Of a stretch of DNA of 64,000 nt, positions 1 to 64,000 are shown one piece after another. How positions within the stretch are numbered: position 1 is the first letter of the stretch; the number at the start of each line of letters is the position of its first letter. The notes beneath the pieces were generated by a model, which did no database searches, was not told where the DNA came from, and saw only the letters and a list, made by a program, of their open reading frames with translations. Source of the DNA: a virus; the IMG/VR virus record IMGVR_UViG_3300020205_002210, positions 57,250 through 121,249 of that record; one strand, 5' to 3'. The translations under genes and the position numbers were made by a program.

Positions 1-59
1 CCTTACATGCAGAAATTGGTGACAAATATGGTGCACCACTAGAAATGTTTATTAATTAA
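1..59 (+). CDS. 13: C-terminal end of neck protein gp13 (partial)
   Basis: An open frame enters the window and stops at TAA 57-59, leaving 18 codons whose product ends in GAPLEMFIN. It lies directly before gp14, the place gp13 holds in T4-like phages. gp13 is a head-completion/neck protein that works with gp14 to seal the packaged capsid and accept the tail. The assignment rests on gene order; too little sequence is present to recognise the family itself. Confidence 0.5.
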   Translation, partial: LHAEIGDKYGAPLEMFIN

Positions 60-60
60 T

Positions 61-942
61 ATGGCAACCAATGTATACTTTAACAACTACAATTCGTATT
101 CTGAACAACGAGTAGTTGAAGATTTGATCGTAGAATCCATTAAGATAATGGGTTTTGACGCATACTATCTTCCGATTGAGAATGAGGAAGATAGGGACAT
201 TCTTTATGGTGAAGACCCAATTAAGAAATTTAGTTCTGCGTTCCCTATCGAATTCTATCTTTCCAATTCATTAGAGTATACAGGCGAAAGAGAATTCTTC
301 TCAAAATTTGGGCTTGAGATTAAAAACAATGTCAACATCATATTGTCTAAGAGGTCATTCTCTCAAAGAGTACCACAAGATAAATTGTCTCGACCTAGAG
401 AAGGTGATTTAATTTATGTGCCGTTCTTAAATGGTACAGGTGAATTGTTCGAGATTAAATTTACAAATCAAACCAAAGATTTCTTTATGTTAGGCCGTAA
501 GATTCCATATTTCTATGAATTGGAACTAGAGAAGTTTAAATACTCACAAGAAGTTATTGATACTGGTGTTGAAGACATTGATGATGTAATGATACAATCA
601 AGTTACACAATAGAATTGAACACAGGCGCAGGCACAGGAACATTTGAAGCAAGAGAGATTGTATTTCAATCGACTGACGGAACTCAGCCTAACTCAAGTG
701 TTGTTGCTATTGTTCAAGAATGGAACACAGTAAATAATGTACTGAAAGTAACAAATGTTGCTGGTGAGTTTATGGACAATGTGGTGATTATTGGTGCAAC
801 AAGTAATGCAAGACACTATTTGTCATCATATGATCCACTCAAAGACAGTACCAGAAACGAAACTTATGATAACCTTTATTTGTTCAATGAAGCAAATAAC
901 ATTATAGATTTCACAGAAGATAATCCGTTTGGAAAAATATAA
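61..942 (+). CDS. 14: Neck protein gp14
   Basis: 293 residues. gp14 is a head-completion protein that joins the packaged capsid to the tail. The N-terminus (MATNVYFNNY), a conserved early YLP motif and a central FTKFG-like stretch (here FSKFGLEI) match my knowledge of the aquatic T4-like gp14 family. It starts one base after the preceding stop and its TAA overlaps the ATG of gp15, so translation is probably coupled. At 293 residues it is somewhat longer than T4 gp14 (about 256); the extra length lies in the C-terminal half, which looks beta-rich. Confidence 0.85.
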   Translation: MATNVYFNNYNSYSEQRVVEDLIVESIKIMGFDAYYLPIENEEDRDILYGEDPIKKFSSAFPIEFYLSNSLEYTGEREFFSKFGLEIKNNVNIILSKRSFSQRVPQDKLSRPREGDLIYVPFLNGTGELFEIKFTNQTKDFFMLGRKIPYFYELELEKFKYSQEVIDTGVEDIDDVMIQSSYTIELNTGAGTGTFEAREIVFQSTDGTQPNSSVVAIVQEWNTVNNVLKVTNVAGEFMDNVVIIGATSNARHYLSSYDPLKDSTRNETYDNLYLFNEANNIIDFTEDNPFGKI

Positions 943-1958
943 TGTCATCATATAACCGCGTCATAAGAAAATTGGTTGTTGGATTTGGCAACCTATTTGA
1001 TAACATCACATTGTATAGATTCGACACAGACAATGAGGAAACTGAAAGATTTATTGTACCGATTGCATATGCATCCAAAGAACGATATGTTATGCGTTTG
1101 GAAGATGATGCAAACTTAGATAAGAAAGTACAGATAACTCTACCAAGAATGTCTTTTGAAATGGCAGGGTTATCTTATGATTCTTCTAGAAAACAAAATA
1201 CAAACATAAAGAATTTTACCGGAACAGTGCCTGCTGCAATTATATCACAATATAATCCTGTGCCATACAATTTTGATTTTAATTTGTACATATATGTCAG
1301 AAACATTGAAGATGGTACACAGATCATCGAACACATTTTACCATACTTTACACCAGACTACACAGTAAAATTAAATTTGATTCCAGAAATGGGCATAGTT
1401 AAAGAAGTTCCTGTTATTCTGAATAGCACATCACACGAAATACTTTATGAAGGTGCTAGAGAAAATGATACCAGAATGATTGTCTGGACATTAAACTTTA
1501 CAGTCAAAGGTTTCATATTTGGTAAAATGTCTGAGACTGGTGTTATTAACAGAGCATTTGTTTCTGTTTACAATCAGGTATCAAGAGATGAAACAATCGA
1601 GTTCTATATGAACTTGGACTCTGGTTATGGAACATACAAGGTTGGTGAAAAGGTATATCAAGGATACACCGCAGAAGATGCATCAGCCACTGGCATCGTT
1701 GTTCAATTTACAGAAAACATATTACGACTAAAAGACTTAACAGGAGACTTTGTGTCAGACAAACCCATATATGGTATAAATACCTCAGCAAACTATAAAT
1801 TCACTTCTTATAACTTGAACCCACTGAAGTTTGTTGAAGTTGACGCAGTTGGCAGAGTCACTACAGATATTGATAACTTGTCAGTTGATAAGGAAGAGGC
1901 TAAGGCTGACAACACATTGAATACTGTTTTGACAATTAACAAAGCCGCAAACCAATAA
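942..1958 (+). CDS. 15: Tail sheath stabiliser / tail completion protein gp15
   Basis: 338 residues. gp15 caps the finished tail, binding the last ring of sheath (gp18) and the tube terminator, and it supplies the docking face for the head. The N-terminal half (residues about 15-200) carries the family pattern FGNLF, IVPIAYASKERY, LPRMSFEM and MVWTLNFTVKGF-like segments. The C-terminal third (from about residue 205, SGYGTYKVGEKVYQG) looks like an added beta-domain beyond the T4 length of about 272. The start overlaps the gp14 stop by one base. Function is by family recognition; the extra domain is unassigned. Confidence 0.87.
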   Translation: MSSYNRVIRKLVVGFGNLFDNITLYRFDTDNEETERFIVPIAYASKERYVMRLEDDANLDKKVQITLPRMSFEMAGLSYDSSRKQNTNIKNFTGTVPAAIISQYNPVPYNFDFNLYIYVRNIEDGTQIIEHILPYFTPDYTVKLNLIPEMGIVKEVPVILNSTSHEILYEGARENDTRMIVWTLNFTVKGFIFGKMSETGVINRAFVSVYNQVSRDETIEFYMNLDSGYGTYKVGEKVYQGYTAEDASATGIVVQFTENILRLKDLTGDFVSDKPIYGINTSANYKFTSYNLNPLKFVEVDAVGRVTTDIDNLSVDKEEAKADNTLNTVLTINKAANQ

Positions 1959-1973
1959 ACAAGAGAGAACTAA

Positions 1974-3785
1974 ATGGCTAAACAAATTATTAATATTGGT
2001 ATTAGAGCAAATGATGGTAAAGGTGATTCATTAAGAACCGCCTTTATAAAAACAAACTCTAACATTGGTGAGTTGTTTGCAAATGTCGCTAGTAACGCAA
2101 ACACATCAAACATTTATTTTGACACCAATTTAACATTAGCACAAGGTGCTTTTGACAGAGCGAACTCAGTATTCTTGGGTGATATTAATTTCCAAGATAA
2201 TTTGATGTACAGTAATTCAATTGTTGAAATTGGTAACGATCAACACCAACATAAAGCTTGGGGTTTATTGTACGGTCAAATAACAGAACAAGCCAATAAC
2301 ACATATGGCAATGGTGTTGCATACGATTCAGCAAATAATATATTAGTTGCAACAACAACACAAAATGAAGTTAATGGATTACCACAATCGACAGTTATTA
2401 AATACGATCCATTTGGCAACATATACTGGAGAAAATCAGTACCTACAATGAATGTTAATAATGTATTGTTGGCCAGTTACGGTGAAGCGGTAACAGTTGA
2501 TGCAAACAATAATGTGTATCTGCTAACAAACATACCAGAAAACTTCTCAACCTTAGTTACAAAATTCAATTATACTGGACAAAATGTTTACAGCACATTG
2601 GTTTCAGATGCAGAAGGTTCGACAGATATTACCGTTGATGATGAAGAGTTTCCATATTTTGTAGGTCAACACAATCTGTTAACAGGTTTAGATATTACTG
2701 GTGAATTATATTTCACAAGTTTTAGCGCACAGTCAATGAATGCTCATGTGGTAGTAGCACTGCCAAACAATCGTGGTGTGTTGGTTGGTTCTGATGGTGG
2801 CAAAATACATAAATTCGATACTGAAGGTGTTTATATTTTTTCAAACAACGTAAACACCGATGGTAGAAAAATTATTGGTTTAGCGTATGACAATTCAAAC
2901 AATTTTTATGCAGCATCAAACACAGTAATTTATAAATTTAGAGCCAACAATCAATTAATTTGGGAAAGACAAATTACTGGTGTGAGTTCACCAAACATAA
3001 ATTTTATTAAATACGACAACAACTTCCTATATGTCAATGGCGTAACAACCGATCCAAACAACCAGCGCGCATTTATAAATTACAAAATTGATGCAAACGG
3101 TTCTTTAATTTGGGCAAATGCACTTGAGGTACCTAGTGCCAATCAAACCATCAGACTTGGACATAGACAGTTGGATGTTCGCGGAGACTTTTTAGTTGGA
3201 ATTGGATATGCAAGACCCAACAACAGCACTAAAGATATAAGTGTAACATATCAACTACCAACTAGTGGTGCTTTAGCTGGAACATATTTTGGTGCATCCG
3301 GAAGTCGATGGAACGGTTTCACATATGTTACTGTACCAGAAGCAAACACAACAATAAGTACCACAGTTGGTACTGGCAATACAACAGTAACGATTGCAGA
3401 AAATACTGATTATGCATATACGATGAATCTTGTTAGATATGGCAATCCAAGTCCAGAAAATGAAGAAGACCTTTATAATTTTAGTCAGAAATGGGACTTC
3501 AATGGATTAGGAACAATAGTATTTCCATCTTCGGGTCAGACTACTGGTATGGACTTGAATGGTAAAACAATTGCAAATGTTGGAGTCATTAATTTTGCTG
3601 ATGGTACCAGTTCAAATACTTTTGGTAACATTGCAGCAAGTCCTCCAGCAACAGCTAGAGGTGTGACAGGAGATAGAAGGGGTAACATAAGAGCGAACAG
3701 CACATACTTATATTACTGTTCAAATAATTATGATGGTACAGCTAATGTTTGGAAGAGAATTGCTTGGAGCAATGACACTTGGTAA
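1974..3785 (+). CDS. Virion structural protein with beta-propeller-like repeats (tail fibre or neck appendage)
   Basis: 603 residues. The first 35 residues (INIGIRANDGKGDSLRTAF, then NSNIGELF) match an N-terminal module seen at the head of many T4-like fibre and baseplate proteins, probably a virion-attachment segment. Residues about 95-400 hold repeated units of the form YDxxNNxxVAT...IKYDxxGNxxW, as in PQQ/NHL-type beta-propellers. The C-terminus (GDRRGNIRANSTYLYYC, then WKRIAWSNDTW) resembles fibre tip or receptor-binding ends. It sits between gp15 and gp16, where T4 has no extra gene. An RBS (AAGAGAGAA) precedes ATG. A fibre role is inferred. Confidence 0.6.
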   Translation: MAKQIINIGIRANDGKGDSLRTAFIKTNSNIGELFANVASNANTSNIYFDTNLTLAQGAFDRANSVFLGDINFQDNLMYSNSIVEIGNDQHQHKAWGLLYGQITEQANNTYGNGVAYDSANNILVATTTQNEVNGLPQSTVIKYDPFGNIYWRKSVPTMNVNNVLLASYGEAVTVDANNNVYLLTNIPENFSTLVTKFNYTGQNVYSTLVSDAEGSTDITVDDEEFPYFVGQHNLLTGLDITGELYFTSFSAQSMNAHVVVALPNNRGVLVGSDGGKIHKFDTEGVYIFSNNVNTDGRKIIGLAYDNSNNFYAASNTVIYKFRANNQLIWERQITGVSSPNINFIKYDNNFLYVNGVTTDPNNQRAFINYKIDANGSLIWANALEVPSANQTIRLGHRQLDVRGDFLVGIGYARPNNSTKDISVTYQLPTSGALAGTYFGASGSRWNGFTYVTVPEANTTISTTVGTGNTTVTIAENTDYAYTMNLVRYGNPSPENEEDLYNFSQKWDFNGLGTIVFPSSGQTTGMDLNGKTIANVGVINFADGTSSNTFGNIAASPPATARGVTGDRRGNIRANSTYLYYCSNNYDGTANVWKRIAWSNDTW

Positions 3786-3787
3786 AA

Positions 3788-4213
3788 ATGGAAAATAAAA
3801 TGAATAATTTTGATAAAAATATGGAAAACATTTTTGATGTGGTGTCTGTAAAAGAGACTGAAAAATCTTTGGATGTTAAATTAAAAACCACGGATGAACC
3901 TGATCTGAAGGCTGATCTTGCAGATGCTTATAGGCAATCTAAAGACAATTTGCAAGATATGATAGACCAAGGCAAAGAAGCCATGGAAGATATATTACAG
4001 ATTGCAAGGGCAGGACAACACCCAAGAGCTTTTGAGGTGTATGGTACATTGTTAAAAAATACAGTTGAAGCCAATGATCGCTTATTGAAAATGCAAAAAG
4101 AAATGCGAGACATGGATGGCAAAAGAGGTGACGGCAATACCAAAATAGATAAAGCTATTTTTGTTGGTTCTACCGCAGAGTTGAATAAACTCTTAAAAGG
4201 TAAACAAGAATGA
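3788..4213 (+). CDS. 16: Terminase small subunit gp16
   Basis: 141 residues from ATG 3788. gp16 recognises DNA for packaging and stimulates the gp17 motor. The conserved core is visible: a DLKADLADAY segment, then QARAGQHPRAFEVY-like text and an amphipathic region rich in K, E and M. A TTG at 3779 in the same frame would add three residues and overlap the upstream stop; ATG 3788 is preferred because it falls just past that stop. The 3' end overlaps gp17 by four bases (ATGA type). Confidence 0.85.
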   Translation: MENKMNNFDKNMENIFDVVSVKETEKSLDVKLKTTDEPDLKADLADAYRQSKDNLQDMIDQGKEAMEDILQIARAGQHPRAFEVYGTLLKNTVEANDRLLKMQKEMRDMDGKRGDGNTKIDKAIFVGSTAELNKLLKGKQE

Positions 4214-5901
4214 ATCCCGATTTAAAATTCGGTGAGGCGTATAGAGATAATCCGTTACTTAAAAAAGCAGGCGTTCAGGTAGAATACACACAAGAACAAA
4301 TTGATGAATACATTAAGTGTTCTAAAGACCCCATATATTTTGCAAAAAAATATGTAAAGATTGTCAACGTTGATGAAGGTCTTATTAATTTTAGTATGTG
4401 GCCGTTTCAAGAGGAGATGTTGCATTTATTTGCAAACAACAGGTTTGTTATAACCAAATGTCCTCGCCAAGTTGGTAAGACAACCACCACGATTGCTTAT
4501 ATGTTGTGGGCAACCATATTCACTGATACACAGAACTGTGCAGTCCTGGCCAATAAAGGTTCTTTAGCCAGAGACATTCTTTCTAAGTACCAGTTAGCAT
4601 ATGAGAACCTACCAATGTGGTTGCAACAAGGTGTGGTTACTTGGAATAAAGGTAATGTTGAACTAGAAAATGGATCAAAGATCATTGCTGCATCAACATC
4701 AAGTTCTGCTATCCGAGGAGGTTCTTTCAACATCGTATTCTTGGATGAATTTGCATTCGTTCCAAACAATATCGCAGAAGAATTCTTTAACTCTGTATAT
4801 CCTGTAATATCATCCGGAAAAAAGACAAAAATTATAATTGTTTCTACACCAAATGGTATGAATCTATTCTACAAATTGTGGATGGATTCAATCAACAAGA
4901 AAAACAATTATATAAATTTCGAAATTCATTGGTCAATGGTACCTGGTCGTGATGAAAGGTGGAAAGAAGAAACTATTCGAAACACATCTGAACGACAATT
5001 CAAACAAGAGTTTGAGACAGAGTTCTTAGGATCCAGTAACACACTAATTTCTGGTTACAAATTGCAACAGTTGGTATTTAATGATCCAATTGCAAATCAC
5101 GATCTATTAAAAATATATGAACATCCAATAAAAGAAGGTATAGATGAATCAAAAACAGATCACCTATATTGCATGTGTGTGGATGTTTCTGAAGGTAAGA
5201 ACTTAGACAGTTCAGCTTTCTCTGTAATTGATATATCACAAACACCATATAAACAAGTTGCAACATATAAGAGTTCATCGATTACGCCGATGCTTTTCCC
5301 AACTGTCATATATAATACAGCAAGATATTATAATGATGCATATGTTTTGGTTGAGATTAACAACAACCCACAAGTAGCAGACTCGTTGCATGTGGATTTT
5401 GAATATGAAAACTTGTGGAAAATATTTACAGGCAACAAGAAACCACAACAATTGTCAGCAGGCTTTGCCCGTGGCATTCAAATGGGTTTAAAAATGTCAC
5501 CTCAAGTTAAAGCGATTGGGTGTTCAAACCTAAAAACTTTGATTGAAGGTGACAAATTAGTAATTAATGATTTTGATACATACTCCGAACTGACAACTTT
5601 TGTACACCAAAAGAACTCGTTTAGTGCGGAAGATGGTGCAAACGATGACATGGTTATGTCTCTGGTGATTTTTTCGTGGCTTTCGACACAACAATACTTT
5701 AAAGAGATTGTTAACCACGACATTAGAAAACAGATTCAGTTAGAAAATATGAATCAAATAGATGATGATGTTCTACCCGCTCCTATTATTGAAGATGGTT
5801 TAGAACATGATTTCCAAATTATAGATGGTGATTTGTGGGAAGTAGCGGACGGCAATGAAATTTATTCAAAATTCATACGAAATAGGCTGGAAAGGTTATA
5901 A
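4210..5901 (+). CDS. 17: Terminase large subunit gp17 (packaging ATPase-nuclease)
   Basis: 563 residues, close to the 610 of T4. The N-terminal ATPase has Walker A at about 84-91 (CPRQVGKT), Walker B with catalytic glutamate at 176-180 (VFLDE) and a coupling motif at about 210 (STPNG). The C-terminal RNase H-fold nuclease begins near 320, with first metal-binding Asp in MCVDVSEG (D324) and a later acidic cluster NDDMVMS near 475. It pumps DNA into the prohead through gp20 and cuts the concatemer. It overlaps gp16 by four bases. Confidence 0.95.
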   Translation: MNPDLKFGEAYRDNPLLKKAGVQVEYTQEQIDEYIKCSKDPIYFAKKYVKIVNVDEGLINFSMWPFQEEMLHLFANNRFVITKCPRQVGKTTTTIAYMLWATIFTDTQNCAVLANKGSLARDILSKYQLAYENLPMWLQQGVVTWNKGNVELENGSKIIAASTSSSAIRGGSFNIVFLDEFAFVPNNIAEEFFNSVYPVISSGKKTKIIIVSTPNGMNLFYKLWMDSINKKNNYINFEIHWSMVPGRDERWKEETIRNTSERQFKQEFETEFLGSSNTLISGYKLQQLVFNDPIANHDLLKIYEHPIKEGIDESKTDHLYCMCVDVSEGKNLDSSAFSVIDISQTPYKQVATYKSSSITPMLFPTVIYNTARYYNDAYVLVEINNNPQVADSLHVDFEYENLWKIFTGNKKPQQLSAGFARGIQMGLKMSPQVKAIGCSNLKTLIEGDKLVINDFDTYSELTTFVHQKNSFSAEDGANDDMVMSLVIFSWLSTQQYFKEIVNHDIRKQIQLENMNQIDDDVLPAPIIEDGLEHDFQIIDGDLWEVADGNEIYSKFIRNRLERL

Positions 5902-5912
5902 ATCCGGCCTTT

Positions 5913-5920
5913 CATAAATA
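5913..5920 (+). promoter_or_regulatory. Probable late promoter upstream of gp18
   Basis: CATAAATA, one mismatch from the T4 late octamer TATAAATA, 48 bases before the gp18 ATG. A further TATAAATC lies at 5897-5904 over the end of gp17. The RBS AAGGAG follows at about 5956-5961. Confidence 0.5.
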
Positions 5921-5967
5921 CACTTATGGTATTTTGCCAAGAGAACAAATAATTCAAGGAGAATAAA

Positions 5968-7659
5968 ATGGCATTTCAAATCTCTCCAGGCGTAAATGTA
6001 TCTGAAGTTGATGCAACGACTGTTGTACCTTCAGTGCAACAAACTGCTGGTGCATTTGCTGGAACATTTCAATGGGGTCCAGCGGATAAAGTAAGACAAA
6101 TAGATAGTGAATTAACTCTCGTTAGTACATTCGGTAAACCAGATGCAGCTTCTGCAACAGATTTTTTTACTGCTGCAAACTTTCTATCATATGGTAATAA
6201 TCTGAACATCGTTAGATCGGTCGGAAATCTTGCAAACAATGCAACCGATGGCAGCGGTGGTACGATTCAAATTAAGAATGAAGATGTTTACGAAACTACA
6301 TATCTACTCACCAACAATAGCAATAGCTATGGTCCATTTGTGGGAAGATATCCAGGACTCTTGGGTAATTCTTTAACTGTTCATGTTTGTGCAAATACAA
6401 GCACATTTAGTTCATGGAGTTACAGAAGTTATTTTACATCAGCACCAGGTACATCAGAATTTGCCAGTTCAGTAGGCGGCAGCAATGACGAAATGCACAT
6501 TGTTGTGGTTGATGCAGATGGTCTATTTACTGGATCAGCAGGTGCGATACTTGAAACTTACGGTTTTGTTTCGGCTGCTTCTGATGCAACAATTAATGGC
6601 GTAACAAACTACTACAAACAAGTCATACTTAACAACTCCAAGTATGTGTACGCAATGAGTCCAATTGATTATGGTACAACAAATGCAACTTGGGACCGGG
6701 CTGCGGCCGGCAGAAGTTTTGCAAGACCAGCCACAAACATTGCAACCAATTTGTCTACAGGTACTAGTGTTGCACCAACAGATGGCAATATTCAAGTTTC
6801 ATATGACTTCTTCACAAACAAAGAATCTATTGATATCTCACTTGTATTAACTAGTGGGCACAGTGTTACAGTTCAACAATATGTAATTGATAATATTGCA
6901 GTTGGTCGTGCCGATTGCGTTGCTTTCATTTCTCCAAGATATTCTGATGTTGTCAACCAGTCTGGTTCAGAAACAACAAATATTGCTGGTTGGTTAGCTG
7001 CATTGGCAAGAAGTTCATCTTATGTTATGGCAGACTCTGGTTGGAAATACCAATTCGACAAGTACCACAATACATATCGTTGGATTCCATTGAATGGTGA
7101 CATTGCTGGCTTATGTGTATACACAGACAGCGTTAGAGATCCATGGTTCTCTCCAGCAGGTTTCAACCGTGGTGCAATTAAGAATGCCGTTAAGTTGGCT
7201 TGGAATCCAAGTAAATCTTTCCGTGATACAATGTATGCTGCAGGTGTTAATCCAGTAGTGTCCTTCCCAGGTCAGGGTACTGTATTGTTTGGCGACAAGA
7301 CTCTGTTAGCTAAACCATCAGCATTCGACCGTATCAATGTTCGCAGATTGTTCATTACATTAGAAAAATCAATTGCACAAGCTGCAAAGTTTTCAATGTT
7401 TGAATTAAATGACGAATTCACAAGAGCACAATTCATTGCCTTAGTAGCACCATTCTTACGCGATGTTCAAGGTCGCCGTGGTATTACAGACTTTAGAGTT
7501 GTTTGCGATTCCACAAATAACACACAACAAGTTGTTGATAGCAACCAGTTTGTCGGCGATATCTACATTAAGCCTGCGCGGTCAGTTAACTACATTCAGT
7601 TGAACTTTGTTGCTGTGGGTACTGGAGTTGACTTCGTGACCATCGTTGGTGCAGCTTAA
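5968..7659 (+). CDS. 18: Tail sheath protein gp18
   Basis: 563 residues. This protein forms the contractile sheath around the gp19 tube. The N-terminus (FQISPGVNVSEVD) and the C-terminal half (AKFSMFELNDEFTRAQF, DVQGRRGITDFRVVCD, then GDIYIKPARSVNYIQLNF) are typical of sheath proteins; the latter segment is the beta-strand exchange core. It is shorter than T4 gp18 (659), mostly in the middle surface domains, as in cyanophages. A strong RBS (AAGGAG) precedes ATG, consistent with a very abundant late product. Confidence 0.95.
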   Translation: MAFQISPGVNVSEVDATTVVPSVQQTAGAFAGTFQWGPADKVRQIDSELTLVSTFGKPDAASATDFFTAANFLSYGNNLNIVRSVGNLANNATDGSGGTIQIKNEDVYETTYLLTNNSNSYGPFVGRYPGLLGNSLTVHVCANTSTFSSWSYRSYFTSAPGTSEFASSVGGSNDEMHIVVVDADGLFTGSAGAILETYGFVSAASDATINGVTNYYKQVILNNSKYVYAMSPIDYGTTNATWDRAAAGRSFARPATNIATNLSTGTSVAPTDGNIQVSYDFFTNKESIDISLVLTSGHSVTVQQYVIDNIAVGRADCVAFISPRYSDVVNQSGSETTNIAGWLAALARSSSYVMADSGWKYQFDKYHNTYRWIPLNGDIAGLCVYTDSVRDPWFSPAGFNRGAIKNAVKLAWNPSKSFRDTMYAAGVNPVVSFPGQGTVLFGDKTLLAKPSAFDRINVRRLFITLEKSIAQAAKFSMFELNDEFTRAQFIALVAPFLRDVQGRRGITDFRVVCDSTNNTQQVVDSNQFVGDIYIKPARSVNYIQLNFVAVGTGVDFVTIVGAA

Positions 7660-7665
7660 TAAATA
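7658..7665 (+). promoter_or_regulatory. Possible late promoter upstream of gp19
   Basis: AATAAATA overlapping the gp18 stop codon and 22 bases before the gp19 ATG; one mismatch from TATAAATA. It could give the tube gene its own late transcript. Confidence 0.35.
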
Positions 7666-7686
7666 AAACGATAACAGGAGAAAATA

Positions 7687-8229
7687 ATGGCATTTAATGT
7701 AGCAGAATTTAGAGCAAATATGATTGGTGACGGTGCTCGTCCTAATCTATTCTCTGTCTCTTTAATATTCCCATCACTCGTTCAAAACGCTACAGCTGCT
7801 GGCCAGAAGATAACATTCATGGCTAAGACAGCTCAACTACCAGGTTCCACAATCGGCACTGTACCAATTTACTACTTCGGTCGTGAAATGAAATTTGCTG
7901 GCAACAGAACCTTTGCAGATTGGACATTAACAATTATTAATGATGAAGATTTTACCATCAGAAATTCTTTAGAGAATTGGATGAATTCAATCAACAGTCA
8001 TTCCGGTAATGTTAGAGCACCAGGTGCAAGTAATGCAAACGGTTATGCCGTTGATGCTAATGTAATTCAATACGGAAAAACTGGCAATGAACTGAAGAAG
8101 TATAAATTTGTTGGTGTGTTTCCACTCGATTTGTCACCTATTGACCTCGATTGGGGTTCAAATGACACAATTGAAGAATATACTGCCTCATTTGCTTACC
8201 AGTTCTGGGAAACAAATACAACGACTTGA
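7687..8229 (+). CDS. 19: Tail tube protein gp19
   Basis: 180 residues, near the 163 of T4 gp19. It polymerises into the inner tube through which DNA passes. Family features are the N-terminal RPNLFSV strand, PGSTIGTVPIYYFGR, the NRTFADWTLTIINDEDF motif, NWMNSINSHSGNVR and a final strand ending in AYQFWET. An ACAGGAG RBS lies ahead of ATG. It is followed by a strong terminator, fitting its high expression as a unit with gp18. Confidence 0.95.
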   Translation: MAFNVAEFRANMIGDGARPNLFSVSLIFPSLVQNATAAGQKITFMAKTAQLPGSTIGTVPIYYFGREMKFAGNRTFADWTLTIINDEDFTIRNSLENWMNSINSHSGNVRAPGASNANGYAVDANVIQYGKTGNELKKYKFVGVFPLDLSPIDLDWGSNDTIEEYTASFAYQFWETNTTT

Positions 8230-8236
8230 TATGTAC

Positions 8237-8266
8237 GGAGGGCCTAGTGCCCTCCATGTTTTTTTT
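8237..8266 (+). terminator. Rho-independent terminator after gp19
   Basis: Perfect 7-bp stem GGAGGGC/GCCCTCC (8237-8243 with 8249-8255), 5-base loop, then ATG and eight T. It separates the tail genes from the portal gene. Confidence 0.85.
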
Positions 8267-8288
8267 GATTTTATAATTACACACAAAT

Positions 8289-10028
8289 ATGGCAAACACA
8301 AATAAATTTTCGCTTTTCGGTTTCACAATCTCTCGTCAAAAAGACTTAGAGGATGCGGCCGCGCAACAATCTTTTGCACCTCCGACTTCGGATGATGGTG
8401 CATTAACTATTACATCTGCCGCACATTATGGTACATATGTTGATTTAGACGGTACTGCCAAGAATGAAGTAGAACTCATTTCGCGTTATCGTGAAATGGC
8501 TATGCAACCAGAAATCGAATCGGCGATAGATGACATAGTTAATGAAGCTATTGTACAAGACGATGATGGCAAAATTACTCAGATCATTTTGGATGATTTA
8601 AAACAGAATGAAAAGATCAAGAAAGCTATTAAAGAAGAATTTAATATCATTCTTAGATTATTAAATTATCAAAATTTAGCACAAGATATTTTTCGCCGTT
8701 ACTATGTTGACGGCAGAATGTATTTTCATATTATTATTGACCGTGAACAACCACAAGATGGTATTAAAGAACTGCGTTATATAGATCCACGCAGATTGAG
8801 AAAAGTACGGGAAATTAAAAAACAAAAAGACGAACGAACCGGCGCAGAGATTATGCAGCCAGTTAATGAGTACTACATCTATAATGACAAGGTTGTGTCT
8901 GGAAGTGCATCCAACTTTGGTCCAGTTGGTGTTCGCATTACCACAGACTCCATCATCTCCGTAACCTCAGGCCTCATGGATTCGCGTAGAGCAGTGGTGT
9001 TATCTTATCTACACAAAGCAATCAAGCCACTCAATCAGTTACGCATGATTGAAGATGCAACAGTTATCTATCGTATATCAAGAGCACCAGAACGCAGAAT
9101 CTTTTACATTGACGTAGGCAATCTACCAAAATTAAAAGCGGAACAATACCTACGCGACATTATGATTAAATACAAGAACAAACTTGTATATGACGCAAAC
9201 ACAGGTGAAGTGCGAGATGACCGCAAGTTTATGTCCATGATGGAAGACTTTTGGTTACCAAGGCGTGAAGGTGGCAAAGGTACAGAGATTACAACATTGC
9301 CTGGTGGACAAAATCTAGGAGAACTGGAAGATGTTAAATACTTTCAGAAGAAATTGTATGGTGCATTATGTGTACCAATCTCCAGACTAGAACCGAACCA
9401 AGGGTTCTCTCTTGGTCGTACATCAGAAATTACCAGAGATGAATTAAAGTTCTCTAAGTTTGTTGACAGACTAAGAAGTAAATTCTCAGAAGTTTTTAAT
9501 CAAGCTCTCCGTGTGCAGTGTGTGTTAAAAGGCATTTGCACCGATGAAGAGTGGGAAACATTTAAAGAAGATATTCACTACGATTATATTAAAGACAACA
9601 ACTTCTCTGAGATGAAAGAAGCTGAACTAATGTCACAAAGATTGACATTGTTGTCTTCAGTTGATCCATACACTGGTAGATATTTCTCACAGAGATGGAT
9701 TCAACAGAATGTATTGAGATTGTCCGATGATGAGATACTCGAAATGGACGAACAAATCAATAAAGAAAAAGAAGAAGGCCTTGGATTACCAGTTTCTGTT
9801 ACAAATGATGTTGCACAACAACAAATGTTAGGACAGGTACAAACAGACCAAATGGTACAACAGAGTAAATTAATGCCACAAGATGGTGGTGCACCTGCAC
9901 CAAGTTCTTCTGGTGGTTCTTCAAGTAGTTCATCTAAACCAAAACCAAAAAGTACTGGTGATTCAAAGTCAACAAAAGGTGATTTGAGTTTGGAAAGTAC
10001 TTTCACTAAGCTAAAACGCATTTTATAA
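8289..10028 (+). CDS. 20: Portal vertex protein gp20
   Basis: 579 residues (T4: 524). The dodecameric portal starts prohead assembly and is the channel for gp17-driven packaging. Recognisable blocks are SRYREMAMQPEIESAIDDIV near 60-80, the RYYVDGRMYFH strand, the TDSIISVTSGL segment and the long stretch TLPGGQNLGELEDVKYF with LYGALCVPISRL that forms the clip/stem region. The C-terminus is a low-complexity tail rich in P, S and K (about 525-570) that is likely flexible. The ATG follows a terminator; no good late octamer is visible in the short gap. Confidence 0.94.
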   Translation: MANTNKFSLFGFTISRQKDLEDAAAQQSFAPPTSDDGALTITSAAHYGTYVDLDGTAKNEVELISRYREMAMQPEIESAIDDIVNEAIVQDDDGKITQIILDDLKQNEKIKKAIKEEFNIILRLLNYQNLAQDIFRRYYVDGRMYFHIIIDREQPQDGIKELRYIDPRRLRKVREIKKQKDERTGAEIMQPVNEYYIYNDKVVSGSASNFGPVGVRITTDSIISVTSGLMDSRRAVVLSYLHKAIKPLNQLRMIEDATVIYRISRAPERRIFYIDVGNLPKLKAEQYLRDIMIKYKNKLVYDANTGEVRDDRKFMSMMEDFWLPRREGGKGTEITTLPGGQNLGELEDVKYFQKKLYGALCVPISRLEPNQGFSLGRTSEITRDELKFSKFVDRLRSKFSEVFNQALRVQCVLKGICTDEEWETFKEDIHYDYIKDNNFSEMKEAELMSQRLTLLSSVDPYTGRYFSQRWIQQNVLRLSDDEILEMDEQINKEKEEGLGLPVSVTNDVAQQQMLGQVQTDQMVQQSKLMPQDGGAPAPSSSGGSSSSSSKPKPKSTGDSKSTKGDLSLESTFTKLKRIL

Positions 10029-10041
10029 TTAGGAGATAAAA

Positions 10042-10218
10042 ATGGAAACAACAAGATCAATTGTCGATTACGCAGAAACTGATGACGCATCCGGACTACG
10101 CGATGCATTGTATGCTGCAATTTCGGATAGAGTTATGTCTCACATTGAGAACCACAAAGTTGAAGTTGCAAAAAGCTTAATGAATGTTCCTCAAGAAGCT
10201 TCCACAGAAGCCGAATAA
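10042..10218 (+). CDS. Small prohead core protein candidate (gp67-like position)
   Basis: 58 residues from ATG 10042, preceded by AGGAGA. The product (METTRSIVDYAETDDASGLR and on, with SHIENHKVEVAKSLMN near the end) is acidic and helical. In T4 the small prohead core proteins gp67 and gp68 lie exactly between gp20 and gp21, and aquatic T4-like phages carry a short gene here with a similar ending. A scaffold-core role is inferred from position; sequence similarity to gp67 itself is weak. Confidence 0.55.
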   Translation: METTRSIVDYAETDDASGLRDALYAAISDRVMSHIENHKVEVAKSLMNVPQEASTEAE

Positions 10219-10224
10219 TTTTGG

Positions 10225-10232
10225 TATAAATA
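10225..10232 (+). promoter_or_regulatory. Late promoter (TATAAATA)
   Basis: Exact match to the T4 late promoter octamer, 27 bases before the next ATG and just after the small core gene. Confidence 0.75.
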
Positions 10233-10259
10233 TTATCCAAACAATAACAGGGATTAAAA

Positions 10260-10781
10260 ATGGCAAACGCATTTACATATCAAGTCATTAAAGACACAAC
10301 AGAACATACCGTTATTAAATTAACAGGTAAATTCGATGGTACTGGTCAAGAAGACAATAACAGAAGAATTACAGCAAACACATTGAGTGGTGCAATGGAC
10401 ACATCGAAAGCTAATTTGCTTTCATCGGCCGCAAACACCGGTTCTCTATCGTTTTATGGTTTATCTGTGAATCGTTTATGGTACTCAGGTCCTAATAATG
10501 CAGATGTTAATTTATTTTGGCACGCTGATACTACCGCATCAATATTCTTACTGAATAGTAACTGTGAATTTGATGGTCAAAGTAATTGGGTAACAATACC
10601 AAACAACACAAAAGGAACAGCAGGTTCCAAAGGTGATATAGGTATTCAAACTAGAGGCATGGTTGCGAACAATTCATATACATTAATATTAGAACTGCGA
10701 AAAGATAATGAACATTATCAACGCGGTCATTTGACAGATCCTGCTGCATTTAATTATGGTTCTTACTCCCTTCGACCATGA
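10260..10781 (+). CDS. Conserved virion protein of unknown function
   Basis: 173 residues. I know similar products from marine T4-like phages (opening AFTYQVIKDTTEHTVIKLTG), but not a defined function. It looks all-beta and ends NYGSYSLRP; a short GTAGSKGDIGIQT stretch resembles collagen-like spacers. An exact late octamer lies just upstream and its TGA overlaps an in-frame ATG of the prohead protease gene, so it is made late with head genes. A decoration or structural role is plausible but not shown. Confidence 0.55.
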   Translation: MANAFTYQVIKDTTEHTVIKLTGKFDGTGQEDNNRRITANTLSGAMDTSKANLLSSAANTGSLSFYGLSVNRLWYSGPNNADVNLFWHADTTASIFLLNSNCEFDGQSNWVTIPNNTKGTAGSKGDIGIQTRGMVANNSYTLILELRKDNEHYQRGHLTDPAAFNYGSYSLRP

Positions 10782-10789
10782 GGATCAAA

Positions 10790-11434
10790 ATGAAACTTAT
10801 TAAAGAGATCACCGAGTCAGTAAACTATCTCGTAGAAGAGACTGACGGAAAAAAAGTATTGTTCATCGAAGGACCATTTTTGGTCGCCGAAAGAACAAAC
10901 AAAAACGGCCGCATGTACAAAGAAGAAACTATGTCCAAAGAGGTTGGCCGTTATACTGAAGAATATATAAATAAAAATCGTGCCTTTGGTGAACTGGGAC
11001 ATCCAGATACCCCATCTATTAATCTTGACCGTGTATCACATTTAATTGTTGGTCTGCGGAAAGAAGATAATACTTGGATAGGCAAAGCAAAAATTCTTGA
11101 AACACCAATGGGCAACATTGCAAAAAGCCTTATCGAGGGTGGAGCACAATTAGGCGTGTCTTCTCGCGGTATGGGTTCTTTGAAGACTGTCAATGGTATC
11201 AACATAGTTCAAGATGACTTTCATTTAGCCACAGCGGCTGATATAGTAGCAGACCCTTCTGCGCCGGGTGCTTTTGTACAAGGTATTATGGAAGGTAAAG
11301 AGTGGATGATGGTTGAAGGAATATGGACTGAAGTTCATTATGAGGAAGCTCGTAGAGAAATCAAACAAGCTACCCCAAAACAGATCGAACAAGTCAGTTT
11401 AAAAATATTCGAAAATTTCATCAAAAAACTTTAA
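10790..11434 (+). CDS. 21: Prohead core protease gp21
   Basis: 214 residues from ATG 10790, chosen because AGGA lies five bases upstream; an ATG at 10778 would overlap the preceding TGA. It is the serine protease that degrades the scaffold and trims head proteins after assembly, cutting after (L/I)xE. His71 in GELGHP and Ser124/125 in GVSSRG are the catalytic pair, with Asp154 in IVADPSAPG near. Its own start MKLIKEITES resembles the capsid-targeting tags found later in this window. Confidence 0.92.
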   Translation: MKLIKEITESVNYLVEETDGKKVLFIEGPFLVAERTNKNGRMYKEETMSKEVGRYTEEYINKNRAFGELGHPDTPSINLDRVSHLIVGLRKEDNTWIGKAKILETPMGNIAKSLIEGGAQLGVSSRGMGSLKTVNGINIVQDDFHLATAADIVADPSAPGAFVQGIMEGKEWMMVEGIWTEVHYEEARREIKQATPKQIEQVSLKIFENFIKKL

Positions 11435-11435
11435 T

Positions 11436-11443
11436 TATAAATA
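11436..11443 (+). promoter_or_regulatory. Late promoter (TATAAATA) for gp22
   Basis: Exact T4-type late octamer immediately after the gp21 stop, 29 bases before the gp22 ATG, with RBS AAGGAG between. Confidence 0.75.
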
Positions 11444-11472
11444 TCCAATATAAAATCAAGGAGATTCTCAAA

Positions 11473-12732
11473 ATGGGAAAATACAATCTATCAGACGCTG
11501 CTAAAGCAATTTTGACAGAAGGCGCAAAGGAAAGCTTTGACGCTAATCTATCTTCTAAGCGTAGTGGCCAGGACGGCGCAACAAAATTACCAACATCTGT
11601 TGCTTATGGCATGAAAGATGTGGGTGAAGTTGCAGACGTTGTTGACAAACAAGATGATGTAAAGCCAGACTACACAAAAGGCACACCAACTGCAACACCT
11701 CCAGGTCCTACACCGCCAATCGGTTCAGAGCCAGGTTCTAAGTTGAGTGGTCCTGCTGATTCGGAAGGTTCTGAACACAAAGCCGTTCAAGCTGCTGCAA
11801 CTGACTATTCGGCCATTCGTGACCGTATCAAAGCCAGATTAGCAACTCAGACTATGCAAAGTAATCCTGGTGCAACTGCACCTTATGTTCCAGAAGAAGT
11901 TACTGAATCTGATCCAGTTATTTCAGAAGAAGAACATGAAGACAAAAAAGAAGACAAAGCACTCATCATGAAGATGATGAAGAAACAGAAAATGAAGGAA
12001 GAAATGGATTCCGATGTGAATGCATTGCTTTCTGGTGAAAACCTTTCTGAAGAATTCAAACAAAAAGCTACCACAATTTTCGAAGCTGCTGTTATTGCAC
12101 GATCACAATCCGTAGTGGAAGAAGTCGAACAAGCAATGTACGAGGAATTCGAAGTTGCTGTAGAAGAAATCAAAGAAGATTTGGCTGTTAAACTTGATGA
12201 CTACATCAGTTACATGGCTGAAGAGTGGTTCAAAGAGAACCAACTAGCAATTGAAAAAGGTCTGCGTTCAGAAATCGTTGAAGATTTCATTCGCGGATTA
12301 AAAGGATTGTTCGAAGAACACTACATTGACATTCCAGAAGAAAAAGTTGATGTTGTTGAACAATTGACAAACAGAGTTGAAGAACTGGAAGACTCATTAA
12401 ACGAACAGATCAAAACTGCCGTTGCAATGAAAAAGACTATCAGTGAACACAAAAAGAATGAGGCTATACATGCAGTATGTGAGGGCCTGACGCAGACGCA
12501 AGTAGAAAAATTTAAATCACTCGCAGAGGGTGTTGACTTTACTACTGAAGAAGAATTCGGAAGCAAAATGGACACATTGGTTGAATCATATTTTCAATCG
12601 ACCGTTAAATCCGCAGACAAATCTGTATTGAACGAAGAAGTGCTTGTGGAAGACGAAGCCAAGCCAGCGCGAAATGTTGATCCAACAATAGCGCAATATG
12701 CACAAACTATCTCAAAAACATTGGCTAAATAA
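11473..12732 (+). CDS. 22: Prohead scaffold (core) protein gp22
   Basis: 419 residues, longer than T4 gp22 (269). It forms the internal scaffold around which gp23 assembles and is then digested by gp21. Residues about 55-110 are a flexible stretch rich in P, G and T; from about 130 to the end the protein is very acidic and almost wholly helical (repeated EEV, EEL and KEE segments), typical of scaffold cores. A conserved tail, VDPTIAQYAQTISKTLAK, closes it. It lies between protease and capsid genes as expected. Confidence 0.9.
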   Translation: MGKYNLSDAAKAILTEGAKESFDANLSSKRSGQDGATKLPTSVAYGMKDVGEVADVVDKQDDVKPDYTKGTPTATPPGPTPPIGSEPGSKLSGPADSEGSEHKAVQAAATDYSAIRDRIKARLATQTMQSNPGATAPYVPEEVTESDPVISEEEHEDKKEDKALIMKMMKKQKMKEEMDSDVNALLSGENLSEEFKQKATTIFEAAVIARSQSVVEEVEQAMYEEFEVAVEEIKEDLAVKLDDYISYMAEEWFKENQLAIEKGLRSEIVEDFIRGLKGLFEEHYIDIPEEKVDVVEQLTNRVEELEDSLNEQIKTAVAMKKTISEHKKNEAIHAVCEGLTQTQVEKFKSLAEGVDFTTEEEFGSKMDTLVESYFQSTVKSADKSVLNEEVLVEDEAKPARNVDPTIAQYAQTISKTLAK

Positions 12733-12735
12733 ATA
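12725..12735 (+). promoter_or_regulatory. Probable late promoter(s) upstream of gp23
   Basis: CTAAATAA and AATAAATA overlap here at the end of gp22, 39 bases before the capsid ATG. Both are one or two mismatches from TATAAATA; variants of this form occur before late genes of cyanophages. Confidence 0.45.
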
Positions 12736-12773
12736 AAGTTTACCAATAATAGAAACTCACAAGGAGAATACTA

Positions 12774-14108
12774 ATGTTTCTAACAGAAGAACTACAAAAA
12801 AAATGGCAACCAGTTCTGGAGCACCCAGAATTAGAAGCGATTAGAGATCCATACAAAAAGGCTGTTACAGCTTTAGTGTTGGAAAACCAACAACAAGCTA
12901 TGTCACAAGACGCACAGGCACTGAATGAGACTACTTATTCAGCAACACCTGGTAATGCAACTGGTGCTAGCATTCAGAACTACGATCCAATCTTAATCAG
13001 TTTGGTTCGCCGTGCTTTACCTAACCTAATTGCATATGATGTTGCTGGCGTTCAGCCAATGACAGGACCTACTGGTCTGATCTTTGCAATGCGCGCTAAG
13101 TACAATACACAAGGTGGTACAGAAGCTTTCTTCAACGAAGCAAATACACTGTTCACTGGTGCTGGTTCGTCTGCTAACCCATACGGTTTCCGCGGCAATA
13201 ACGCAACCGACATTGTTACAAACACTGGTGCAGACTTGGTTGCTAACAGTTTCACAACTGGTATCGGCATGCCAACAAGCCGTGCTGAAGGTCTTGGTGC
13301 TGATGACTCTACAGGTATGTTCAATCAAATGGCTTTCTCTATCGAGAAAGTTACTGTGACTGCTCAATCCCGTGCGTTGAAAGCTGAATACTCTCTAGAA
13401 CTTGCACAAGACTTGAAAGCTGTTCACGGTCTTGATGCTGAAACAGAATTGTCAAACATTCTGTCTACAGAGATTCTTGCTGAAATCAACCGTGAAGTTA
13501 TCCGTACAATCTATACTTGTGCCGTTGCCGGTGCTCAGTATGGTACGACAACTGCTGGTTCATTCGACTTAGACACTGACTCTAACGGTCGTTGGTCTGT
13601 TGAACGTTTCAAAGGTCTGATTTTCCAAATCGAACGCGATGCAAACGTTATTGCTAAGCAAACTCGTCGTGGTAAAGGCAACGTGATGATCGTATCATCC
13701 GATGTTGCTTCCGCTATGGCAATGGCTGGTGTTCTTTCTTATACACCTGCACTGTCTGCTGACTTGCAAGTTGATGACACTGGTAACACCTTTGCTGGTT
13801 TGTTACACGGTCGTATCAAAGTGTACATTGACCCATATTTTGGTGGATATACTTCCAACCAAGAATTGGTTACAATTGGTTACAAAGGTACTTCACCTTA
13901 TGATGCTGGTATTTTCTACTGCCCATATGTTCCATTACAAATGGTTCGTGCAGTTGACCAATACACATTCCAACCTAAAATTGGTTTCAAGACTCGTTAC
14001 GGCATGGTTGCAAACCCATTCGCAACAGGTGCTTCAGCAAGTAACGGTGCATTGAATGCTCGTAGCAATGTGTACTATCGTATTTTCCAAGTCAAAAACT
14101 TGATGTAA
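12774..14108 (+). CDS. 23: Major capsid protein gp23
   Basis: 444 residues (T4 precursor: 521). HK97-fold capsid protein. Conserved blocks include LIAYDVAGVQPMTGPTGLIF, AMRAKYN, EGLGADDSTGMFNQMAFSIE, VTAQSRALKAEYSLELAQDL, AVHGLDAETELSNILS, and the C-terminal AKIGFKTRY-like GMVANPF. The N-terminus through about residue 50 should be removed by gp21. The coding sequence uses more C-ending codons than its neighbours, usual for the most abundant protein of the virion. An AAGGAG RBS precedes ATG and a strong terminator follows. Confidence 0.97.
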   Translation: MFLTEELQKKWQPVLEHPELEAIRDPYKKAVTALVLENQQQAMSQDAQALNETTYSATPGNATGASIQNYDPILISLVRRALPNLIAYDVAGVQPMTGPTGLIFAMRAKYNTQGGTEAFFNEANTLFTGAGSSANPYGFRGNNATDIVTNTGADLVANSFTTGIGMPTSRAEGLGADDSTGMFNQMAFSIEKVTVTAQSRALKAEYSLELAQDLKAVHGLDAETELSNILSTEILAEINREVIRTIYTCAVAGAQYGTTTAGSFDLDTDSNGRWSVERFKGLIFQIERDANVIAKQTRRGKGNVMIVSSDVASAMAMAGVLSYTPALSADLQVDDTGNTFAGLLHGRIKVYIDPYFGGYTSNQELVTIGYKGTSPYDAGIFYCPYVPLQMVRAVDQYTFQPKIGFKTRYGMVANPFATGASASNGALNARSNVYYRIFQVKNLM

Positions 14109-14148
14109 TCTACGAAAACAGAGTCACCGTAAAGAGTGACAAGTTTAG

Positions 14149-14174
14149 AAGGACCTTTCGGGGTCCTTTTTTTT
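14149..14174 (+). terminator. Rho-independent terminator after gp23
   Basis: Stem AAGGACC/GGTCCTT (14149-14155 with 14162-14168), loop TTTCGG, eight T to 14174. Confidence 0.88.
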
Positions 14175-14179
14175 GGCTC

Positions 14180-14187
14180 CTAAATAA
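14180..14187 (+). promoter_or_regulatory. Possible late promoter (CTAAATAA)
   Basis: Directly after the gp23 terminator and 17 bases before the next ATG; a CTAAATAA variant of the late octamer. Confidence 0.35.
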
Positions 14188-14203
14188 TACATAAGGAGAA
14201 ATC

Positions 14204-14716
14204 ATGACTGTAATTACTAGAAGTCCAGAGAATACCAACTTACTTCAACCCACAAAATTTTTACTGACATTCAGCAGAATTGCTACAACACAGTATTTTT
14301 GTCAAACAGTAAATTTGCCTGGCGTTTCTTTGGGAGAAGTTGTTAGAGTGACTCCATTCTTAGACATGTATTCTCCTGGTACAAAATTAACCTATGAACC
14401 ATTAGAGATGGAATTCATGGTTGATGAAGAACTGTTATCATGGAAGAATCTATATGATTGGTTTACTTCTATGGCCGACCCGGACGGTTTTGAGAAGAGA
14501 GATGTTAGTAGAGAACTGCAAAGCATCAAATACTTCTCTGACGCCACCCTGACAGTGCTGAGTGCATTGAATAATCCAATATTGAGAATTCAATATACTA
14601 ATGTTTTTCCATTGAGTATCAGTGATATAGGGTTTGACACCACAAGGTCCGCAGACACCATAATAACCGCTAAAGCAACATTTAGGTATCAATCATACAA
14701 ATACTTGACAGCTTGA
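14204..14716 (+). CDS. Tail tube-fold protein; gp3-like tail completion candidate
   Basis: 170 residues. The opening (TNLLQPTKFLLTFSRI, then YFCQTVNLPGVSLGE) and a late YEPLEMEFMVDEEL stretch are typical of the T4 gp19 tail-tube fold family, so it is most likely a tube-end protein. In aquatic T4-like phages the gene between gp23 and uvsY is usually annotated as gp3, the tube terminator and sheath stabiliser. Whether it is the terminator (gp3) or an initiator (gp48/gp54-like) cannot be settled by eye. An early promoter for uvsY starts inside its last codons. Confidence 0.55.
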   Translation: MTVITRSPENTNLLQPTKFLLTFSRIATTQYFCQTVNLPGVSLGEVVRVTPFLDMYSPGTKLTYEPLEMEFMVDEELLSWKNLYDWFTSMADPDGFEKRDVSRELQSIKYFSDATLTVLSALNNPILRIQYTNVFPLSISDIGFDTTRSADTIITAKATFRYQSYKYLTA

Positions 14717-14733
14717 CAGTATTATGATATAAT
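14705..14733 (+). promoter_or_regulatory. Sigma70-type early promoter for uvsY-uvsW
   Basis: TTGACA at 14705-14710, 17-bp spacer, TATAAT at 14728-14733: full consensus. It overlaps the end of the preceding gene and lies 66 bases before uvsY. Confidence 0.88.
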
Positions 14734-14798
14734 GTTTTGAATGAATAGGAATGATGTAAGTCATTGATCTTAAACAATATTTTGTTATTTTTGAATAT

Positions 14799-15233
14799 AT
14801 GGAAACACTTGAACAAGTACTAAAAATGTGGGAATCGGATACGGTCATAGACCAAACCGAACCTAGTAAAGAATTATTAAAGATACCTGTATACCACAGT
14901 AAGTATCTTAGTATTCTAACCAAACACCGAATTGCGTCCAAAAGAGCACACTTTGATTATCTGCGTATGCGTAAGATCAAATGGGAATACTTTACTGGTA
15001 AATTATCGCAAGAAGAACTTGGTGAATATGGATGGGAACCATTTCAGTTTGCACTGAAATCCGATATCAACACATATCTGGAATCCGACAAAGACCTTAT
15101 TAAGTTATTGGAAAAGAAGATTTACCATGAAGAGGTAGTATCAATTCTGGAATCTATTATGTCTGAATTGAAATCTAGAACATTTCAGTTGCGTGACTTC
15201 ATTAGTTGGGAGAAATTCGTTGGCGGACAATGA
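14799..15233 (+). CDS. uvsY: Recombination mediator UvsY
   Basis: 144 residues (T4: 137). UvsY loads the UvsX recombinase on single-stranded DNA by displacing gp32. The family pattern is seen in IPVYHSKYLSILTKHRIAS, MRKIKWEYFTGKLSQEEL and the helical tail ending in RDFISWEKFVGGQ. It starts 66 bases after a consensus early promoter and overlaps the uvsW start, so the two are co-translated. The sequence is well within the usual size of the family. Confidence 0.92.
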   Translation: METLEQVLKMWESDTVIDQTEPSKELLKIPVYHSKYLSILTKHRIASKRAHFDYLRMRKIKWEYFTGKLSQEELGEYGWEPFQFALKSDINTYLESDKDLIKLLEKKIYHEEVVSILESIMSELKSRTFQLRDFISWEKFVGGQ

Positions 15234-16716
15234 CCAATTAATAGTCACAAAAAAGGATGAAGTCTTTGCAAAGATAACATGTGAGAAACATGTTGCAAGG
15301 GAATTATCGGAGTACTTTACCTTTTTTGTACCAGGACACCAATTTGTTCCTGCATTTAGAAACAGAATCTGGGACGGTAAGATTAGATTATTCAATCTGA
15401 CAACCAGTCAACTGTATCTTGGCCTACTTCCGCATCTCAAAGAATTTTGTGATGAACGAGAATACAAATTTGTATATGATGGGCACGAAGATGAATACTC
15501 TGTTTATCATGCTAAAAAGTACTTTGAAACTTTAAACCTACATTCTCAAGGTAAAGCAATTGATGTGCGAGAACACCAACAAACAGCTTTCATTGAATCT
15601 ATGCAAAAGCGTAGAGCTTTGTTACTCTCACCAACCGCCTCAGGTAAATCACTAATCATCTATTTGTTGTTTAGACAACTCTTAGACTATCAAAATTTAA
15701 AAGGTTTGATTATTGTTCCAACAACATCTTTGGTAGAACAATTGTACTCAGACTTTGCAGACTACTCATCACATAACAATTTTGTGGTTGAAGACACTGT
15801 ACACCGTGTTTATCAAGGTAAAGATAAAGCCACGGACAAAAAACTAACTATCAGTACATGGCAGTCATTGTATAAAATGCCTCCAGAATTCTTTCATCAA
15901 TACGATTATGTGATTGGTGATGAAGCCCATTTGTTTAAGGCACAATCTTTAACATCTATCTTAACATCTTGCATCAATGCAAAATATAGAATTGGTTTAA
16001 CTGGTACATTAGATGGCACAGCAACACACAAACTTGTTTTGGAAGGATTGTTTGGGCAAGTTAAGAAAGTTATTTCAACCAAAGAATTAATTGACAATAA
16101 ACAACTCTCCGACTTCAACATTAAATGTCTGGTGTTAAAACATCCAGTTGAGTTATGTACACAATTAAAAGACTGTACTTACCAAGAAGAGATTCAGTTT
16201 TTAATTAGTAACACTGATAGAAATAGATTCATTCGTAATCTTGTTATTTCATTGAACACAAACACTTTGGTTCTCTATCAGATGGTAGAGAAACACGGCC
16301 AAATATTGTTTGACATTATCAAAGAAAAATCAACAGATAGAAAAGTATTCTTTGTGCATGGTGGTGTTGATACTGATGAACGCGAATCTATTCGTAAGAT
16401 AATGGAAACAGAAAGCAATGCTATTGTGGTTGCAAGCTTTGGTACCTTCAGTACTGGTATTAACATTAGAAACTTACACAACATCGTCTTTGCAAGTCCT
16501 AGTAAATCTAGAGTTAGAAACTTACAAAGTATTGGCCGAGGTTTGCGACAGAGTGAAGGCAAAGAAATGGCTACACTCTTTGATATTGCAGACGATCTTA
16601 GAATAAAAAAACACACAAACTTCACACTACAACATTTCGTGGAAAGAATTAAGATATATAATGAAGAGAAGTTTACTTTTAAAATCTACAATATAGGACT
16701 CAAAAATGGCAGCTAA
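15220..16716 (+). CDS. uvsW: UvsW RNA-DNA / recombination helicase
   Basis: 498 residues from TTG 15220. I chose this start because GGGAGA lies six bases upstream and the N-terminus then lines up with T4 UvsW; GTG 15193 is the longer alternative. A small N-terminal domain (IWDGKIRLFN) precedes the superfamily 2 helicase core with Walker A TASGKS, the DEAH box in IGDEAHLF, TGTL and a C-terminal QSIGRGLRQ motif. It unwinds branched DNA and R-loops, closing origin replication in favour of recombination-driven replication. It overlaps uvsY by 14 bases. Confidence 0.9.
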   Translation: MADNDQLIVTKKDEVFAKITCEKHVARELSEYFTFFVPGHQFVPAFRNRIWDGKIRLFNLTTSQLYLGLLPHLKEFCDEREYKFVYDGHEDEYSVYHAKKYFETLNLHSQGKAIDVREHQQTAFIESMQKRRALLLSPTASGKSLIIYLLFRQLLDYQNLKGLIIVPTTSLVEQLYSDFADYSSHNNFVVEDTVHRVYQGKDKATDKKLTISTWQSLYKMPPEFFHQYDYVIGDEAHLFKAQSLTSILTSCINAKYRIGLTGTLDGTATHKLVLEGLFGQVKKVISTKELIDNKQLSDFNIKCLVLKHPVELCTQLKDCTYQEEIQFLISNTDRNRFIRNLVISLNTNTLVLYQMVEKHGQILFDIIKEKSTDRKVFFVHGGVDTDERESIRKIMETESNAIVVASFGTFSTGINIRNLHNIVFASPSKSRVRNLQSIGRGLRQSEGKEMATLFDIADDLRIKKHTNFTLQHFVERIKIYNEEKFTFKIYNIGLKNGS

Positions 16717-17056
16717 AATAGTAAGATTTAATGATGGATTAGATGTGATCTGTGAATTCACAACAGTTTCCAAAAACCTTTCGGTACTTGAAAACCCTAT
16801 GGTATTTGAGATCCGTGGAGTAAACTTGCAATTGCAACCGTGGTTACCGGTTGCCGTCATACAACAAGATTTTGTCGAGGTAAGTAACGACAGCGTGCTT
16901 TGCACGATGGATCCAACTGAGGATTTTGAAGAGTACTATAAGAGTACAGTTCTAAAATTACAGGAAGAAATGAAGAAGGGAGAAGAAGTACTTCTTACGG
17001 AGGAAGTCTTAACAGCTTTTGAAGAGAAAGCTTTTAATAAATCCTTAATGCATTAA
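16706..17056 (+). CDS. Sm-like (LSM-fold) small protein
   Basis: 116 residues, overlapping the end of uvsW by 11 bases. The N-terminal 55 residues (IVRFNDGLDVICEFTTV and PMVFEIRGVNLQLQPWLPV) have the strand pattern of an Sm/Lsm barrel; the C-terminal part is a charged helix. A second protein of the same kind is encoded upstream of the DNA polymerase (39798-40112). Similar small proteins sit after uvsW in other aquatic T4-like phages. The function is unknown; an RNA-binding role is a guess from the fold. Confidence 0.55.
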   Translation: MAAKIVRFNDGLDVICEFTTVSKNLSVLENPMVFEIRGVNLQLQPWLPVAVIQQDFVEVSNDSVLCTMDPTEDFEEYYKSTVLKLQEEMKKGEEVLLTEEVLTAFEEKAFNKSLMH

Positions 17057-17139
17057 TATTTAATAAACATCATAGGGGGACACCGAGGACTATAACACTA
17101 GTCAAGCCCCTTGTCAACAACTTTTTATGGTACACTTGA

Positions 17140-17685
17140 ATGACTAAACAAAAACATTACATTAATAACCTAGATTTCCTAAAAGCTCTAGAAGATTATA
17201 AGGCCGCCTGCGTTGAGGCCGCCAAACAAAACCAACCTAAACCGATTATACCAAATTATATCGGTGAATGTTTTATGAAAATTGCCGAAGGATTGTCTCA
17301 CAAACCAAACTTCATCAATTACACTTACCGAGATGAAATGGTATCCGATGGTATTGAAAACTGTTTGATGTATTTCGAAAACTTTGATCCGGCAAAATCA
17401 AAGAATCCATTCGCATACTTTACACAAGTCATCTATTTCGCATTCTTACGAAGAATCCAAAAAGAAAAGAAACAACTGTATGTCAAGTATAAAGCAACAG
17501 AGTTGTATGGCATATTGGATGAGTTTGAGATGTTGGAGTCTGAAGATGGTTCAACCAAACAGTTCGATCTATATGACAACATTGCCGAATTTATTGAAAC
17601 CTATGAGATAACAAAGAAGGCAAAGAAAGCCGAAAAAGATGCGGCAAAGAAACCAAAAGGGCTTGAAAAATTTATTGAGGAGTGA
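17140..17685 (+). CDS. 55: Late-promoter sigma factor gp55
   Basis: 181 residues (T4: 185). gp55 replaces host sigma70 on RNA polymerase and directs it to TATAAATA late promoters, assisted by the gp45 clamp. Family motifs are INNLDFLKAL, the core FINYTYRDEMVSDGIENC and FDPAKSKNPFAYFTQVIYFAFLRRI, the sigma region 2-like helix pair. The C-terminal tail is lysine-rich and ends KFIEE. No clear promoter was found in the 83 bases upstream, so it may be read from uvsY. Confidence 0.93.
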   Translation: MTKQKHYINNLDFLKALEDYKAACVEAAKQNQPKPIIPNYIGECFMKIAEGLSHKPNFINYTYRDEMVSDGIENCLMYFENFDPAKSKNPFAYFTQVIYFAFLRRIQKEKKQLYVKYKATELYGILDEFEMLESEDGSTKQFDLYDNIAEFIETYEITKKAKKAEKDAAKKPKGLEKFIEE

Positions 17686-17689
17686 TATA

Positions 17690-18127
17690 ATGAGAAAAAT
17701 TGGATTTAATTGTAGTACACTCGATTTGTTCCATGCTGGTCATGTTACGATGTTGAAAATTGAAAAACAACACTGTGACCATCTAATCGTGGCACTACAA
17801 TCCGACCCAACAATTGATAGGCCAGAGACCAAAAATAAACCAGTACAATCTTTGTACGAAAGGTTTGTTCAGATTTCAGCTTGTCGTTATGTTGACGAGG
17901 TTTTGGTATATGAAACCGAAGAAGATTTGGAAAACATTTTTAAAACGCAAACTATACACATCAGATTTTTAGGTGATGAGTACAAGTCTAAACCATTTAC
18001 CGGCAAACAATATTGCCTAGACAATGGCATTGAGTTGTTCTTCCATGATAGACAACATCCGTATAGTAGTTCTCGATTGAGACAACGTGTATATGAAGCT
18101 GAGAAAAAGAGATTAGATATTAAATGA
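17690..18127 (+). CDS. TagD-like cytidylyltransferase
   Basis: 145 residues from ATG 17690, four bases after the gp55 stop with GAGGAG just upstream. HxGH at 15-18 (HAGH) and a C-terminal YSSSRLR motif are the signatures of the glycerol-3-phosphate / choline-phosphate cytidylyltransferase type of nucleotidyltransferase. It would transfer CMP or AMP to a small phosphorylated substrate. It is embedded between gp55 and gp47 and overlaps gp47 by four bases. The substrate cannot be told from sequence; a surface-glycan or cofactor role is possible. Confidence 0.8.
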   Translation: MRKIGFNCSTLDLFHAGHVTMLKIEKQHCDHLIVALQSDPTIDRPETKNKPVQSLYERFVQISACRYVDEVLVYETEEDLENIFKTQTIHIRFLGDEYKSKPFTGKQYCLDNGIELFFHDRQHPYSSSRLRQRVYEAEKKRLDIK

Positions 18128-19203
18128 AAATTGCAATTATTACCGATCAACATTTTGGTGCAAGAAATGATTCGATTCATTTTTTGGATTTCTATGAAAA
18201 GTTTTATAAAGAAACATTCTTTCCAACCTTGTTGAAAGAAGGTATTAAAACTGTATTGATTCTGGGTGACACCTTTGATCGCAGAAAATATGTAAATTTC
18301 TTTTCATTGAAACGTGCCAAACAAATGTTCTTTGATCCTTTGTATGAGATGGGTATTGAAGTTTATATGTTGGCAGGAAACCACGATACATATTTTAAGA
18401 ATACCAATGATGTTAATTCAGCCGACTTGTTGCTCGGAGAATATGACAATATCAATGTGATTGATTCACCACAAACAATTCATTTAGACTATGCAAACAC
18501 AACATCAGATGTTTGTATGATGCCATGGATATGCACTGAGAACTATGAGAACTCTATGCAAGAGTTGAAGAACACCTCAGCAACCATTTGTATGGGTCAT
18601 TTTGAGATTGCCGGATTTGCAATGCACCGTGGCATGCCTTCTGAAGGTGGACTTGATCGTAAAATTTTTGATAAATTTGAACTTACATTCAGCGGACACT
18701 ATCACCATAAATCTTCTTCTGGTGATATACATTACTTGGGTAACCCGTATGAACTTACTTGGCAAGATCACAATGATGACAGAGGTTTTCATCTGTTTGA
18801 TTTGGATACAAAAACACTTGAGTTTATTAAAAATCCAAATAATATGTTCCATAAAATTGTTTATGATGATGTGTCAGAATCCATTTCAGACATTGACAAG
18901 AAAGACTTGGCAATATACAACAACTCATATGTCAAAGTGGTAGTGGTTAATAAAACAAACCCATATCTGTTTGACAAATTTATGAATAACTTGTATAATG
19001 TCAATCCAATAGATATTACTATTGTTGAAGACTTTTCGGAATTACTTGATGATGTGGAAGATACAGTCGATCAAGCCGAAGACACAATAACAATATTGAA
19101 CAAATATGTTGATGGTATTACCGAACAGAGTATCGATAACAACGAATTGAAAAAATTATTGAAAGAACTCTACGTAGAGGCACTGAACACAGAACAAGCA
19201 TGA
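18124..19203 (+). CDS. 47: Recombination endonuclease subunit gp47 (Mre11-like)
   Basis: 359 residues (T4: 339). With gp46 it forms the Mre11-Rad50-type nuclease that resects DNA ends for recombination-dependent replication. The metallophosphatase motifs appear in order: DQHFGARN (near 8), LGDTFDRR (near 48), AGNHDT, MGHFEIAG and SGHYHHKS. The C-terminal 80 residues are acidic and probably contact gp46. The ATG overlaps the previous stop and its own TGA overlaps the gp46 start. Confidence 0.93.
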   Translation: MKIAIITDQHFGARNDSIHFLDFYEKFYKETFFPTLLKEGIKTVLILGDTFDRRKYVNFFSLKRAKQMFFDPLYEMGIEVYMLAGNHDTYFKNTNDVNSADLLLGEYDNINVIDSPQTIHLDYANTTSDVCMMPWICTENYENSMQELKNTSATICMGHFEIAGFAMHRGMPSEGGLDRKIFDKFELTFSGHYHHKSSSGDIHYLGNPYELTWQDHNDDRGFHLFDLDTKTLEFIKNPNNMFHKIVYDDVSESISDIDKKDLAIYNNSYVKVVVVNKTNPYLFDKFMNNLYNVNPIDITIVEDFSELLDDVEDTVDQAEDTITILNKYVDGITEQSIDNNELKKLLKELYVEALNTEQA

Positions 19204-20921
19204 TATTATTTCAGAAAATAAAATGGAAAAACTTTCTTTCCACGGGAGCTGCGTTTACCGAAATTGATTTTACCAAGTCTACCAACACATTGATTGTTGG
19301 GCACAATGGTGCAGGAAAGTCCACCATTTTGGATGCATTGTGTTTTGGTCTATTTGGTAAACCCTTTCGTAAAATAAACAAACCACAACTATTGAATTCT
19401 GTAAATGCCAGAGATGCAATTGTACAAATTGAATTCAATATCGGTCAGAAGAAGTACAAGGTCATACGTGGTATCAAACCTAACTTGTTTGAGATTTATG
19501 TCAATGATGTTCTATTAAATCAAGACGCAGCATCACGGGACTACCAAGAGGTTTTAGAGAATCAAATACTTAAACTCAACTACAAGTCATTCACACAGGT
19601 TGTGATACTTGGTTCAGCCTCATTTGTTCCTTTCATGCAACTGTCGGCATCTGATCGTAGAGCAATCATTGAAGACTTATTGGACATTCAAATATTCTCC
19701 TCTATGAATGTTGTTCTAAAAGATAAAATGTCCGTTATAAAAGATGGTTTGACAAAAATCAAGTACGACATAAAGTTGACAGAAGAGAAAATTAATATAC
19801 AAAAAGAGACAATTGAAGATAATCGAAAACACAACAGTGACGAGATTCAGAAACGGCAAACGGAGATCGGCAAATCTAAAGAACAGGTAGATAACTTAAA
19901 CAAACAAATCAAGTTAATATTGAAACATGTTGCAGTACTGACTTCAAAAGTCGGTGATAATAAGACTAAGTTGGAAAAGAAATCTAAAGGTTTGTTTCAG
20001 ATACAAGGTAAGATTGAAACCAATATTAAAAAGAACCAAAAAGACATTGAGTTCTATGAGAACAACCACGATTGTCCCACATGTAAACAGGCCATCACAA
20101 CTGAATGGAAACAATCTCAATTAACCGAGAAACTTAATAAAATAGAGACACAGAAAAAAGGTTTTGTGGAAATCGAATCTGAACTGAAAAGTGTTAATGA
20201 TGAGATGAAAGTTATTTCTGGTATACTCACACACATAAGTGAACACAACACCGAGGTTGCGAAACACAATTCAACCGTTTCTGCAATCAATGGTTATGTC
20301 GCCAAGTTGATTACCGAAATTGAAGAGTTGTCCGTTAAGGTTGATGTGTCTGAAGATGGCAATGAAAAATTAACGAACCTGAAAACAGAGTTGGCCAAAC
20401 ACACAGAAGAATATGAGAGTTTGATTCAATCAAAACACTACAATGAATTTGCAGCAACTTTGTTGAAAGATGGTGGCATCAAAACCAAAATCATCAAACA
20501 ATATTTGCCAGTGATGAACAAGTTAATTAACAAGTATCTCTCTGCAATGGACTTTTTTGTTAACTTCAACATCAATGAAAATTTTGAAGAAACAATTAAG
20601 AGTAGACATAGAGATGAATTTTCTTATGCCAATTTCTCAGAGGGTGAGAAGATGCGTATTGACTTGGCTCTACTGTTTACATGGCGACAAATTGCCAAGA
20701 TGAAAAACTCAACGAATACAAATTTGTTAATACTTGATGAAGTATTTGATTCCAGCCTCGATATGGTCGGCACTGAAGAATTCCTAAAGTTGATACAAGA
20801 AATGGGTACAGACACAAATGTGTTTGTTATCTCACACAAGGGTGACCAACTGTTTGACAAGTTCAGGTCAGTTATCCGTTTTCAAAAGAAAAACAATTTT
20901 TCAAGGATCGTAAAACAATGA
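19200..20921 (+). CDS. 46: Recombination endonuclease subunit gp46 (Rad50-like)
   Basis: 573 residues (T4: 560). SMC/Rad50-family ATPase partner of gp47. Walker A is GHNGAGKST at 34-42; a long coiled coil runs from about 180 to 420 with a zinc hook CPTC at 292-295; the signature NFSEGEKMRIDLAL is near 478 and Walker B LLILDEVFD near 510. The C-terminus ISHKGDQ is the switch His region. It overlaps gp47 by four bases and the deformylase by four. Confidence 0.94.
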   Translation: MILFQKIKWKNFLSTGAAFTEIDFTKSTNTLIVGHNGAGKSTILDALCFGLFGKPFRKINKPQLLNSVNARDAIVQIEFNIGQKKYKVIRGIKPNLFEIYVNDVLLNQDAASRDYQEVLENQILKLNYKSFTQVVILGSASFVPFMQLSASDRRAIIEDLLDIQIFSSMNVVLKDKMSVIKDGLTKIKYDIKLTEEKINIQKETIEDNRKHNSDEIQKRQTEIGKSKEQVDNLNKQIKLILKHVAVLTSKVGDNKTKLEKKSKGLFQIQGKIETNIKKNQKDIEFYENNHDCPTCKQAITTEWKQSQLTEKLNKIETQKKGFVEIESELKSVNDEMKVISGILTHISEHNTEVAKHNSTVSAINGYVAKLITEIEELSVKVDVSEDGNEKLTNLKTELAKHTEEYESLIQSKHYNEFAATLLKDGGIKTKIIKQYLPVMNKLINKYLSAMDFFVNFNINENFEETIKSRHRDEFSYANFSEGEKMRIDLALLFTWRQIAKMKNSTNTNLLILDEVFDSSLDMVGTEEFLKLIQEMGTDTNVFVISHKGDQLFDKFRSVIRFQKKNNFSRIVKQ

Positions 20922-21529
20922 ACACTACCGATGATATAATTTTATATGATACCGCTGCGGTATCAAAAGTTGAACCTTCTGAACCATCAATAAAAACTTA
21001 TGAGTTGGTGCCAGTACAATCATCTTCATTGTATAAGGTTATGCCAGAATTTGATTTCGCATCACCGCCAATTAATCCAATTGAATTGGCATCCTCTCTA
21101 GTAGAAACTTGCCGTAAATATAATGGACTCGGTTTGTCTTCCAATCAATGTGGGCTTTTGCACCGTGTATTTGTGATGGGTACTGGTGATGAATATGTGG
21201 CATATTTTAATCCTAAATTAATTTCCACAGAAGATGAAGTACACATGGAAGAAGGTTGTCTGTCGGTACCATATCTAATGTTAAACATCACTCGACCAAA
21301 AAAGATAACGGTAGAATACCAAGACTACAATGGCACAAATCGCAAGGCAACTTTTGAAGGTATGACTGCAAGATGTTTCTTACATGAGCTTGACCACATG
21401 AACGGAATAATGTATACTGATAAAGTGAAACCTCTTGCATTACAGTTTGGCATTAAAAAGATGCAAAAGATGTACCAAAAGATTTCTAAACAAATGCGAA
21501 TGATTAAACAGATGAAAACTAAAAAATAA
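20918..21529 (+). CDS. def: Peptide deformylase
   Basis: 203 residues. It removes the formyl group from nascent proteins. All three family motifs are present: GLGLSSNQ at 70-77, EGCLSVP with metal ligand Cys114, and HELDH with His156, Glu157 and His160. A 35-residue N-terminal extension precedes the core and a basic KMQKMYQK...KTKK tail follows. Deformylases are common in cyanophage genomes, where they are thought to speed turnover of host or phage photosystem proteins; no photosynthesis gene is visible here. It overlaps both neighbours. Confidence 0.93.
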   Translation: MNTTDDIILYDTAAVSKVEPSEPSIKTYELVPVQSSSLYKVMPEFDFASPPINPIELASSLVETCRKYNGLGLSSNQCGLLHRVFVMGTGDEYVAYFNPKLISTEDEVHMEEGCLSVPYLMLNITRPKKITVEYQDYNGTNRKATFEGMTARCFLHELDHMNGIMYTDKVKPLALQFGIKKMQKMYQKISKQMRMIKQMKTKK

Positions 21530-22794
21530 TGGCCACACCTATAGATTATGTTGATGCTCAGTGGGACAAATGGCAAACACTTAATGATCCTACACGATTC
21601 GATCATATAGACACCGAGCAACTGAAAGAAACTTTGGTGAAAGACCTCACATATGCATCCAAGATGGATGTGCGTGAGTATACCTTGTATCAGAAGTGGT
21701 TAGAAGTACATGAGAAATATCCCACCAGGACAATCACCACTTTGTTTGGTGATGATGTTCAATTGGTAGATGTTACACAAAAGAACCTTGTTGATAAGGT
21801 TAAAAAGAATTTCTGGATGCCAGAAGGTCCAGATGATTATGAAAAGTTAAAACCTAAATTGGTTCTCTCAAACGGACCTTTGGCCGAGACTTGGAATACA
21901 GTAAGAACATTTTCATCCACAATGAAGAATAATTCAAATATTGGTCGTAATCTATTCTACACCGTGGTCGATGAGAATAGTGATAAGTATCTTGGAGTTA
22001 TCTGTATATCATCCGACTTCTTGGATTTAACTCCAAGAGATACTGCAATTGGATGGCCAAGAGATGTTAAGACACAACAAGGTATGATTAATCATACTGC
22101 AATTGGATCCACAATCGTTCCATTACAACCATTAGGTTTTAATTACATGGGCGGTAAATTGTTGGCACTACTATGTCTTGCTGATACTGTTCAGAAAGAT
22201 TGGAAAAGACAATACGATGATGTTCTCGTTGGAGTTACTACCACATCTCTTTATGGTAACACCAAAGCAAACGGTCTTTCTCAGTATGATGGACTTGAAC
22301 ATTGGAACAAGATGGGATTTTCTAGTGGTTCGGTTGCATTCGAACCTTCCAGAAAAACCAGAGCATTGATTTATGATTGGGTTAAAGAGAACTATCCACG
22401 AAAATATTTCGAATGGTGGGAAGCCAAGAATCCAAAAGGTCTGCCGCTTAAACGCGACCACAAAAACCGTACATTAAATTTTGCATATGGTAAGTTAAGT
22501 ATTCCAAAAGAACTTATCCGCACCGAACATCAGAGGGGCATATACTTCTCTCCTCTGTATAACAACACCAATGAGTATCTAAGGAAAGAAATTGGTGATG
22601 TTGATCTGGTAAAATCATTTGATACCAGTGAAGAAACTTTGGCAAACATTTGGAAACAAAAATATGCCAAAGGTCGTATATCAATGTTGAAGAAAAAGAA
22701 CACTGTCTCCTATGAGAACTTGTTTTATGATGACTTGATTTACCTTTCTTGGGAAGAAACCAAGAACAAATATCTACCACAAGTTGGCAGATAA
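21529..22794 (+). CDS. DruA-like (DUF4338-type) protein, copy A
   Basis: 421 residues. The central part (about 140-265) has the order GRNLFYTVVD, LGVICISSDFLDLTPRD, AIGW, IVPLQPLGFNYMGGKLLALL (196-215) and TTSLYGN with SQYDG. A protein at 45509-46615 shares the same blocks, so the two are paralogues. The arrangement resembles my memory of DruA/DUF4338, a protein of the Druantia defence system (a strand, RDxxIGW, then ILPWVxVPNLASHxL); this link is an inference. It overlaps the deformylase gene by one base and ends a recombination operon. Function unknown. Confidence 0.5.
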   Translation: MATPIDYVDAQWDKWQTLNDPTRFDHIDTEQLKETLVKDLTYASKMDVREYTLYQKWLEVHEKYPTRTITTLFGDDVQLVDVTQKNLVDKVKKNFWMPEGPDDYEKLKPKLVLSNGPLAETWNTVRTFSSTMKNNSNIGRNLFYTVVDENSDKYLGVICISSDFLDLTPRDTAIGWPRDVKTQQGMINHTAIGSTIVPLQPLGFNYMGGKLLALLCLADTVQKDWKRQYDDVLVGVTTTSLYGNTKANGLSQYDGLEHWNKMGFSSGSVAFEPSRKTRALIYDWVKENYPRKYFEWWEAKNPKGLPLKRDHKNRTLNFAYGKLSIPKELIRTEHQRGIYFSPLYNNTNEYLRKEIGDVDLVKSFDTSEETLANIWKQKYAKGRISMLKKKNTVSYENLFYDDLIYLSWEETKNKYLPQVGR

Positions 22795-22815
22795 AAACAT
22801 ATACCACAAAATGTG

Positions 22816-22844
22816 TTGACAAATGCACTACATAATGTTATGAT
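22816..22844 (+). promoter_or_regulatory. Sigma70-type early promoter
   Basis: TTGACA 22816-22821, 17-bp spacer, TATGAT 22839-22844; 53 bases before the next ATG, which has RBS AGGAG. Confidence 0.85.
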
Positions 22845-22897
22845 GTGACTACTTGCTGATTGCAAGGTTTTTTTAAATTTATTATTAGGAGTTCAAT

Positions 22898-23170
22898 ATG
22901 AACAACAAACTATCCGCTAAGGCGAAAATTCTCAACTTTCTGACCAAAACTACTGGTTATAACACACTGTCCGTTGCACAAGCTCGTGCTCGTTTTGGTA
23001 TCCAAAATGTTGCGGCTCGTATTGACGAACTTCGTAAAGAAGGAAATGTCATTTACACAAACACCAAGACTCGCGCTGATGGCAGCAAAGTCTCTGTGTA
23101 TCGCGTAGGTACACCAACCAAAGCTATGGTTCGTGCAGCTATCAAATCTGGTTACAGCTTCACAGCTTAA
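22898..23170 (+). CDS. Helix-turn-helix protein
   Basis: 90 residues, basic. Residues about 20-75 read as a winged helix: SVAQARARFGIQNVAARIDE, a turn, then a two-strand wing VIYTNTKTRADGSKVSVYRV. Similar HTH_39-type proteins are common in phages. It has its own consensus promoter and terminator, so it is a monocistronic early gene that may be strongly expressed; codon choice is also richer in C than in its neighbours. It could regulate early transcription, or simply coat DNA; the target is not known. Confidence 0.65.
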   Translation: MNNKLSAKAKILNFLTKTTGYNTLSVAQARARFGIQNVAARIDELRKEGNVIYTNTKTRADGSKVSVYRVGTPTKAMVRAAIKSGYSFTA

Positions 23171-23184
23171 TTTTAGGTTATGCG

Positions 23185-23217
23185 GGGAGACCACATTAGT
23201 GGTTCTCCCTTTTTTTT
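23185..23217 (+). terminator. Rho-independent terminator
   Basis: GGGAGACCAC pairs with GTGG and TCTCCC around one bulged T (23185-23209), followed by eight T. Confidence 0.88.
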
Positions 23218-23232
23218 ATTTTTGGAGAGATA

Positions 23233-24051
23233 ATGGAAATTTCAATTAAAAAAGAAGAGCTTCAAAAGAAAAGTATTTTTGTTGCAACACCAATGTATGG
23301 TGGTATGAATCATGGGCTTTATGCAAAAGCTTGTTTAGATTTACAAGCGCTGTGTATGCAGTATGGTGTGAAAGTGAAATTCTCATTTCTTTTCAATGAA
23401 TCCTTAATTACTCGCGCTCGTAATTATTTGGTCGATGAGTTTTTGAATCGTTCCGATTGTACACACCTGTTGTTCATCGATTCGGATATTCACTTCAACC
23501 CGCAAGACATTATTGCACTTCTAGCCTTAGACAAAGATGTTGTAGGCGGACCTTATCCTAAAAAGGCCATCAAATGGAAATCTGTGAAGAAAGCCATTGA
23601 AAAGAATCCTGACATTGATATAGAGTCATTGGAAAAAGTTACTGGTGACTATGTGTTTAATCCAGTAAAAGGCACCGACAAGTTTAGTGTTTCTGATCCA
23701 CTAGAAGTTTTGGAAATTGGAACCGGTTTGATGATGGTTAATCGTACTGTGTTTGCAAAATTTGCAGACGCTTATCCGCAACTGCGTTACAAACCAGACC
23801 ATGTTGGCCAAGCACACTTTGATGGTTCGCGTTACATTCATGCATACTTTGATACTATTATTGATAGTGTAGACAGTGCAACTGGTGGTGGTTCAGACCG
23901 GTATCTTTCAGAAGATTACATGTTCTGCCAACTCTGGCGTAAACTTGGTGGTTCAATTTGGTTGTGTCCTTGGATGCGAGCTGACCATATTGGCACATAT
24001 CACTTCAAAGGCGATATGCCGGCTGTTGCGAATTTTGTCGGAGAAATGTAA
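23233..24051 (+). CDS. GT-A type glycosyltransferase
   Basis: 272 residues. The N-terminal half reads IFVATPMYGGMN, LITRARNYLVDEFL and TLLFIDSDIHF-like (HLLFIDSDIHF), a DxD motif that binds metal and nucleotide sugar; then DVVGGPYPKK and, later, SEDYMFCQLWRKLGG, a usual acceptor-site block. Such enzymes in T4-like phages may decorate DNA, virion or host glycans. It sits between a terminator and the dNMP kinase gene (one-base overlap of stop and start), unlike the large glycan cassette at 47.7 kb. Its substrate is unknown. Confidence 0.75.
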   Translation: MEISIKKEELQKKSIFVATPMYGGMNHGLYAKACLDLQALCMQYGVKVKFSFLFNESLITRARNYLVDEFLNRSDCTHLLFIDSDIHFNPQDIIALLALDKDVVGGPYPKKAIKWKSVKKAIEKNPDIDIESLEKVTGDYVFNPVKGTDKFSVSDPLEVLEIGTGLMMVNRTVFAKFADAYPQLRYKPDHVGQAHFDGSRYIHAYFDTIIDSVDSATGGGSDRYLSEDYMFCQLWRKLGGSIWLCPWMRADHIGTYHFKGDMPAVANFVGEM

Positions 24052-24710
24052 TGATTGTTGGATTACTTGGATTTATAGGTTCAGGTAAAGGCACTGCTGG
24101 TGACATTCTTAAAGACCTTGGTTTCACTCCTGTGAGTTTTGCCAAAGGTGTTAAGGATGTCGCTGCTGAAATGTTTGGATGGCCAAGACACCTACTTGAG
24201 GGTGACACTGAGGCGTCCCGTATCTGGCGTGAACAACCGGATGTTTTTTGGTCCAAAGAGTTTGGTAAAGACTTTTCTCCAAGACTAGCATTGCAGTTGA
24301 TGGGCACAGAAGTTGGTCGTGATATTTTTCACCAAAACTTTTGGGTCATAAAAATGAAAAAATATTTTCTTAGTAATCCAAATCAAAACTTTGTGATTAC
24401 CGATGTTAGGTTCCAGAATGAAATTGATTTTGTACATAGCCATCGGGGCATACTAATTGAAATTCAAAGAGGTATTAAACCACATTGGTATAGCATTGCA
24501 GCTTCTGCAAACCGAGGAGACTATAAAGCAATTCGACACATGGAAGAAGCAGGAATACATCCTTCTGAGTGGAGTTGGATTGGCGGACAAATTGACCATG
24601 TGATTACAAATGATGGTTCGTTGGACGAATTGAAAAATAACATAATGAAATGCTTGACACGATCTTACGGATCAAGTACAATAAGTGAAATGACAGAAGG
24701 AGTATCGTAA
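24051..24710 (+). CDS. 1: Deoxynucleoside monophosphate kinase (gp1-like)
   Basis: 219 residues (T4 gp1: 241). It converts dNMPs to dNDPs for phage DNA synthesis. The P-loop is GFIGSGKGT (8-16); LAKGVKD-like FAKGVKDVAAEMFGWPR, a block with GKDFSPRLALQLMGTEVGR and ITDVRFQNE are typical of the gp1 family. Its last 60 bases contain the promoter for gp45. It overlaps genes on both sides by one base. Confidence 0.88.
   Translation: MIVGLLGFIGSGKGTAGDILKDLGFTPVSFAKGVKDVAAEMFGWPRHLLEGDTEASRIWREQPDVFWSKEFGKDFSPRLALQLMGTEVGRDIFHQNFWVIKMKKYFLSNPNQNFVITDVRFQNEIDFVHSHRGILIEIQRGIKPHWYSIAASANRGDYKAIRHMEEAGIHPSEWSWIGGQIDHVITNDGSLDELKNNIMKCLTRSYGSSTISEMTEGVS
24654..24682 (+). promoter_or_regulatory. Sigma70-type early promoter for the gp45-gp44-gp62 genes
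   Basis: TTGACA 24654-24659, 17-bp spacer, TACAAT 24677-24682, inside the 3' end of the dNMP kinase gene and 28 bases before the clamp ATG. Confidence 0.82.
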
Positions 24711-25387
24711 TGAAACTATCGAATGAGACCTTGACGGTCCTTAAAAACTTTGCCAATATCAATCCCGGTATTGAATTTAAATCAGGCAATAAACTGACAA
24801 CCATTTCGGCAACGAAAACTGTTTTGGCCAAAGCGGGAATCAAAGATGACTTCCCACAAGATTTTTGTATCTATGACTTGAATCAGTTCCTATCCGTACA
24901 GTCTCTGTATAAAGATGGTGAAATTGAGTTTGATAATGAACATGTTATCTTTAAGTTGGGTCGAAAGAAACTTAATTATCGTAAGACAGCAAAAAGTATG
25001 ATTGTAACACCACCTGATAAAGAGTTGAATCTTCCGTCAGTTGATGTTGAATTCACACTCAAAGAAGAAGAGTTGTCTTCTGTACTGAAGACTGCCAGTA
25101 TTCTACAATCACCACACATCTCAATTCTTTCAGATGGTGAAAAGATTTATATCAATACCTGTGACGCAAAAGATAACTCTGCTCACATTGATTCTACACA
25201 AATTGCTGATGGCAATGGTAAGAAATTCAAGGCTTTGTTTTTGACTGAAAACTTTAAAATGATTTCAGGTACATATCAAGTGCAAATTTCATCTAAGGGA
25301 CTATCTTACTTTAAGAACACTAAAGAAGACATGCAATATTGGATTGCTATCGAAGCTAAAGAATCTGACCTATCTTTTGGAGAATAA
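24710..25387 (+). CDS. 45: DNA polymerase sliding clamp gp45
   Basis: 225 residues (T4: 228). gp45 is a trimeric ring that tethers the polymerase and, on nicked DNA, activates late transcription with gp55. The N-terminus MKLSNETLTVLKNFANINPG, the LYDLNQFLSV-like stretch IYDLNQFLSV and the C-terminal YWIAIEAKESDL are family marks. It has its own early promoter inside the preceding gene. It is followed, without a gap, by a DsbA-like gene, so both late-transcription partners are made together. Confidence 0.93.
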   Translation: MKLSNETLTVLKNFANINPGIEFKSGNKLTTISATKTVLAKAGIKDDFPQDFCIYDLNQFLSVQSLYKDGEIEFDNEHVIFKLGRKKLNYRKTAKSMIVTPPDKELNLPSVDVEFTLKEEELSSVLKTASILQSPHISILSDGEKIYINTCDAKDNSAHIDSTQIADGNGKKFKALFLTENFKMISGTYQVQISSKGLSYFKNTKEDMQYWIAIEAKESDLSFGE

Positions 25388-25388
25388 T

Positions 25389-25667
25389 ATGACAACAGTG
25401 AGTACACTATTTGGTTCTTTTGATAATGACACTTTGAAGAAACTCAAGGGTTATGTTGATGAGGCCGTTTTACACATGCGCCGGAATCAAGCCAATAATG
25501 AAGCAATCAAAGATATCATTGATGCTGCTAATGATGAGTTGAAGGTTCCAAAGAAGATTCTGAAACGCATGGCTAAGGTGCAATTCAAACAGAACTTCCA
25601 AACAGAAGTTGCTGAATACAAAGAGTTCGAAACTTTGTTTGAGAGTATGAACGGCATCAAGCCCTGA
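25389..25667 (+). CDS. dsbA: DsbA-like late transcription coactivator
   Basis: 92 residues from ATG 25389; GGAG stands just upstream. The protein is helical, with AIKDIIDAANDELKVPKKIL in the middle and a tail of the form FKQNFQTEVAEYKEFETLFE. Length and pattern fit T4 DsbA (89 residues), a double-strand DNA-binding protein that stimulates late promoters together with gp45 and gp55. Its position behind gp45 supports this. Similarity is modest, so confidence is moderate. Confidence 0.6.
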   Translation: MTTVSTLFGSFDNDTLKKLKGYVDEAVLHMRRNQANNEAIKDIIDAANDELKVPKKILKRMAKVQFKQNFQTEVAEYKEFETLFESMNGIKP

Positions 25668-25677
25668 CATACCTTAT

Positions 25678-25712
25678 GTGCATTATAAGAGTGTTTAAGT
25701 CACTTAATGCAC
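25678..25712 (+). repeat. Inverted repeat between dsbA-like gene and gp44
   Basis: GTGCATTATAAG faces CTTAATGCAC with a 13-base gap; the arms match apart from a two-base bulge. No T-run follows, so it is not a classic terminator. It could fold in mRNA or bind a protein upstream of gp44. Confidence 0.45.
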
Positions 25713-25740
25713 AATTTATTATATATTATGGAGAATTTGA

Positions 25741-26676
25741 ATGTCAGAACACATCTTGTGGGTGGAGAAGTATCGTCCTAAAACCATTGAAGATTGTATT
25801 CTTCCCGATGGTATCAAGGCAACATTTCAGGAATATGTAAACCGCAAAGAGATTCCTAATCTGTTGTTGTCCGGTTCTGCCGGTGTTGGTAAGACAACAA
25901 TTGCAAAAGCCCTCTGTGAAGAGGTTGGTTGTGATTATATTATGATTAACGGTTCAGATGAATCGGGTATCGATGTTCTACGGAACAAAATCAAAAACTA
26001 TGCGTCCTCTATGTCCTTATCTGGCGGCCGCAAAGTTGTTATCATTGACGAAGCAGATTATCTAAATCCAAATTCAACTCAACCTGCGATGCGTGGTGCC
26101 ATTGAGGAGTTTGCTTCCAACTGTTCATTCATCTTCACTTGCAATTTTAAGAACAGGATCATTGATCCCATTCATTCTCGTTGCACTGTTGTAGACTTTA
26201 AGATCAATGGTAGTAGAGCCAAGATGGCTGCACAATTCTTTAAGCGAGTTGAATGGATTCTGAAACAAGAAGGTGTGGATTATGACAAAGAGGTTGTGGC
26301 CGCTGTTATAACGAAACACTTTCCAGACAATCGCCGTATCTTAAATGAATTGCAACGGTATTCTGTGAGTGGAACAATTGACAAAGGCATCTTGGCTTCA
26401 GTTTCTGAAATTCAGATGACAGAATTGGTTAAGTCACTTAAAGGTAAAGATTTCGCATCTTGCCGTAAATGGGTTACCAATAACTTAGACAATGACACCA
26501 CACGCATCTTTCGAAATGTTTATGATGCATTATATGAGCAACTGAAACCTAATTCCGTTCCACAACTGGTTCTGATTTTGGCAAAGTATCAATATCAAGC
26601 TGCTTTTGTGGCCGACCATGAAATCAACCTCATTGCATGTTTGACTGAAATTATGGTCGAATGTGAATTCAAATGA
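25741..26676 (+). CDS. 44: Clamp loader large subunit gp44
   Basis: 311 residues (T4: 319). AAA+ ATPase that, with gp62, opens and loads the gp45 clamp. It begins WVEKYRPKTIEDCILP; Walker A GSAGVGKTT lies near 45-53, Walker B VVIIDEADYL near 98-107, and the arginine-finger motif HSRC near 146. The C-terminal collar is helical. RBS GGAGA precedes ATG and the stop overlaps gp62 by four bases. Confidence 0.95.
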   Translation: MSEHILWVEKYRPKTIEDCILPDGIKATFQEYVNRKEIPNLLLSGSAGVGKTTIAKALCEEVGCDYIMINGSDESGIDVLRNKIKNYASSMSLSGGRKVVIIDEADYLNPNSTQPAMRGAIEEFASNCSFIFTCNFKNRIIDPIHSRCTVVDFKINGSRAKMAAQFFKRVEWILKQEGVDYDKEVVAAVITKHFPDNRRILNELQRYSVSGTIDKGILASVSEIQMTELVKSLKGKDFASCRKWVTNNLDNDTTRIFRNVYDALYEQLKPNSVPQLVLILAKYQYQAAFVADHEINLIACLTEIMVECEFK

Positions 26677-27062
26677 GTCCGTTTGACTATGCCGACTACA
26701 TCCTCAGAAAAAAAGTACCTGAAGGTGAGTTGGATTTCAAAGATTATGCACCCTTCCTAATCAACAGGTCATTGTCCCACCACTTAGACTGTGTTCTCTA
26801 TGTAAATGAGTTGAACATGTGGCCAAGTATTGACAAAGACATGCAATACCACTATCTTCTAAATAGTATCAGGCCTATGAAACGAAAGTTCGTTCCATGG
26901 CAAAAGGCCGATTCTGATAAGAATATTGAGTGTGTGAAAATCTATTATGGGTATTCTAACGCCAAAGCTAAAGAAGCTCTCCGTATTCTTACTGATGAAC
27001 AAATCGCTGTTATAAAAACAAAAATAGATACAGGCGGAGTGAAGAATAATGATAGAAATTAA
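26673..27062 (+). CDS. 62: Clamp loader small subunit gp62
   Basis: 129 residues, shorter than T4 gp62 (187), as in aquatic relatives. Recognised from position and the blocks FDYADYILRKK, FLINRSLSHHLDCVLYVNEL, MQYHYLLNSIRPMKRKF and KWQKAD-like WQKADSDKNIE. It completes the 4:1 clamp-loader complex with gp44. It overlaps gp44 by four bases and regA by 14, keeping the translationally coupled order known from T4. Confidence 0.85.
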   Translation: MSPFDYADYILRKKVPEGELDFKDYAPFLINRSLSHHLDCVLYVNELNMWPSIDKDMQYHYLLNSIRPMKRKFVPWQKADSDKNIECVKIYYGYSNAKAKEALRILTDEQIAVIKTKIDTGGVKNNDRN

Positions 27063-27459
27063 AGACTTGGTTGAGGTGACATTGGCAGAAAAGGATGATT
27101 TTCTTAAAGTTAGAGAAACATTAACCCGTATCGGCGTTGCATCAAAGAAAGATAAAACACTGTACCAATCTTGTCACATACTCCATAAGCGTGGACAATA
27201 TTACATTGTACACTTCAAAGAGTTGTTTGCATTAGATGGTAAACCTACCGATATTAGTGAAAACGATTTGTCTCGTAGGAATGCCATTGTTAATCTATTG
27301 GAAGATTGGGGTCTATTAACCATTGTTGATAAGAAACAAACGGAGACACCAGAACCCATATTCTTATCACAGGTTAAAATCATTTCACACAAAGAGAAGT
27401 CGGAGTGGCAATTAACACCAAAATATAATATTGGTAAAAAACCACAAACTCCACAGTAA
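27049..27459 (+). CDS. regA: Translational repressor RegA
   Basis: 136 residues (T4: 122). RegA binds the start regions of many early phage mRNAs and blocks ribosomes. The family text ITKDLVEVTL-like (IEIKDLVEVTLAEKDDFL), VRETLTRIGVAS, LYQSCHILHKRGQYYIVHFKELF and the segment SRRNAIVNLLEDWGLL is clear. The C-terminal 15 residues (KPQTPQ end) exceed T4. It overlaps gp62 by 14 bases and is the last gene before a late promoter. Confidence 0.94.
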   Translation: MIEIKDLVEVTLAEKDDFLKVRETLTRIGVASKKDKTLYQSCHILHKRGQYYIVHFKELFALDGKPTDISENDLSRRNAIVNLLEDWGLLTIVDKKQTETPEPIFLSQVKIISHKEKSEWQLTPKYNIGKKPQTPQ

Positions 27460-27463
27460 ACTG

Positions 27464-27471
27464 TATAAATA
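27464..27471 (+). promoter_or_regulatory. Late promoter (TATAAATA) before structured leader
   Basis: Exact late octamer four bases after the regA stop. It would start an RNA with a leader of about 215 bases before the next ATG at 27695. Confidence 0.7.
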
Positions 27472-27476
27472 AAAGT

Positions 27477-27665
27477 GTTCTTAGTCCCTCGGGATGGGAA
27501 CTACCATGCCTCTGAAGGGTAGTAAAATAACCAGAGGCACCAATTTGCCCACCTTAGGGCCGTTTAGATGTTTCGGTAAAAAGCGTCCGTGTAATTACAC
27601 CCTCAACACGAAAGTTTGAGCCAGTATAAGGTAAGCTGGAAATACCGTCATGCCTTCGGGGTGAC
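27477..27665 (+). ncRNA. Structured leader RNA with H-type pseudoknot
   Basis: A gene-free stretch of about 230 bases between regA and a small gene. ACTACC (27500-27505) pairs with GGTAGT (27518-27523), while the loop sequence TGCCTCTG (27507-27514) pairs with CAGAGGCA (27532-27539): an H-type pseudoknot with a one-base first loop and an A-rich third loop. Downstream are a 12-base palindrome GTGTAATTACAC (27589-27600), a CTCAA/TTGAG stem, a CCAG/CTGG stem and a UUCG-tetraloop hairpin (27647-27665). I do not recognise an established RNA family. Confidence 0.6.
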
Positions 27666-27694
27666 AAATTTTAACTCGCTTAATAGGAGAAATT

Positions 27695-27919
27695 ATGTTA
27701 AATAATATTAACACCGCCATCGACACGTTCCAAAGTGTCAAAAGTAAATTCGTTGAAACCTGCGTTGATAACGAAGAACTTAAAAAACCACTCAATGCGT
27801 TCATCACAGCACAGACCACTTTTGCAAAGACTGTAGCTAAATCTCACAATGACTTCTTCACTTCATTGGCTATGGCAGCATATGCCTTTGATGCGAAAAA
27901 AGCCTTTGCTAAGAAATAA
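27695..27919 (+). CDS. Small helical protein, unknown function
   Basis: 74 residues, RBS TAGGAGA before ATG. The product is wholly helical, with LKKPLNAFITAQTTFAKTVA in the centre and a basic end KKAFAKK. It has a weak look of phasin-type helices, but I do not assign a family. It lies under a late promoter and a long structured leader and 11 bases before Hsp20, suggesting that both are made late and under leader control. Confidence 0.6.
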   Translation: MLNNINTAIDTFQSVKSKFVETCVDNEELKKPLNAFITAQTTFAKTVAKSHNDFFTSLAMAAYAFDAKKAFAKK

Positions 27920-27930
27920 GGAGAACACAT

Positions 27931-28377
27931 ATGACTACTTTTCCCTCTATAATGGATTTCCATAAATTCGATCCGTTCGCAGTAGGTTTTACTGATGTAT
28001 TCAAAGACTTACAAGAAATGTCCAAGACTGTCCAAAAAGCAGTTTCTTATCCACCATATAATATCAGACAGATTAAAGAAAACAAATTTGTCATTGAGAT
28101 GGCTGTGGCTGGTTTTGCAAAATCCGACATTGAAGTTACACTAGAAGGTAACAAACTGATTGTGAAAGGTCTCTCACAAGACACAGAAGCACCAGAATCC
28201 TTCATCTACAAGGGTATTGCTAACCGAAATTTCACCCGTGAATTCAAACTCAATGATAAAATTGAAATTGAAAATGCTGAAATGGCCAATGGAATGTTAA
28301 GAATCTGGTTGGAAAACATTGTCAAAGCTCAAGACGCAATCAAAAAAATTGCAGTTAAGGAGAAAGCAGACAAATGA
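27931..28377 (+). CDS. Small heat-shock protein (Hsp20 / alpha-crystallin)
   Basis: 148 residues. The alpha-crystallin domain spans about 40-140: YNIRQIKENKFVIEMAVAGF, IEVTLEGNKLIVKG, a NRNFTREFKL segment (the usual A-x-x-x-n-F-x-x-F element) and MLRIWLEN near the end. Hsp20 genes are a hallmark of aquatic T4-like phages; the protein probably protects folding of structural proteins or is a scaffold chaperone. RBS AAGGAG precedes ATG; its stop overlaps the next tiny gene by four bases. Confidence 0.92.
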   Translation: MTTFPSIMDFHKFDPFAVGFTDVFKDLQEMSKTVQKAVSYPPYNIRQIKENKFVIEMAVAGFAKSDIEVTLEGNKLIVKGLSQDTEAPESFIYKGIANRNFTREFKLNDKIEIENAEMANGMLRIWLENIVKAQDAIKKIAVKEKADK

Positions 28378-28478
28378 AACCACTCTTAAAATTTCTATTG
28401 AATATTGTTGAAGGTATTCAGGAAGCTCGAGCTCTAAAGGCTGAATTGTTTGTCAAGAACCACTTCAGAGGTTCTTAA
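28374..28478 (+). CDS. 34-residue peptide gene
   Basis: ATGA overlap with hsp20. The product MKPLLKFLLNIVEGIQEARA followed by a short helix and ending FRGS is amphipathic. AAGGAG lies inside the end of hsp20, at a good distance. Short size makes it uncertain, but the RBS and tight overlap support translation. Confidence 0.5.
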   Translation: MKPLLKFLLNIVEGIQEARALKAELFVKNHFRGS

Positions 28479-28479
28479 A

Positions 28480-28557
28480 ATGTTAAATTGGTGGCCCGCC
28501 TCAGATGAGGAATGGGACCGGTTAAACTATCCGGACAAATATTTACCAACTAAGTGA
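28480..28557 (+). CDS. 25-residue peptide gene
   Basis: Begins one base after the previous stop; product MLNWWPASDEEWDRLNYPDK plus YLPTK, rich in Trp and Asp. It stops directly before the terminator at 28563. It could be a real tiny gene of the hsp20 unit; I know no family. Confidence 0.4.
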   Translation: MLNWWPASDEEWDRLNYPDKYLPTK

Positions 28558-28562
28558 TAAAA

Positions 28563-28586
28563 GGGGCTTGACAGGCCCCTTTTTTT
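28563..28586 (+). terminator. Terminator after the hsp20 unit
   Basis: Stem GGGGC/GCCCC (28563-28567 with 28575-28579), loop TTGACAG, seven T. The loop contains the -35 box of the next promoter. Confidence 0.8.
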
Positions 28587-28596
28587 CATGTATAAT
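28568..28596 (+). promoter_or_regulatory. Full-consensus sigma70 promoter inside the terminator
   Basis: TTGACA 28568-28573, 17-bp spacer made of the terminator arm and T-run, TATAAT 28591-28596. It would start RNA about three bases before the next ATG, and could serve the first tRNA and dCMP deaminase. Confidence 0.85.
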
Positions 28597-28605
28597 TTAT
28601 TCATT

Positions 28606-28806
28606 ATGTCAAAAAAACAATTTAAACCATTTAACCAACTCAAAAAAGTTCGGTCTAAATTTAATCCAACGGATATTTTCTACACAGATTCTTCTTGGGA
28701 AACCAAAGAAGTTGATGGTGTGGTGTTCATCTACGTCATTAAAAATATTGGCATTAGGGAAACACCAAAGCTGATGCGAAAAGAATCTTTAGAAGTTGTT
28801 CGTTGA
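28606..28806 (+). CDS. Small basic protein, unknown function
   Basis: 66 residues from ATG 28606; ATG 28588 in frame would lie over the promoter -10 and is less likely. The product (SKKQFKPFNQLKKVRSKFNP, then FYTDSSWETKEVDGVVFIYV) shows a basic N-terminus and a beta-hairpin. No ribosome-binding site is visible and the mRNA leader would be only a few bases, so translation may be leaderless. Family unknown. Confidence 0.5.
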   Translation: MSKKQFKPFNQLKKVRSKFNPTDIFYTDSSWETKEVDGVVFIYVIKNIGIRETPKLMRKESLEVVR

Positions 28807-28811
28807 TTAAT

Positions 28812-28889
28812 GGGCCTCTAGCTCATGTTGGTTAGAGCAGTGGACTCATAATCCATTGGTGCCGTGTTCGACTCACGGGGGGCCCACCA
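28812..28889 (+). tRNA. tRNA with anticodon CAU (Ile2-like or Met)
   Basis: Acceptor GGGCCTC/GGGGCCC, discriminator A, CCA encoded, anticodon loop CTCATAA, T-loop TTCGACT. The overall form is near bacterial tRNA-Ile2 (lysidine-modified CAU reading AUA); elongator Met is the alternative. Confidence 0.9.
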
Positions 28890-28908
28890 TCTTTATAATA
28901 GGAATATA

Positions 28909-29349
28909 ATGAAAACTAAATTCTTGGAGGCATACATGAAGGTTGCCGAAAGTTTTTCTGGACTTTCATCAGCCAAAAGACTACAAGTCGGCGCAATTGT
29001 TGTCAAAGAAGACCGTATCATCTCTATTGGTTACAATGGAATGCCTTCAGGTTGGGACAATGAATGTGAAGAATTGGTCCATCGGATTGCCGAAGAACCA
29101 ATATTGAAAACTAAACCAGAAGTTCTCCATGCGGAAACAAATGCTATTGCAAAACTGGCAAAAAGTTCGGAGTCTGGTAATAATGCTAGCATTTTTATAA
29201 CACATGCTCCATGTCTCGACTGTGCAAAATTAATTTACCAGTCTGGCATCAATTCGGTATATTACCGAAATGCATATAGAAATGAAGATGGTGTTAAATT
29301 CTTGCATAAAGCCGGCATAAGAGTAGCAAAGATTGAAACCGCTAAATAG
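28909..29349 (+). CDS. cd: Deoxycytidylate (dCMP) deaminase
   Basis: 146 residues from ATG 28909; the frame is open further upstream through the tRNA but that part is not expected to be translated. It deaminates dCMP to dUMP for thymidylate synthesis. The zinc site is complete: HAET (His74, catalytic Glu76) and PCLDC (Cys102, Cys105), with GAIVVKEDRIISIGYNGMP before. T4 Cd is longer (193). It stands alone between a tRNA and a metalloprotease gene. Confidence 0.92.
   Translation: MKTKFLEAYMKVAESFSGLSSAKRLQVGAIVVKEDRIISIGYNGMPSGWDNECEELVHRIAEEPILKTKPEVLHAETNAIAKLAKSSESGNNASIFITHAPCLDCAKLIYQSGINSVYYRNAYRNEDGVKFLHKAGIRVAKIETAK
29342..29349 (+). promoter_or_regulatory. Possible late promoter (CTAAATAG)
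   Basis: Two mismatches from TATAAATA, over the dCMP deaminase stop codon and 37 bases before the next ATG, which has a strong GGGGGAGG RBS. Confidence 0.25.
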
Positions 29350-29385
29350 ATAAGGTGTAACAATACTAACTTTGGGGGAGGTACT

Positions 29386-29901
29386 ATGCAGGTTAACATA
29401 ATTAATTGTCCTGATGTAGATTTTAAACCTTTCGTACAGAGGGCCACTCAGTTTTTTGCCAAAGAACTTATTACAAATTCACGCATAAGAAACAATTGCC
29501 ATGTTGAAATACGCTTTGATAACAAGTTAACTGAGTATGGTTATGCAAGTATTGTTGATTATAATTCAAGAAAAAAGCCAAGAAACTTCTTAATAGAAAT
29601 TCACTCTAAGTTAGGTTCCAGAAGAATACTCAGTACATTATCACATGAGATGGTACACATCAAACAGTATATTGAAGGCGAAACAAACGACCAATTAACC
29701 ACATGGCGTGGTAAAAAGATTAATCCGGACGAAGTGGACTATTGGATTCAACCTTGGGAAATTGATGCATACGGAAGAGAAACTGGTTTGTTGACAAAGT
29801 TTGCAATCTCAGAAAATCTTTGGGAAATATTTACGGATTTTGTTAATCCAGCAGGTCCAATCCGTACACATCCTATAGCGTGGAAAAATAATTTAAAATA
29901 A
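29386..29901 (+). CDS. SprT-like zinc metalloprotease
   Basis: 171 residues. HEMVH (His87, Glu88, His91) followed by IKQYIEGE is the zinc-binding motif of SprT/gluzincin-type proteases; the third ligand is probably Glu or His in PWEIDAYGRETG. Such proteins are frequent in aquatic T4-like phages; a role in clearing proteins bound to DNA, as for SprT-domain proteases, is inferred. A very strong RBS (GGGGGAGG) precedes ATG. No signal peptide, so it acts in the cytoplasm. Confidence 0.75.
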   Translation: MQVNIINCPDVDFKPFVQRATQFFAKELITNSRIRNNCHVEIRFDNKLTEYGYASIVDYNSRKKPRNFLIEIHSKLGSRRILSTLSHEMVHIKQYIEGETNDQLTTWRGKKINPDEVDYWIQPWEIDAYGRETGLLTKFAISENLWEIFTDFVNPAGPIRTHPIAWKNNLK

Positions 29902-29915
29902 ATTTGAAAAACCGC

Positions 29916-29944
29916 TTGCCAAGGCTAAAAGTTTACTATATAAT
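29916..29944 (+). promoter_or_regulatory. Sigma70-type promoter of a small RNA
   Basis: TTGCCA 29916-29921, 17-bp spacer, TATAAT 29939-29944. Confidence 0.78.
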
Positions 29945-29950
29945 ACAAAC

Positions 29951-30150
29951 ATCGTTAAGAAATTTAGAAAGAACAAAGTGTCCCTCATATCCTTTAAACC
30001 CTCATCGTTGCAGACGGAGTATCACACAAGTATTAATTGTGGTGATGCGTTATGGCGCGCCGGGTTTTGTGTACAAGGATTGGACGAATAAAAGTTCAAG
30101 TAAAAGATTCTTAACACAAGACCCTGTTCTAACAAACAGGGTTTTTTTTT
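29951..30150 (+). ncRNA. Candidate small RNA, about 200 nt
   Basis: A transcription unit of its own: promoter 29916-29944, predicted start near 29951, terminator 30121-30150. No convincing gene lies inside. A 20-codon ORF MARRVLCTRIGRIKVQVKDS (30052-30114) is possible but has only a weak GGTG site. A hairpin ATCACACA/TGTGGTGAT (about 30021-30046) is a clear fold. It lies just upstream of the main tRNA block. Function unknown. Confidence 0.55.
30121..30150 (+). terminator. Rho-independent terminator of the small RNA
   Basis: Perfect 8-bp stem ACCCTGTT/AACAGGGT (30121-30128 with 30135-30142), followed by nine T. Confidence 0.9.
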
Positions 30151-30192
30151 GCCTTTAAATTTTAATGTGTTGCAAGTAAACAACACACTGTA

Positions 30193-30221
30193 TTGACAAA
30201 CCATCGAGTTCGTTGTATAAT
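30193..30221 (+). promoter_or_regulatory. Full-consensus promoter of the tRNA array
   Basis: TTGACA 30193-30198, 17-bp spacer, TATAAT 30216-30221; first tRNA starts 36 bases later. Confidence 0.92.
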
Positions 30222-30256
30222 ACAGACTGTTCATTAAAAATTTGTTGTAGTTTTTC

Positions 30257-30330
30257 TCGGGGATTGTGTAGTGGTAGCACAGCAGACTTTGACTCTGTTA
30301 GTGAAGGTTCGATTCCTTCTTCCCGTACCA
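30257..30330 (+). tRNA. tRNA-Gln (UUG)
   Basis: Anticodon loop CTTTGAC in stem GCAGA/TCTGT, T-loop TTCGATT, CCA encoded. The first base pair is a U1-U72 mismatch; bacterial tRNA-Gln also has a weak 1-72 pair. Confidence 0.9.
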
Positions 30331-30393
30331 TATAAAAACACACTGCCGAGCGGTCAAATTGCGTAAGCAGATGAGTAGTGTGTTTCTATATGG
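30328..30393 (+). repeat. Long hairpin joining tRNA-Gln and tRNA-Ser
   Basis: A 17-base arm at 30328-30344 pairs with 30377-30393 with one mismatch. The 5' arm begins with the CCA of tRNA-Gln and the 3' arm ends on the first two bases of tRNA-Ser. A similar hairpin follows tRNA-Lys. Confidence 0.65.
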
Positions 30394-30483
30394 AAGATGA
30401 TGCAGCGGGGTTGGTCCTGCGACTGGCCTTGAAAACCAGGTTCTCTTAATCGGGATGGGGTTCGACTCCTCCGTCTTCCACCA
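30392..30483 (+). tRNA. tRNA-Ser (UGA)
   Basis: Class II; acceptor GGAAGAT/GTCTTCC, loop CTTGAAA, long variable arm, T-loop TTCGACT, CCA encoded. The pair closing the anticodon loop is C-A. Confidence 0.88.
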
Positions 30484-30486
30484 AGT

Positions 30487-30554
30487 TTCTCGGTCAGTAC
30501 AGTGGGATGTGCAGGTAGACAATACACGGACAAGGTTCGAATCCAAACTGAGAA
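30487..30554 (+). pseudogene. tRNA-like element without CCA
   Basis: Eight-base ends TTCTCGGT/ACTGAGAA pair like an acceptor, a GTAC/GTGC arm resembles a D-arm and GGTTCGAATCC resembles a T-arm, but the T-stem is poor, no normal anticodon arm is seen and no CCA follows. Probably a decayed tRNA. Confidence 0.35.
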
Positions 30555-30576
30555 TTCAATATTGTTGGGAGTTAAC

Positions 30577-30753
30577 ATGCAAGAAAATTTAATTTATCGT
30601 TTAAGAAAGCGTGCTGAAATTCGCAGACAGATTCCTACAAGAAAATCGGTGCAAGAAAATACACCGGATAGAATTGCAGATTTACTAGAAGAAGCTGCGA
30701 ATAGGATTGAAGAATTGGAGAGTGGGCAGGATGGTAATGCAGCTGATTGCTAA
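30577..30753 (+). CDS. Small helical protein overlapping a tRNA
   Basis: 58 residues from ATG 30577, with TGGGAG ahead. MQENLIYRLRKRAEIRRQIP begins a basic helix and NRIEELESG is near the end; the pattern RLR...EEAANRIEELE is common in small phage proteins of unknown function. The last 12 codons run into tRNA-Ser (GCU): the stop lies in the anticodon loop. Translation would conflict with tRNA processing, so one transcript serves one use only. Confidence 0.55.
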   Translation: MQENLIYRLRKRAEIRRQIPTRKSVQENTPDRIADLLEEAANRIEELESGQDGNAADC

Positions 30754-30806
30754 TCAGTAGGCCGTAGAAATGCGGCCACAGGGTTCGACTCCCTGACTCT
30801 CCACCA
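30717..30806 (+). tRNA. tRNA-Ser (GCU)
   Basis: Class II; acceptor GGAGAGT/ACTCTCC, loop TTGCTAA in stem GCTGA/TCAGT, variable arm GGCCG...CGGCC, T-loop TTCGACT, CCA encoded. Confidence 0.92.
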
Positions 30807-30812
30807 AAATAT

Positions 30813-30904
30813 ACCAGCGAGACTTGGGAGTCAGAGAGGTCTTATAAGCCTTTTAGCGCCAGATTAGCGTTCTTGAGAGAGTTCGATCCTCTCCGTTGGT
30901 ACCA
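30813..30904 (+). tRNA. Class II tRNA, anticodon probably UAU
   Basis: Acceptor ACCAGCG/CGTTGGT with A-CCA, variable stem GCGC/GCGT, T-loop TTCGATC. The best 7-base anticodon loop is CTTATAA (stem GAGGT/GCCTT), giving UAU, which would read AUA (Ile). Long variable arms belong to Leu, Ser or Tyr, so the identity is in doubt. Confidence 0.6.
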
Positions 30905-30921
30905 AATTTTAGAAGTTATAT

Positions 30922-30997
30922 GTGCGTGTGACCCGAACGGTTAGGGAGCGGATTGCAAATCCGTATTATGCAGGTTCGATCCCTGTCACGCACTCCA
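30922..30997 (+). tRNA. tRNA-Cys (GCA)
   Basis: Acceptor GTGCGTG/CACGCAC, discriminator U, CCA; loop TTGCAAA in stem GCGGA/TCCGT; T-loop TTCGATC. Confidence 0.93.
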
Positions 30998-31004
30998 GAG
31001 ACAA

Positions 31005-31080
31005 GCACCATTCGTCTAACGGTTAGGACGCTGCCCTTTCAAGGCGGAAACGAGGAGTTCGATTCTCCCATGGTGTACCA
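31005..31080 (+). tRNA. tRNA-Glu (UUC)
   Basis: Acceptor GCACCAT/ATGGTGT, A-CCA; loop CTTTCAA in stem CTGCC/GGCGG; T-loop TTCGATT. Confidence 0.93.
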
Positions 31081-31100
31081 AATTATTTTAAGGAGATAGT

Positions 31101-31139
31101 ATGAAGAAAAGTATCAAGACTCGAAAACGACAGGGGTGA
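31101..31139 (+). CDS. 12-residue basic peptide gene
   Basis: AAGGAG stands eight bases before ATG 31101; product MKKSIKTRKRQG. Its end overlaps the first eight bases of tRNA-Lys. The strong RBS is the only support. Confidence 0.35.
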   Translation: MKKSIKTRKRQG

Positions 31140-31205
31140 AACTTTAAGGTGAAGTAACTGGCTTTTAACCAGTAAAACTCGGATCGTTCCCGAGCACCCC
31201 TACCA
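31132..31205 (+). tRNA. tRNA-Lys (UUU) with variant T-loop
   Basis: Acceptor AGGGGTG/CACCCCT, A-CCA; D-stem ACTT/AAGT; loop CTTTTAA in perfect stem ACTGG/CCAGT; T-stem CTCGG/CCGAG. T-loop is ATCGTTC, with A54 and U58 in place of U54 and A58. Confidence 0.9.
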
Positions 31206-31279
31206 TAGATAAACACATTGGGATTAAATTCTGGTCACCCCAGCGCATAAGAGGTTGCGTACAGTGTGTTTTTCTATGG
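31203..31279 (+). repeat. Long hairpin after tRNA-Lys
   Basis: 18-base arms 31203-31220 and 31262-31279 pair with one mismatch and one G-U. The first arm starts with the CCA of tRNA-Lys. Arms share the core AAACACA/TGTGTTT with the hairpin after tRNA-Gln. Confidence 0.65.
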
Positions 31280-31447
31280 TGAAACTATTCAGGTTCAATG
31301 GTCACACGCCCTTGCTTGAAATAGAAGTTGCCATATTAAAGTATATTTCAGGTTGGGTTAGATTCGCGGTCTAACTATTTGGGATAAAAAGTCGGCGTAA
31401 TTGCAGGATAATAATCTAAGATACGGAATATACTTTAATATGTAAAC
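31280..31447 (+). ncRNA. Structured spacer RNA between tRNA-Lys and tRNA-Tyr
   Basis: No gene in 168 bases. Bases 31332-31349 pair with 31425-31442 in an 18-bp stem with one G-U, enclosing about 75 bases with an inner hairpin GTTAGA/TCTAAC (about 31357-31376). T4 also has stable non-tRNA species (RNA C and D) within its tRNA cluster; this could be an analogue. Confidence 0.5.
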
Positions 31448-31533
31448 GGAGATGTGGCAGAGTGGTTGATTGCACCAGACTGTAAATCTGGCCCCTAAAA
31501 AGCGCGGTGGTTCAAATCCATCCGTCTCCACCA
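31448..31533 (+). tRNA. tRNA-Tyr (GUA)
   Basis: Class II; acceptor GGAGATG/CGTCTCC, A-CCA; loop CTGTAAA in stem CCAGA/TCTGG; T-loop TTCAAAT. Confidence 0.92.
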
Positions 31534-31616
31534 AAACAAGAGTACAGGCTCTTTATAAATCCTGTCTTTGTGTGGAACCGAGCAATGCTCCTGCTTGTAT
31601 AAGTATCGGTTCAATT

Positions 31617-31690
31617 GGGGGATTAGTATAATGGGATTACGGCAGCTTTGCAAGCTGTTTACGGGAGTTCGATCCTCCCATCCTCCACCA
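31617..31690 (+). tRNA. tRNA-Ala (UGC)
   Basis: Acceptor GGGGGAT/ATCCTCC, A-CCA; loop TTTGCAA in stem GCAGC/GCTGT; T-loop TTCGATC. The 83 bases before it contain no gene but nested inverted repeats (ACAGG/CCTGT, AACCG/CGGTT). Confidence 0.92.
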
Positions 31691-31698
31691 TAGTTTTA

Positions 31699-31773
31699 GG
31701 TTTCAAAGTGTTCATGGACGCACGTAGGCTTGTCACGCCTAAAGAAGGGGATCGTTACCCCTTGAGACCGCCA
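31699..31773 (+). tRNA. tRNA-Asp (GUC) with variant T-loop
   Basis: Acceptor GGTTTCA/TGAGACC, G-CCA; loop TTGTCAC in stem TAGGC/GCCTA; T-stem AGGGG/CCCCT with loop ATCGTTA (A54, U58). Confidence 0.9.
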
Positions 31774-31778
31774 AGTTT

Positions 31779-31869
31779 GGATGTAATAGTTGGTACGAGT
31801 GGGCATAAATTGCTTGTCCATGACATGTTTCGAGCATGAAGGTTGGTTCGATTCCAACAGCATCCACCA
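31779..31869 (+). tRNA. Unusual 91-nt tRNA-like gene
   Basis: GGATGT pairs with the 3' end GCATCC before A-CCA, and the T-arm GTTGG TTCGATT CCAAC is normal. The middle does not fold as a usual tRNA: CATG TTTCGAG CATG gives anticodon UCG (Arg) but leaves about 20 extra bases in the D region. It may be class II with another loop, or carry an insertion. Confidence 0.5.
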
Positions 31870-31877
31870 AGTTTTAT

Positions 31878-31956
31878 TCCGCAGAACCCGAGCAAGGTGC
31901 ATGGGCGTGACTGTTAATCACTGGTTAGTAGAGTTCGATTCTCTAATGCGGAGCCA
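31878..31956 (+). tRNA. tRNA-Asn (GUU)
   Basis: TCCGCA pairs with TGCGGA, G-CCA; D-stem CCC/GGG; loop CTGTTAA; T-loop TTCGATT. The seventh acceptor pair is G-A. Confidence 0.88.
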
Positions 31957-31963
31957 AGTTTTT

Positions 31964-32037
31964 CTCTGATTGGTGAAATGGTATCATCCGTGCTTTGGGA
32001 GCATGTGGCGCAAGTTCGATTCTTGCATCGGAGACCA
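31964..32037 (+). tRNA. tRNA-Pro (UGG)
   Basis: Acceptor CTCTGAT/ATCGGAG, A-CCA; loop TTTGGGA in stem CGTGC/GCATG; T-loop TTCGATT. Confidence 0.9.
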
Positions 32038-32049
32038 AAAAATGTAAAT

Positions 32050-32134
32050 GCTCTGATGGTGGAATAGGTAGACACAAGAGACTTAAAATCTCTCGCCTTC
32101 GGGTGTGCCGGTTCGATTCCGGCTCGGAGCACCA
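32050..32134 (+). tRNA. tRNA-Leu (UAA)
   Basis: Class II with normal variable arm; acceptor GCTCTGA/TCGGAGC, A-CCA; loop CTTAAAA in stem AGAGA/TCTCT; T-loop TTCGATT. Confidence 0.94.
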
Positions 32135-32139
32135 AGTTA

Positions 32140-32214
32140 AGTTCTATGACGTAGACGGATGCGTACCGGCTTCATAAGCCGAGGAGATTGGATCGTTACC
32201 AATTAGAACTACCA
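32140..32214 (+). tRNA. tRNA with anticodon CAU and variant T-loop
   Basis: Acceptor AGTTCTA/TAGAACT, A-CCA; loop TTCATAA in stem CGGC/GCCG; T-stem ATTGG/CCAAT with loop ATCGTTA. Met is the simplest reading; Ile2 is possible. Confidence 0.85.
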
Positions 32215-32220
32215 GATTAT

Positions 32221-32295
32221 GGGTCTTTAGTAAAATGAATATTACACTGGGCTACGAACCCGGAAGTGGGAGTTTGATTCTCTCAAGACCCTCCA
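32221..32295 (+). tRNA. tRNA-Arg (ACG)
   Basis: Acceptor GGGTCTT/AAGACCC, U-CCA; loop CTACGAA in stem CTGGG/CCCGG; T-loop TTTGATT. The D-loop lacks the usual GG. Confidence 0.9.
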
Positions 32296-32497
32296 AGACG
32301 TTCCGCTTTGTTAGCGGATACTGTGACCCGCAGGATGAGAAGTGAGGTGACTCTCACGGGTGGTAGTCTTTAAACCGAAAGGCCGCTAGCAATGCGATAA
32401 CGGTCCCTGTCGGGAAGCGGGTGGAAGGTGTGTGAGATTTGCGGAGAAATCCAAGAGATGATGCACTATAATTACCGCCGAGGGATGCAGAGCATAT
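32296..32497 (+). ncRNA. Gene-free structured region within the tRNA array
   Basis: About 200 bases without a gene. Several stems are plain: TCCGCT/AGCGGA (32302-32318), GTGAG/CTCAC (32342-32357) inside ACCC/GGGT, a GAAA tetraloop on CC/GG (32375-32382), GGCCG/CGGTC, TCCC/GGGA and GATTT/AAATC (32436-32451). It is more G+C-rich than coding DNA around it. A stable non-coding RNA is likely; I cannot name a family. Confidence 0.5.
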
Positions 32498-32571
32498 ACC
32501 CATATAGCTCAAAGGTAGAGCACTGGCTTGATAAGCCATAGACGAAGGATCGTTACCTTCTGTGGGTACCA
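32498..32571 (+). tRNA. tRNA-Ile (GAU) with variant T-loop
   Basis: Acceptor ACCCATA/TGTGGGT, A-CCA; loop TTGATAA; T-stem GAAGG/CCTTC with loop ATCGTTA (A54, U58). Confidence 0.9.
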
Positions 32572-32579
32572 GATTTTAT

Positions 32580-32656
32580 TACGGTGTAGTTCCAATTGGC
32601 AGAACGATGGTCTCCAAAATCATATGTTGTGGGTTCGAATCCCTCCGCCGTAGCCA
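32580..32656 (+). tRNA. tRNA-Trp (CCA)
   Basis: Acceptor TACGGTG/CGCCGTA, G-CCA; D-stem GTTC/GAAC; loop CTCCAAA; T-loop TTCGAAT. Confidence 0.92.
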
Positions 32657-32677
32657 GTTTTTAAAAAGGTGAATAAT

Positions 32678-33169
32678 ATGAAAAAGTTCGATGTAAATGA
32701 AGTTAAGTCCTTCCTTGCAAAACAAGGACCAAACACCAAAGTCTACCTTGGTGCCGATTCTGAACGCATCAGAATAAACGGAGTTTGGTATGCAGACTAT
32801 GCTCTTGCAGTCGTTGTTCATATTAATGGCCAAAATGGTTGTAAAATTTTTGGATATGTTCAACGTGAATTGGACTATGACCATAAAAAAAGTAAACCTG
32901 CAATGCGATTGATGACAGAAGTATATAAAGTTTCAGAGTTGTTCCAAGAAATGCAGGATGTTCTGGAAGATTTTCATGTTGAAGTTCATTTAGACTTGAA
33001 CAAGGATGATGTACACGGAAGTTCTTGTGTGGTACAACAAGCAATTGGTTATATCAAAGGTACATGTAACATGACACCAATGGTTAAACCAGATGCGCCT
33101 GCAGCAAGTTTCTGTGCTGATAGATTGAAAAGAATCTTAGCTGAACAAGAAACTTCAATTGTTCAGTAA
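32678..33169 (+). CDS. RNase H-like protein of the YkuK (DUF458) type
   Basis: 163 residues from ATG 32678 (GTG 32669 is a longer option); AAAGGTG lies upstream. The text VYLGADSERI, YALAVVVHI, FGYVQREL, then EVHLDLNKDD and MVKPDAPAASFCADRLKR fits the DUF458/YkuK family, which is predicted to have an RNase H fold. Acidic residues in GADSE, HLDLN and the last block would bind metal. The gene is bounded by tRNA genes, which hints at a role in RNA handling, but that is inference. Confidence 0.7.
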   Translation: MKKFDVNEVKSFLAKQGPNTKVYLGADSERIRINGVWYADYALAVVVHINGQNGCKIFGYVQRELDYDHKKSKPAMRLMTEVYKVSELFQEMQDVLEDFHVEVHLDLNKDDVHGSSCVVQQAIGYIKGTCNMTPMVKPDAPAASFCADRLKRILAEQETSIVQ

Positions 33170-33172
33170 TAT

Positions 33173-33248
33173 GTTGTCGTTAGTGTAATGGTTAGCACCA
33201 GAGATTGTGAATCTCTTAGCATGGGTTCGAATCCCATACGTCAACCCA
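33173..33248 (+). tRNA. tRNA-His (GUG)
   Basis: Has the extra G-1 opposite C73 typical of tRNA-His; loop TTGTGAA in stem AGAGA/TCTCT; T-loop TTCGAAT; CCA encoded. Acceptor has one U-U mismatch (4-69). Confidence 0.93.
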
Positions 33249-33255
33249 AAATAAT

Positions 33256-33329
33256 GCCTCGGTAGTTTAATGGTAGAACGGCATCCTTACACGGTGCATA
33301 CGGGAGTTCGATTCTCCAACGAGGTACCA
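33256..33329 (+). tRNA. tRNA-Val (UAC)
   Basis: Acceptor GCCTCG/CGAGGT, A-CCA; loop CTTACAC in stem GCATC/GGTGC; T-loop TTCGATT. Confidence 0.92.
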
Positions 33330-33334
33330 AATAT

Positions 33335-33410
33335 GCAACCTTAGCTGATGTGGTCATAGCGGCGGTCTGAAGAGCCGTTGAAGTAGGTTCGATTCCTACA
33401 GGTTGCACCA
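33335..33410 (+). tRNA. tRNA-Phe (GAA)
   Basis: Acceptor GCAACCT/AGGTTGC, A-CCA; loop CTGAAGA in stem GCGGT/GCCGT; T-loop TTCGATT. Confidence 0.93.
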
Positions 33411-33414
33411 GATT

Positions 33415-33492
33415 GCCCCCGTGGACAAATTGGCAAAGTCATCTCTCTCAAAAGGAGAAATTCTCTCGGTTCGACTCCGAGCGGGGGTACCA
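33415..33492 (+). tRNA. tRNA-Leu (CAA) with short variable arm
   Basis: Acceptor GCCCCCG/CGGGGGT, A-CCA; D-arm of Leu form; loop CTCAAAA in stem TCTCT/GGAGA; T-loop TTCGACT. The variable region is only six bases, unlike normal class II leucine tRNAs. Confidence 0.82.
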
Positions 33493-33508
33493 TGTAGAAT
33501 CCTTGTGC

Positions 33509-33537
33509 TTGCCTTGTAATGTAATTTGTGTTATATT
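33509..33537 (+). promoter_or_regulatory. Sigma70-type promoter within the tRNA array
   Basis: TTGCCT 33509-33514, 17-bp spacer, TATATT 33532-33537, 15 bases before tRNA-Leu (UAG). Confidence 0.65.
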
Positions 33538-33551
33538 ATAGTTTAAATAAT

Positions 33552-33628
33552 GCCCCGGTGACGGAATTGGTATACGTGTTGGTCTTAGAAACCAAATTTT
33601 AGGAGTTCGAGTCTCCTCTGGGGCACCA
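33552..33628 (+). tRNA. tRNA-Leu (UAG) with short variable arm
   Basis: Acceptor GCCCCGG/CTGGGGC, A-CCA; D-stem ACG/CGT; loop CTTAGAA in perfect stem TTGGT/ACCAA; variable loop of five bases; T-loop TTCGAGT. Confidence 0.88.
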
Positions 33629-33633
33629 GTTAT

Positions 33634-33708
33634 CCGGCCTTAGTATAATGGATAATACAGCGGTCTTCTACACCGTGAATATGGGTTCGATTCCTGTAGG
33701 CCGGACCA
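33634..33708 (+). tRNA. tRNA-Arg (UCU)
   Basis: Acceptor CCGGCCT/AGGCCGG, A-CCA; loop CTTCTAC in stem GCGGT/ACCGT; T-loop TTCGATT. Confidence 0.92.
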
Positions 33709-33743
33709 AGTTGTAATGTGATAGTTATTTAAAGAAAGTAAAT

Positions 33744-33911
33744 ATGAAACCGACAAAAACATTTAATCTCAGCAAACGCACCAAAACAATGATGACATTG
33801 ATGCCGTTCAAAGATCAAGAAACTCGTAATGCTTTTAAACGTATGATGATTGATGCTCAGCTTTGCAGTGAGATTGTTCCAAAGAATTCAAAAGAAAAGA
33901 ATTCTGATTAA
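33744..33911 (+). CDS. Small basic protein, unknown function
   Basis: 55 residues from ATG 33744; AAAGAAAG lies upstream as a weak RBS. The product is basic and helical (LSKRTKTMMTLMPFKDQE, then NAFKRMMIDAQL). It ends one base before tRNA-Gly (GCC). A family was not recognised; similar tiny basic proteins are scattered in phage tRNA clusters. Confidence 0.5.
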   Translation: MKPTKTFNLSKRTKTMMTLMPFKDQETRNAFKRMMIDAQLCSEIVPKNSKEKNSD

Positions 33912-33912
33912 T

Positions 33913-33987
33913 GCGGGTATGGTGCTAGTGGTAACACATGACCTTGCCAAGGTTAAGTTGAGAGTTCGATTCTCTCTACCCGCTCCA
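33913..33987 (+). tRNA. tRNA-Gly (GCC)
   Basis: Acceptor GCGGGTA/TACCCGC, U-CCA; loop TTGCCAA in stem TGACC/GGTTA; T-loop TTCGATT. Confidence 0.93.
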
Positions 33988-33997
33988 GTTAACACGG

Positions 33998-34037
33998 CCT
34001 TTGCCTCTAAATTTTTTTACGCAAAGGTTCTTTTTTT
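33998..34037 (+). terminator. Terminator between tRNA-Gly and tRNA-Thr
   Basis: Stem CCTTTGC/GCAAAGG (33998-34004 with 34021-34027) with a 16-base loop, then TTC and seven T; the T-run abuts the first base of tRNA-Thr. Confidence 0.65.
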
Positions 34038-34112
34038 GCCCCTTTATCCTTAATGGTAGAGGTCCGGTTTTGTAGTCCGGGTGCGTGAGTTCGATTCTTG
34101 CAAGGGGCACCA
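34038..34112 (+). tRNA. tRNA-Thr (UGU)
   Basis: Acceptor GCCCCTT/AAGGGGC, A-CCA; loop TTTGTAG on stem CCGG/CCGG; T-loop TTCGATT. Confidence 0.9.
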
Positions 34113-34135
34113 ATTGGTATATTTTAAGAAAAGTA

Positions 34136-34164
34136 TTGACTACAACAAATTTTTAATGTATACT
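34136..34164 (+). promoter_or_regulatory. Sigma70-type promoter for tRNA-Gly (UCC) and following genes
   Basis: TTGACT 34136-34141, 17-bp spacer, TATACT 34159-34164, 21 bases before the tRNA. Confidence 0.75.
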
Positions 34165-34184
34165 TGATGCATATATAGTATTAT

Positions 34185-34258
34185 GCGGGATTCGTAAAAT
34201 GGTATTACCTTAGATTTCCAATCTAAAGTCAACAGTTCGATTCTGTTATCCCGCTCCA
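34185..34258 (+). tRNA. tRNA-Gly (UCC)
   Basis: Acceptor GCGGGAT/ATCCCGC, U-CCA; loop TTTCCAA in perfect stem TTAGA/TCTAA; T-loop TTCGATT. Confidence 0.93.
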
Positions 34259-34276
34259 AATAATAAAGAACAAAAT

Positions 34277-34828
34277 ATGCACAACTCAGCAATTAGAATT
34301 GGCGAATTATTTTTTGATACTTATTCAGAAAATTTTACAAAAGACGAAAATGTAAAACCAATTACACTTGAAGTCGGTTGTGGACCAAATGAAGTTCTAA
34401 AAAACAAAGCCATCAAAATGGGTTTTGATTATCACGGTGTAGATCAAGTACATACAGATAATCCGGATGACATATATAGATTACCATTTGAAGATGCTTC
34501 TGTTGATGTTGTGGTATCTTCAAGTTGTTTTGAACATGATTGTTTTTTTTGGTTAACTTTTTTGGAGATTATGAGAGTGCTTAAACCAAAAGGTTTATTC
34601 TATCTTAATGCACCAAGTAAAGGTGGTTTTCATCAACATCCAATTGATTGTTTTAGATTTTATCCCGATGCAGGATTTGCACTAGAAAAATGGGGTAAAA
34701 AGAATCGTATGGATGTAAAGATGTTACAATCCAATACAGATACAACTGAATCATGGAATGATTATGTTGCAATATTTTTACGCGATAGTAAATTTGAAAG
34801 TGAATTTACAAAGAGGATGAGTATTTAA
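34277..34828 (+). CDS. Class I SAM-dependent methyltransferase
   Basis: 183 residues. Motif I is LEVGCGPNEVL (about 36-46); DYHGVDQV gives the acidic residue that holds the SAM ribose, and LPFEDASVDVVVSSSCFEHD with LEIMRVLKPKGLFYLNAPSK covers motifs II-IV of the Methyltransf_11 type. The target is not evident. It stands among tRNA genes, so tRNA modification is possible, but family members also act on small molecules and sugars. Confidence 0.75.
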   Translation: MHNSAIRIGELFFDTYSENFTKDENVKPITLEVGCGPNEVLKNKAIKMGFDYHGVDQVHTDNPDDIYRLPFEDASVDVVVSSSCFEHDCFFWLTFLEIMRVLKPKGLFYLNAPSKGGFHQHPIDCFRFYPDAGFALEKWGKKNRMDVKMLQSNTDTTESWNDYVAIFLRDSKFESEFTKRMSI

Positions 34829-34834
34829 GTTTTT

Positions 34835-34899
34835 GCGGTCGTTTATAACAATTGTGGGGTCCACCTACAATCTTGGTGAGAATCCGAGTGACCGCTCCA
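34835..34899 (+). pseudogene. D-arm-less tRNA-Gly-like element
   Basis: Acceptor GCGGTCG/TGACCGC with U-CCA as in both tRNA-Gly genes; an anticodon-like arm TTGTGG/CTACAA has loop GGTCCAC (UCC at the anticodon place, but G at 33); T-stem CTTGG/CCGAG has the odd loop TGAGAAT. Only 65 nt, no D-arm. Probably a decayed tRNA. Confidence 0.45.
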
Positions 34900-34913
34900 T
34901 TTTTGAGGACATT

Positions 34914-35159
34914 ATGATTATTAAGCCACTACACGATAAGGTTTTGATTGAACGATTAGATTCAATTAAAGAGACTGCTTCTGGAATTATCCTCAAACAT
35001 TCTGAAGAACCGGATCGAGCCAAAGTGATAGAGATTGGACCTGAAGTTACTGAGGTTCAAGTTGGTGATGTTGTACAACCCGATTGGGGTAAAGCCACCA
35101 AAGTACAAGATTACTTCATAATTAAAATTGAAGACATTGCATACATTTACGAAAAATAA
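34914..35159 (+). CDS. GroES-like co-chaperonin
   Basis: 81 residues from ATG 34914, with GAGGA upstream. IKPLHDKVLIERLD at the start, TASGIIL before the mobile loop, DRAKVIEIGPEV, VQVGDVVQPDWG and the closing strand IIKIEDIAYIYEK follow the GroES fold. T4 uses gp31 in the same role, replacing host GroES so that GroEL can fold gp23. The mobile loop is short here (KHSEEP). It may therefore help capsid folding. Confidence 0.85.
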   Translation: MIIKPLHDKVLIERLDSIKETASGIILKHSEEPDRAKVIEIGPEVTEVQVGDVVQPDWGKATKVQDYFIIKIEDIAYIYEK

Positions 35160-35161
35160 AT

Positions 35162-35341
35162 ATGTCTGATGGTGGTAAAGGTTCAACTCCGAGACCGTTT
35201 AGTGTTTCGCAGAAAACATACGCGGATAACTACAACGCAATTTTTAGGAAGAAAACTCCACAAGAATTAGATGACGCAAAGGCCGAAGATGAAGCCTTTG
35301 AAAGTCTCAAATCAGATTCTATATCTGATGGTAAGAAATAG
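35162..35341 (+). CDS. Small protein, unknown function
   Basis: 59 residues, ATG 35162 two bases after the GroES stop. The product (SDGGKGSTPRPFSVSQKTYA, then NAIFRKKTPQELDDAKAEDE) is hydrophilic. It looks like short phage proteins with an NYNAIF motif seen in T4-like genomes, but I give no function. Its TAG stop overlaps the first bases of the next tRNA. Confidence 0.55.
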   Translation: MSDGGKGSTPRPFSVSQKTYADNYNAIFRKKTPQELDDAKAEDEAFESLKSDSISDGKK

Positions 35342-35412
35342 CGGATTGGTGAAATGGTATCACAGTGGGCTCATAATCCTCAGTTCCGGTTCGACTCCGA
35401 GGTCCGCAACCA
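35340..35412 (+). tRNA. tRNA with anticodon CAU, initiator-like features
   Basis: Loop CTCATAA flanked by GGG, as in initiators; positions 1 and 72 are A-A and unpaired while 2-7 pair. CCA encoded, T-loop TTCGACT. Both traits recall tRNA-fMet; elongator Met is the alternative. Confidence 0.8.
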
Positions 35413-35413
35413 A

Positions 35414-36055
35414 TTAAAGTTGTAACAGCATTTCAGCTTCAGGTATTCTGGTGCGAGTATTCTTACTCCCCAGAATCACCACAATTTTCTGTTTGTACAT
35501 CATTACGATGCAACCACCAGACATATTAATAAAACCCGTTTTACTTATAGTCAAATCATATTTGCCAACCAATGAGTTGGTGTTACCACTTAATGTCTGG
35601 CTAGATTTTACTATTTCTGGATATTGACTCGCAGCTTTTACTATTTCAATAAGTTCTTTTGCGGTACTGACATTGAACATGGACAGACCAGTTGGATCTA
35701 AAAATCTAGTATTTTTTAGCCCCATTAATTTAACTTTCCAGTTCATATCGTTTATACATCGACTCCTGCCACCAGGATAAGATTTGCATAGTAGGTCTGC
35801 TGAGGTGTTGTCTGATGATACAAGAGTTCGTTGGATCAGGTCCTGGTGACTTTTTGTTATTACATTTTTCTTTGCATCCAAAAAAGTCATCACGGTTATC
35901 AGTTTTGTGATGGAAGCTATAGATCGAATGGTAGACATATTCTCACCATCAATTATTTTACCTTCATCATACACTAACCAAGATTTTGCTGTAATGGTTG
36001 TAGCATAACAAGAAAATGCCAGCATCAAGCTGACGAAAGCCAATATTTTACGCAT
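35414..36055 (-). CDS. D-Ala-D-Ala carboxypeptidase/endopeptidase-like (S11 / PBP family), secreted
   Basis: 213 residues from ATG 36055, chosen because AGGA lies upstream and the signal peptide MRKILAFVSLMLAFSCYA then starts the protein; an ATG at 36079 adds eight residues. Catalytic motifs are SITK (SxxK), SSDN (SxN) and KTG in ISKTGF. It would cut peptidoglycan peptides in the periplasm, either aiding lysis or altering the wall of infected cells. It is the last gene of a minus-strand operon and ends two bases from a tRNA. Confidence 0.8.
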   Translation of the reverse strand: MRKILAFVSLMLAFSCYATTITAKSWLVYDEGKIIDGENMSTIRSIASITKLITVMTFLDAKKNVITKSHQDLIQRTLVSSDNTSADLLCKSYPGGRSRCINDMNWKVKLMGLKNTRFLDPTGLSMFNVSTAKELIEIVKAASQYPEIVKSSQTLSGNTNSLVGKYDLTISKTGFINMSGGCIVMMYKQKIVVILGSKNTRTRIPEAEMLLQL

Positions 36056-36080
36056 GTTTCTGATCCTGTAACCTAACACT

Positions 36081-36569
36081 TTACTTAGGTGCGTATTTAA
36101 TCAGAGTATTAATTATAAGTGTTACTGTGGGTACCATTGTTGCTATAGACGATATAAAAATCAATAGATTGTCTATTAAGCCTTGGTGTTTTTTTGCTTT
36201 GGCCTGAAGTTCTTTAGATTCTTGAGCGGCTCGTTCCTTGTACATGCGAACCCGTTCTTTCATCATTTCATCCCAAACATCTTTATTGCCAGACCAGATT
36301 AACATTTCTTTTAGGTCTTTTTCAGCTTCACGCAAAGCTTTACTTTGCATAGCAATCTGTAAAGATTTGGACCTAATTTGTCCATTTGTCATTCCTTTAA
36401 TTTCACCTAAACAATGAGCTGTGTGTATCTTGTCACTGTTCTCAAAGAATGATGCAAATTGTACATATAAACCTTTAATGTCCTTACCCATAGCGACAGC
36501 TTGTTTGATGCCACCTATGGCTCGTTGAGCTGTTAAGAAGGCTAGCTCTATGGATGCAGGATCGATCAT
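36081..36569 (-). CDS. Membrane-anchored helical protein, unknown function
   Basis: 162 residues. N-terminal helix rich in A (ELAFLTAQRAIGGIKQAVAM), a long charged helical region (about 75-125) with KERAAQESKELQAKAKKH, and one C-terminal membrane segment (about 130-155, LLIFISSIATMVPTVTLIIN). Its start overlaps the stop of the 50-residue secreted peptide by four bases. No family was recognised. It could be a holin or spanin-like partner of the neighbouring peptidase, but that is only suggested by its place. Confidence 0.6.
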   Translation of the reverse strand: MIDPASIELAFLTAQRAIGGIKQAVAMGKDIKGLYVQFASFFENSDKIHTAHCLGEIKGMTNGQIRSKSLQIAMQSKALREAEKDLKEMLIWSGNKDVWDEMMKERVRMYKERAAQESKELQAKAKKHQGLIDNLLIFISSIATMVPTVTLIINTLIKYAPK

Positions 36570-36718
36570 TTTTTAGTTTCTTTTTTCCACTCCAAACAAA
36601 CAACTTTTCGATCATATACATCACCGGTCCAAGACCACCTAACACACTTCATTTCTTCTGAGTAAGAATATGTTGTCAGCGCAATTAATATTAATGTTGC
36701 CGACAACACATACTTCAT
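36566..36718 (-). CDS. 50-residue secreted peptide
   Basis: ATG 36718, overlapping neighbours on both sides by four bases (ATGA each time). MKYVLSATLILIALTTYSYS is a signal peptide; the mature part of about 30 residues has two cysteines (C25, C41), three Trp and a basic end. The overlaps and secretion signal support a real gene that automated searches may miss. Confidence 0.6.
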   Translation of the reverse strand: MKYVLSATLILIALTTYSYSEEMKCVRWSWTGDVYDRKVVCLEWKKETKK

Positions 36719-37332
36719 TTTGAAAGAGGATTATCGAGAGCTTTTTGTAATTTTGTGTCCATGTCTTTATTGGTTTTATCCAATTTGATTTCTAAATCGC
36801 GTTTTACTTTATCCATATCCGAACGAACACGCTCAATATCATCTCTAGTTTTATCCATGCTTGCGCGAACATCTATACTAGTTTTGTCCAGGCTCGCACG
36901 AACATCTGTACGGATAGATTTCATTTCAGTTTCTGTTTCCCGTTGAGATGATTTTACTGAACGTTCTATTTGTTCCGCAACACCTTCAATTCTACGCACA
37001 TCACTTTTTAAATCGTTTTTGATATCTCTAGTATAATCTGTTGACTTCTGTGAATTTTCTTCAACAACGGCCAACCTCTTATCAAACACGGATAAGTCCG
37101 GTGCAACATATTCAGCAATACGTTTTTTCATGCCTTGGTAGTCTTTGTAGACTTCAAAAGCACCGTAGAGTCCGCCTAGTGTTGATGAAACTAATGTGAA
37201 TGCAACCATCAATTTAGCCGGAGTAAATTCATATCCACCAATACTGATGACTGTATCTTTACTAGCATATTTTTTTGCAGTTGCTTCTAGTTCGTCTATT
37301 TTTGCATTTACGTTTTTAATTTCTTCTGCCAT
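36715..37332 (-). CDS. Membrane protein with long coiled coil
   Basis: 205 residues. One membrane segment lies at about 39-60 (KLMVAFTLVSSTLGGLYGAF), followed by a coiled coil to the end. Residues about 135-175 hold imperfect 10-11-residue repeats (TDVRASLDKT, IDVRASMDKT, DDIERVRSDMDK). It could span from membrane into the periplasm. No family was recognised. Gene order and four-base overlaps place it in the same minus-strand operon as the secreted proteins. Confidence 0.6.
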   Translation of the reverse strand: MAEEIKNVNAKIDELEATAKKYASKDTVISIGGYEFTPAKLMVAFTLVSSTLGGLYGAFEVYKDYQGMKKRIAEYVAPDLSVFDKRLAVVEENSQKSTDYTRDIKNDLKSDVRRIEGVAEQIERSVKSSQRETETEMKSIRTDVRASLDKTSIDVRASMDKTRDDIERVRSDMDKVKRDLEIKLDKTNKDMDTKLQKALDNPLSK

Positions 37333-37333
37333 T

Positions 37334-39193
37334 TTATTTTCCTAAGTTGTATTGAGAATTAATCATTTCCTGATGTTTATTATCCGAACCACCAAACATT
37401 CTTGAAGTAACACGATTATCAACATTGACTTGATTGCCATAAACAGAATATGGTTTATATCCTATTGCGTCTTGTATAAATGTTTTTCCATAAGAGTCGA
37501 AACCGGGAGTAAATCCCATTGCTTGTATAACAAGATTCTGTACTTGCACTTGAGCTTCCATTGATGTGGCCTGACCCATCTCATTAGCTTGATTCATACC
37601 TTTTTCAACGGCAGCAGCTCTGGCTTGAGCTTGGCGTTTTTCAGCCAATGCTTGTCGATTTGTCACGGGTGCATCTTTTTTTGGACCATCACCTGACGAT
37701 TGTTGTGAATTACCTGTCGAAGCAACACTATCAGGTTTATCAGATTTGGCTTCGGCTTCCGGTTTACTATCAGCCTTTGGTTCTTCTTTTTTTGTTTCTT
37801 GTTGAGCCACGGCCATAGGTGCTGCCGGCGCAGGTGCCGGACTCAATTGAACCACCGCAGCCGGAGAATTGTTAGATGCGCTTGGTGGTGCAGCTGCAAT
37901 TGCTTTATCAACATTTGTATCACCTGTAGCGGAAACGGCAGTCGAAACACTACCGTCACTGCCAATAGTTGTGGTAGCAACATTTGTCGGTTGTATTGTG
38001 TTTGTTGGAGTTGGTCCGGAAGACACTGGTGCATTAATTATATTTTTCAAAGCATAGGCCGCAGCGTAACCAGTACACGTATTACTATAGAGTGGATCAA
38101 GAGAACATTGTTGATTCAAATAGGCTGCATCATAACCAGGACAATCTGTTGCATATAATGCACTGATACTGCATTGTTGAGCTTTATATGCTGCATTGTA
38201 TCCTGAACATGTGGTAGAATATAGTGGATTGAGTGAACACTGTTGATTCAAATATGCTGTTGCGTAACCAATACAATTCACATCATATAATGGATTAAGA
38301 GAACATTGTTGCGTAAAATAAGCTGTAGCATAACCGGTACAAGTATTCGAGTAAAGTGGATTAATTGAACATTGTTGTTGTGTGTATGCGGCTTCATATC
38401 CAGAACACGATGTTGAATACAACGGATTAGATGAACACTGTTGTATTAAATATGCAGCAGCATAACCAGGACAAGTTTGTGAATACAATGGATTCGATGT
38501 GCATGGATCAATAACAATATCCGGTGTTTGTCCCGTAGTCATCTGTGTTAATCCAGGAATAGTGTAGTTTTGATTCAGGCCACCCTGTTGTATTACTGCA
38601 AACTCACCTTTTGATGCATCACCTATAATGCCAATTGCCGGTGTGTTCATTGTTATCAATGCACCGGTCCAACGCATATCAATACCACCAGTACTATCAA
38701 TCTTCAATTCAAAACTAGTTTTATTTTGTGGTACACCAAGGCGTTCAACATTATACCATCCATATGTCATACTGTTGCCATCACCCAATGAATAATGTGA
38801 TCCAGGACCACCATACATGTCCGTTTGCATCATTAAGATACTGTGGTTATATGCTGATGGTGTGTTTCTATCGATAGTAATACCAGTACAACAGAATGTG
38901 TTATTTCCTGGATTCCTTGGCCCAAATTGCACAGTACCATTACTATACATTGTTGAATTAGTAAATGTTCTGTCAAAAAATGGGAAAGTGAATCCTAACG
39001 GCACATTTGCATATCCATCATCATACAATTGATATGCCGTTGATGCCGGATTATTATTGATAAATTGTAACGGCTGAGGATTAGCCATCACATTTAAGGA
39101 TAGAGGACTTCCTGGAATTGGAATAGTCACAACCTGTGCATATGTTACCGAATAACTCAGTAAACATCCTAACAAAAAACTAAAGAGTTTCAT
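37334..39193 (-). CDS. Large secreted repeat protein, surface adhesin-like
   Basis: 619 residues. Signal peptide MKLFSFLLGCLLSYSVTYAQ. Residues about 45-210 resemble nidogen-like beta-domains (LGFTFPFFDRTFTNSTMYSN). Residues 231-384 are seven 22-residue repeats of the form CSxNPLYSxxCxGYxAAYxxQQ, two cysteines each. A P, A, K-rich linker (about 425-510) and a C-terminal domain ending MINSQYNLGK follow. It is probably placed outside the host membrane or on the virion; function unknown. No transmembrane anchor other than the signal is seen. Confidence 0.7.
   Translation of the reverse strand: MKLFSFLLGCLLSYSVTYAQVVTIPIPGSPLSLNVMANPQPLQFINNNPASTAYQLYDDGYANVPLGFTFPFFDRTFTNSTMYSNGTVQFGPRNPGNNTFCCTGITIDRNTPSAYNHSILMMQTDMYGGPGSHYSLGDGNSMTYGWYNVERLGVPQNKTSFELKIDSTGGIDMRWTGALITMNTPAIGIIGDASKGEFAVIQQGGLNQNYTIPGLTQMTTGQTPDIVIDPCTSNPLYSQTCPGYAAAYLIQQCSSNPLYSTSCSGYEAAYTQQQCSINPLYSNTCTGYATAYFTQQCSLNPLYDVNCIGYATAYLNQQCSLNPLYSTTCSGYNAAYKAQQCSISALYATDCPGYDAAYLNQQCSLDPLYSNTCTGYAAAYALKNIINAPVSSGPTPTNTIQPTNVATTTIGSDGSVSTAVSATGDTNVDKAIAAAPPSASNNSPAAVVQLSPAPAPAAPMAVAQQETKKEEPKADSKPEAEAKSDKPDSVASTGNSQQSSGDGPKKDAPVTNRQALAEKRQAQARAAAVEKGMNQANEMGQATSMEAQVQVQNLVIQAMGFTPGFDSYGKTFIQDAIGYKPYSVYGNQVNVDNRVTSRMFGGSDNKHQEMINSQYNLGK
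38042..38503 (-). repeat. Seven 66-bp coding repeats
   Basis: Codes for the 22-residue cysteine repeats of the adhesin-like protein. The units differ at DNA level but keep C, NPLY, C, GY and AAY positions. Confidence 0.8.
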
Positions 39194-39666
39194 TACTCTA
39201 AACTTTTAACTTTTTGTGGTATACGTCCTGGTTGTAGGTCCCAAATTTCTTTGGCGGCCGCTCCAATTTTTCCATCAACGGGACATGGAGTTCCCGCATT
39301 CATCATAGCGGTAAACACACGCTCGTCTTGGCACATAGTAGATACTGCGGCAACTTTCATGCCCATATCATATAAAGCACGGCTTAATTTTAACCGTTCA
39401 CAATTTTTATCCGTCATAGTACCTCCAAAGGAGAGACCTAATATTTGTGTTTGAGCAGCACCGGAATATCCAACCGCACATATATCACTGTTTATTACTG
39501 TGATTGCTGGTGCAACGGCTGTAGGTGGTGGAGAATTTACCGTGGTTTTACTGGTAGATGTAGAATCGGTAGTAGATTTACTTGTCGAGTCAGTTACGAT
39601 TGGTTCCGCAATCGTTGATGATGTAAACATAACAAAAAGAACCACTGTGGTTAACTTTTTGAACAT
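39193..39666 (-). CDS. Secreted protein, unknown function
   Basis: 157 residues. Signal peptide MFKKLTTVVLFVMFTSSTIA, then a Ser/Thr-rich linker (TDSTSKSTTDSTSTSKTT) and a globular domain from about 55 with four cysteines (DICAVGYSGA, NCERLKLSRALYDMGMKVAA, MCQDERVF, PCPVDGKIG). The domain pattern recurs in small secreted phage proteins I have seen but is unnamed to me. First gene of the minus-strand operon; its stop overlaps the repeat-protein start. Confidence 0.65.
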   Translation of the reverse strand: MFKKLTTVVLFVMFTSSTIAEPIVTDSTSKSTTDSTSTSKTTVNSPPPTAVAPAITVINSDICAVGYSGAAQTQILGLSFGGTMTDKNCERLKLSRALYDMGMKVAAVSTMCQDERVFTAMMNAGTPCPVDGKIGAAAKEIWDLQPGRIPQKVKSLE

Positions 39667-39704
39667 TCTTTTCCCTTATTGTTGTGGTAGATATATTTTT
39701 CTGG

Positions 39705-39733
39705 TTGACTTTTCACTGAGAATGATATATAAT
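39705..39733 (+). promoter_or_regulatory. Sigma70-type early promoter for the gp43 region
   Basis: TTGACT 39705-39710, 17-bp spacer, TATAAT 39728-39733, in the gap between divergent genes and 65 bases before the next plus-strand ATG. No clear matching promoter for the minus-strand operon was found in the same gap. Confidence 0.8.
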
Positions 39734-39797
39734 TACAACTCTATTTCTATTTATGCGGTTAGAGCCCGCCGAACTCATCAAAAAAAGGTATCACAAC

Positions 39798-40112
39798 ATG
39801 AATATTTGTGTATTTAAATTAGTCACCGGAGAAGAGGTTCTAGGTGAAGTTACAGAAAACCAGTCACAATCAGTTGTTGTGGTAAAAAATCCAGTCGGCA
39901 TTGCTGTAGTGCGTGGTAAAGATGGTACGCCAAATGTTGGTTTTGCACCATTTCCCATCCATGCTGAACAAAAAACCGATGCAGAATTTAAATTTCTACG
40001 AACACACATTGTATATGAATACGTTCCAGCCGAAGACTTTATCACAAACTACAAACAAATTTTTGGATCAGGTATTATCCTACCTAAACAACCAAGTATC
40101 ATTACAGGTTAA
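39798..40112 (+). CDS. Sm-like small protein upstream of DNA polymerase
   Basis: 104 residues from ATG 39798. MNICVFKLVTGEEVLGEVTE and SVVVVKNPVGIAVV form the strand order of an Sm/Lsm-like barrel; the tail (FITNYKQIFGSGIILPKQ) is a helix and a strand. It is related in kind to 16706-17056. Its last base overlaps the polymerase ATG. In cyanophages a similar small gene also precedes or follows core replication genes. Function unknown. Confidence 0.55.
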   Translation: MNICVFKLVTGEEVLGEVTENQSQSVVVVKNPVGIAVVRGKDGTPNVGFAPFPIHAEQKTDAEFKFLRTHIVYEYVPAEDFITNYKQIFGSGIILPKQPSIITG

Positions 40113-42706
40113 TGTCTAATTTTTACACAAATGTTCAATCCCTCGGTGGTAGAATTCTCTACCGAGGTGTCAAAGATGGCAAAAAAATCAAACTTAGAGT
40201 TGATTATAGTCCATCACTGTATCTTCCTGTTCGTAAAGAAAAACAGATTGCGAAAGAAAATAGTAGACAATACAAATCCCTAGACGGTATCAACCTCTTC
40301 AAAAAGAAGTTTGATAGCATAAACGAAGCTCGAGAATATGTCAAACAATATAGTGATGTTCCGGGTACGGACAAAATCTATGGCCAAACTCGATACGAAT
40401 ACGCATTCATTGCCGATCAACATACCGAAATGGTTGACTGGGATATCGATAAGATTTCCGTTGCTTACATCGACATTGAGGTTGGATCTGAAAATGGTTT
40501 CCCTGATCCTTATCTAGCCAATGAACCTATCACAGCCATATGTATACAATATTCCGATGGTAAAACTTGGGTATTTGCTTGTGGTGATTATGACAAAGAA
40601 ATTGACAAAGAGAATGATGTATCTGATGTTAATTATGTTAAGTGTAAAGATGAATGGACTCTTTGTAAGAAATTCATTACACTATGGGCTGAAAAGTGTC
40701 CAGATGTTATCACTGGCTGGAACACCAAGTTCTTTGATATACCATACATTGTAAACAGGTTTCGTAAACTCCTTGGTGAAGATGAAACTAAAAAATTATC
40801 TCCTTGGAATTATATTTCTGAACGCAAAACAAATATTAATGGCCGTCAACTGATCGCTTATAGTTTTGTTGGTGTAGAATCTCTCGACTATATTGAATTG
40901 TACAAGTGGTATGCACCTGGTGGTAAGTCACAAGAGTCCTATCGTTTGGACAATATTGCTCAGGTTGAACTTGGTGAAGGTAAGATTTCTTATGATGAGT
41001 ATGACAACCTTCATGCACTGTATCGTTTGAATCACCAGAAGTTTATTGAATACAATATCAAAGACGTTCGCCTTGTGCAAAAGATGGAAGATAAGTTGAA
41101 GTTGGTTGAACTGGCTCTAACTCTTGCATATGATACTAAGTGTAATTACGAAGATGTGTTTGCACAAACTCGTATGTGGGATTCGATGACATATTCCTAT
41201 CTGTTGAACAAAGACATTATTGTGCCTCCACGCGAGACACAGGATAAAGACTCTGCGTTTGAAGGTGCGTATGTTAAAGAGGTGCAAGTAGGTTTACACA
41301 ATTGGGTTGCATCATTTGACTTGAATAGTTTGTATCCACATTTGATGATGCAATATAACATTTCACCAGAAACAATTATTGATCCGGTGAATTACACTCA
41401 AGAGATGCGTGACATTCTTTCTCAAGGTGTTTCTGTCGATAAACTCTTGAAAAGACAAATTGACATTTCAAGTTTGGAAAATGCCACAATCACTCCCAAC
41501 GGACAATTCTTTCGAACTGACAAACAAGGTTTCTTACCAGAAATGATGGAAGAAATGTATCAGGATCGTAAAAAATTCAAAAACCTGATGTTGAAATCCC
41601 AACAGGAGTATGAAGATGAAAAAGATGATTCTAAAAAATATGAAATTGAAAAACTTATTGCCAGATACAACAACCTACAGCTGGCTAAAAAGGTATCACT
41701 TAATAGTGCTTACGGTGCTTTGGGTTCTCAGTATTTCCGGTTTTATGATTTGCGTATGGCCTTGGGTGTCACCACTGCTGGGCAATTAAGTATTCGTTGG
41801 ATTGAGGCCAAGATTAACCAGTATATGAATAAGATTGTGCAGACAGAAGATGTTGATTATGTTATTGCATCCGACACAGACTCAATCTATCTGAGACTCG
41901 GTGAGTTGGTTAACAAGGTTTACGGTGTCGATGGTGTTGTTAAGATGCCTGGACAAAAAGTTATCAGTTTCATGGATAGAGTATGTGAAGATAAACTGCA
42001 ACCATTTATTGACAAGTCATACGAAGAACTTGCCATATATGTACATGCATATCAACAGAAGATGCAGATGAAGCGTGAAGGTCTATCAGATAAGGGTGTC
42101 TGGACTGCCAAGAAACGATATATCTTGAATGTGTATAACAATGAAGGTGTACAATACTCAGAACCGCACATGAAGGTGATGGGTCTGGAAATGATTAAAT
42201 CTTCCACACCATCGGCTATCCGTGAGAAGATGCGTTTGGCTATTAAGTTGATGATGAATGGTACTGAAGATGATGTACAGAAGTTTATTGCAGATTTCAG
42301 GCAAGAGTTTAAGAAGTTGCCGCCGGAAGAAATCTCTTTTCCTCGGGGATTAAATGGTTTACGCACATATTCTGATCCGGTAATGTTGTATAAAAAAGGT
42401 ACACCAATCCATGTGCGAGGTGCCATTTTGTACAATCACAATCTGACACTACTAGGTTTGACTAAGAAGTACCAACTTATACAAGAGGGTGAGAAGTTAA
42501 AGTTCACCTATCTAAAAGTACCAAACCATTTCAAAGAAGATGTGATTTCTTTCCCATCTCGGATACCAAAAGAGTTTGGGCTTGACAACTACATTGATTA
42601 TGATTTACAATTCGATAAGGCATTTCTGGAACCAATCAGTGTTATTTTGAGAAGTATGAATTGGTCGGCAGAAAAAACAAGTTCACTGGATGATTTCTTT
42701 GGTTGA
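40112..42706 (+). CDS. 43: DNA polymerase gp43 (family B)
   Basis: 864 residues (T4: 898). Replicative polymerase with proofreading. Exo I is YIDIEVGSENGFP (D121, E123); Exo III is near ALYRLNHQ...YNIKDVRLV. Polymerase motif A is ASFDLNSLYPHLMMQYNISP (about 399-418), motif B KKVSLNSAYGALGS (about 526) and motif C IASDTDSIYL (about 586). The C-terminus ends SSLDDFFG, the clamp-binding peptide expected for gp43. It overlaps the previous gene by one base and carries the next promoter over its stop. Confidence 0.97.
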   Translation: MSNFYTNVQSLGGRILYRGVKDGKKIKLRVDYSPSLYLPVRKEKQIAKENSRQYKSLDGINLFKKKFDSINEAREYVKQYSDVPGTDKIYGQTRYEYAFIADQHTEMVDWDIDKISVAYIDIEVGSENGFPDPYLANEPITAICIQYSDGKTWVFACGDYDKEIDKENDVSDVNYVKCKDEWTLCKKFITLWAEKCPDVITGWNTKFFDIPYIVNRFRKLLGEDETKKLSPWNYISERKTNINGRQLIAYSFVGVESLDYIELYKWYAPGGKSQESYRLDNIAQVELGEGKISYDEYDNLHALYRLNHQKFIEYNIKDVRLVQKMEDKLKLVELALTLAYDTKCNYEDVFAQTRMWDSMTYSYLLNKDIIVPPRETQDKDSAFEGAYVKEVQVGLHNWVASFDLNSLYPHLMMQYNISPETIIDPVNYTQEMRDILSQGVSVDKLLKRQIDISSLENATITPNGQFFRTDKQGFLPEMMEEMYQDRKKFKNLMLKSQQEYEDEKDDSKKYEIEKLIARYNNLQLAKKVSLNSAYGALGSQYFRFYDLRMALGVTTAGQLSIRWIEAKINQYMNKIVQTEDVDYVIASDTDSIYLRLGELVNKVYGVDGVVKMPGQKVISFMDRVCEDKLQPFIDKSYEELAIYVHAYQQKMQMKREGLSDKGVWTAKKRYILNVYNNEGVQYSEPHMKVMGLEMIKSSTPSAIREKMRLAIKLMMNGTEDDVQKFIADFRQEFKKLPPEEISFPRGLNGLRTYSDPVMLYKKGTPIHVRGAILYNHNLTLLGLTKKYQLIQEGEKLKFTYLKVPNHFKEDVISFPSRIPKEFGLDNYIDYDLQFDKAFLEPISVILRSMNWSAEKTSSLDDFFG

Positions 42707-42730
42707 CAAAAAAAAGAACCTAAGTATAAT
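42703..42730 (+). promoter_or_regulatory. Sigma70-type early promoter for uvsX-gp41
   Basis: TTGACA 42703-42708 over the gp43 stop, 16-bp spacer, TATAAT 42725-42730. Confidence 0.82.
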
Positions 42731-42768
42731 TGTAGTGATTAATATATGTTCGTGAAAAGGTAAAACAA

Positions 42769-43839
42769 ATGAGTATTCTTGACAAAATCAAAAAAAACAG
42801 CAGCATCAAAGATTCTGCTATCTTATCCAAATCAAAGTTCTTTAATGCAAAAGACATGATTTCAACTGCTGTGCCGATCATCAATGTGGCACTCTCTGGT
42901 AAATTGGATGGTGGATTAACTCCAGGCCTTACAATGTGGGCTGGTCCATCCAAACACTTTAAAACTGCATTCTCATTGTTGATGGCAAAATCTTATCTGG
43001 ACAAATATCCAGATGCAGCATTGTTATTCTATGATTCTGAGTTTGGTACACCACAGAGTTACTTTGATTCTTTTGGTATTGACACCAATAGAGTTCTACA
43101 CACACCATTGACTGACATTGAACAATTAAAGTTTGATGTGATGGCGCAATTAACACAATTGGAACGCGGTGAACATTTGATTATCGTAATCGATTCGATT
43201 GGTAATTTGGCATCAAAGAAAGAAGTTGATGATGCTTTGGATGGAAAGTCTGTTGCTGATATGTCACGCGCAAAACAAGTCAAATCACTGTTCCGTATGA
43301 TTACTCCACACCTGTCACTCAAAGACATTCCAATGGTTGTCGTTAATCACACATACAAAGAAATTGGTTTGTATCCGAAAGATATTGTTGGTGGTGGCAC
43401 CGGTTCTTACTATTCAGCTGATAACATTTTCATCATTGGTCGCCAGCAAGAAAAGGAAGGCACCGAAGTTATTGGTTACAATTTTATTATCAATGTAGAG
43501 AAATCCCGATATGTTAAAGAAAAATCTAAAATACCTGTTTCTGTATCTTACGATGGTGGCATTAGTACTTGGTCTGGTCTACTCGACCTTGCGATTGAAT
43601 CCAAGCATGTGGTTAAACCAAGCAATGGTTGGTACTCTCAAGTAAATGTGGAAACTGGTGAAGTCGAAGACAAGAAGTACAGAGAAAAAGATACCGATAC
43701 AAAAGAATTCTGGATGCCGATTTTGAAACAAAAATCTTTCCGTGATTTCATTGAAGACAAGTACACCGTTTCTTCTGGTAGTATCATGGAATCGGACATC
43801 GATCAGACTTTTGATGTTGCAACGATGACTGGAGAGTAA
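42769..43839 (+). CDS. uvsX: Recombinase UvsX (RecA-like)
   Basis: 356 residues (T4: 391). Strand-exchange protein for recombination-driven replication. It opens MSILDKIKKNSSIKDSAIL as T4-like UvsX do; Walker A is GPSKHFKT (about 64-71); Walker B is LIIVIDSIGNL (about 138-148); VVNHTYKEIGLYPKDIVGGG is loop 2. The C-terminal domain ends acidic (MESDIDQTFDVATM). It has its own early promoter. Confidence 0.95.
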   Translation: MSILDKIKKNSSIKDSAILSKSKFFNAKDMISTAVPIINVALSGKLDGGLTPGLTMWAGPSKHFKTAFSLLMAKSYLDKYPDAALLFYDSEFGTPQSYFDSFGIDTNRVLHTPLTDIEQLKFDVMAQLTQLERGEHLIIVIDSIGNLASKKEVDDALDGKSVADMSRAKQVKSLFRMITPHLSLKDIPMVVVNHTYKEIGLYPKDIVGGGTGSYYSADNIFIIGRQQEKEGTEVIGYNFIINVEKSRYVKEKSKIPVSVSYDGGISTWSGLLDLAIESKHVVKPSNGWYSQVNVETGEVEDKKYREKDTDTKEFWMPILKQKSFRDFIEDKYTVSSGSIMESDIDQTFDVATMTGE

Positions 43840-43840
43840 T

Positions 43841-44161
43841 ATGGATGAGGGTGTTGATTATTGTTTCATCTATCCTAAAGATGATAAGACTACGGTAAAC
43901 ATTAAACTTCTACAAGGACCATACAAAGATACCATATTCAAATATGGCAAAGTAAAATTCAAAGAAGAAAGTGACCAGGTCTATTTACTTTTTGCTTATG
44001 ATGTGTTAGAATCTAATGTTGGTAAGCCATCAAAACTTGAAAAAGATGATGACTTTAAGAATTACATCGGCGACCTATTGGTGGAGTTAATGTCTTCCAA
44101 TATTGAACAGGAAATTATTGATGAAGCTGGAACAAACAATTTTAAAGAATCTGATTTATGA
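43841..44161 (+). CDS. Conserved small protein between uvsX and gp41
   Basis: 106 residues. A beta-rich N-terminal part (YCFIYPKDDKTTVNIKLLQG, then YKDTIFKYGKVKFKEE) and an acidic helical tail (NYIGDLLVELMSSNIEQE). A gene of this size and place recurs in cyanophages, where it lacks a function. Being wedged between UvsX and the helicase, it may act in the replisome. It overlaps the gp41 start by 41 bases. Confidence 0.65.
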   Translation: MDEGVDYCFIYPKDDKTTVNIKLLQGPYKDTIFKYGKVKFKEESDQVYLLFAYDVLESNVGKPSKLEKDDDFKNYIGDLLVELMSSNIEQEIIDEAGTNNFKESDL

Positions 44162-45512
44162 TGAAGAGTACCTGCGAAAGGTACTTCCATTTTTAAAGCC
44201 AGATTATTTTACGGATAAAGTTGATAGAACGATTTATAATGAGATCGCTGCTTTCACAGACAAATACAATTCATCACCAACAATTGAAGCACTAAAACTA
44301 GCCGTCAAAGAAAAACGAACACTCTCAGAAGATGAAGTTGAAGGTTGTGATGCATCTCTCAAAGATATCGAACAGTCTAAAAACGAATTATCTAAAATTG
44401 AATGGCTCGTAGATAAAACAGAACAGTTCTGTCAGGAAAAAGCAATATATAATGCTGTGTTAGGTTCAATTTCAATCCTTGACGGCAAAGATAAAGTCAA
44501 TGATAAGGGTTCTATCCCAAAAATCCTATCTGATGCATTGGCAATCAGTTTTGACAATTCAGTAGGTCACGATTATTTGGAGAACACGGATGAACGATAT
44601 GAATTCTACCACAGAAAAGAAGAACGAATCCCTTTTGATTTGGATTTCTTTAACAAGATTACAAAAGGTGGTCTACCTACTAAAACGCTTAATATCGCTC
44701 TTGCCGGAACTGGCGTTGGAAAAAGTCTATTCATGTGTCATGTGGCTGCAGGTGCAATGGTGCAAGGCCGTAATGTACTGTACATCACTATGGAAATGGC
44801 TGAAGAACGGATTGCGGAAAGGATAGATGCAAATCTATTGAATGTTACTGTTGACGATCTTGTCAATTTATCTAAAGATATGTATGACAAAAAACTCACG
44901 AAACTGCGTGAGAAGACCGTTGGTAAACTTATTATCAAAGAATACCCAACGGCCTCAGCTAGTGCTACACATTTTAGGACATTATTGAATGAACTCAATC
45001 TTAAAAAATCTTTTGTTCCTGATATCATTTTTATTGATTACCTTAACATTTGTTGTAGTTCTAGGGTTAAGGCTGGAGCAAATGTCAACAGCTACACCTA
45101 TGTCAAATCAATTGCCGAAGAATTGCGAGGTCTTGCTGTTGAATTCGGAGTACCAATTGTTTCTGCTACACAAACAACTCGGGGAGGTTTCTCAAGTTCA
45201 GACCCCGGACTCGAAGACACTAGTGAGTCTTTTGGTTTGCCAGCAACAGCAGACTTGATGTTTGCTCTCATTTCATCAGAAGAGTTGGAAGAAATGGGAC
45301 AGATCATGGTGAAACAATTGAAGAATCGATATAATGATCCAACATATTACAAACGATTCACCCTCGGCATTGACAGGTCGAAAATGAGATTGTATGATGT
45401 GGAACAATCAGCACAAAATGATATTACCGATTCAGGCAAAGACAAACCACTAAACACATTTGGTGACCGTGAAAAGTCACAGAAGAAAAGTTTTTCAGGA
45501 TTTAAAGTATGA
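44121..45512 (+). CDS. 41: Replicative DNA helicase gp41
   Basis: 463 residues from ATG 44121 (AGGAAA upstream; TTG 44103 is possible). DnaB-type ring helicase that unwinds ahead of gp43. Walker A is AGTGVGKSLF (about 195-204), Walker B IIFIDYLNICC, and ATQTTRGGFSSSDPGLEDTS with KNRYNDPTYYKRF follow, as in T4 gp41 (475). The N-terminal domain contains YLRKVLPFLKPDYF. Its frame overlaps the preceding gene by 41 bases, and its stop overlaps the next start by four. Confidence 0.95.
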   Translation: MKLEQTILKNLIYDEEYLRKVLPFLKPDYFTDKVDRTIYNEIAAFTDKYNSSPTIEALKLAVKEKRTLSEDEVEGCDASLKDIEQSKNELSKIEWLVDKTEQFCQEKAIYNAVLGSISILDGKDKVNDKGSIPKILSDALAISFDNSVGHDYLENTDERYEFYHRKEERIPFDLDFFNKITKGGLPTKTLNIALAGTGVGKSLFMCHVAAGAMVQGRNVLYITMEMAEERIAERIDANLLNVTVDDLVNLSKDMYDKKLTKLREKTVGKLIIKEYPTASASATHFRTLLNELNLKKSFVPDIIFIDYLNICCSSRVKAGANVNSYTYVKSIAEELRGLAVEFGVPIVSATQTTRGGFSSSDPGLEDTSESFGLPATADLMFALISSEELEEMGQIMVKQLKNRYNDPTYYKRFTLGIDRSKMRLYDVEQSAQNDITDSGKDKPLNTFGDREKSQKKSFSGFKV

Positions 45513-46615
45513 ACTTAACAAAGGTTGAAGCACTACATTGTGCATCTGTTTTTGAAAATTATTTTGGGAGTTTTAATCGTGTCGATGAATACATGCGTGA
45601 CCAGAAACTGGCATCTCTTGATGACCTATCTTCAAATCCTCTCTTCCCTTTAGAAGATGATTTATTTTCAGACTTCACCATGCATCCAAAAGATATGGAT
45701 TTTGAAGTATTGGAAATACCACAAGAGAAGTGGGAAAATTTATTGAATATTACCAGTTCTCATATTAACATTTCTCCAGTTGGGCGTCAAATAAGATTGG
45801 CTGTGTTGGAGAAGAATACAGGAAAGATTGTAGGATTCATTCGCCTTGGTTCACCAGTAATCAACATGAAGCCACGCAACGAAATGCTTAGACAAGTATT
45901 CACACAACAACCTGAATGGTCCAAGAGGTTCAATGAATCATCTATGATGGGTTTCGTTATTGTTCCATCACAACCTTTTGGTTATAATTATCTTGGTGGT
46001 AAATTACTTGCTGCAATTTGTACCTCGCATGAGGTGCGTGAAATTGTCAACAAAAAATACAATATGAATTTGTGTTTGTTTGAAACGACAAGTTTATATG
46101 GAAGTTCCAAAACGGTGTCACAGTATGATGGCATGAAACCTTACATTCGTTATAAAGGTTTAACCGATAGTGATTTCATACCGATGATGCACGGAAAAGC
46201 CTACGATGACTTACGCAGTTATGTAGAAAAACTGGTTGGTGATATTGTTGATGAAGATGTTTCAAGTAAGAAATTGAAAACTACAATGAAAATTGTTTCG
46301 CTTACCAAAGCAGCACTTAAAGGCAGTCCTGAAGGGGATACATTCATAGCAACGATTCAGAAGGCAAAAGGGTTGACAGAGCAAAAAAGATATTATTACA
46401 GTGACTATGGTTTCAAGAACATGGTAGAGTATGTTAAGTGTATGTCCGATATACTAATTCCTGGTGAAAACTATGAAAAACACAAAATGGTAAACTTGAT
46501 TGAATGGTGGAGAAACAAGGCGACAAATCGTTTTGAAACATTAAATGGTGATAATAGATTGAGAACTGAGTTGGAGGTTTGGACTTCTGGAAAGCCTATT
46601 GATATAATCAGATAA
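45509..46615 (+). CDS. DruA-like (DUF4338-type) protein, copy B
   Basis: 368 residues, overlapping gp41 by four bases. The core (about 90-205) reads GRQIRLAVLE, IVGFIRLGSP, FVIVPSQPFGYNYLGGKLLA (about 149-168), then FETTSLYGSS and SQYDGM, and is plainly paralogous to 21529-22794. The C-terminal 130 residues are helical and basic, with RYYYSDYGFKNM. Similarity to DruA of Druantia defence is suggested by block order, not by search. Sitting right behind the helicase, it is likely tied to replication. Confidence 0.5.
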   Translation: MNLTKVEALHCASVFENYFGSFNRVDEYMRDQKLASLDDLSSNPLFPLEDDLFSDFTMHPKDMDFEVLEIPQEKWENLLNITSSHINISPVGRQIRLAVLEKNTGKIVGFIRLGSPVINMKPRNEMLRQVFTQQPEWSKRFNESSMMGFVIVPSQPFGYNYLGGKLLAAICTSHEVREIVNKKYNMNLCLFETTSLYGSSKTVSQYDGMKPYIRYKGLTDSDFIPMMHGKAYDDLRSYVEKLVGDIVDEDVSSKKLKTTMKIVSLTKAALKGSPEGDTFIATIQKAKGLTEQKRYYYSDYGFKNMVEYVKCMSDILIPGENYEKHKMVNLIEWWRNKATNRFETLNGDNRLRTELEVWTSGKPIDIIR

Positions 46616-46618
46616 ATA
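46611..46618 (+). promoter_or_regulatory. Probable late promoter (GATAAATA)
   Basis: One mismatch from TATAAATA, over the stop of the DruA-like gene and 20 bases before the next ATG (RBS TGGAGA). It would drive the long operon to about 53.7 kb. Confidence 0.5.
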
Positions 46619-46637
46619 CTTTTATTTGGAGATAATT

Positions 46638-47453
46638 ATGGCAGCTTCAGAAGGTGTTGATTTAGAGTTTTGTATTGTAGAAAAAATTCGAATAAAAAAT
46701 AATGAACAAACTAAATTTGAAAGAACATATTCACCTAAAATACTAACTCAAGCGGATCAATGTGTAGAACATATTTTAAAACATGCTGGACAAAACAAAA
46801 TTAAAATATGGCACTCGGATGATTCAAGTGGGCCATTTGGATCCATCTATGCAAAACCAGAACCAAAAACTGATATTGTTATTAGAGTCGGTTCAAAAAT
46901 TCATACCGTTTCTGTTAAAATGGCTGGCCCGGTACAACTTGCATCTGGCCAAGGTGTATCAACTGCTGAATTGTTTTCTTCTGCCGCAAAACACCTACCA
47001 TCACAAAAAGAGAGTAAAGTTTTGGTATCAATTATAGATGAATTGAAAAAGATGCCTACACGATTGTTATCATCAAGTAATCAATCAAGGATTGAAAAAG
47101 AAGCATCTACTAAAGTTATTAATGAATTTTTACAAAATGGTAAAATAATTAAAGATAAAAATTATGAATACTGGCTGGAAAATAATAAAGAATCTTTGAT
47201 GGCTTCTCTATTAAAATATGTGGAAGAAGATGAAGATTTTACTACTGCTTTGTTGTATGAAGCTATGACAGGTGAATTATCACTAAAACAGTTTCGTGGC
47301 GCACCTGCTGACAGTATTATTAGTCCAAAAGGATTTTTTGAAATAGATGGTGCGTATGTTGAAAGTATAAAAAGAAAAGTCAAGTTCGACATAAGAGGAA
47401 AATCTAGAGGTGGAATAACTGGTGTCGCTTTTAGAATAGATTTGAGTCAATAA
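46638..47453 (+). CDS. Putative PD-(D/E)xK-like phage protein
   Basis: 271 residues from ATG 46638. EPKTDIVIRVGSKIHTVSVK at about 78-97 has the look of a PD-(D/E)xK nuclease core (D, strand, then S-V-K in the place of ExK), followed by GPVQLASGQG, a pattern common to T4-like phage proteins of this kind. The C-terminal half (FTTALLYEAMTGELSLKQFR, then SIKRKVKFDIRG) is a helical and a strand segment. Function is not known; a nuclease or its degenerate relative is inferred. Confidence 0.45.
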   Translation: MAASEGVDLEFCIVEKIRIKNNEQTKFERTYSPKILTQADQCVEHILKHAGQNKIKIWHSDDSSGPFGSIYAKPEPKTDIVIRVGSKIHTVSVKMAGPVQLASGQGVSTAELFSSAAKHLPSQKESKVLVSIIDELKKMPTRLLSSSNQSRIEKEASTKVINEFLQNGKIIKDKNYEYWLENNKESLMASLLKYVEEDEDFTTALLYEAMTGELSLKQFRGAPADSIISPKGFFEIDGAYVESIKRKVKFDIRGKSRGGITGVAFRIDLSQ

Positions 47454-47454
47454 A

Positions 47455-47757
47455 ATGGCATTAACAGATTTCGATAAAATTTTAAAAGAGTATAAAGATT
47501 CTGAACACGATTTCGGATTCTCAGCTGTCTCTGAACAAGAATACAACTCTGTAATCAAAGAGAGTGTACAGACGGTTGAAAATTATAAAATCAATCTAAC
47601 TGAAACCGAAAATAAATTAGCAGAACTTGAAAAGATGATTATACCTTTCCTGAAGAAACTACATAGTACAGGTGACAAAGAATATATATATTGGCCAAAC
47701 CGAAAACCAGCAATTGAGAAACAAATAGAAGCGATATTGAAACTAACAAGAGGTTAA
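47455..47757 (+). CDS. Conserved T4-like small coiled-coil protein
   Basis: 100 residues, starting one base after the preceding stop. DFDKILKEYKDSEHDFGFSA, a coiled coil (about 40-65), then IIPFLKKL and YIYWPNRKPAIEKQIEAILK near the end. I recognise this layout (DFGF...YIxWPNR...LTRG) from many aquatic T4-like genomes; the function has not been assigned there. It may be a virion or replication accessory. Confidence 0.65.
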   Translation: MALTDFDKILKEYKDSEHDFGFSAVSEQEYNSVIKESVQTVENYKINLTETENKLAELEKMIIPFLKKLHSTGDKEYIYWPNRKPAIEKQIEAILKLTRG

Positions 47758-47759
47758 TT

Positions 47760-48470
47760 ATGAAAGCTACGGTGATTATACCGACCACAGGTTCGCCTGA
47801 GGTACGGAATGCTATTGAGTCTGTATTGAATCAGACAATTGAAACACAGTGTTATGTTGTTGGTGATGGTGACCAACACAAAAGTAAAGTCAAAGTACTT
47901 ACCGATAATTATGCAGGAAATTCTTTCCTCAAGACCTGTTTCCTACCCATCAATGTCGGTGCAAATGGTTTTTATGGGCACCGAATATATGCATCGTTCA
48001 CACACCTAATCGACACCGATTATGTATTGTACCTGGACCAAGACTGTTGGTTCGAACCCAATCATGTAGAGTCCTGCATCAAAATGATTGAAGATAATAA
48101 CCTGGACTGGTCCTACTCACTCCGGAAGATTGCAAACAAAGCTGGTGATTATGTCTGCAATGATGACTGTGAATCATTAGGCAAATGGCAATCTTATCAT
48201 GGCATTAATCACATTGATACAAATAACTATTGCATTAAAACTGAAACTGCGATAAAATTAGCATCTGCATGGCATGGCGGTTGGGGACAAGATAGAAAGT
48301 TCCTTGGAGTTATTGCACAACATTTTCCTAGATTTCACTGCACTGGCAAATATACCGTAAATTATCGTGTCGATGGTAATCCGGGTTCTGTCAATGCAGA
48401 ATTCTTTTTAAATGGAAATAAAGTGATGAATGAAAAATATAATGGAGAGTTCCCATGGACAAAAACTTAA
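47760..48470 (+). CDS. Family 2 glycosyltransferase
   Basis: 236 residues. ATVIIPTTGSPEVRNAIESV at the start, VVGDGD, then YVLYLDQDCWFEPNH with the DxD (LDQD) motif and WSYSLRKI; a GT-A fold enzyme transferring a sugar from a nucleotide donor. WHGGWGQDRKFL is the usual acceptor loop. It opens a tightly packed cassette of sugar-related genes and overlaps the next by 16 bases. Confidence 0.8.
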   Translation: MKATVIIPTTGSPEVRNAIESVLNQTIETQCYVVGDGDQHKSKVKVLTDNYAGNSFLKTCFLPINVGANGFYGHRIYASFTHLIDTDYVLYLDQDCWFEPNHVESCIKMIEDNNLDWSYSLRKIANKAGDYVCNDDCESLGKWQSYHGINHIDTNNYCIKTETAIKLASAWHGGWGQDRKFLGVIAQHFPRFHCTGKYTVNYRVDGNPGSVNAEFFLNGNKVMNEKYNGEFPWTKT

Positions 48471-49312
48471 TTATCGGTGCATTTACTGGTTACAATTTTA
48501 ATCAACTAAAACCTTGGGTTCTTTCCATAGAAGAGTGTGGATTCAAAGGTGATAAAGTTATGATCGTTGGAGATGCATCGGCCGAAACCAGAGAACAATT
48601 AGTTAAACATGGTTTTCAATTGCATGGTATGCCAAAAATCAATGCACCAATTCATGTGGCAAGATTCTGGTCAATCTATAATTATCTACATCATAATTCA
48701 GAAAAATATAACATTGTTGTAACCACCGATGTGAAAGATGTGTATTTTCAAAAAGACCCATGCCAGTGGATATTTGATTCTATGGGTGATAAAAATCTCG
48801 TAGCTGGTTCTGAATCCATGCGTTACAAAGATGAACCGTGGGGCAACGACAATCTAATGAGTACATATGGTGAAATGGTACACAGTAGATTCAAAGATAA
48901 CTTAATCTATAATGTTGGAACTTTTGGTGGCTCATCCGATTATGTGCGTGATATGTGTTTCAATATTTTTACGAATGCTATCAATCGACCGATTCCAATT
49001 GTAGACCAGGCGGTGTATAATGTGTTGATTAATACACAACCATACAAAGATGCCGTTTTATTTACAAACCAAGAAGATGGTTGGGCGGTTCAATTAGGTA
49101 CAACTGGTGACCCGTCTAAAATGGATCAATTCAGGCCATTCTTGGTTGAGCCTGAACCTATCTTCAACTATGAACAAGAATTAATTACAACAACTGCCGG
49201 CACACCACATTGTATTGTTCACCAATACGACAGAGTTCCAAAATGGAAAGACTTGGTGATGAAGAAATTTCACCAAGATGATCCAGATTCTTTTTTCACA
49301 TATAGGACTTAA
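48455..49312 (+). CDS. Glycosyltransferase-like protein
   Basis: 285 residues. LIIGAFTGYNFNQLKPWVLS starts it, and VVTTDVKDVYFQKDP is the metal-binding block seen in a family of sugar transferases where a conserved TDxxDVxFQ replaces the DxD. PIPIVDQAVYNVLI and HCIVHQYDR are later conserved points. Substrate unknown. Start overlaps the previous gene by 16 bases; the next ATG is two bases after the stop. Confidence 0.7.
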   Translation: MDKNLIIGAFTGYNFNQLKPWVLSIEECGFKGDKVMIVGDASAETREQLVKHGFQLHGMPKINAPIHVARFWSIYNYLHHNSEKYNIVVTTDVKDVYFQKDPCQWIFDSMGDKNLVAGSESMRYKDEPWGNDNLMSTYGEMVHSRFKDNLIYNVGTFGGSSDYVRDMCFNIFTNAINRPIPIVDQAVYNVLINTQPYKDAVLFTNQEDGWAVQLGTTGDPSKMDQFRPFLVEPEPIFNYEQELITTTAGTPHCIVHQYDRVPKWKDLVMKKFHQDDPDSFFTYRT

Positions 49313-49314
49313 TT

Positions 49315-49884
49315 ATGAGTGATACTATTACATTCGACACAAATTCTCGTTCATTCAACACAAGCCAATCAAACTTCAAATGTTCTGGTTATGGGCTGGG
49401 AACTTTGGTTGCGGCAATGTCCAATCCAAAAGTTTTAGAAATTGGTTGTGACATTGGTGACACCACACAATTCTTATTGGATAGTAATCCGGACTGTGTA
49501 TTGACTGGTGTGGATCCATATTCAAACTATGTTGACTGGAATGGAAACAACCTAAATGAACGCGAAGCAATCTATCAAAGATTTACAGATCGTTTGTCGG
49601 GTTACAGTAATCGTTTCAGTCTGTTGAGAGATTATTCGGATAATGTTGTAGATCAATTACAAGACGATTCATTTGATGTTATCTTTATTGACGGTCTACA
49701 TACATACGAACAACTCACCAAAGATTGTGCAAACTTGTATTCTAAATTAAAGACAGGTGGCGTCTTTGCTGGGCATGATTATACTGCAATTGCCGGTGTT
49801 CACAAAGCGGCAAACGAATTTGCGGCCAAGTGCGGCAAAGAGATTCTTTTCACAGAATGTGATGTTTGGTACTGGTTAAAATGA
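49315..49884 (+). CDS. SAM-dependent methyltransferase (class I)
   Basis: 189 residues. Motif I VLEIGCDIGDTTQFLL (about 40-55), LTGVDPYSNY, DDSFDVIFIDGLHTYEQL and LKTGGVFAGHDY correspond to the Methyltransf_24 type often found in glycan clusters. It may methylate a sugar made by its neighbours. The overlap with the following gene is four bases. Confidence 0.8.
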   Translation: MSDTITFDTNSRSFNTSQSNFKCSGYGLGTLVAAMSNPKVLEIGCDIGDTTQFLLDSNPDCVLTGVDPYSNYVDWNGNNLNEREAIYQRFTDRLSGYSNRFSLLRDYSDNVVDQLQDDSFDVIFIDGLHTYEQLTKDCANLYSKLKTGGVFAGHDYTAIAGVHKAANEFAAKCGKEILFTECDVWYWLK

Positions 49885-50564
49885 AAAATTGTATAGTACT
49901 ATCAGGTCAATATAGGACCTTTGACAAAACTTGGGAAAACATTAGAGAATTTATTGATATCAATAATCTTGATGTTTATTGTCACATGTGGTCTACCGAT
50001 GTTAAAGAGGTGGACAATATTGTTGAACGCTTGCAACCAGTTAAATATTTGGTTGAAGATTGGACAAAATATGTCGGCATATTCAATGAAATCGAACGCA
50101 ATGTTTCACTGAAAAATCCTAAACCAATTTCAATCGATAAAATTGGTGCAAACGCATCCATGAACTATAGTCGAAAAAAGGCCTTCGAATTAATTGAACA
50201 ACAATACGATAATGTTGTTTACTGCCGTTATGACATTCAGTTTAAACCTACATTTGGCTTCGCGGGTGTGGATCGTGTTGTTACTCCTTTAGAGGAATCG
50301 TATAACATCATTTCAGATATCTTTGCAATTATTCCATTCAAAGATGCAAAACACTATTTCTTATTTGATGAGTATGAACGATTACACTCAACACCATTTG
50401 AATCTGAATTCATTGAAGTTTTGAGAAAGCGTGGTTATCCAGAAAATGATATTAAAATACATGTTGAACAACGATACTGTCCACATATGATTCTACTCAG
50501 AAATTTGTCAATGAATGGTGTTGACTTTACAATCGAAAAATTACCAGTTTATCTACAACGATGA
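49881..50564 (+). CDS. Glycan-cluster protein, paralogue 1 (SGQxR family)
   Basis: 227 residues from ATG 49881 (TTG 49866 possible). MKNCIVLSGQYRTFDKTWEN, DVYCHMW and VVYCRYDIQF are points shared with the next gene (ALCFSGQARSFEKGFEYY, DVYIHAW, WIIRSRTDY). Both look like nucleotide-sugar binding folds of the same unnamed family. The Arg-x-Asp (RYD/RTD) could stand in for DxD. Activity is not known. Confidence 0.6.
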   Translation: MKNCIVLSGQYRTFDKTWENIREFIDINNLDVYCHMWSTDVKEVDNIVERLQPVKYLVEDWTKYVGIFNEIERNVSLKNPKPISIDKIGANASMNYSRKKAFELIEQQYDNVVYCRYDIQFKPTFGFAGVDRVVTPLEESYNIISDIFAIIPFKDAKHYFLFDEYERLHSTPFESEFIEVLRKRGYPENDIKIHVEQRYCPHMILLRNLSMNGVDFTIEKLPVYLQR

Positions 50565-51238
50565 AAATAGCATTATGTTTTTCTGGCCAAGCCAGATCAT
50601 TTGAAAAAGGTTTTGAATATTACAAAAAGAACCTACTAGACCACTATGATGTGGATGTATACATTCACGCTTGGACATTCACTGAAGAAAAGAAACTTCT
50701 AGACTTATATAAGCCTGTAGGTTACGCTTTTGAAAAACCACCTGTAGGTGATTTTGATAGTATCTATACGAATACTCCAAATGCAGAAAAGTATCCGCCG
50801 AGGTTTACTTACCAGATGTTTTATTCGATGCACAATTGTGCCTCATTGGTTTTTAAAGAGTATGATTGGATAATTCGTTCTCGAACCGATTATGCACTTA
50901 ATACACCGATTCCTTTTGAACAGTTAGACAATACCAAGTTGTATGTTCCAAATTGTCGTATGGTACCAGAAAGAGACTTTGGTAATGACCAGTTCGCGTT
51001 TGGATCACAATCAACGATGATTAAATACATGTCTACATATAAGAACATAGACAAATACTACAATACAGGAAATCAATTTATCGGTGAAGATTTGATGCGA
51101 GCAAACCTACATGAACACAACCTTCATGGTGAAAATTTGGTATATGTCAATATGAATAATCCATTTCCACCCGGAGAACATAACGGAACTTGGCACTCTC
51201 TAATTCGTGATGATTATGCACAATGGGTAAAATCTTAA
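50561..51238 (+). CDS. Glycan-cluster protein, paralogue 2 (SGQxR family)
   Basis: 225 residues, overlapping its paralogue by four bases. KIALCFSGQARSFEKG, DVYIHAWTF, DWIIRSRTDYALNTP, then GNDQFAFGSQ and FIGEDLMRANL mark it. The layout agrees with glycosyltransferase-like proteins in bacterial surface clusters. It overlaps the kinase gene by 16 bases. Confidence 0.6.
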   Translation: MKIALCFSGQARSFEKGFEYYKKNLLDHYDVDVYIHAWTFTEEKKLLDLYKPVGYAFEKPPVGDFDSIYTNTPNAEKYPPRFTYQMFYSMHNCASLVFKEYDWIIRSRTDYALNTPIPFEQLDNTKLYVPNCRMVPERDFGNDQFAFGSQSTMIKYMSTYKNIDKYYNTGNQFIGEDLMRANLHEHNLHGENLVYVNMNNPFPPGEHNGTWHSLIRDDYAQWVKS

Positions 51239-51966
51239 AAGAGTTAACTGGCCATTCTGGTAGCACAATTTATTTGATGGAGTCCGATGACGGACACTAT
51301 ATCAGAAAAGAAAACAATATAACTCGTAATATCGAAAGACTTGGTGACCTTTATGAAAAAGGTTATCCTGTTCCACAATTATTGAGAATTGAAAATGATG
51401 CAATAGAGATGGAGTATGTACATGGGTTAGATATGAAAAACTATCTAATACATAACAACACACACTCCTTAATACAATTTATTGTTGACACCTGCGATTG
51501 TTTTGGTGAAAGTCATACTTTAAAAGATTACTCACAGGTATATTTACAAAAATTGAATTGGTTATCTGATGCACACGGTCTACCATTCACCAAAGAAGAA
51601 CTAATCGACACATTACCACAAATATTACCGTGTTCGACATACCACGGCGACTTGACGCTTGAGAATATCATATACACCGATCCCGGTTTTCATATGATAG
51701 ATGCAGTCACCATTGAATATGATTCATATATATTCGATATATCAAAGATGCGTCAGGACTTGGAGTGTAAATGGTTTCTACGACATTCTGATGTTCGCCT
51801 AGATACCAAGTTACAAAGCATTCAGGATGCATTGCGAGATTTGTATCCACAAGCATTTAACGATTCGTTACTGATACTCATGTTACTTAGAGTTTATCTA
51901 CACACCAAAAAAGGTGATAATAATTATAACTTCATTATGAAAGAGATTCATCGATTATGGAAATAA
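51223..51966 (+). CDS. Phosphotransferase of the aminoglycoside/choline kinase fold
   Basis: 247 residues. The ATP-site start is GSTIYLMESDDGHYIRKE with conserved Lys/Glu; IEMEYVHGLDM is the hinge; YHGDLTLENII (about 139-149) is the catalytic Brenner motif; FHMIDAV holds the metal-binding Asp. Such kinases phosphorylate choline, sugars or related alcohols. The next gene encodes a nucleotidyltransferase, so kinase plus nucleotidyl transfer could give an activated sugar or choline. Confidence 0.75.
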   Translation: MGKILKELTGHSGSTIYLMESDDGHYIRKENNITRNIERLGDLYEKGYPVPQLLRIENDAIEMEYVHGLDMKNYLIHNNTHSLIQFIVDTCDCFGESHTLKDYSQVYLQKLNWLSDAHGLPFTKEELIDTLPQILPCSTYHGDLTLENIIYTDPGFHMIDAVTIEYDSYIFDISKMRQDLECKWFLRHSDVRLDTKLQSIQDALRDLYPQAFNDSLLILMLLRVYLHTKKGDNNYNFIMKEIHRLWK

Positions 51967-52982
51967 TTGTACCTGCAGCTGGACTATCTACTAGATTTCC
52001 AGATATGAAACCAAAATACCTCTTATATGATTATAAAGGTGATTTGATGCTGGCAAACGCACTCAAACCATTTTTGCATAAACACAAGATACATATTGGA
52101 ATCTTGAAAGAACACAACGACAAATATAATGCTTCAGAGTTCATCAAACATGAGTTTGGAGATTCTGTAAACATAATTATACTGGATCAACCGACACGGG
52201 GTCCAGCAGACACGGTTTATCAGATTATAGATAAAGTTGGTCTATTCAATTCTGAAATTTTAATCAAAGACTGTGATAGTTTTTTCGACCATGAAATAAC
52301 TGAAGGTAATTATGTCTGTGTATCCAAAATATCTCAACATGAAGTTTTAAAGAAACTATCGTCCAAGAGTTTCACCATTTCGAACAACAACGGCATCATT
52401 ACTGATATCATTGAAAAGGAAGTGGTATCAGATACCTTCTGTGTTGGCGGTTATAAATTTTCAAGTGCATTGTTGTATAAACAGATGTTTAATGAACTAT
52501 CTTCACAAAGAGAAATTTTTGTTTCGGATGTTATTGGCCGTTGTATTAACAACCTGAACATTTTCACTGAAAAGATTGTTTCTAATTATATCGATGTGGG
52601 TACCGCACAAGACTGGTTTGATTACAATGATAAACCTGTAATATTTTGTGATATTGATGGCACAATCATTCAGGCTCAATCTAGGGTTGGTGATAAATCA
52701 TACGATAAAACTCCAGTGCCTTTGCAGAAAAATATAAACAGATTACTTGAATTGCAGTCTAAAGGTGCTCAATTTGTTTTTACAACATCCAGAGAAAATC
52801 AATATAAAGGTATGACGCGAGATATGTTATACTCTTTAGGATTTGCTTCCTTTGATTTGATTACAGGCCTGCAAAATTCTAGACGCATATTGATTAATGA
52901 TTTCAATAATTCAAACCCTTATCCGAGAGCTGAATCTATCAATCTATTTCGAGATTCGGATGACTTGGATCGTTACCTATGA
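51957..52982 (+). CDS. Fusion of sugar-1-P / choline-P nucleotidyltransferase and HAD phosphatase
   Basis: 341 residues. Residues 1-220 are a nucleotidyltransferase: IVPAAGLSTRFPDMKPKYLL is the nucleotide loop with its Lys, DQPTRGPADTV and LIKDCDSFF give the metal site. Residues about 228-341 are a HAD-type domain: FCDIDGTI (first Asp pair), TTSRENQYKG and LINDFN. Fusion of the two in one chain is uncommon and links activation with removal of phosphate. Overlaps neighbours by 10 and 4 bases. Confidence 0.78.
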   Translation: MEIIVPAAGLSTRFPDMKPKYLLYDYKGDLMLANALKPFLHKHKIHIGILKEHNDKYNASEFIKHEFGDSVNIIILDQPTRGPADTVYQIIDKVGLFNSEILIKDCDSFFDHEITEGNYVCVSKISQHEVLKKLSSKSFTISNNNGIITDIIEKEVVSDTFCVGGYKFSSALLYKQMFNELSSQREIFVSDVIGRCINNLNIFTEKIVSNYIDVGTAQDWFDYNDKPVIFCDIDGTIIQAQSRVGDKSYDKTPVPLQKNINRLLELQSKGAQFVFTTSRENQYKGMTRDMLYSLGFASFDLITGLQNSRRILINDFNNSNPYPRAESINLFRDSDDLDRYL

Positions 52983-53680
52983 TACCCGATAAAAACTTAT
53001 TCATTGTTACCTCCTCGTTGAAACCTGCGATTGGTGCATTCAATGATGATGATAGGTTTGCACAAACTATATCTACACTGGAATCTGTTAGAGAAGCCGT
53101 GCCGGATGCGATTATTGTATTTGCTGATGTTTCGATAAGGCCAGTAACACAAACAGAAAGAGAAGTAATAACTAGTTTATCTAATTACTATTTCGATTTA
53201 AGTCAGGAACCAAACACTCAGTATTGTGCAACCAATGGACTCAAAAGTCATGGAGAAAATTGTTTATTATCCGCAACATTGTCTACTATGAGAAACAATA
53301 CACAGTTTTCACCGGTATTAAAGACAGTCAAACGAATATTCAAGTTTTCAGCTAGGTCCGAATTAGAAAAGGACTTTGATATTAAAGAGTATGATAACTT
53401 GTTTGGCAAATTTGTATTTAAGACAAGAATACCAACTTGGACGCAAAATAAACAAACTGGTGCCGATCATCTTTTAATTACCAGGTTATGGTCCATGTGT
53501 CCCTCATTAATTGACGTTTATTTATCCGTCATAGCGGAAAACCTAAAATCTCTGTCAAATGGAGTGGTTGATACCGAACATGCCCACTATTGCAATATAC
53601 CTCAAAAATATCTAGTGGAATTTGATAAACTCCATTGTTGGGGCTGGCTGGCCGGCAATGGCCAAATTGAACACTATTAA
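52979..53680 (+). CDS. Glycan-cluster protein, unknown function
   Basis: 233 residues. NLFIVTSSLKPAIGAFNDDD begins a Rossmann-like strand and helix; SRSEL-like FSARSELEKDFDIKEYDN and QTGADHLLITRLWSM lie further on. It is the last gene of the cassette. It may be another sugar transferase of a divergent kind, but I see no clear DxD motif. Confidence 0.5.
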   Translation: MIPDKNLFIVTSSLKPAIGAFNDDDRFAQTISTLESVREAVPDAIIVFADVSIRPVTQTEREVITSLSNYYFDLSQEPNTQYCATNGLKSHGENCLLSATLSTMRNNTQFSPVLKTVKRIFKFSARSELEKDFDIKEYDNLFGKFVFKTRIPTWTQNKQTGADHLLITRLWSMCPSLIDVYLSVIAENLKSLSNGVVDTEHAHYCNIPQKYLVEFDKLHCWGWLAGNGQIEHY

Positions 53681-53704
53681 GTTTACTATATATCAATCCC
53701 AACA

Positions 53705-53745
53705 TTGCCATTTTTTCATAGATGTGGTATAATGTATTATAAATA
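53705..53745 (+). promoter_or_regulatory. Tandem early and late promoters
   Basis: Early: TTGCCA 53705-53710, 17-bp spacer, TATAAT 53728-53733. Late: exact TATAAATA at 53738-53745. Both point to the ATG at 53790. Confidence 0.78.
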
Positions 53746-53789
53746 GTTCCACGGACAACCAAAGTGTGTTGTGTTTCAATAGGCGGACA

Positions 53790-54992
53790 ATGATATCATT
53801 TAAAAGTTTTTTAAAAGAGGACACGGATCCTGAAGAAGGTGCTAGTCGCCAGATTAAGCACCTGACTCATGTGGAAGACCGCCCTTTGCAAACTGGTGAA
53901 AAGGGTGCAAAGCATGCCATCAAATCTTTGTCAGCAGCCGCTGAACACATCAAATTTGGTAAAAAATCTTCTAAGTTAACTACAAAATATGACGGTTCGC
54001 CAGCGCTTGTTTATGGACACCATCCAAAGACGGGTAAGTTTTTTGTTGCATCTAAATCTGCTTTTAATAAGACACCTAAGATTAACTACACACCAAAAGA
54101 CGTAGATATGAACCACGGTCATGCACCTGGTCTCGCCGCAAAATTAAAAGATGCATTAACACATTTACCTAAAATTTCGCCTAAAAAAGGTGTGTACCAA
54201 GGCGATATGATGTTTGGTACACATAAAGATGACAAGAAAAGTGAAAAGGGCGGTGGAACATCGTTTCATCCTAATCCTTCTGGTCTAACCTATACTGCAC
54301 ACGGTTCACATGAATCTGAAGTTAAGAAGGCCAAGATTGGTGTGGTGACGCATCTTTCATATCACGGTAAAGATGCTGCAAGTTTAAATGCATCACATGA
54401 AGTTGACCATGAAAATTTCAACAAGCATTCCGATGTATTCTCTGTTGATCCGAGAATGGACAACTCAAAAGTGCATTTTAGTCCAGAAGAACAAAAGAAA
54501 TTTACTAAACATATTATGGCAGCTCAAGCAGTACACGATACACACGGAAATGACATGTATGCGGGAACTAGTGACCACCATGGTGTTGGTGGTTCGTTGG
54601 AAACTTATATGAACCACACTGTACGTACAGGTGAAGAATCTAACCACAAAAACTTTAAGTCTTGGTTAGAAACAACCAAAAATAAAGCAATTGACAAACT
54701 CAAAGTCGAAAAGAACAAGAAGTCCAAACAATCAGATTTAAAAGATGAATTGGGTAAAGTTGAACGTAATAAAAAACATTACAACAATATTTTCAAAATG
54801 CATGGTGAGTTGCAGAAGGCTAAAGATACACTTATTGGTGTTATGAATCAACATCAAGAGTTTCAACACACACATGGTGGTGAATCTGCGAATCCTGAAG
54901 GATATGTTTTTCACCACGATAATGAATCCGATAAATTTGTTAATCGTGCGGAATTCTCTCGTAGAAATTTTGCTGGAATAAGAAACATATAA
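53790..54992 (+). CDS. Tagged nucleotidyltransferase (ligase-like, DUF6267 type)
   Basis: 400 residues from ATG 53790. It begins MISFKSFLKE, like a T4 capsid-targeting tag. KYDGSPALVYG (K66, D68, G69) is motif I of the covalent nucleotidyltransferases (DNA and RNA ligases, capping enzymes); YQGDMMFG, the late NPEGYVFHH (about 368-376) and KFVNRAEF (about 383-390) fit motifs III, IV and V. A His-rich middle (about 200-275) is unusual. Family recalled as DUF6267. It could seal or modify nucleic acid on entry into a host. Confidence 0.6.
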   Translation: MISFKSFLKEDTDPEEGASRQIKHLTHVEDRPLQTGEKGAKHAIKSLSAAAEHIKFGKKSSKLTTKYDGSPALVYGHHPKTGKFFVASKSAFNKTPKINYTPKDVDMNHGHAPGLAAKLKDALTHLPKISPKKGVYQGDMMFGTHKDDKKSEKGGGTSFHPNPSGLTYTAHGSHESEVKKAKIGVVTHLSYHGKDAASLNASHEVDHENFNKHSDVFSVDPRMDNSKVHFSPEEQKKFTKHIMAAQAVHDTHGNDMYAGTSDHHGVGGSLETYMNHTVRTGEESNHKNFKSWLETTKNKAIDKLKVEKNKKSKQSDLKDELGKVERNKKHYNNIFKMHGELQKAKDTLIGVMNQHQEFQHTHGGESANPEGYVFHHDNESDKFVNRAEFSRRNFAGIRNI

Positions 54993-55007
54993 AAAGAATT
55001 AAACAAA

Positions 55008-55511
55008 ATGAAAACTTATAAACATTTCATCACTGAACAGGACGAAATAAATTCTTATTTAAATTCGTTGGATACTATGGTCGAGTCGTATGATTCGGAA
55101 ACATGCGAAGATGAGTACGATGAAGATTTTTTCAGATTAATTGAAAATGTAATTGAACCTGTAGAAGGTAAAGTTTCTTCAGACACCAAAGGTAAAATGC
55201 ATGAGTTGTTGGTTGGTTACCATTTAAAAGGTGGTAAACATATGTCAAAACACGTGGACAAAGAAGGTGACAGTCCACAACAAGCGCACGACAAACTCAA
55301 AAATACAATTCATCCAAATGACTATAAAAAAATGAATGCTAGAGCCAAAAGTGCAGCTAACGATATAAGAAAACAAGTTGAAACGAACGGACATAAAATA
55401 CATGATGTACATTGGACTTCAAAACCAGGAGACATTCACCGTTCAACTGGAATCCATGCGACTCAAAAAGAAGATGCTTCCGACATTGTTATAACAACAC
55501 ATAAGAAGTGA
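55008..55511 (+). CDS. Tagged protein, N-terminal half of a split nuclease-like gene
   Basis: 167 residues. It starts MKTYKHFITE, almost the T4 internal-protein tag. An acidic stretch (about 18-52) comes next, then GKMHELLVGYHLKGGKH and, at the end, EDASDIVITTHKK, the first half of a PD-(D/E)xK-like core. The next gene, one frame over, continues with GISLKV. The two are probably parts of one ancestral protein. Confidence 0.55.
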   Translation: MKTYKHFITEQDEINSYLNSLDTMVESYDSETCEDEYDEDFFRLIENVIEPVEGKVSSDTKGKMHELLVGYHLKGGKHMSKHVDKEGDSPQQAHDKLKNTIHPNDYKKMNARAKSAANDIRKQVETNGHKIHDVHWTSKPGDIHRSTGIHATQKEDASDIVITTHKK

Positions 55512-55518
55512 GGCATAT

Positions 55519-56124
55519 ATGCAAGTTATACACCACGGTATCAGTCTTAAAGTCACCGATTCATCATCCAAACATGTTCCAACATCAAACCCAGGAATTG
55601 AACATGCTGGACCAAATGCAAAAAAACACCTAGAAAATCATAGGAAATCAATTCTCAAAAAATATCCAGAATTGAAAAAAGCATCGAATTCCTCAGAGAG
55701 AAAGGGTATGTTAAAAGCAAACCCTTCAATGCAAGCTCACGTAAAACAAAAAAATCATGAAACTTTGAATAAAATTGCTAAAGATTTACATCACCATTTA
55801 TCAACAACATCAAAATCGGAACTGGTGCATCACATAAAACATGTATTGCATTCAAAAAGTACACCAATGGAAAAAGAAGGTCATAAACACATTAGACACG
55901 TTTCTTATACCACTAAAAATGGCCATGAACACAGTTCTATGAATCCGGGCACACACCACGAACACATTTATAATGATCCACATAATATTTCTGTTCACCA
56001 CAGTGGTTCTTCGGTACACTTTAAATACAAGGGAAAAACATTTGGTCGACATGCAATCAAATTTAGTTCTCAAAGTGATCCAATGAGTTCAGTGAAAGGT
56101 TCGGGCCAAACTTCCGGCAATTAA
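55519..56124 (+). CDS. C-terminal half of split nuclease-like gene
   Basis: 201 residues. MQVIHHGISLKVTDSSSKHV gives the S-L-K part of the core; then SNPGIEHAGPNAKKHLENHR and a His-rich region (HHHLSTTSKSELVHHIKHVL). It starts eight bases after the preceding stop with GAGG nearby. It lacks its own tag, so if packaged it must ride with the tagged half. Confidence 0.55.
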   Translation: MQVIHHGISLKVTDSSSKHVPTSNPGIEHAGPNAKKHLENHRKSILKKYPELKKASNSSERKGMLKANPSMQAHVKQKNHETLNKIAKDLHHHLSTTSKSELVHHIKHVLHSKSTPMEKEGHKHIRHVSYTTKNGHEHSSMNPGTHHEHIYNDPHNISVHHSGSSVHFKYKGKTFGRHAIKFSSQSDPMSSVKGSGQTSGN

Positions 56125-56125
56125 T

Positions 56126-57928
56126 ATGAAAAAGTTTTTAGAAAAAGTACAAGACGATGCAAAAACACACACGCCTGTGGTACTGGCGTTCGGCCGAATG
56201 AATCCTCCAACCACTGGTCACGAAATACTGGTTAACAGAGTGAAACAACTGGCCAAAGATTATAAAGCACCACATCATATTATTGTGTCACATTCTTTGG
56301 ATGCCAAGAAAAACCCATTAGAACTTGCAACTAAAATTAAACACGCAAAGAGATTCTTTCCTGGTGCAAACATAACCGGTTCAAGTAAAGAGAAACCAAC
56401 ATTTTTACAACATGCATCTGCATTACACCAAGCAGGCCACGACCACTTAATAATGGTTGCAGGTTCAGACCGTATTCCAGAATATGAAAATAAATTACAT
56501 CAGTATAATGGTGTGGGTACTGGTAAACTATTCAATTTTAAAAAGATTGATGTTAAGTCTGCTGGCCAGCGTGACCCTGATGCTGAAGGTGCAGAAGGTA
56601 TGTCAGCATCTAAAATGCGTGAACATGCAAAGAGTGGTGATTTCAATTCATTCAGACAAGGTGTTCCTTCACATGTTCCAGAAAAACACGCAAAAGAATT
56701 GTTCCGTGATGTTCGAAAAGGTATGGGGTTAAATGAAGATACCAATCGTGGGTTATTCAAAGCCATCTTCCTGACTGGTGGACCAGGTTCAGGTAAAGAT
56801 GTTGTTATACGAGAAGCAATTGCTGAACAAAAATTTGTAGAGTTGAACTCCGTACAGGCGTTCGACTATTTGATGGATAAACAAAAGTTAGCTGAGAAGA
56901 CTAATGACTACCGTAGAGAGTCCATACGCAATCGTGGACCATTAATTATCAATGGACCGGCCGATGACCATTCCAGAATAATTAGAATTAAAGAAGAGTT
57001 GGAAGAGTTGGGTTATGAAACTTCCATGGTATTCGTTGATACTACAGACACAGCCAGTAAAGAGCGTAATGAACGATTAGCAAAAATGATTGCTGAATCG
57101 GTCAGGTATGATAAGTGGAAACTTTCACAGACATGTAAAGAGTCCTACCGTCAAATATTTGAAAACTTTATAGATTTCGATAATAGCGGTTCATATGAGA
57201 GTTTGGAGGAAGTTATTAGTGACACCTACGAACAAATAAATACATTCGTTGAGAACAGAAATTATAATAGGATTGCGTTCTCTTGGTTGGAAAACAGTGG
57301 TAAAGTTAATATCACTGAGTCTGTTAAATCATTATTTAAGGAAAATGAAAATGTTAAGAAAACTTCTAGATTTTTTGAAAATTACAAAACCAGAGGCACC
57401 AGCCGAAGTGGTACAACCATCAAGCCAGCCGGAGGTCCAAAAGCCGACAATCTCGGAGACATTGCCGCAGACAATCGAGCCGCCGATCCAAACGCAGACA
57501 ACATCAAGTGGGACGCCTCAAAACGAAGAGGTGGTTACAACTTCAGAACCTACACCGAAGAAGTCCCAAGCATCAAAGTCTTCCCAGAGCCAAAAGAAAG
57601 CAACTTCTCCAAAGACAAAGAAAAAATAAAGAAGAAGGGTATGATCGATTCTCCGACAGTTAATCAGAGGATGAGAAACATCACAACAATCGGTCAGGAA
57701 TTTGATACAAGGACGCAGGGAACGGTTTATGCAATGTCTGGTCTCGGTGATGTAACTTATAGAGAACAGTTTGACTTTAAAGGTTTCAGAGAATCGTATA
57801 TGGATCCATCTGATTCCGAAATGGGTTTTGCTGGTACAGCAGGAAATGCAACAAACAAAGAGCCTATGGAAAATCCAAAAGATAAACTGGGTTACGATTA
57901 TATCAATAAGAAAAAGAAGAAAAAATGA
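56126..57928 (+). CDS. Adenylyltransferase-kinase fusion (NadR/cytidylyltransferase-like)
   Basis: 600 residues. Residues about 15-205 are a nucleotidyltransferase: FGRMNPPTTGHE with TTGH at 29-32 and GMSASKMREH as the ISSxxR counterpart. Residues about 215-375 are a P-loop kinase: LTGGPGSGKD (216-225), RIKEELEELGYETSMVFVDT and a lid region. A basic low-complexity tail from about 430 ends KKKKKK. It is a core gene of cyanophage relatives, called cytitidyltransferase. An NAD-type or nucleotide-repair role is suggested by NadR-like order; substrate unknown. N-terminus MKKFLEKVQD is only weakly tag-like. Confidence 0.7.
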   Translation: MKKFLEKVQDDAKTHTPVVLAFGRMNPPTTGHEILVNRVKQLAKDYKAPHHIIVSHSLDAKKNPLELATKIKHAKRFFPGANITGSSKEKPTFLQHASALHQAGHDHLIMVAGSDRIPEYENKLHQYNGVGTGKLFNFKKIDVKSAGQRDPDAEGAEGMSASKMREHAKSGDFNSFRQGVPSHVPEKHAKELFRDVRKGMGLNEDTNRGLFKAIFLTGGPGSGKDVVIREAIAEQKFVELNSVQAFDYLMDKQKLAEKTNDYRRESIRNRGPLIINGPADDHSRIIRIKEELEELGYETSMVFVDTTDTASKERNERLAKMIAESVRYDKWKLSQTCKESYRQIFENFIDFDNSGSYESLEEVISDTYEQINTFVENRNYNRIAFSWLENSGKVNITESVKSLFKENENVKKTSRFFENYKTRGTSRSGTTIKPAGGPKADNLGDIAADNRAADPNADNIKWDASKRRGGYNFRTYTEEVPSIKVFPEPKESNFSKDKEKIKKKGMIDSPTVNQRMRNITTIGQEFDTRTQGTVYAMSGLGDVTYREQFDFKGFRESYMDPSDSEMGFAGTAGNATNKEPMENPKDKLGYDYINKKKKKK

Positions 57929-58146
57929 AAACCTTTTCAAATTTCGTTAAAGAATCTACACAGGCGACTGTTGACCAAGATTCAGCTGAATTAGAAAGAC
58001 AAAAACAACATTTGCTTGACAAAGCCAAAGAATATTCGGATCAAGCTGATCGTGAAAACCAATTTGGCCATGGCGGTGCTGCGAGAGCCAAAGCTGATAC
58101 CTTTACTGCAGCTGCAAAAAATATATCTAACAATAACGGAGAATAA
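57925..58146 (+). CDS. Tagged small helical protein
   Basis: 73 residues. Starts MKTFSNFVKE, fitting the ten-residue capsid-targeting pattern, then a glutamine-, alanine- and lysine-rich helix (ELERQKQHLLDKAKEYSDQA). Overlaps the previous gene by four bases. After gp21 cleavage a 63-residue internal protein would remain, like the small T4 internal proteins. Confidence 0.6.
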   Translation: MKTFSNFVKESTQATVDQDSAELERQKQHLLDKAKEYSDQADRENQFGHGGAARAKADTFTAAAKNISNNNGE

Positions 58147-58148
58147 AA

Positions 58149-59200
58149 ATGATTAACTTAAAAAAAGATGATGCAGTTGCTGACGCTATTAGAGAAATTC
58201 TACAACAAGAAGCTCTCAAAGGCGACCAACACGAAATTGATGCAAACAAAAATAATAAAATTGATCCACACGACTTCAAATTACTACGTGCTAAAAAAGA
58301 AGTAAAGAAGGAAGAAGTTGAAGTAGTATATGAAGCAAATATTGAACCAACAAGCGCAAAGTCGAGATCACATATAAGTAATCTGTCAAACCCAATTACA
58401 AATACTGTGACTCATCCTAGTTCAGGCAAAGAAATTGGTATCATCACTAAGCAGCCAAGCGGAGAATATTACGCTCATCATTCAGCCGCAAAATTGTCAC
58501 ACGCAGAAAGTGGTACATTTGATAGTAAGGACAAGGCTCATCAGTTTATTCGTAACGCTCATGCCAAAGCTATTAAAAATAACACGTTGAGTGATAGATG
58601 GAATAAACAAAAAAAGTTACCACAATTTGCTAAAGAAGAAGTTGAACAGCTTGATGAATTGTCAAAGTCTACTCTTGGTTCTTATACTAAGAAAGCTTCC
58701 CGTGATGCTACGATTACTCGTAAAATTGGAGCTGACTTTGAAAATGATGCCAAACGATCAAGAAGTCCTGGTATGAAAGCTGCTGCTAATTCGCTTTCTG
58801 ACAAGTATAAGTCCAAATCTTGGAAGCGTAAAGCTGGTATTGATAAAGCGGTTGATCGTTTGACTAAAGAAGATGTTGAGGGTGTAAAACTGAAGACACT
58901 CAGCCAATTCAAAGAAGGTTGGAGTGAAATGCTGGCAGATGTTAAAAAGCGCGCAGAGCCACAACCATCAGGTGGTTCCGGCATCAAGCAAGGTTCACGC
59001 TATGGTGGAAGTAAACAGAAACCAGAAAAACCAGAAGACGAAAAAAAAAAGTAACTGAAAGCCAGGGTCCGACCAGTCAAACGGAAGTTCCCTTTGTTAC
59101 AAACAATTGTCCGCCAATGATTGATGCAAAGAAATTGGCCAAAAAATCTTTAACTAGAATCAGAAGCGAGATGATGGGTAAAGCTGGTACATCCGAATAA
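58149..59200 (+). CDS. EF-hand protein, long form through -1 frameshift
   Basis: The zero-frame product is 301 residues and stops at 59054. Residues 31-42 (DANKNNKIDPHD) form an EF-hand-like calcium loop; EVEQLDELSKSTLGSYTKKA and GVDRLTKED-like parts follow, and the end is K-rich. At 59045-59051 the text A AAA AAG comes directly before the TAA. A -1 shift there would read on for 49 residues (starting VTESQGPTSQTEVPFV, ending MMGKAGTSE) to TAA 59198. The added part looks like true coding. Unshifted, a 27-residue ORF starts at 59117. Confidence 0.55.
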
Positions 59201-59208
59201 GGTCAAAA

Positions 59209-59988
59209 ATGAGCAACTCGAAATTATTAAAATCTATAATTAAGAAGACATTGCCGAACGATGTAACTCCATCATTTGGCACTGATCCTAAAGATCCGTG
59301 GTCCGCAAAAGCAAATATTGCAGAAGAGTTAGATATGTCTGAAAGTGAATCGAGTATTCTTTCTAGATATTTAAAATCTAGAGGACTTAACCCTGAATTC
59401 GCTTCAAAAGACCAGAAAATTGCACATTCTAAAACTGGCCAATTCATTAAATGGAAACGCGACCACATGTTGGAATCCGATACAAATTATGGTCCAGAAT
59501 ACCAAGACAAAGTAAAGAGTGTTGGTATTAAAGCTAAACAAGGACCAATGAAAACGGTTTGGGTTCCAGCCAAGTATGGCACAGGTGGCCAGTACAAGGT
59601 TGTGCCTGTCGGTAACATAAAGGAATATATGGAACCAATGGCTGCAACACAATCACCTGGTGATGGTGCAAATAGTCCAGATGATGTTGAACCGATGCCT
59701 AAAGGTAAAAAACTGATTACAATGTCAAAGTCAGCCAGTATAGTCAAAGGATTATATAAGAGTCCGACTATAAAAGAAGATGCATACGATCCAGAAAAAG
59801 AAGAAAAACCTGCAGCCACAATGGGTAAAAAACCAAAGATGCAAAAAGACCCGGAAGACACCACTTCTGGCAAACCTTTGGCTGCTGCGATTATGTCAGG
59901 TGGAAAAACACTAACTGGTACTCCCAGAGATGTGATTGAAATTGATCCGTTGGTGATACCTCGCCGACCAGATTCCGAAAAACGATAA
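59209..59988 (+). CDS. Conserved protein of unknown function in the cargo region
   Basis: 259 residues. LLKSIIKKTLPNDVTPSFGT starts it; MSESESSILSRYLKSRGLNP with DQKIAHSKTGQFIKWKRDHM is the best conserved looking part, basic and helical. The C-terminal half is rich in P, K and G and likely flexible. No tag is seen. It follows the frameshift gene by eight bases after its long form stop. A DNA-binding or head-related role is possible. Confidence 0.5.
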   Translation: MSNSKLLKSIIKKTLPNDVTPSFGTDPKDPWSAKANIAEELDMSESESSILSRYLKSRGLNPEFASKDQKIAHSKTGQFIKWKRDHMLESDTNYGPEYQDKVKSVGIKAKQGPMKTVWVPAKYGTGGQYKVVPVGNIKEYMEPMAATQSPGDGANSPDDVEPMPKGKKLITMSKSASIVKGLYKSPTIKEDAYDPEKEEKPAATMGKKPKMQKDPEDTTSGKPLAAAIMSGGKTLTGTPRDVIEIDPLVIPRRPDSEKR

Positions 59989-59991
59989 ATA
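59984..59991 (+). promoter_or_regulatory. Probable late promoter (GATAAATA)
   Basis: One mismatch from TATAAATA, over the preceding stop and 33 bases before ATG 60024 with RBS AAAGGAGA. Confidence 0.55.
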
Positions 59992-60023
59992 CAAAGATAA
60001 CCCTCGGTTAAAAGGAGAAAAAA

Positions 60024-60890
60024 ATGTCATCTTGGGGAAATAACGATAACGCAGCTAACGCACCATATTGGGCTGTTGAGACAGTAGTTTCAACGAATGC
60101 GCCGACTGCATCCGCACCAACAGCTGCAAATGTTGCATTGCTGTATGGTAATACACAATTCCAGGCATATACACAAGGTATGACTGTTGGATTGTTCATG
60201 GTAGATGCTACAGAAACCACTGCTGGTGGTGATAATGTGGTAGATATCTCATTGTCAAATCAAGGTTCTGGATATGTTGCAGCACCAGGTGTAACTTTCA
60301 GTGGCGGTGGCGGCACAAGTGCTGCAGCTACTGCTTCTATTGCCGCCGGTAAAATTTCTAACATCACAATTACTAACGTAGGTTCTGGTTACACATCAAA
60401 TCCAACAATTACAATTGGCCAACCCAATTTAGTTATTCCAATAGATCAAGTTATTGTTGCAAACAACGTAATAATGTATACTGGCCATGGACAAGCAAAT
60501 AGTGCTGCTCTAGTTTATAACTGGAATGGTTCTGCAAACATTGGTGGTCTACTAAATGGTACAACATACTTTGTTGCTCCAGTTGATGCTAACAGATTCT
60601 CATTAGCAACAACTGCTGCTAATGCGGCTAACAATGTTATTATTGACCTTACAACACAAGGTGCTGCAACACAATACTTTGATATTGTTGATGGTGTTCG
60701 TGCAACTGCAATTGCTAGCCGTGGTTTGAGTCAAGGTGCTTCTGGTGCTGAACATGCAACACACATTGGCTGGAATTTGAAATCGGTTGGTTCAGGCGGC
60801 CGCGCAGGACGAGTTCAGTACGAAACTCTTGTTGCTTTGTCAAACCCAATTGGTGATGGTTCAGACGATTTATCTTTACCTGACGCTTAA
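60024..60890 (+). CDS. Virion structural protein (decoration-like)
   Basis: 288 residues. The opening (SSWGNNDNAANAPYWAVETV) and the end (GGRAGRVQYETLVALSNPIG, then DLSLPDA) are conserved among many T4-like virion proteins I recall. In the middle, a SNQGSGYVAAPGVTFSGGGG unit is repeated in weaker form (NVGSGYTSNPTITIG), a beta-rich repeat. It has a late promoter and strong RBS. Probably on the capsid surface or tail. Confidence 0.65.
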   Translation: MSSWGNNDNAANAPYWAVETVVSTNAPTASAPTAANVALLYGNTQFQAYTQGMTVGLFMVDATETTAGGDNVVDISLSNQGSGYVAAPGVTFSGGGGTSAAATASIAAGKISNITITNVGSGYTSNPTITIGQPNLVIPIDQVIVANNVIMYTGHGQANSAALVYNWNGSANIGGLLNGTTYFVAPVDANRFSLATTAANAANNVIIDLTTQGAATQYFDIVDGVRATAIASRGLSQGASGAEHATHIGWNLKSVGSGGRAGRVQYETLVALSNPIGDGSDDLSLPDA

Positions 60891-60895
60891 TTAAT

Positions 60896-60914
60896 AGGGG
60901 GTTAACTACCCCCC
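60896..60914 (+). repeat. Hairpin after the virion protein gene
   Basis: GGGGGTTAACTACCCCC type palindrome; no T-run, so a weak terminator at best. It may protect the mRNA end. Confidence 0.35.
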
Positions 60915-60922
60915 ATTTCAAT

Positions 60923-61309
60923 ATGTTTGATAATTTGAATGAAGATAATTTTGTGATGTATGCAATGAAATGTTATACGTCACCACATTGCATTGTCTCG
61001 GAATTTGAGGGAGATATCAAAAGAACGAAATACCTGAAAAGGTTGTTTCGTAGATATAAGATAACCAAGTCACTTAAAGAGAGATTGATTCTCAATCATA
61101 TCATCTTATTAAATAATGTTTTTGGTCCTGAAGCGACTGCAAGAATATTGTTTTATAAGACGGACGAAAGAGACTATGATATACTCAAAACATTTTTGGG
61201 TTATCTGGATATTATGCCCGATTTTGTTTATGGTATAAATGGAAAAACAATAGTATCATCAGAAATACCAATGGACACAAACGTTGTAGAGATATTAAGA
61301 AACATATGA
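60923..61309 (+). CDS. Conserved T4-like protein (DUF7207 type)
   Basis: 128 residues. MFDNLNEDNFVMYAMKCYTS, then YLKRLFRRYKITKSLKERLI, LNHIILLNNVFGPEATARIL and FYKTDERDYDILKTFLGYL: a well conserved helical protein of cyanophage and related genomes. It has no known function; by its place among head and late genes a virion assembly role is possible. It overlaps the next gene by four bases. Confidence 0.7.
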   Translation: MFDNLNEDNFVMYAMKCYTSPHCIVSEFEGDIKRTKYLKRLFRRYKITKSLKERLILNHIILLNNVFGPEATARILFYKTDERDYDILKTFLGYLDIMPDFVYGINGKTIVSSEIPMDTNVVEILRNI

Positions 61310-61560
61310 AAACATTTCAAGAGTTTATTAACGAAGACTTGAGACAATGGTTTAAACAGAAGTGGGTTCGCATGGACACCAAAGGAAATATCAAGGGTGA
61401 TTGTGCAAGAGAACCTGGTGAAGGTAAACCAAAATGTCTTCCACAAGCTAAAGCTCATTCGATTGGCAAAGAAGCTCGTGCTTCAGCTGCTCGCAGAAAG
61501 CGTAGAGAAGATCCTAATCCAGAACGCCGAGGTTCACCAATTAATGTTAGAACAAAATGA
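61306..61560 (+). CDS. Tagged small basic protein (DUF6321-like)
   Basis: 84 residues. Tag-like start MKTFQEFINE, identical in seven of ten positions to the T4 tag MKTYQEFIAE apart from conservative changes. WVRMDTKGNIKGDCAREPGE, KCLPQAKAHSIGKEARASAA and RRKRREDPNPERRG make a very basic, nucleic-acid-binding looking domain with two cysteines. Packaged with DNA it could act on entry. Overlaps both neighbours by four bases. Confidence 0.65.
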   Translation: MKTFQEFINEDLRQWFKQKWVRMDTKGNIKGDCAREPGEGKPKCLPQAKAHSIGKEARASAARRKRREDPNPERRGSPINVRTK

Positions 61561-62252
61561 AAAGACTAAAAGAATTCTTAGAACAAGTTGAAAACTTAGA
61601 AGAAAAAAATGTTCCAACAAGTCCTGAAAAATGGGCTAGGGCTAAGTCTGCTGCTAAATCAAAATTTGCAGTTTATCCTTCTGCTTACGCTAATGGCTGG
61701 GCTTCTAAAAAATATAAAGCTATGGGTGGTGGATGGAAATCCGTTAGTGAGAATCATATTGCTATCGCCATGGGTAAAGAAATGGATGATGAAGGCAGTA
61801 TGATTATGAATCAACTTGACCAAATGCAGAGGTCTATTAATATGATGCGTGATGTGGTTAAGGATCCAAGTATGCAGGTTCCTGCTTGGGTTCAATCTAA
61901 AGTAACATTGGCCGCTGACTACATTGACACAGCTGCAGGTTACATGTCTAGTAAAAATGAAGAAGTTGACCTAGAAGAAACCGCCGCATGGCAACGCAAA
62001 GAAGGTAAAAATCCTTCAGGTGGTTTGAACCAAAAAGGTGTTGATTCTTATCGTAGAGAGAATCCAGGTTCTAAACTAAAGACAGCTGTGACAACAGAAC
62101 CATCAAAGTTAAAAGCTGGTTCAGCTGCAGCGAATCGCCGTAAATCATTTTGTGCTAGAATGTCTGGTATGAAGAAAAGATTAACCTCAGCAAAAACTGC
62201 TAAAGATCCAGATTCACGCATCAACAAATCTCTACGTAAGTGGAACTGTTAA
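61557..62252 (+). CDS. DUF5872-DUF6321-type basic protein
   Basis: 231 residues. Start MKRLKEFLEQ is partly tag-like. WARAKSAAKSKFAVYPSAYA (about 26-45) is the DUF5872 pattern also seen in giant viruses; the C-terminal third (AWQRKEGKNPSGGLNQKGVD, SYRRENPGSKLKTAVT, RRKSFCARMSGMKKRL, LRKWNC) is the DUF6321 pattern. Basic, probably DNA-binding. Assignments are by memory of these patterns. Confidence 0.65.
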   Translation: MKRLKEFLEQVENLEEKNVPTSPEKWARAKSAAKSKFAVYPSAYANGWASKKYKAMGGGWKSVSENHIAIAMGKEMDDEGSMIMNQLDQMQRSINMMRDVVKDPSMQVPAWVQSKVTLAADYIDTAAGYMSSKNEEVDLEETAAWQRKEGKNPSGGLNQKGVDSYRRENPGSKLKTAVTTEPSKLKAGSAAANRRKSFCARMSGMKKRLTSAKTAKDPDSRINKSLRKWNC

Positions 62253-62497
62253 TGAAATCATTTCAAGACTATATCACAGAAAAAGGCAGATGTTGGCCTG
62301 GTCATAAACCAGTTCCAGGTAAAAAAGCTTTTACACCGGGTTCTTGTATGAAAGAAGACGGTATAGCTGCTGCACCAACAAATGCTGTTGGTTCCGGGGA
62401 AATTGCTGGAACTGGTGGCACAGCAGGCGAACCAGGTGTTTCTAAGAAACGAAATCCACTAATGTCGTTCTTCAAACGCAAACAACCAAAAATATAA
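62252..62497 (+). CDS. Tagged small protein
   Basis: 81 residues from ATG 62252, overlapping the previous TAA by one base. Start MKSFQDYITE fits the ten-residue tag. RCWPGHKPVPGKKAFTPGSC resembles short cysteine motifs of DUF6321-like proteins, and the middle is G, A-rich. A small internal head protein is the best guess. Confidence 0.55.
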   Translation: MKSFQDYITEKGRCWPGHKPVPGKKAFTPGSCMKEDGIAAAPTNAVGSGEIAGTGGTAGEPGVSKKRNPLMSFFKRKQPKI

Positions 62498-62498
62498 A

Positions 62499-62945
62499 AT
62501 GTGGATTTTATCTTGGTTGCCCAATTGGATTTTTTATGTAATATTCTTTGCAGGTTTATTAGGTTTACTTGCAACTTATGTGATGAAATTTATACCGTTT
62601 GTATACATGTATCGCACACCTATACAAGCGGTTTCTGTATTGGCAATTGCAATCGGAACATATATGTCCGGTGCAATATCCAATGAGGAAGCATGGCAGG
62701 CTCGAGTCAAGGAGATGGAAGCTAAAGTTGCTGCAGCTCAAGTTGAATCTTTGAAGGAAAATGTGAAGATTGTTGAGAAGGTTGTAAAGAAGACAGAGTA
62801 TATAAAAACTCGCGGCCAAGATATTGTGAAGTATGTAGATAAAGAAATTGTTAAGTACGATACAAAGTTTTTGCCTGGCGGCGTTTGTGAAATACCTAAA
62901 GAATTCATAAAAGCACATAATAATGCTGCTGAGGCACCAAAATGA
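62499..62945 (+). CDS. Inner-membrane spanin-like protein
   Basis: 148 residues. Two hydrophobic segments (about 5-28 and 41-60), then a coiled coil (about 65-120, WQARVKEMEAKVAAAQVESL) and a short C-terminus with one Cys. Followed at once by a lipoprotein gene and an endolysin, so it is probably the inner-membrane spanin (Rz-type); two rather than one membrane segments are unusual. A holin function is the alternative. Confidence 0.6.
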   Translation: MWILSWLPNWIFYVIFFAGLLGLLATYVMKFIPFVYMYRTPIQAVSVLAIAIGTYMSGAISNEEAWQARVKEMEAKVAAAQVESLKENVKIVEKVVKKTEYIKTRGQDIVKYVDKEIVKYDTKFLPGGVCEIPKEFIKAHNNAAEAPK

Positions 62946-63202
62946 AATACGTAATACTTATTGCATTATTACTTTCTGGTTGCTCGACAACTGTTCCTGT
63001 GACTGCAAAATTCCCGGAAGTTCCAAACAACATAATGGTTAAGTGTGTGCAACTACAGAGTTTATCTGATGATGCCAAATTGAGTGATGTTTCTAAAACA
63101 ATTGCGATTAATTATTCTACTTATTATGAATGTGCTGTGAAAACTGATGCATGGATTGAATGGTATAAAATACAAAAGAACATTTTTGAAAGTGTAAAAT
63201 AA
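62942..63202 (+). CDS. Outer-membrane spanin-like lipoprotein
   Basis: 86 residues. Lipoprotein signal MKYVILIALLLSGC with lipobox LSGC (Cys14). The mature part is helical (LQSLSDDAKLSDVSKTIAIN). By place, between the inner partner (four-base overlap) and the endolysin (one-base overlap), it is the Rz1-type outer-membrane spanin that joins with its partner to fuse membranes at lysis. Confidence 0.65.
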   Translation: MKYVILIALLLSGCSTTVPVTAKFPEVPNNIMVKCVQLQSLSDDAKLSDVSKTIAINYSTYYECAVKTDAWIEWYKIQKNIFESVK

Positions 63203-63825
63203 TGGAATTAACTAAACAACAATTGAAGCAACTGCTTCCGAAAAATCCATACATCGACCAATGGCACGATGCATTGTCAAAGTTGTTACCGGATTATTCA
63301 ATCAATACACCACAACGAATTGCAGCTTTTATTGCTCAGTGTGCTCACGAATCCGGTGAGTTCATGGTATTAAAAGAAAACTTAAATTACAAAGCAGCTT
63401 CTCTACGCAAATTGTTTAGTAAATATTTTGCAAACGATGATATTGCAAATGAGTATGCATCTAAACCAAATAAACAGGAAGCAATTGCAAACCGTATATA
63501 CGCCTCGCGCATGGGCAATGGAGATGAATCTTCAGGTGATGGTTTCAAGTTTTGTGGACGTGGACTAATACAATTAACTGGCCGAGACAACTATACATTC
63601 TTTGCGGGTTCATTAAGCATCACAGTAGAAGAAGCATCAGAATATCTACAGACATTTGAAGGTGCTGCACAGTCAGCATGCTGGTTTTGGGAAACAAATA
63701 ACCTAAATCAGTGGGCCGACAAAGGTGATATACTCACATTAACAAAACGAATCAACGGTGGTACTATAGGCCTCGAAGATCGCATTAAGCACTATGAACA
63801 TGCACTACATGTTTTAGGAGTTTAA
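63202..63825 (+). CDS. Endolysin, glycoside hydrolase family 19 type
   Basis: 207 residues. AAFIAQCAHESGEFMVLKEN holds the catalytic Glu50 (HES) and next Glu53; YKAASLRKLFSKYF, YASRMGNGDESSGDGFKFCG and RGLIQLTGRDNYTFF are standard GH19 blocks; WFWETNNLNQWAD and TKRINGG close the fold. It cuts the glycan strands of peptidoglycan. No signal peptide, so release needs a holin not clearly seen in this window. Confidence 0.9.
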   Translation: MELTKQQLKQLLPKNPYIDQWHDALSKLLPDYSINTPQRIAAFIAQCAHESGEFMVLKENLNYKAASLRKLFSKYFANDDIANEYASKPNKQEAIANRIYASRMGNGDESSGDGFKFCGRGLIQLTGRDNYTFFAGSLSITVEEASEYLQTFEGAAQSACWFWETNNLNQWADKGDILTLTKRINGGTIGLEDRIKHYEHALHVLGV

Positions 63826-63826
63826 T

Positions 63827-64000
63827 ATGAAAAAAATTCTATTAGTACTTGCATTGTTACCTTGTTTGGTGTTTGCACAAAAAACACCACAAGGTGTTAC
63901 ATATGACGCACAAATTATCAGAGTAACGGATGGCGATACAGTTGTTATCGCCGCACCCTTTCTACCTGCACCCCTTAAGCCCGAACTTGCGGTACGAGTC
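63827..64000 (+). CDS. Secreted thermonuclease-like protein (partial)
   Basis: 58 codons before the window ends. Signal peptide MKKILLVLALLPCLVFA, then IIRVTDGDTVVI, the first Asp block of the staphylococcal nuclease fold. It follows the endolysin by one base. It would degrade nucleic acid in the periplasm or outside the cell; the rest of the active site lies past the edge. Confidence 0.75.
   Translation, partial: MKKILLVLALLPCLVFAQKTPQGVTYDAQIIRVTDGDTVVIAAPFLPAPLKPELAVRV

Follow-up and report, generated by a model that had tools for sequence, protein, structure and literature searches.

An N-terminal tag of the T4 capsid-targeting type on unrelated proteins of an aquatic T4-like phage probably marks enzymes brought into the host

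Five genes of a T4-like aquatic phage open with the same ten-residue motif, F/Y4-F/Y7-[ILV]8-x-E10. They lie in a window of 64,000 nucleotides (the whole stretch of DNA analysed here), and the proteins they encode are mutually unrelated in several cases. Since the tag sits on unrelated proteins, and tagged proteins have been detected in virions of related cyanophages in published work, it probably marks enzymes that the phage brings into its host. We consider it very likely that each ten-residue segment is a propeptide for capsid targeting, as in T4, and that tagged cargo is cut, kept in the head and leaves with the DNA. The tag itself is of a known kind; in the literature searched, neither its breadth nor its cargo has been described. 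The N-termini concerned are:

53790..53819, + strand: tag 1, MISFKSFLKE, with positions 4, 7, 8 and 10 kept in 80/81 relatives
55008..55037, + strand: tag 2, MKTYKHFITE
57925..57954, + strand: tag 3, MKTFSNFVKE
61306..61335, + strand: tag 4, MKTFQEFINE
62252..62281, + strand: tag 5, MKSFQDYITE
61557..61586, + strand: partial tag, MKRLKEFLEQ, with Leu at 4 and Gln at 10

The five complete N-termini are exactly as an earlier sequence-only reading had written them, each starting with an ATG codon at the position it gave, and we agree with its description of the N-terminus at 61557 as partial. For 53790 the ORF caller chooses a GTG farther upstream, at 53766, and for 62252 one at 62240. The ATG starts of both genes are favoured over these; DUF6267 orthologues of 53790 hold the tag just upstream of a conserved HLxHxED body, which supports the gene starts. 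In the AF2 model of 53790, residues 5-18 form a low-confidence N-terminal stretch.

A scan of all ATG-started frames of at least 50 aa found the motif at seven places in the whole 121,249-base record. Besides the five genes these are 47199 and 49121, both ATGs internal to other genes, and the motif occurs at no further gene start in the record. The same scan recovers T4 IPIII (MKTYQEFIAEA). With residues 2-13 shuffled, 0.022 tagged genes are expected by chance in 130 predicted genes; in this set four tagged genes were called automatically, and 55008, overlooked by the start-picker, was added.

The motif is also frequent in related phages. Among the loci fetched from relatives, 204 of 2,269 distinct N-termini carry it, where two nulls give an expectation of about 0.7, and they are distributed over about 30 body clusters. 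Bodies tagged in relatives include NMNAT-like enzymes, kinases, a SAM hydrolase and others. Leaving out the DUF6267 and nuclease families, by which the loci had been selected, 108/2,080 are tagged versus 0.7 expected. A chance origin is refuted by several such nulls, with expectations of 0.02-0.7. Alternatively, paralogues might keep an ancestral N-terminus that has no targeting function. Some small tagged proteins do share N-terminal segments past the tag, as in relatives where the first ~35 residues of 62252 occur joined to other bodies, but the bodies are mostly unrelated. DUF6267 proteins that are 31-100% identical vary at positions 2, 3, 5, 6 and 9 and keep positions 4, 7, 8 and 10 fixed. 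This position-specific constraint refutes the ancestry version, and we give chance and shared ancestry together next to no weight.

The fixed positions coincide with those mapped experimentally in T4 IPIII, where residues 4 and 7 are needed for targeting and 8 and 10 for processing (PMC9026906). The tags resemble T4 IPI, IPII and IPIII in occupying the N-terminal ten residues, with aromatic residues at 4 and 7, an aliphatic residue at 8 and Glu at 10, which gives the L/I-x-E cleavage motif of gp21 (PMC9026906). As in the T4 system, a gp21-type protease is encoded by the same genome, together with other head genes; a late promoter candidate is listed with them:

10778..11434, + strand: gp21-type prohead (head maturation) protease, which presumably cuts the tags (phrog_207, E 1.1e-77)
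11473..12732, + strand: scaffold protein, gp22 type, the presumed tag-binding partner (phrog_237, E 1.6e-81)
12774..14108, + strand: major capsid protein, gp23 type (phrog_138, E 2.4e-159)
53738..53745, + strand: TATAAATA, candidate late promoter of the T4 type, 52 nt ahead of the first tagged gene, 53790

The gp22-type scaffold itself contains LTE|G near its N-terminus. The assignment of the tagged genes to the late class is supported by the promoter candidate. TATAAAT is found at most 120 nt upstream in 52/81 distinct tagged DUF6267 genes, mostly at -60 to -50, where 0.024 per 120 nt are expected by chance.

From these elements we infer scaffold docking, cutting after Glu-10, injection and enzyme action in the host. 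The tagged proteins would be made late in infection, and the aromatic residues 4 and 7 would dock them on the prohead's scaffold core. Next, cleavage after Glu-10 ([ILV]-x-E) by the gp21-type protease would release them, to remain in the mature head and exit with the DNA. Such cargo would be modular, with one tag found on unrelated bodies; this phage places it on a ligase-like nucleotidyltransferase, on one of the two nuclease halves and on small proteins.

Published virion proteomes of related cyanophages lend independent support to packaging. Mass spectrometry of S-CREM2 virions detected 52 of the phage's 219 proteins, and 5/6 proteins tagged at their annotated start are among them (hypergeometric 0.003); a stricter motif gives 4/5 (0.012). 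The one undetected protein has 55 aa, and a Cas9-like virion protein of the same phage carries the motif at residues 17-25. NMNAT-like virion proteins are tagged in S-SZBM1 (MRFRQFIIEA), S-SCSM1 (MKSFLQFLKEA) and S-CREM2 (MKNFSSFLTEA), as is a virion kinase of S-CRM01 (MISFDQFLSE). The DUF6267 protein of S-SZBM1, which is untagged, is absent from the list of 30 S-SZBM1 virion proteins. In the accessible text of the source papers these are unexplained virion proteins or possible contaminants, with the choice between packaging and contamination left undecided, and the tag goes unmentioned.

It is possible in principle that the N-terminus binds another partner, such as the replisome, the membrane or a host protein, and that virions are contaminated by abundant late proteins. 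The S-CREM2 authors allow that detection in CsCl-purified particles can come from contamination. However, virion proteins are enriched in tags, tagged proteins were recovered from virions of several phages in separate studies, and the fixed positions are the mapped T4 targeting and cutting positions, which makes another partner very improbable. The earlier identification of the segments as T4-type capsid-targeting sequences is supported by position-specific conservation, the phage's own gp21-type protease and virion detection in related phages. Points against the targeting reading include the frequent lack of Ala after Glu, the undetected 55-aa protein of S-CREM2, the degenerate tag of 56126 and Gln10 in 61557. 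S, Q, E, K or D frequently take the place that Ala has in T4 IPIII, and Ala is less common there than in the T4 internal proteins.

The presence of NMNAT-like enzymes, kinases, a SAM hydrolase and a Cas9-like protein in cyanophage particles has been a puzzle, which a ten-residue N-terminal tag turns into a testable sequence rule. With it, candidate injected proteins, among them candidate counter-defence proteins, can be listed from the genomes of abundant, mostly uncultured aquatic phages. In the window, the candidate cargo and its neighbours are:

53790..54992, + strand: DUF6267 protein, 400 aa, ligase-like nucleotidyltransferase (predicted; PF19782, E 9.7e-90; phrog_455)
55008..55511, + strand: N-terminal half of a PD-(D/E)xK-like nuclease with putative E and D motifs, tagged
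55519..56124, + strand: C-terminal half of the nuclease with a putative SLK motif, without tag, fused to the N half elsewhere
56126..57928, + strand: cytidylyltransferase/NMNAT-like protein with a P-loop region (phrog_3041, E 1.6e-63)
57925..58146, + strand: small acidic tagged protein, 73 aa (pI 5.2 without tag)
61306..61560, + strand: small basic tagged protein, 84 aa (N part of phrog_727; pI 10.7 without tag)
61557..62252, + strand: DUF6321 protein, 231 aa, basic (PF19846, E 4.1e-20; phrog_727)
62252..62497, + strand: small basic tagged protein, 81 aa (basic after the tag)

The sequence-only reading had called 53790 ligase-like, and the motifs support this prediction, with ligases at the head of the fold search. 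KxDG, QxD, EGxV and KxxxR are invariant in the family and appear in 53790 as KxDG, QGD, PEGxV and KxVxR, resembling the KxDG, EGxV and K.V.R motifs of ATP/NAD-dependent DNA and RNA ligases. A sequence-profile search of 53790 gave no ligase match. Fold searches were performed for this protein and the nuclease because sequence profiles gave no PDB or Pfam match above noise that would assign either as a ligase or a nuclease. The AF2 model of 53790 (pLDDT 90) retrieves DNA ligases as the top 15 Foldseek matches, the best only at E 6e-3 (prob 0.85) with TM-scores of ~0.2. Unlike known ligases, 53790 contains a long helical insertion.

The tag of 56126 is degenerate (MKKFLEKVQD), but some of the cyanophage virion proteins are its homologues and carry exact tags. 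A DUF6321-type relative of 61557 also has an exact tag (e.g. MKTFKQYLDE in L065 16920), and 23/24 members of the 57925 family cluster are tagged. The description of the cargo as including several basic proteins, putatively binding nucleic acids, holds only in part: after tag removal 53790, 61306 and 62252 are basic, while 57925 and 55008 (pI 5.9) are acidic.

An alternative is that the tag targets the prohead core but the proteins act solely in assembling the head or in packing DNA inside the capsid, as scaffold or core proteins do, and are no effectors in the next host. T4 IPIII influences head morphogenesis (PMC9026906), gp21 also handles scaffold and core components, and the tagged set includes several small basic proteins. 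Yet the ligase-like, NMNAT-like, kinase, SAM-hydrolase and nuclease-like bodies have no obvious assembly role, and the same enzyme body gains or loses the tag, one being tagged in the window and Melnitz-1 and untagged in P-HM2 and S-PM2. Melnitz-1, a cultured Methylophilales phage of a heterotroph, has the tags MQGFKTFLSE and (L)INFSKYITE. We therefore regard a purely structural role as unlikely. For delivery of enzymes, T4 Alt offers a precedent: this packaged ADP-ribosyltransferase is cut by gp21 and delivered to the host (PMC9026906), although its propeptide has seven residues and its chemistry differs. No Alt-like or IPI-III-like family appears in the Pfam/PHROG matches of the window's tagged proteins. 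In contrast to the T4 internal proteins, the tag is here spread over ~30 body clusters, among which several are enzymes, and the phages are Kyanoviridae-like with aquatic bacterial hosts. The earlier claim of a new system was too strong, as packaging and injection of proteins are known from T4 (IPI-III and Alt), where one of the injected proteins is an enzyme. We see the cargo as extending a known kind of system, the split nuclease being its unusual element.

That 55008 is half of a split nuclease-like protein, as had been proposed, is supported by fusion of the halves in L105-L108 and many relatives, the conserved putative E, D and SLK motifs and, tentatively, a fold prediction. The fused form (AF2 pLDDT 87) finds HinP1I as its best PDB match, a weak one (E 0.022, prob 0.80), followed by BamHI and AddAB. 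The predicted fold and motif order resemble the PD-(D/E)xK restriction endonucleases HinP1I and BamHI; unlike these, the protein has long helical insertions and is divided into two genes at a joint between the putative catalytic D and K strands. Only the N half is tagged; a search for it in isolated phages gave no match. Splitting or refusion occurred at this joint at least three times. Assembly error was rejected, since about 19 loci share the joint but differ in stop, spacer and restart, and since purifying selection acts on both halves, every pair showing dN far below dS.

A broader proposal, which we hold doubtful, is that tag-defined injected enzymes (ligase-like, NMNAT-like, kinase, phosphatase, nuclease) are very widespread in aquatic T4-like phages, modular, and process nucleic acids or nucleotides on entry. 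The nuclease would be functionally split with the head tag on one half only, so that the enzyme could not act among packaged genomes and would be made whole only once the delivered half meets the other, and the joint would have evolved repeatedly in one place. With its repeated splitting and the tag on a single half, this nuclease offers a concrete example for the question of how a phage can keep a nuclease next to its own DNA. Programmed frameshifting at the split is disfavoured: by eye, the loci share no common slippery sequence, and in several the second ATG is preceded by a Shine-Dalgarno-like sequence. M.SIQ..IWL.RAGLL.E, considered as a second general tag, is confined to this nuclease family in the loci examined.

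Five genes of the window, named by their starts (53790, 55008, 57925, 61306 and 62252), begin with a ten-residue segment of the form F/Y4-F/Y7-[ILV]8-x-E10, similar to the capsid-targeting sequence of T4. All five N-termini listed in the sequence-only reading are exact. A sixth, 61557 (MKRLKEFLEQ), has neither an aromatic residue at position 4 nor Glu at position 10, and the NMNAT-like neighbor 56126 starts with a degenerate version, MKKFLEKVQD. The window forms the final 64,000 bases of a 121,249-base IMG/VR virus record. Within this whole record the motif is found at the five tagged genes and at two ATGs internal to other genes, with 0.022 tagged genes expected by chance among 130 predicted genes. 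Across all loci fetched from related phages (L-numbers), it is present on 204 of 2,269 distinct N-termini (expected 0.76 from the internal motif frequency, or 0.68 from shuffled N-termini). These loci were selected via the nuclease and DUF6267, the family of 53790; both families were therefore removed for a second count, which gave 108 of 2,080 N-termini versus 0.72 expected. The bodies behind the tag form about 30 clusters, some of which have segments in common, so the unrelated tagged families are likely somewhat fewer.

The tag is constrained by position. Phe-4, Phe/Tyr-7, Leu/Ile-8 and Glu-10 are each present in 80 of 81 DUF6267 relatives, in which positions 2, 3, 5, 6 and 9 vary. The pattern also persists in most relatives down to about 31% body identity, and a lead shortened by one residue leaves the F..[FY][LI].E spacing unchanged. 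The T4 protein IPIII relies on residues 4 and 7 for targeting and on 8 and 10 for processing, and the prohead protease gp21 cleaves after L/I-x-E (PMC9026906). Cyanophages such as P-HM2 and S-PM2 encode the DUF6267 body untagged (MSKNTHLEHLED), and a few carry it behind a degenerate tag, MFSFKGF; the tag is therefore modular. Structure prediction for 53790 gives residues 5-18 a confidence below 50, against a value near 90 for the body. Relatives combine three elements in different ways, namely a KGRCWxGxKPVxGKK start following the tag, the 61306 body and the DUF6321 body, which shows domain shuffling behind the tag:
L081 17356-18009: shuffled segments behind the tag
L065 16920-17318: shuffled segments behind the tag
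window 61306, 61557 and 62252: shuffled segments behind the tag

Tagged relatives are present in virions. In published studies, homologues of 56126 (NMNAT-like cytidylyltransferases) were detected by mass spectrometry in virions of S-CREM2 (PMC10665884), S-SZBM1 (PMC9146016), S-SCSM1 (PMC9602691) and S-SM1 (PMC3037559). The N-termini, read for three of the four phages, are MKNFSSFLTEADEK (S-CREM2), MRFRQFIIEAVAAA (S-SZBM1) and MKSFLQFLKEAAES (S-SCSM1). Further tagged, non-structural virion proteins of S-CREM2 are the SAM hydrolase (MKDFDSFLEE), the APH-like kinase (VKRFDAFLTE), gp13 (MKDLHSFLTE) and gp136 (MQTFSMFFSE). Its Cas9-like virion protein carries the motif at residues 17-25 (LRFASFMAE), which points to packaging of a nuclease-like protein or to an error in the annotated start:
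L253 (S-CREM2) 7704-10313: Cas9-like protein gp12, reported in virions

With the motif relaxed to allow Leu at 4 and Phe at 8, five of six S-CREM2 proteins tagged at the annotated start are among its 52 virion proteins, out of 219 in all (hypergeometric 0.003); the stricter motif gives four of five (0.012). The scanned regions covered all but about 13 of these 219 genes. The S-CRM01 kinase, said to be a virion protein, starts MISFDQFLSE, on the assumption that the protein detected is the product of the annotated kinase gene. The untagged DUF6267 protein of S-SZBM1 is absent from the list of 30 virion proteins, with paper and record numbering matched through gene order and length. The authors of the virion studies considered contamination; because of the tag, packaging is the better explanation for the tagged proteins.

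Protein 53790 belongs to DUF6267 (PF19782). Residues K66-D68-G69, Q137-D139, E370-G371-V373 and K382/R386 are invariant across 39 diverse members, the motif pattern of the ligase/capping-enzyme superfamily. The best 15 PDB matches of the 53790 model are all DNA ligases, with modest scores (best E 6e-3, probability 0.85, TM about 0.2); no match to solved ligases was found by sequence. The remaining tagged window proteins are small, 61306 and 62252 being basic and 57925 acidic. Weak Pfam matches liken some of the tagged bodies found in relatives to a zeta-toxin-like P-loop kinase, HAD-type phosphatases/5'-nucleotidase or a nucleotidyltransferase, hinting at a theme of nucleic-acid or nucleotide processing:
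L228 11976-12929: tagged body of this kind
L185 1427-2053: tagged body of this kind
L240 9054-9629: tagged body of this kind
L242 10676-11158: tagged body of this kind

55008 and 55519 are the halves of one nuclease-like protein, which L105-L108 and many other loci encode in one uninterrupted ORF. The fused model (pLDDT 87) best matches HinP1I (E 0.022, probability 0.80), with BamHI and AddAB ranking lower. The stop and restart lie between ...SDIVITTHKK and M.V.HHGISLK; the split thus separates the strand bearing the putative catalytic Asp from the one bearing the putative Lys of SLK. A tree of 53 sequences requires the split or fused character to change four times, with at least three of the changes forced by well-supported branches, so splitting (or refusion) recurred at the same joint:
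window 55508-55519: nuclease split
L101, L127, L128, L137, L142, L146 and L159: split at the same joint, separate lineages

Both halves are under purifying selection. The N half is tagged in the window's clade, as are many fused relatives, and the C half is untagged. One idea is that one half alone is packed, leaving no active nuclease amid the phage DNA; another is that the two halves associate beforehand and are delivered jointly. In many phages the nuclease starts with M.SIQ..IWL.RAGLL.E in place of the tag, likewise ending in L-x-E. Among the fetched loci this start is confined to the nuclease family; it may be a second head-targeting peptide:
among L100-L166, e.g. L101 2769, L123 5956 and L131 1322: M.SIQ..IWL.RAGLL.E nuclease start

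A T4 late-promoter core, TATAAATA, is located 52 nt upstream of 53790. Because the count of such cores across the window is not above chance, the evidence for a late promoter is place and conservation: among 81 distinct tagged DUF6267 genes, 52 are preceded by TATAAAT within 120 nt (0.024 expected), and most of these sites fall between -60 and -50. The window also encodes a T4-type terminase large subunit, prohead protease (phrog_207), scaffold (phrog_237) and major capsid protein (phrog_138). The analysis shows the tag, its constraint and context, the protease and scaffold genes and the virion presence of tagged relatives. Beyond this, we infer that precursors produced by late transcription most likely dock through the tag in the gp22 core, are trimmed at Glu-10 by the gp21-type protease and exit the head with the DNA, to function in the host.

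This kind of tag is already known in T4, and a review has suggested that it lets T4-like phages pack varied proteins (PMC9026906). That review was the only result for capsid targeting sequence with cyanophage in the literature outside subscription papers and preprints, where no paper on DUF6267 was found. The new points are the breadth of the tagged set, the enzyme cargo and the split nuclease.

Gene order and length, and synteny with P-HM2, S-PM2 and HTVC008M, place DNA polymerase, UvsX and helicase genes, by inference, upstream of the tagged region. The run of genes that separates the replication genes from the tagged cluster (window 47760-53680) is, judging from its translations by eye, glycosyltransferase-like, nucleotidyltransferase-like and kinase-like, and many of its genes are present in only part of the relatives.
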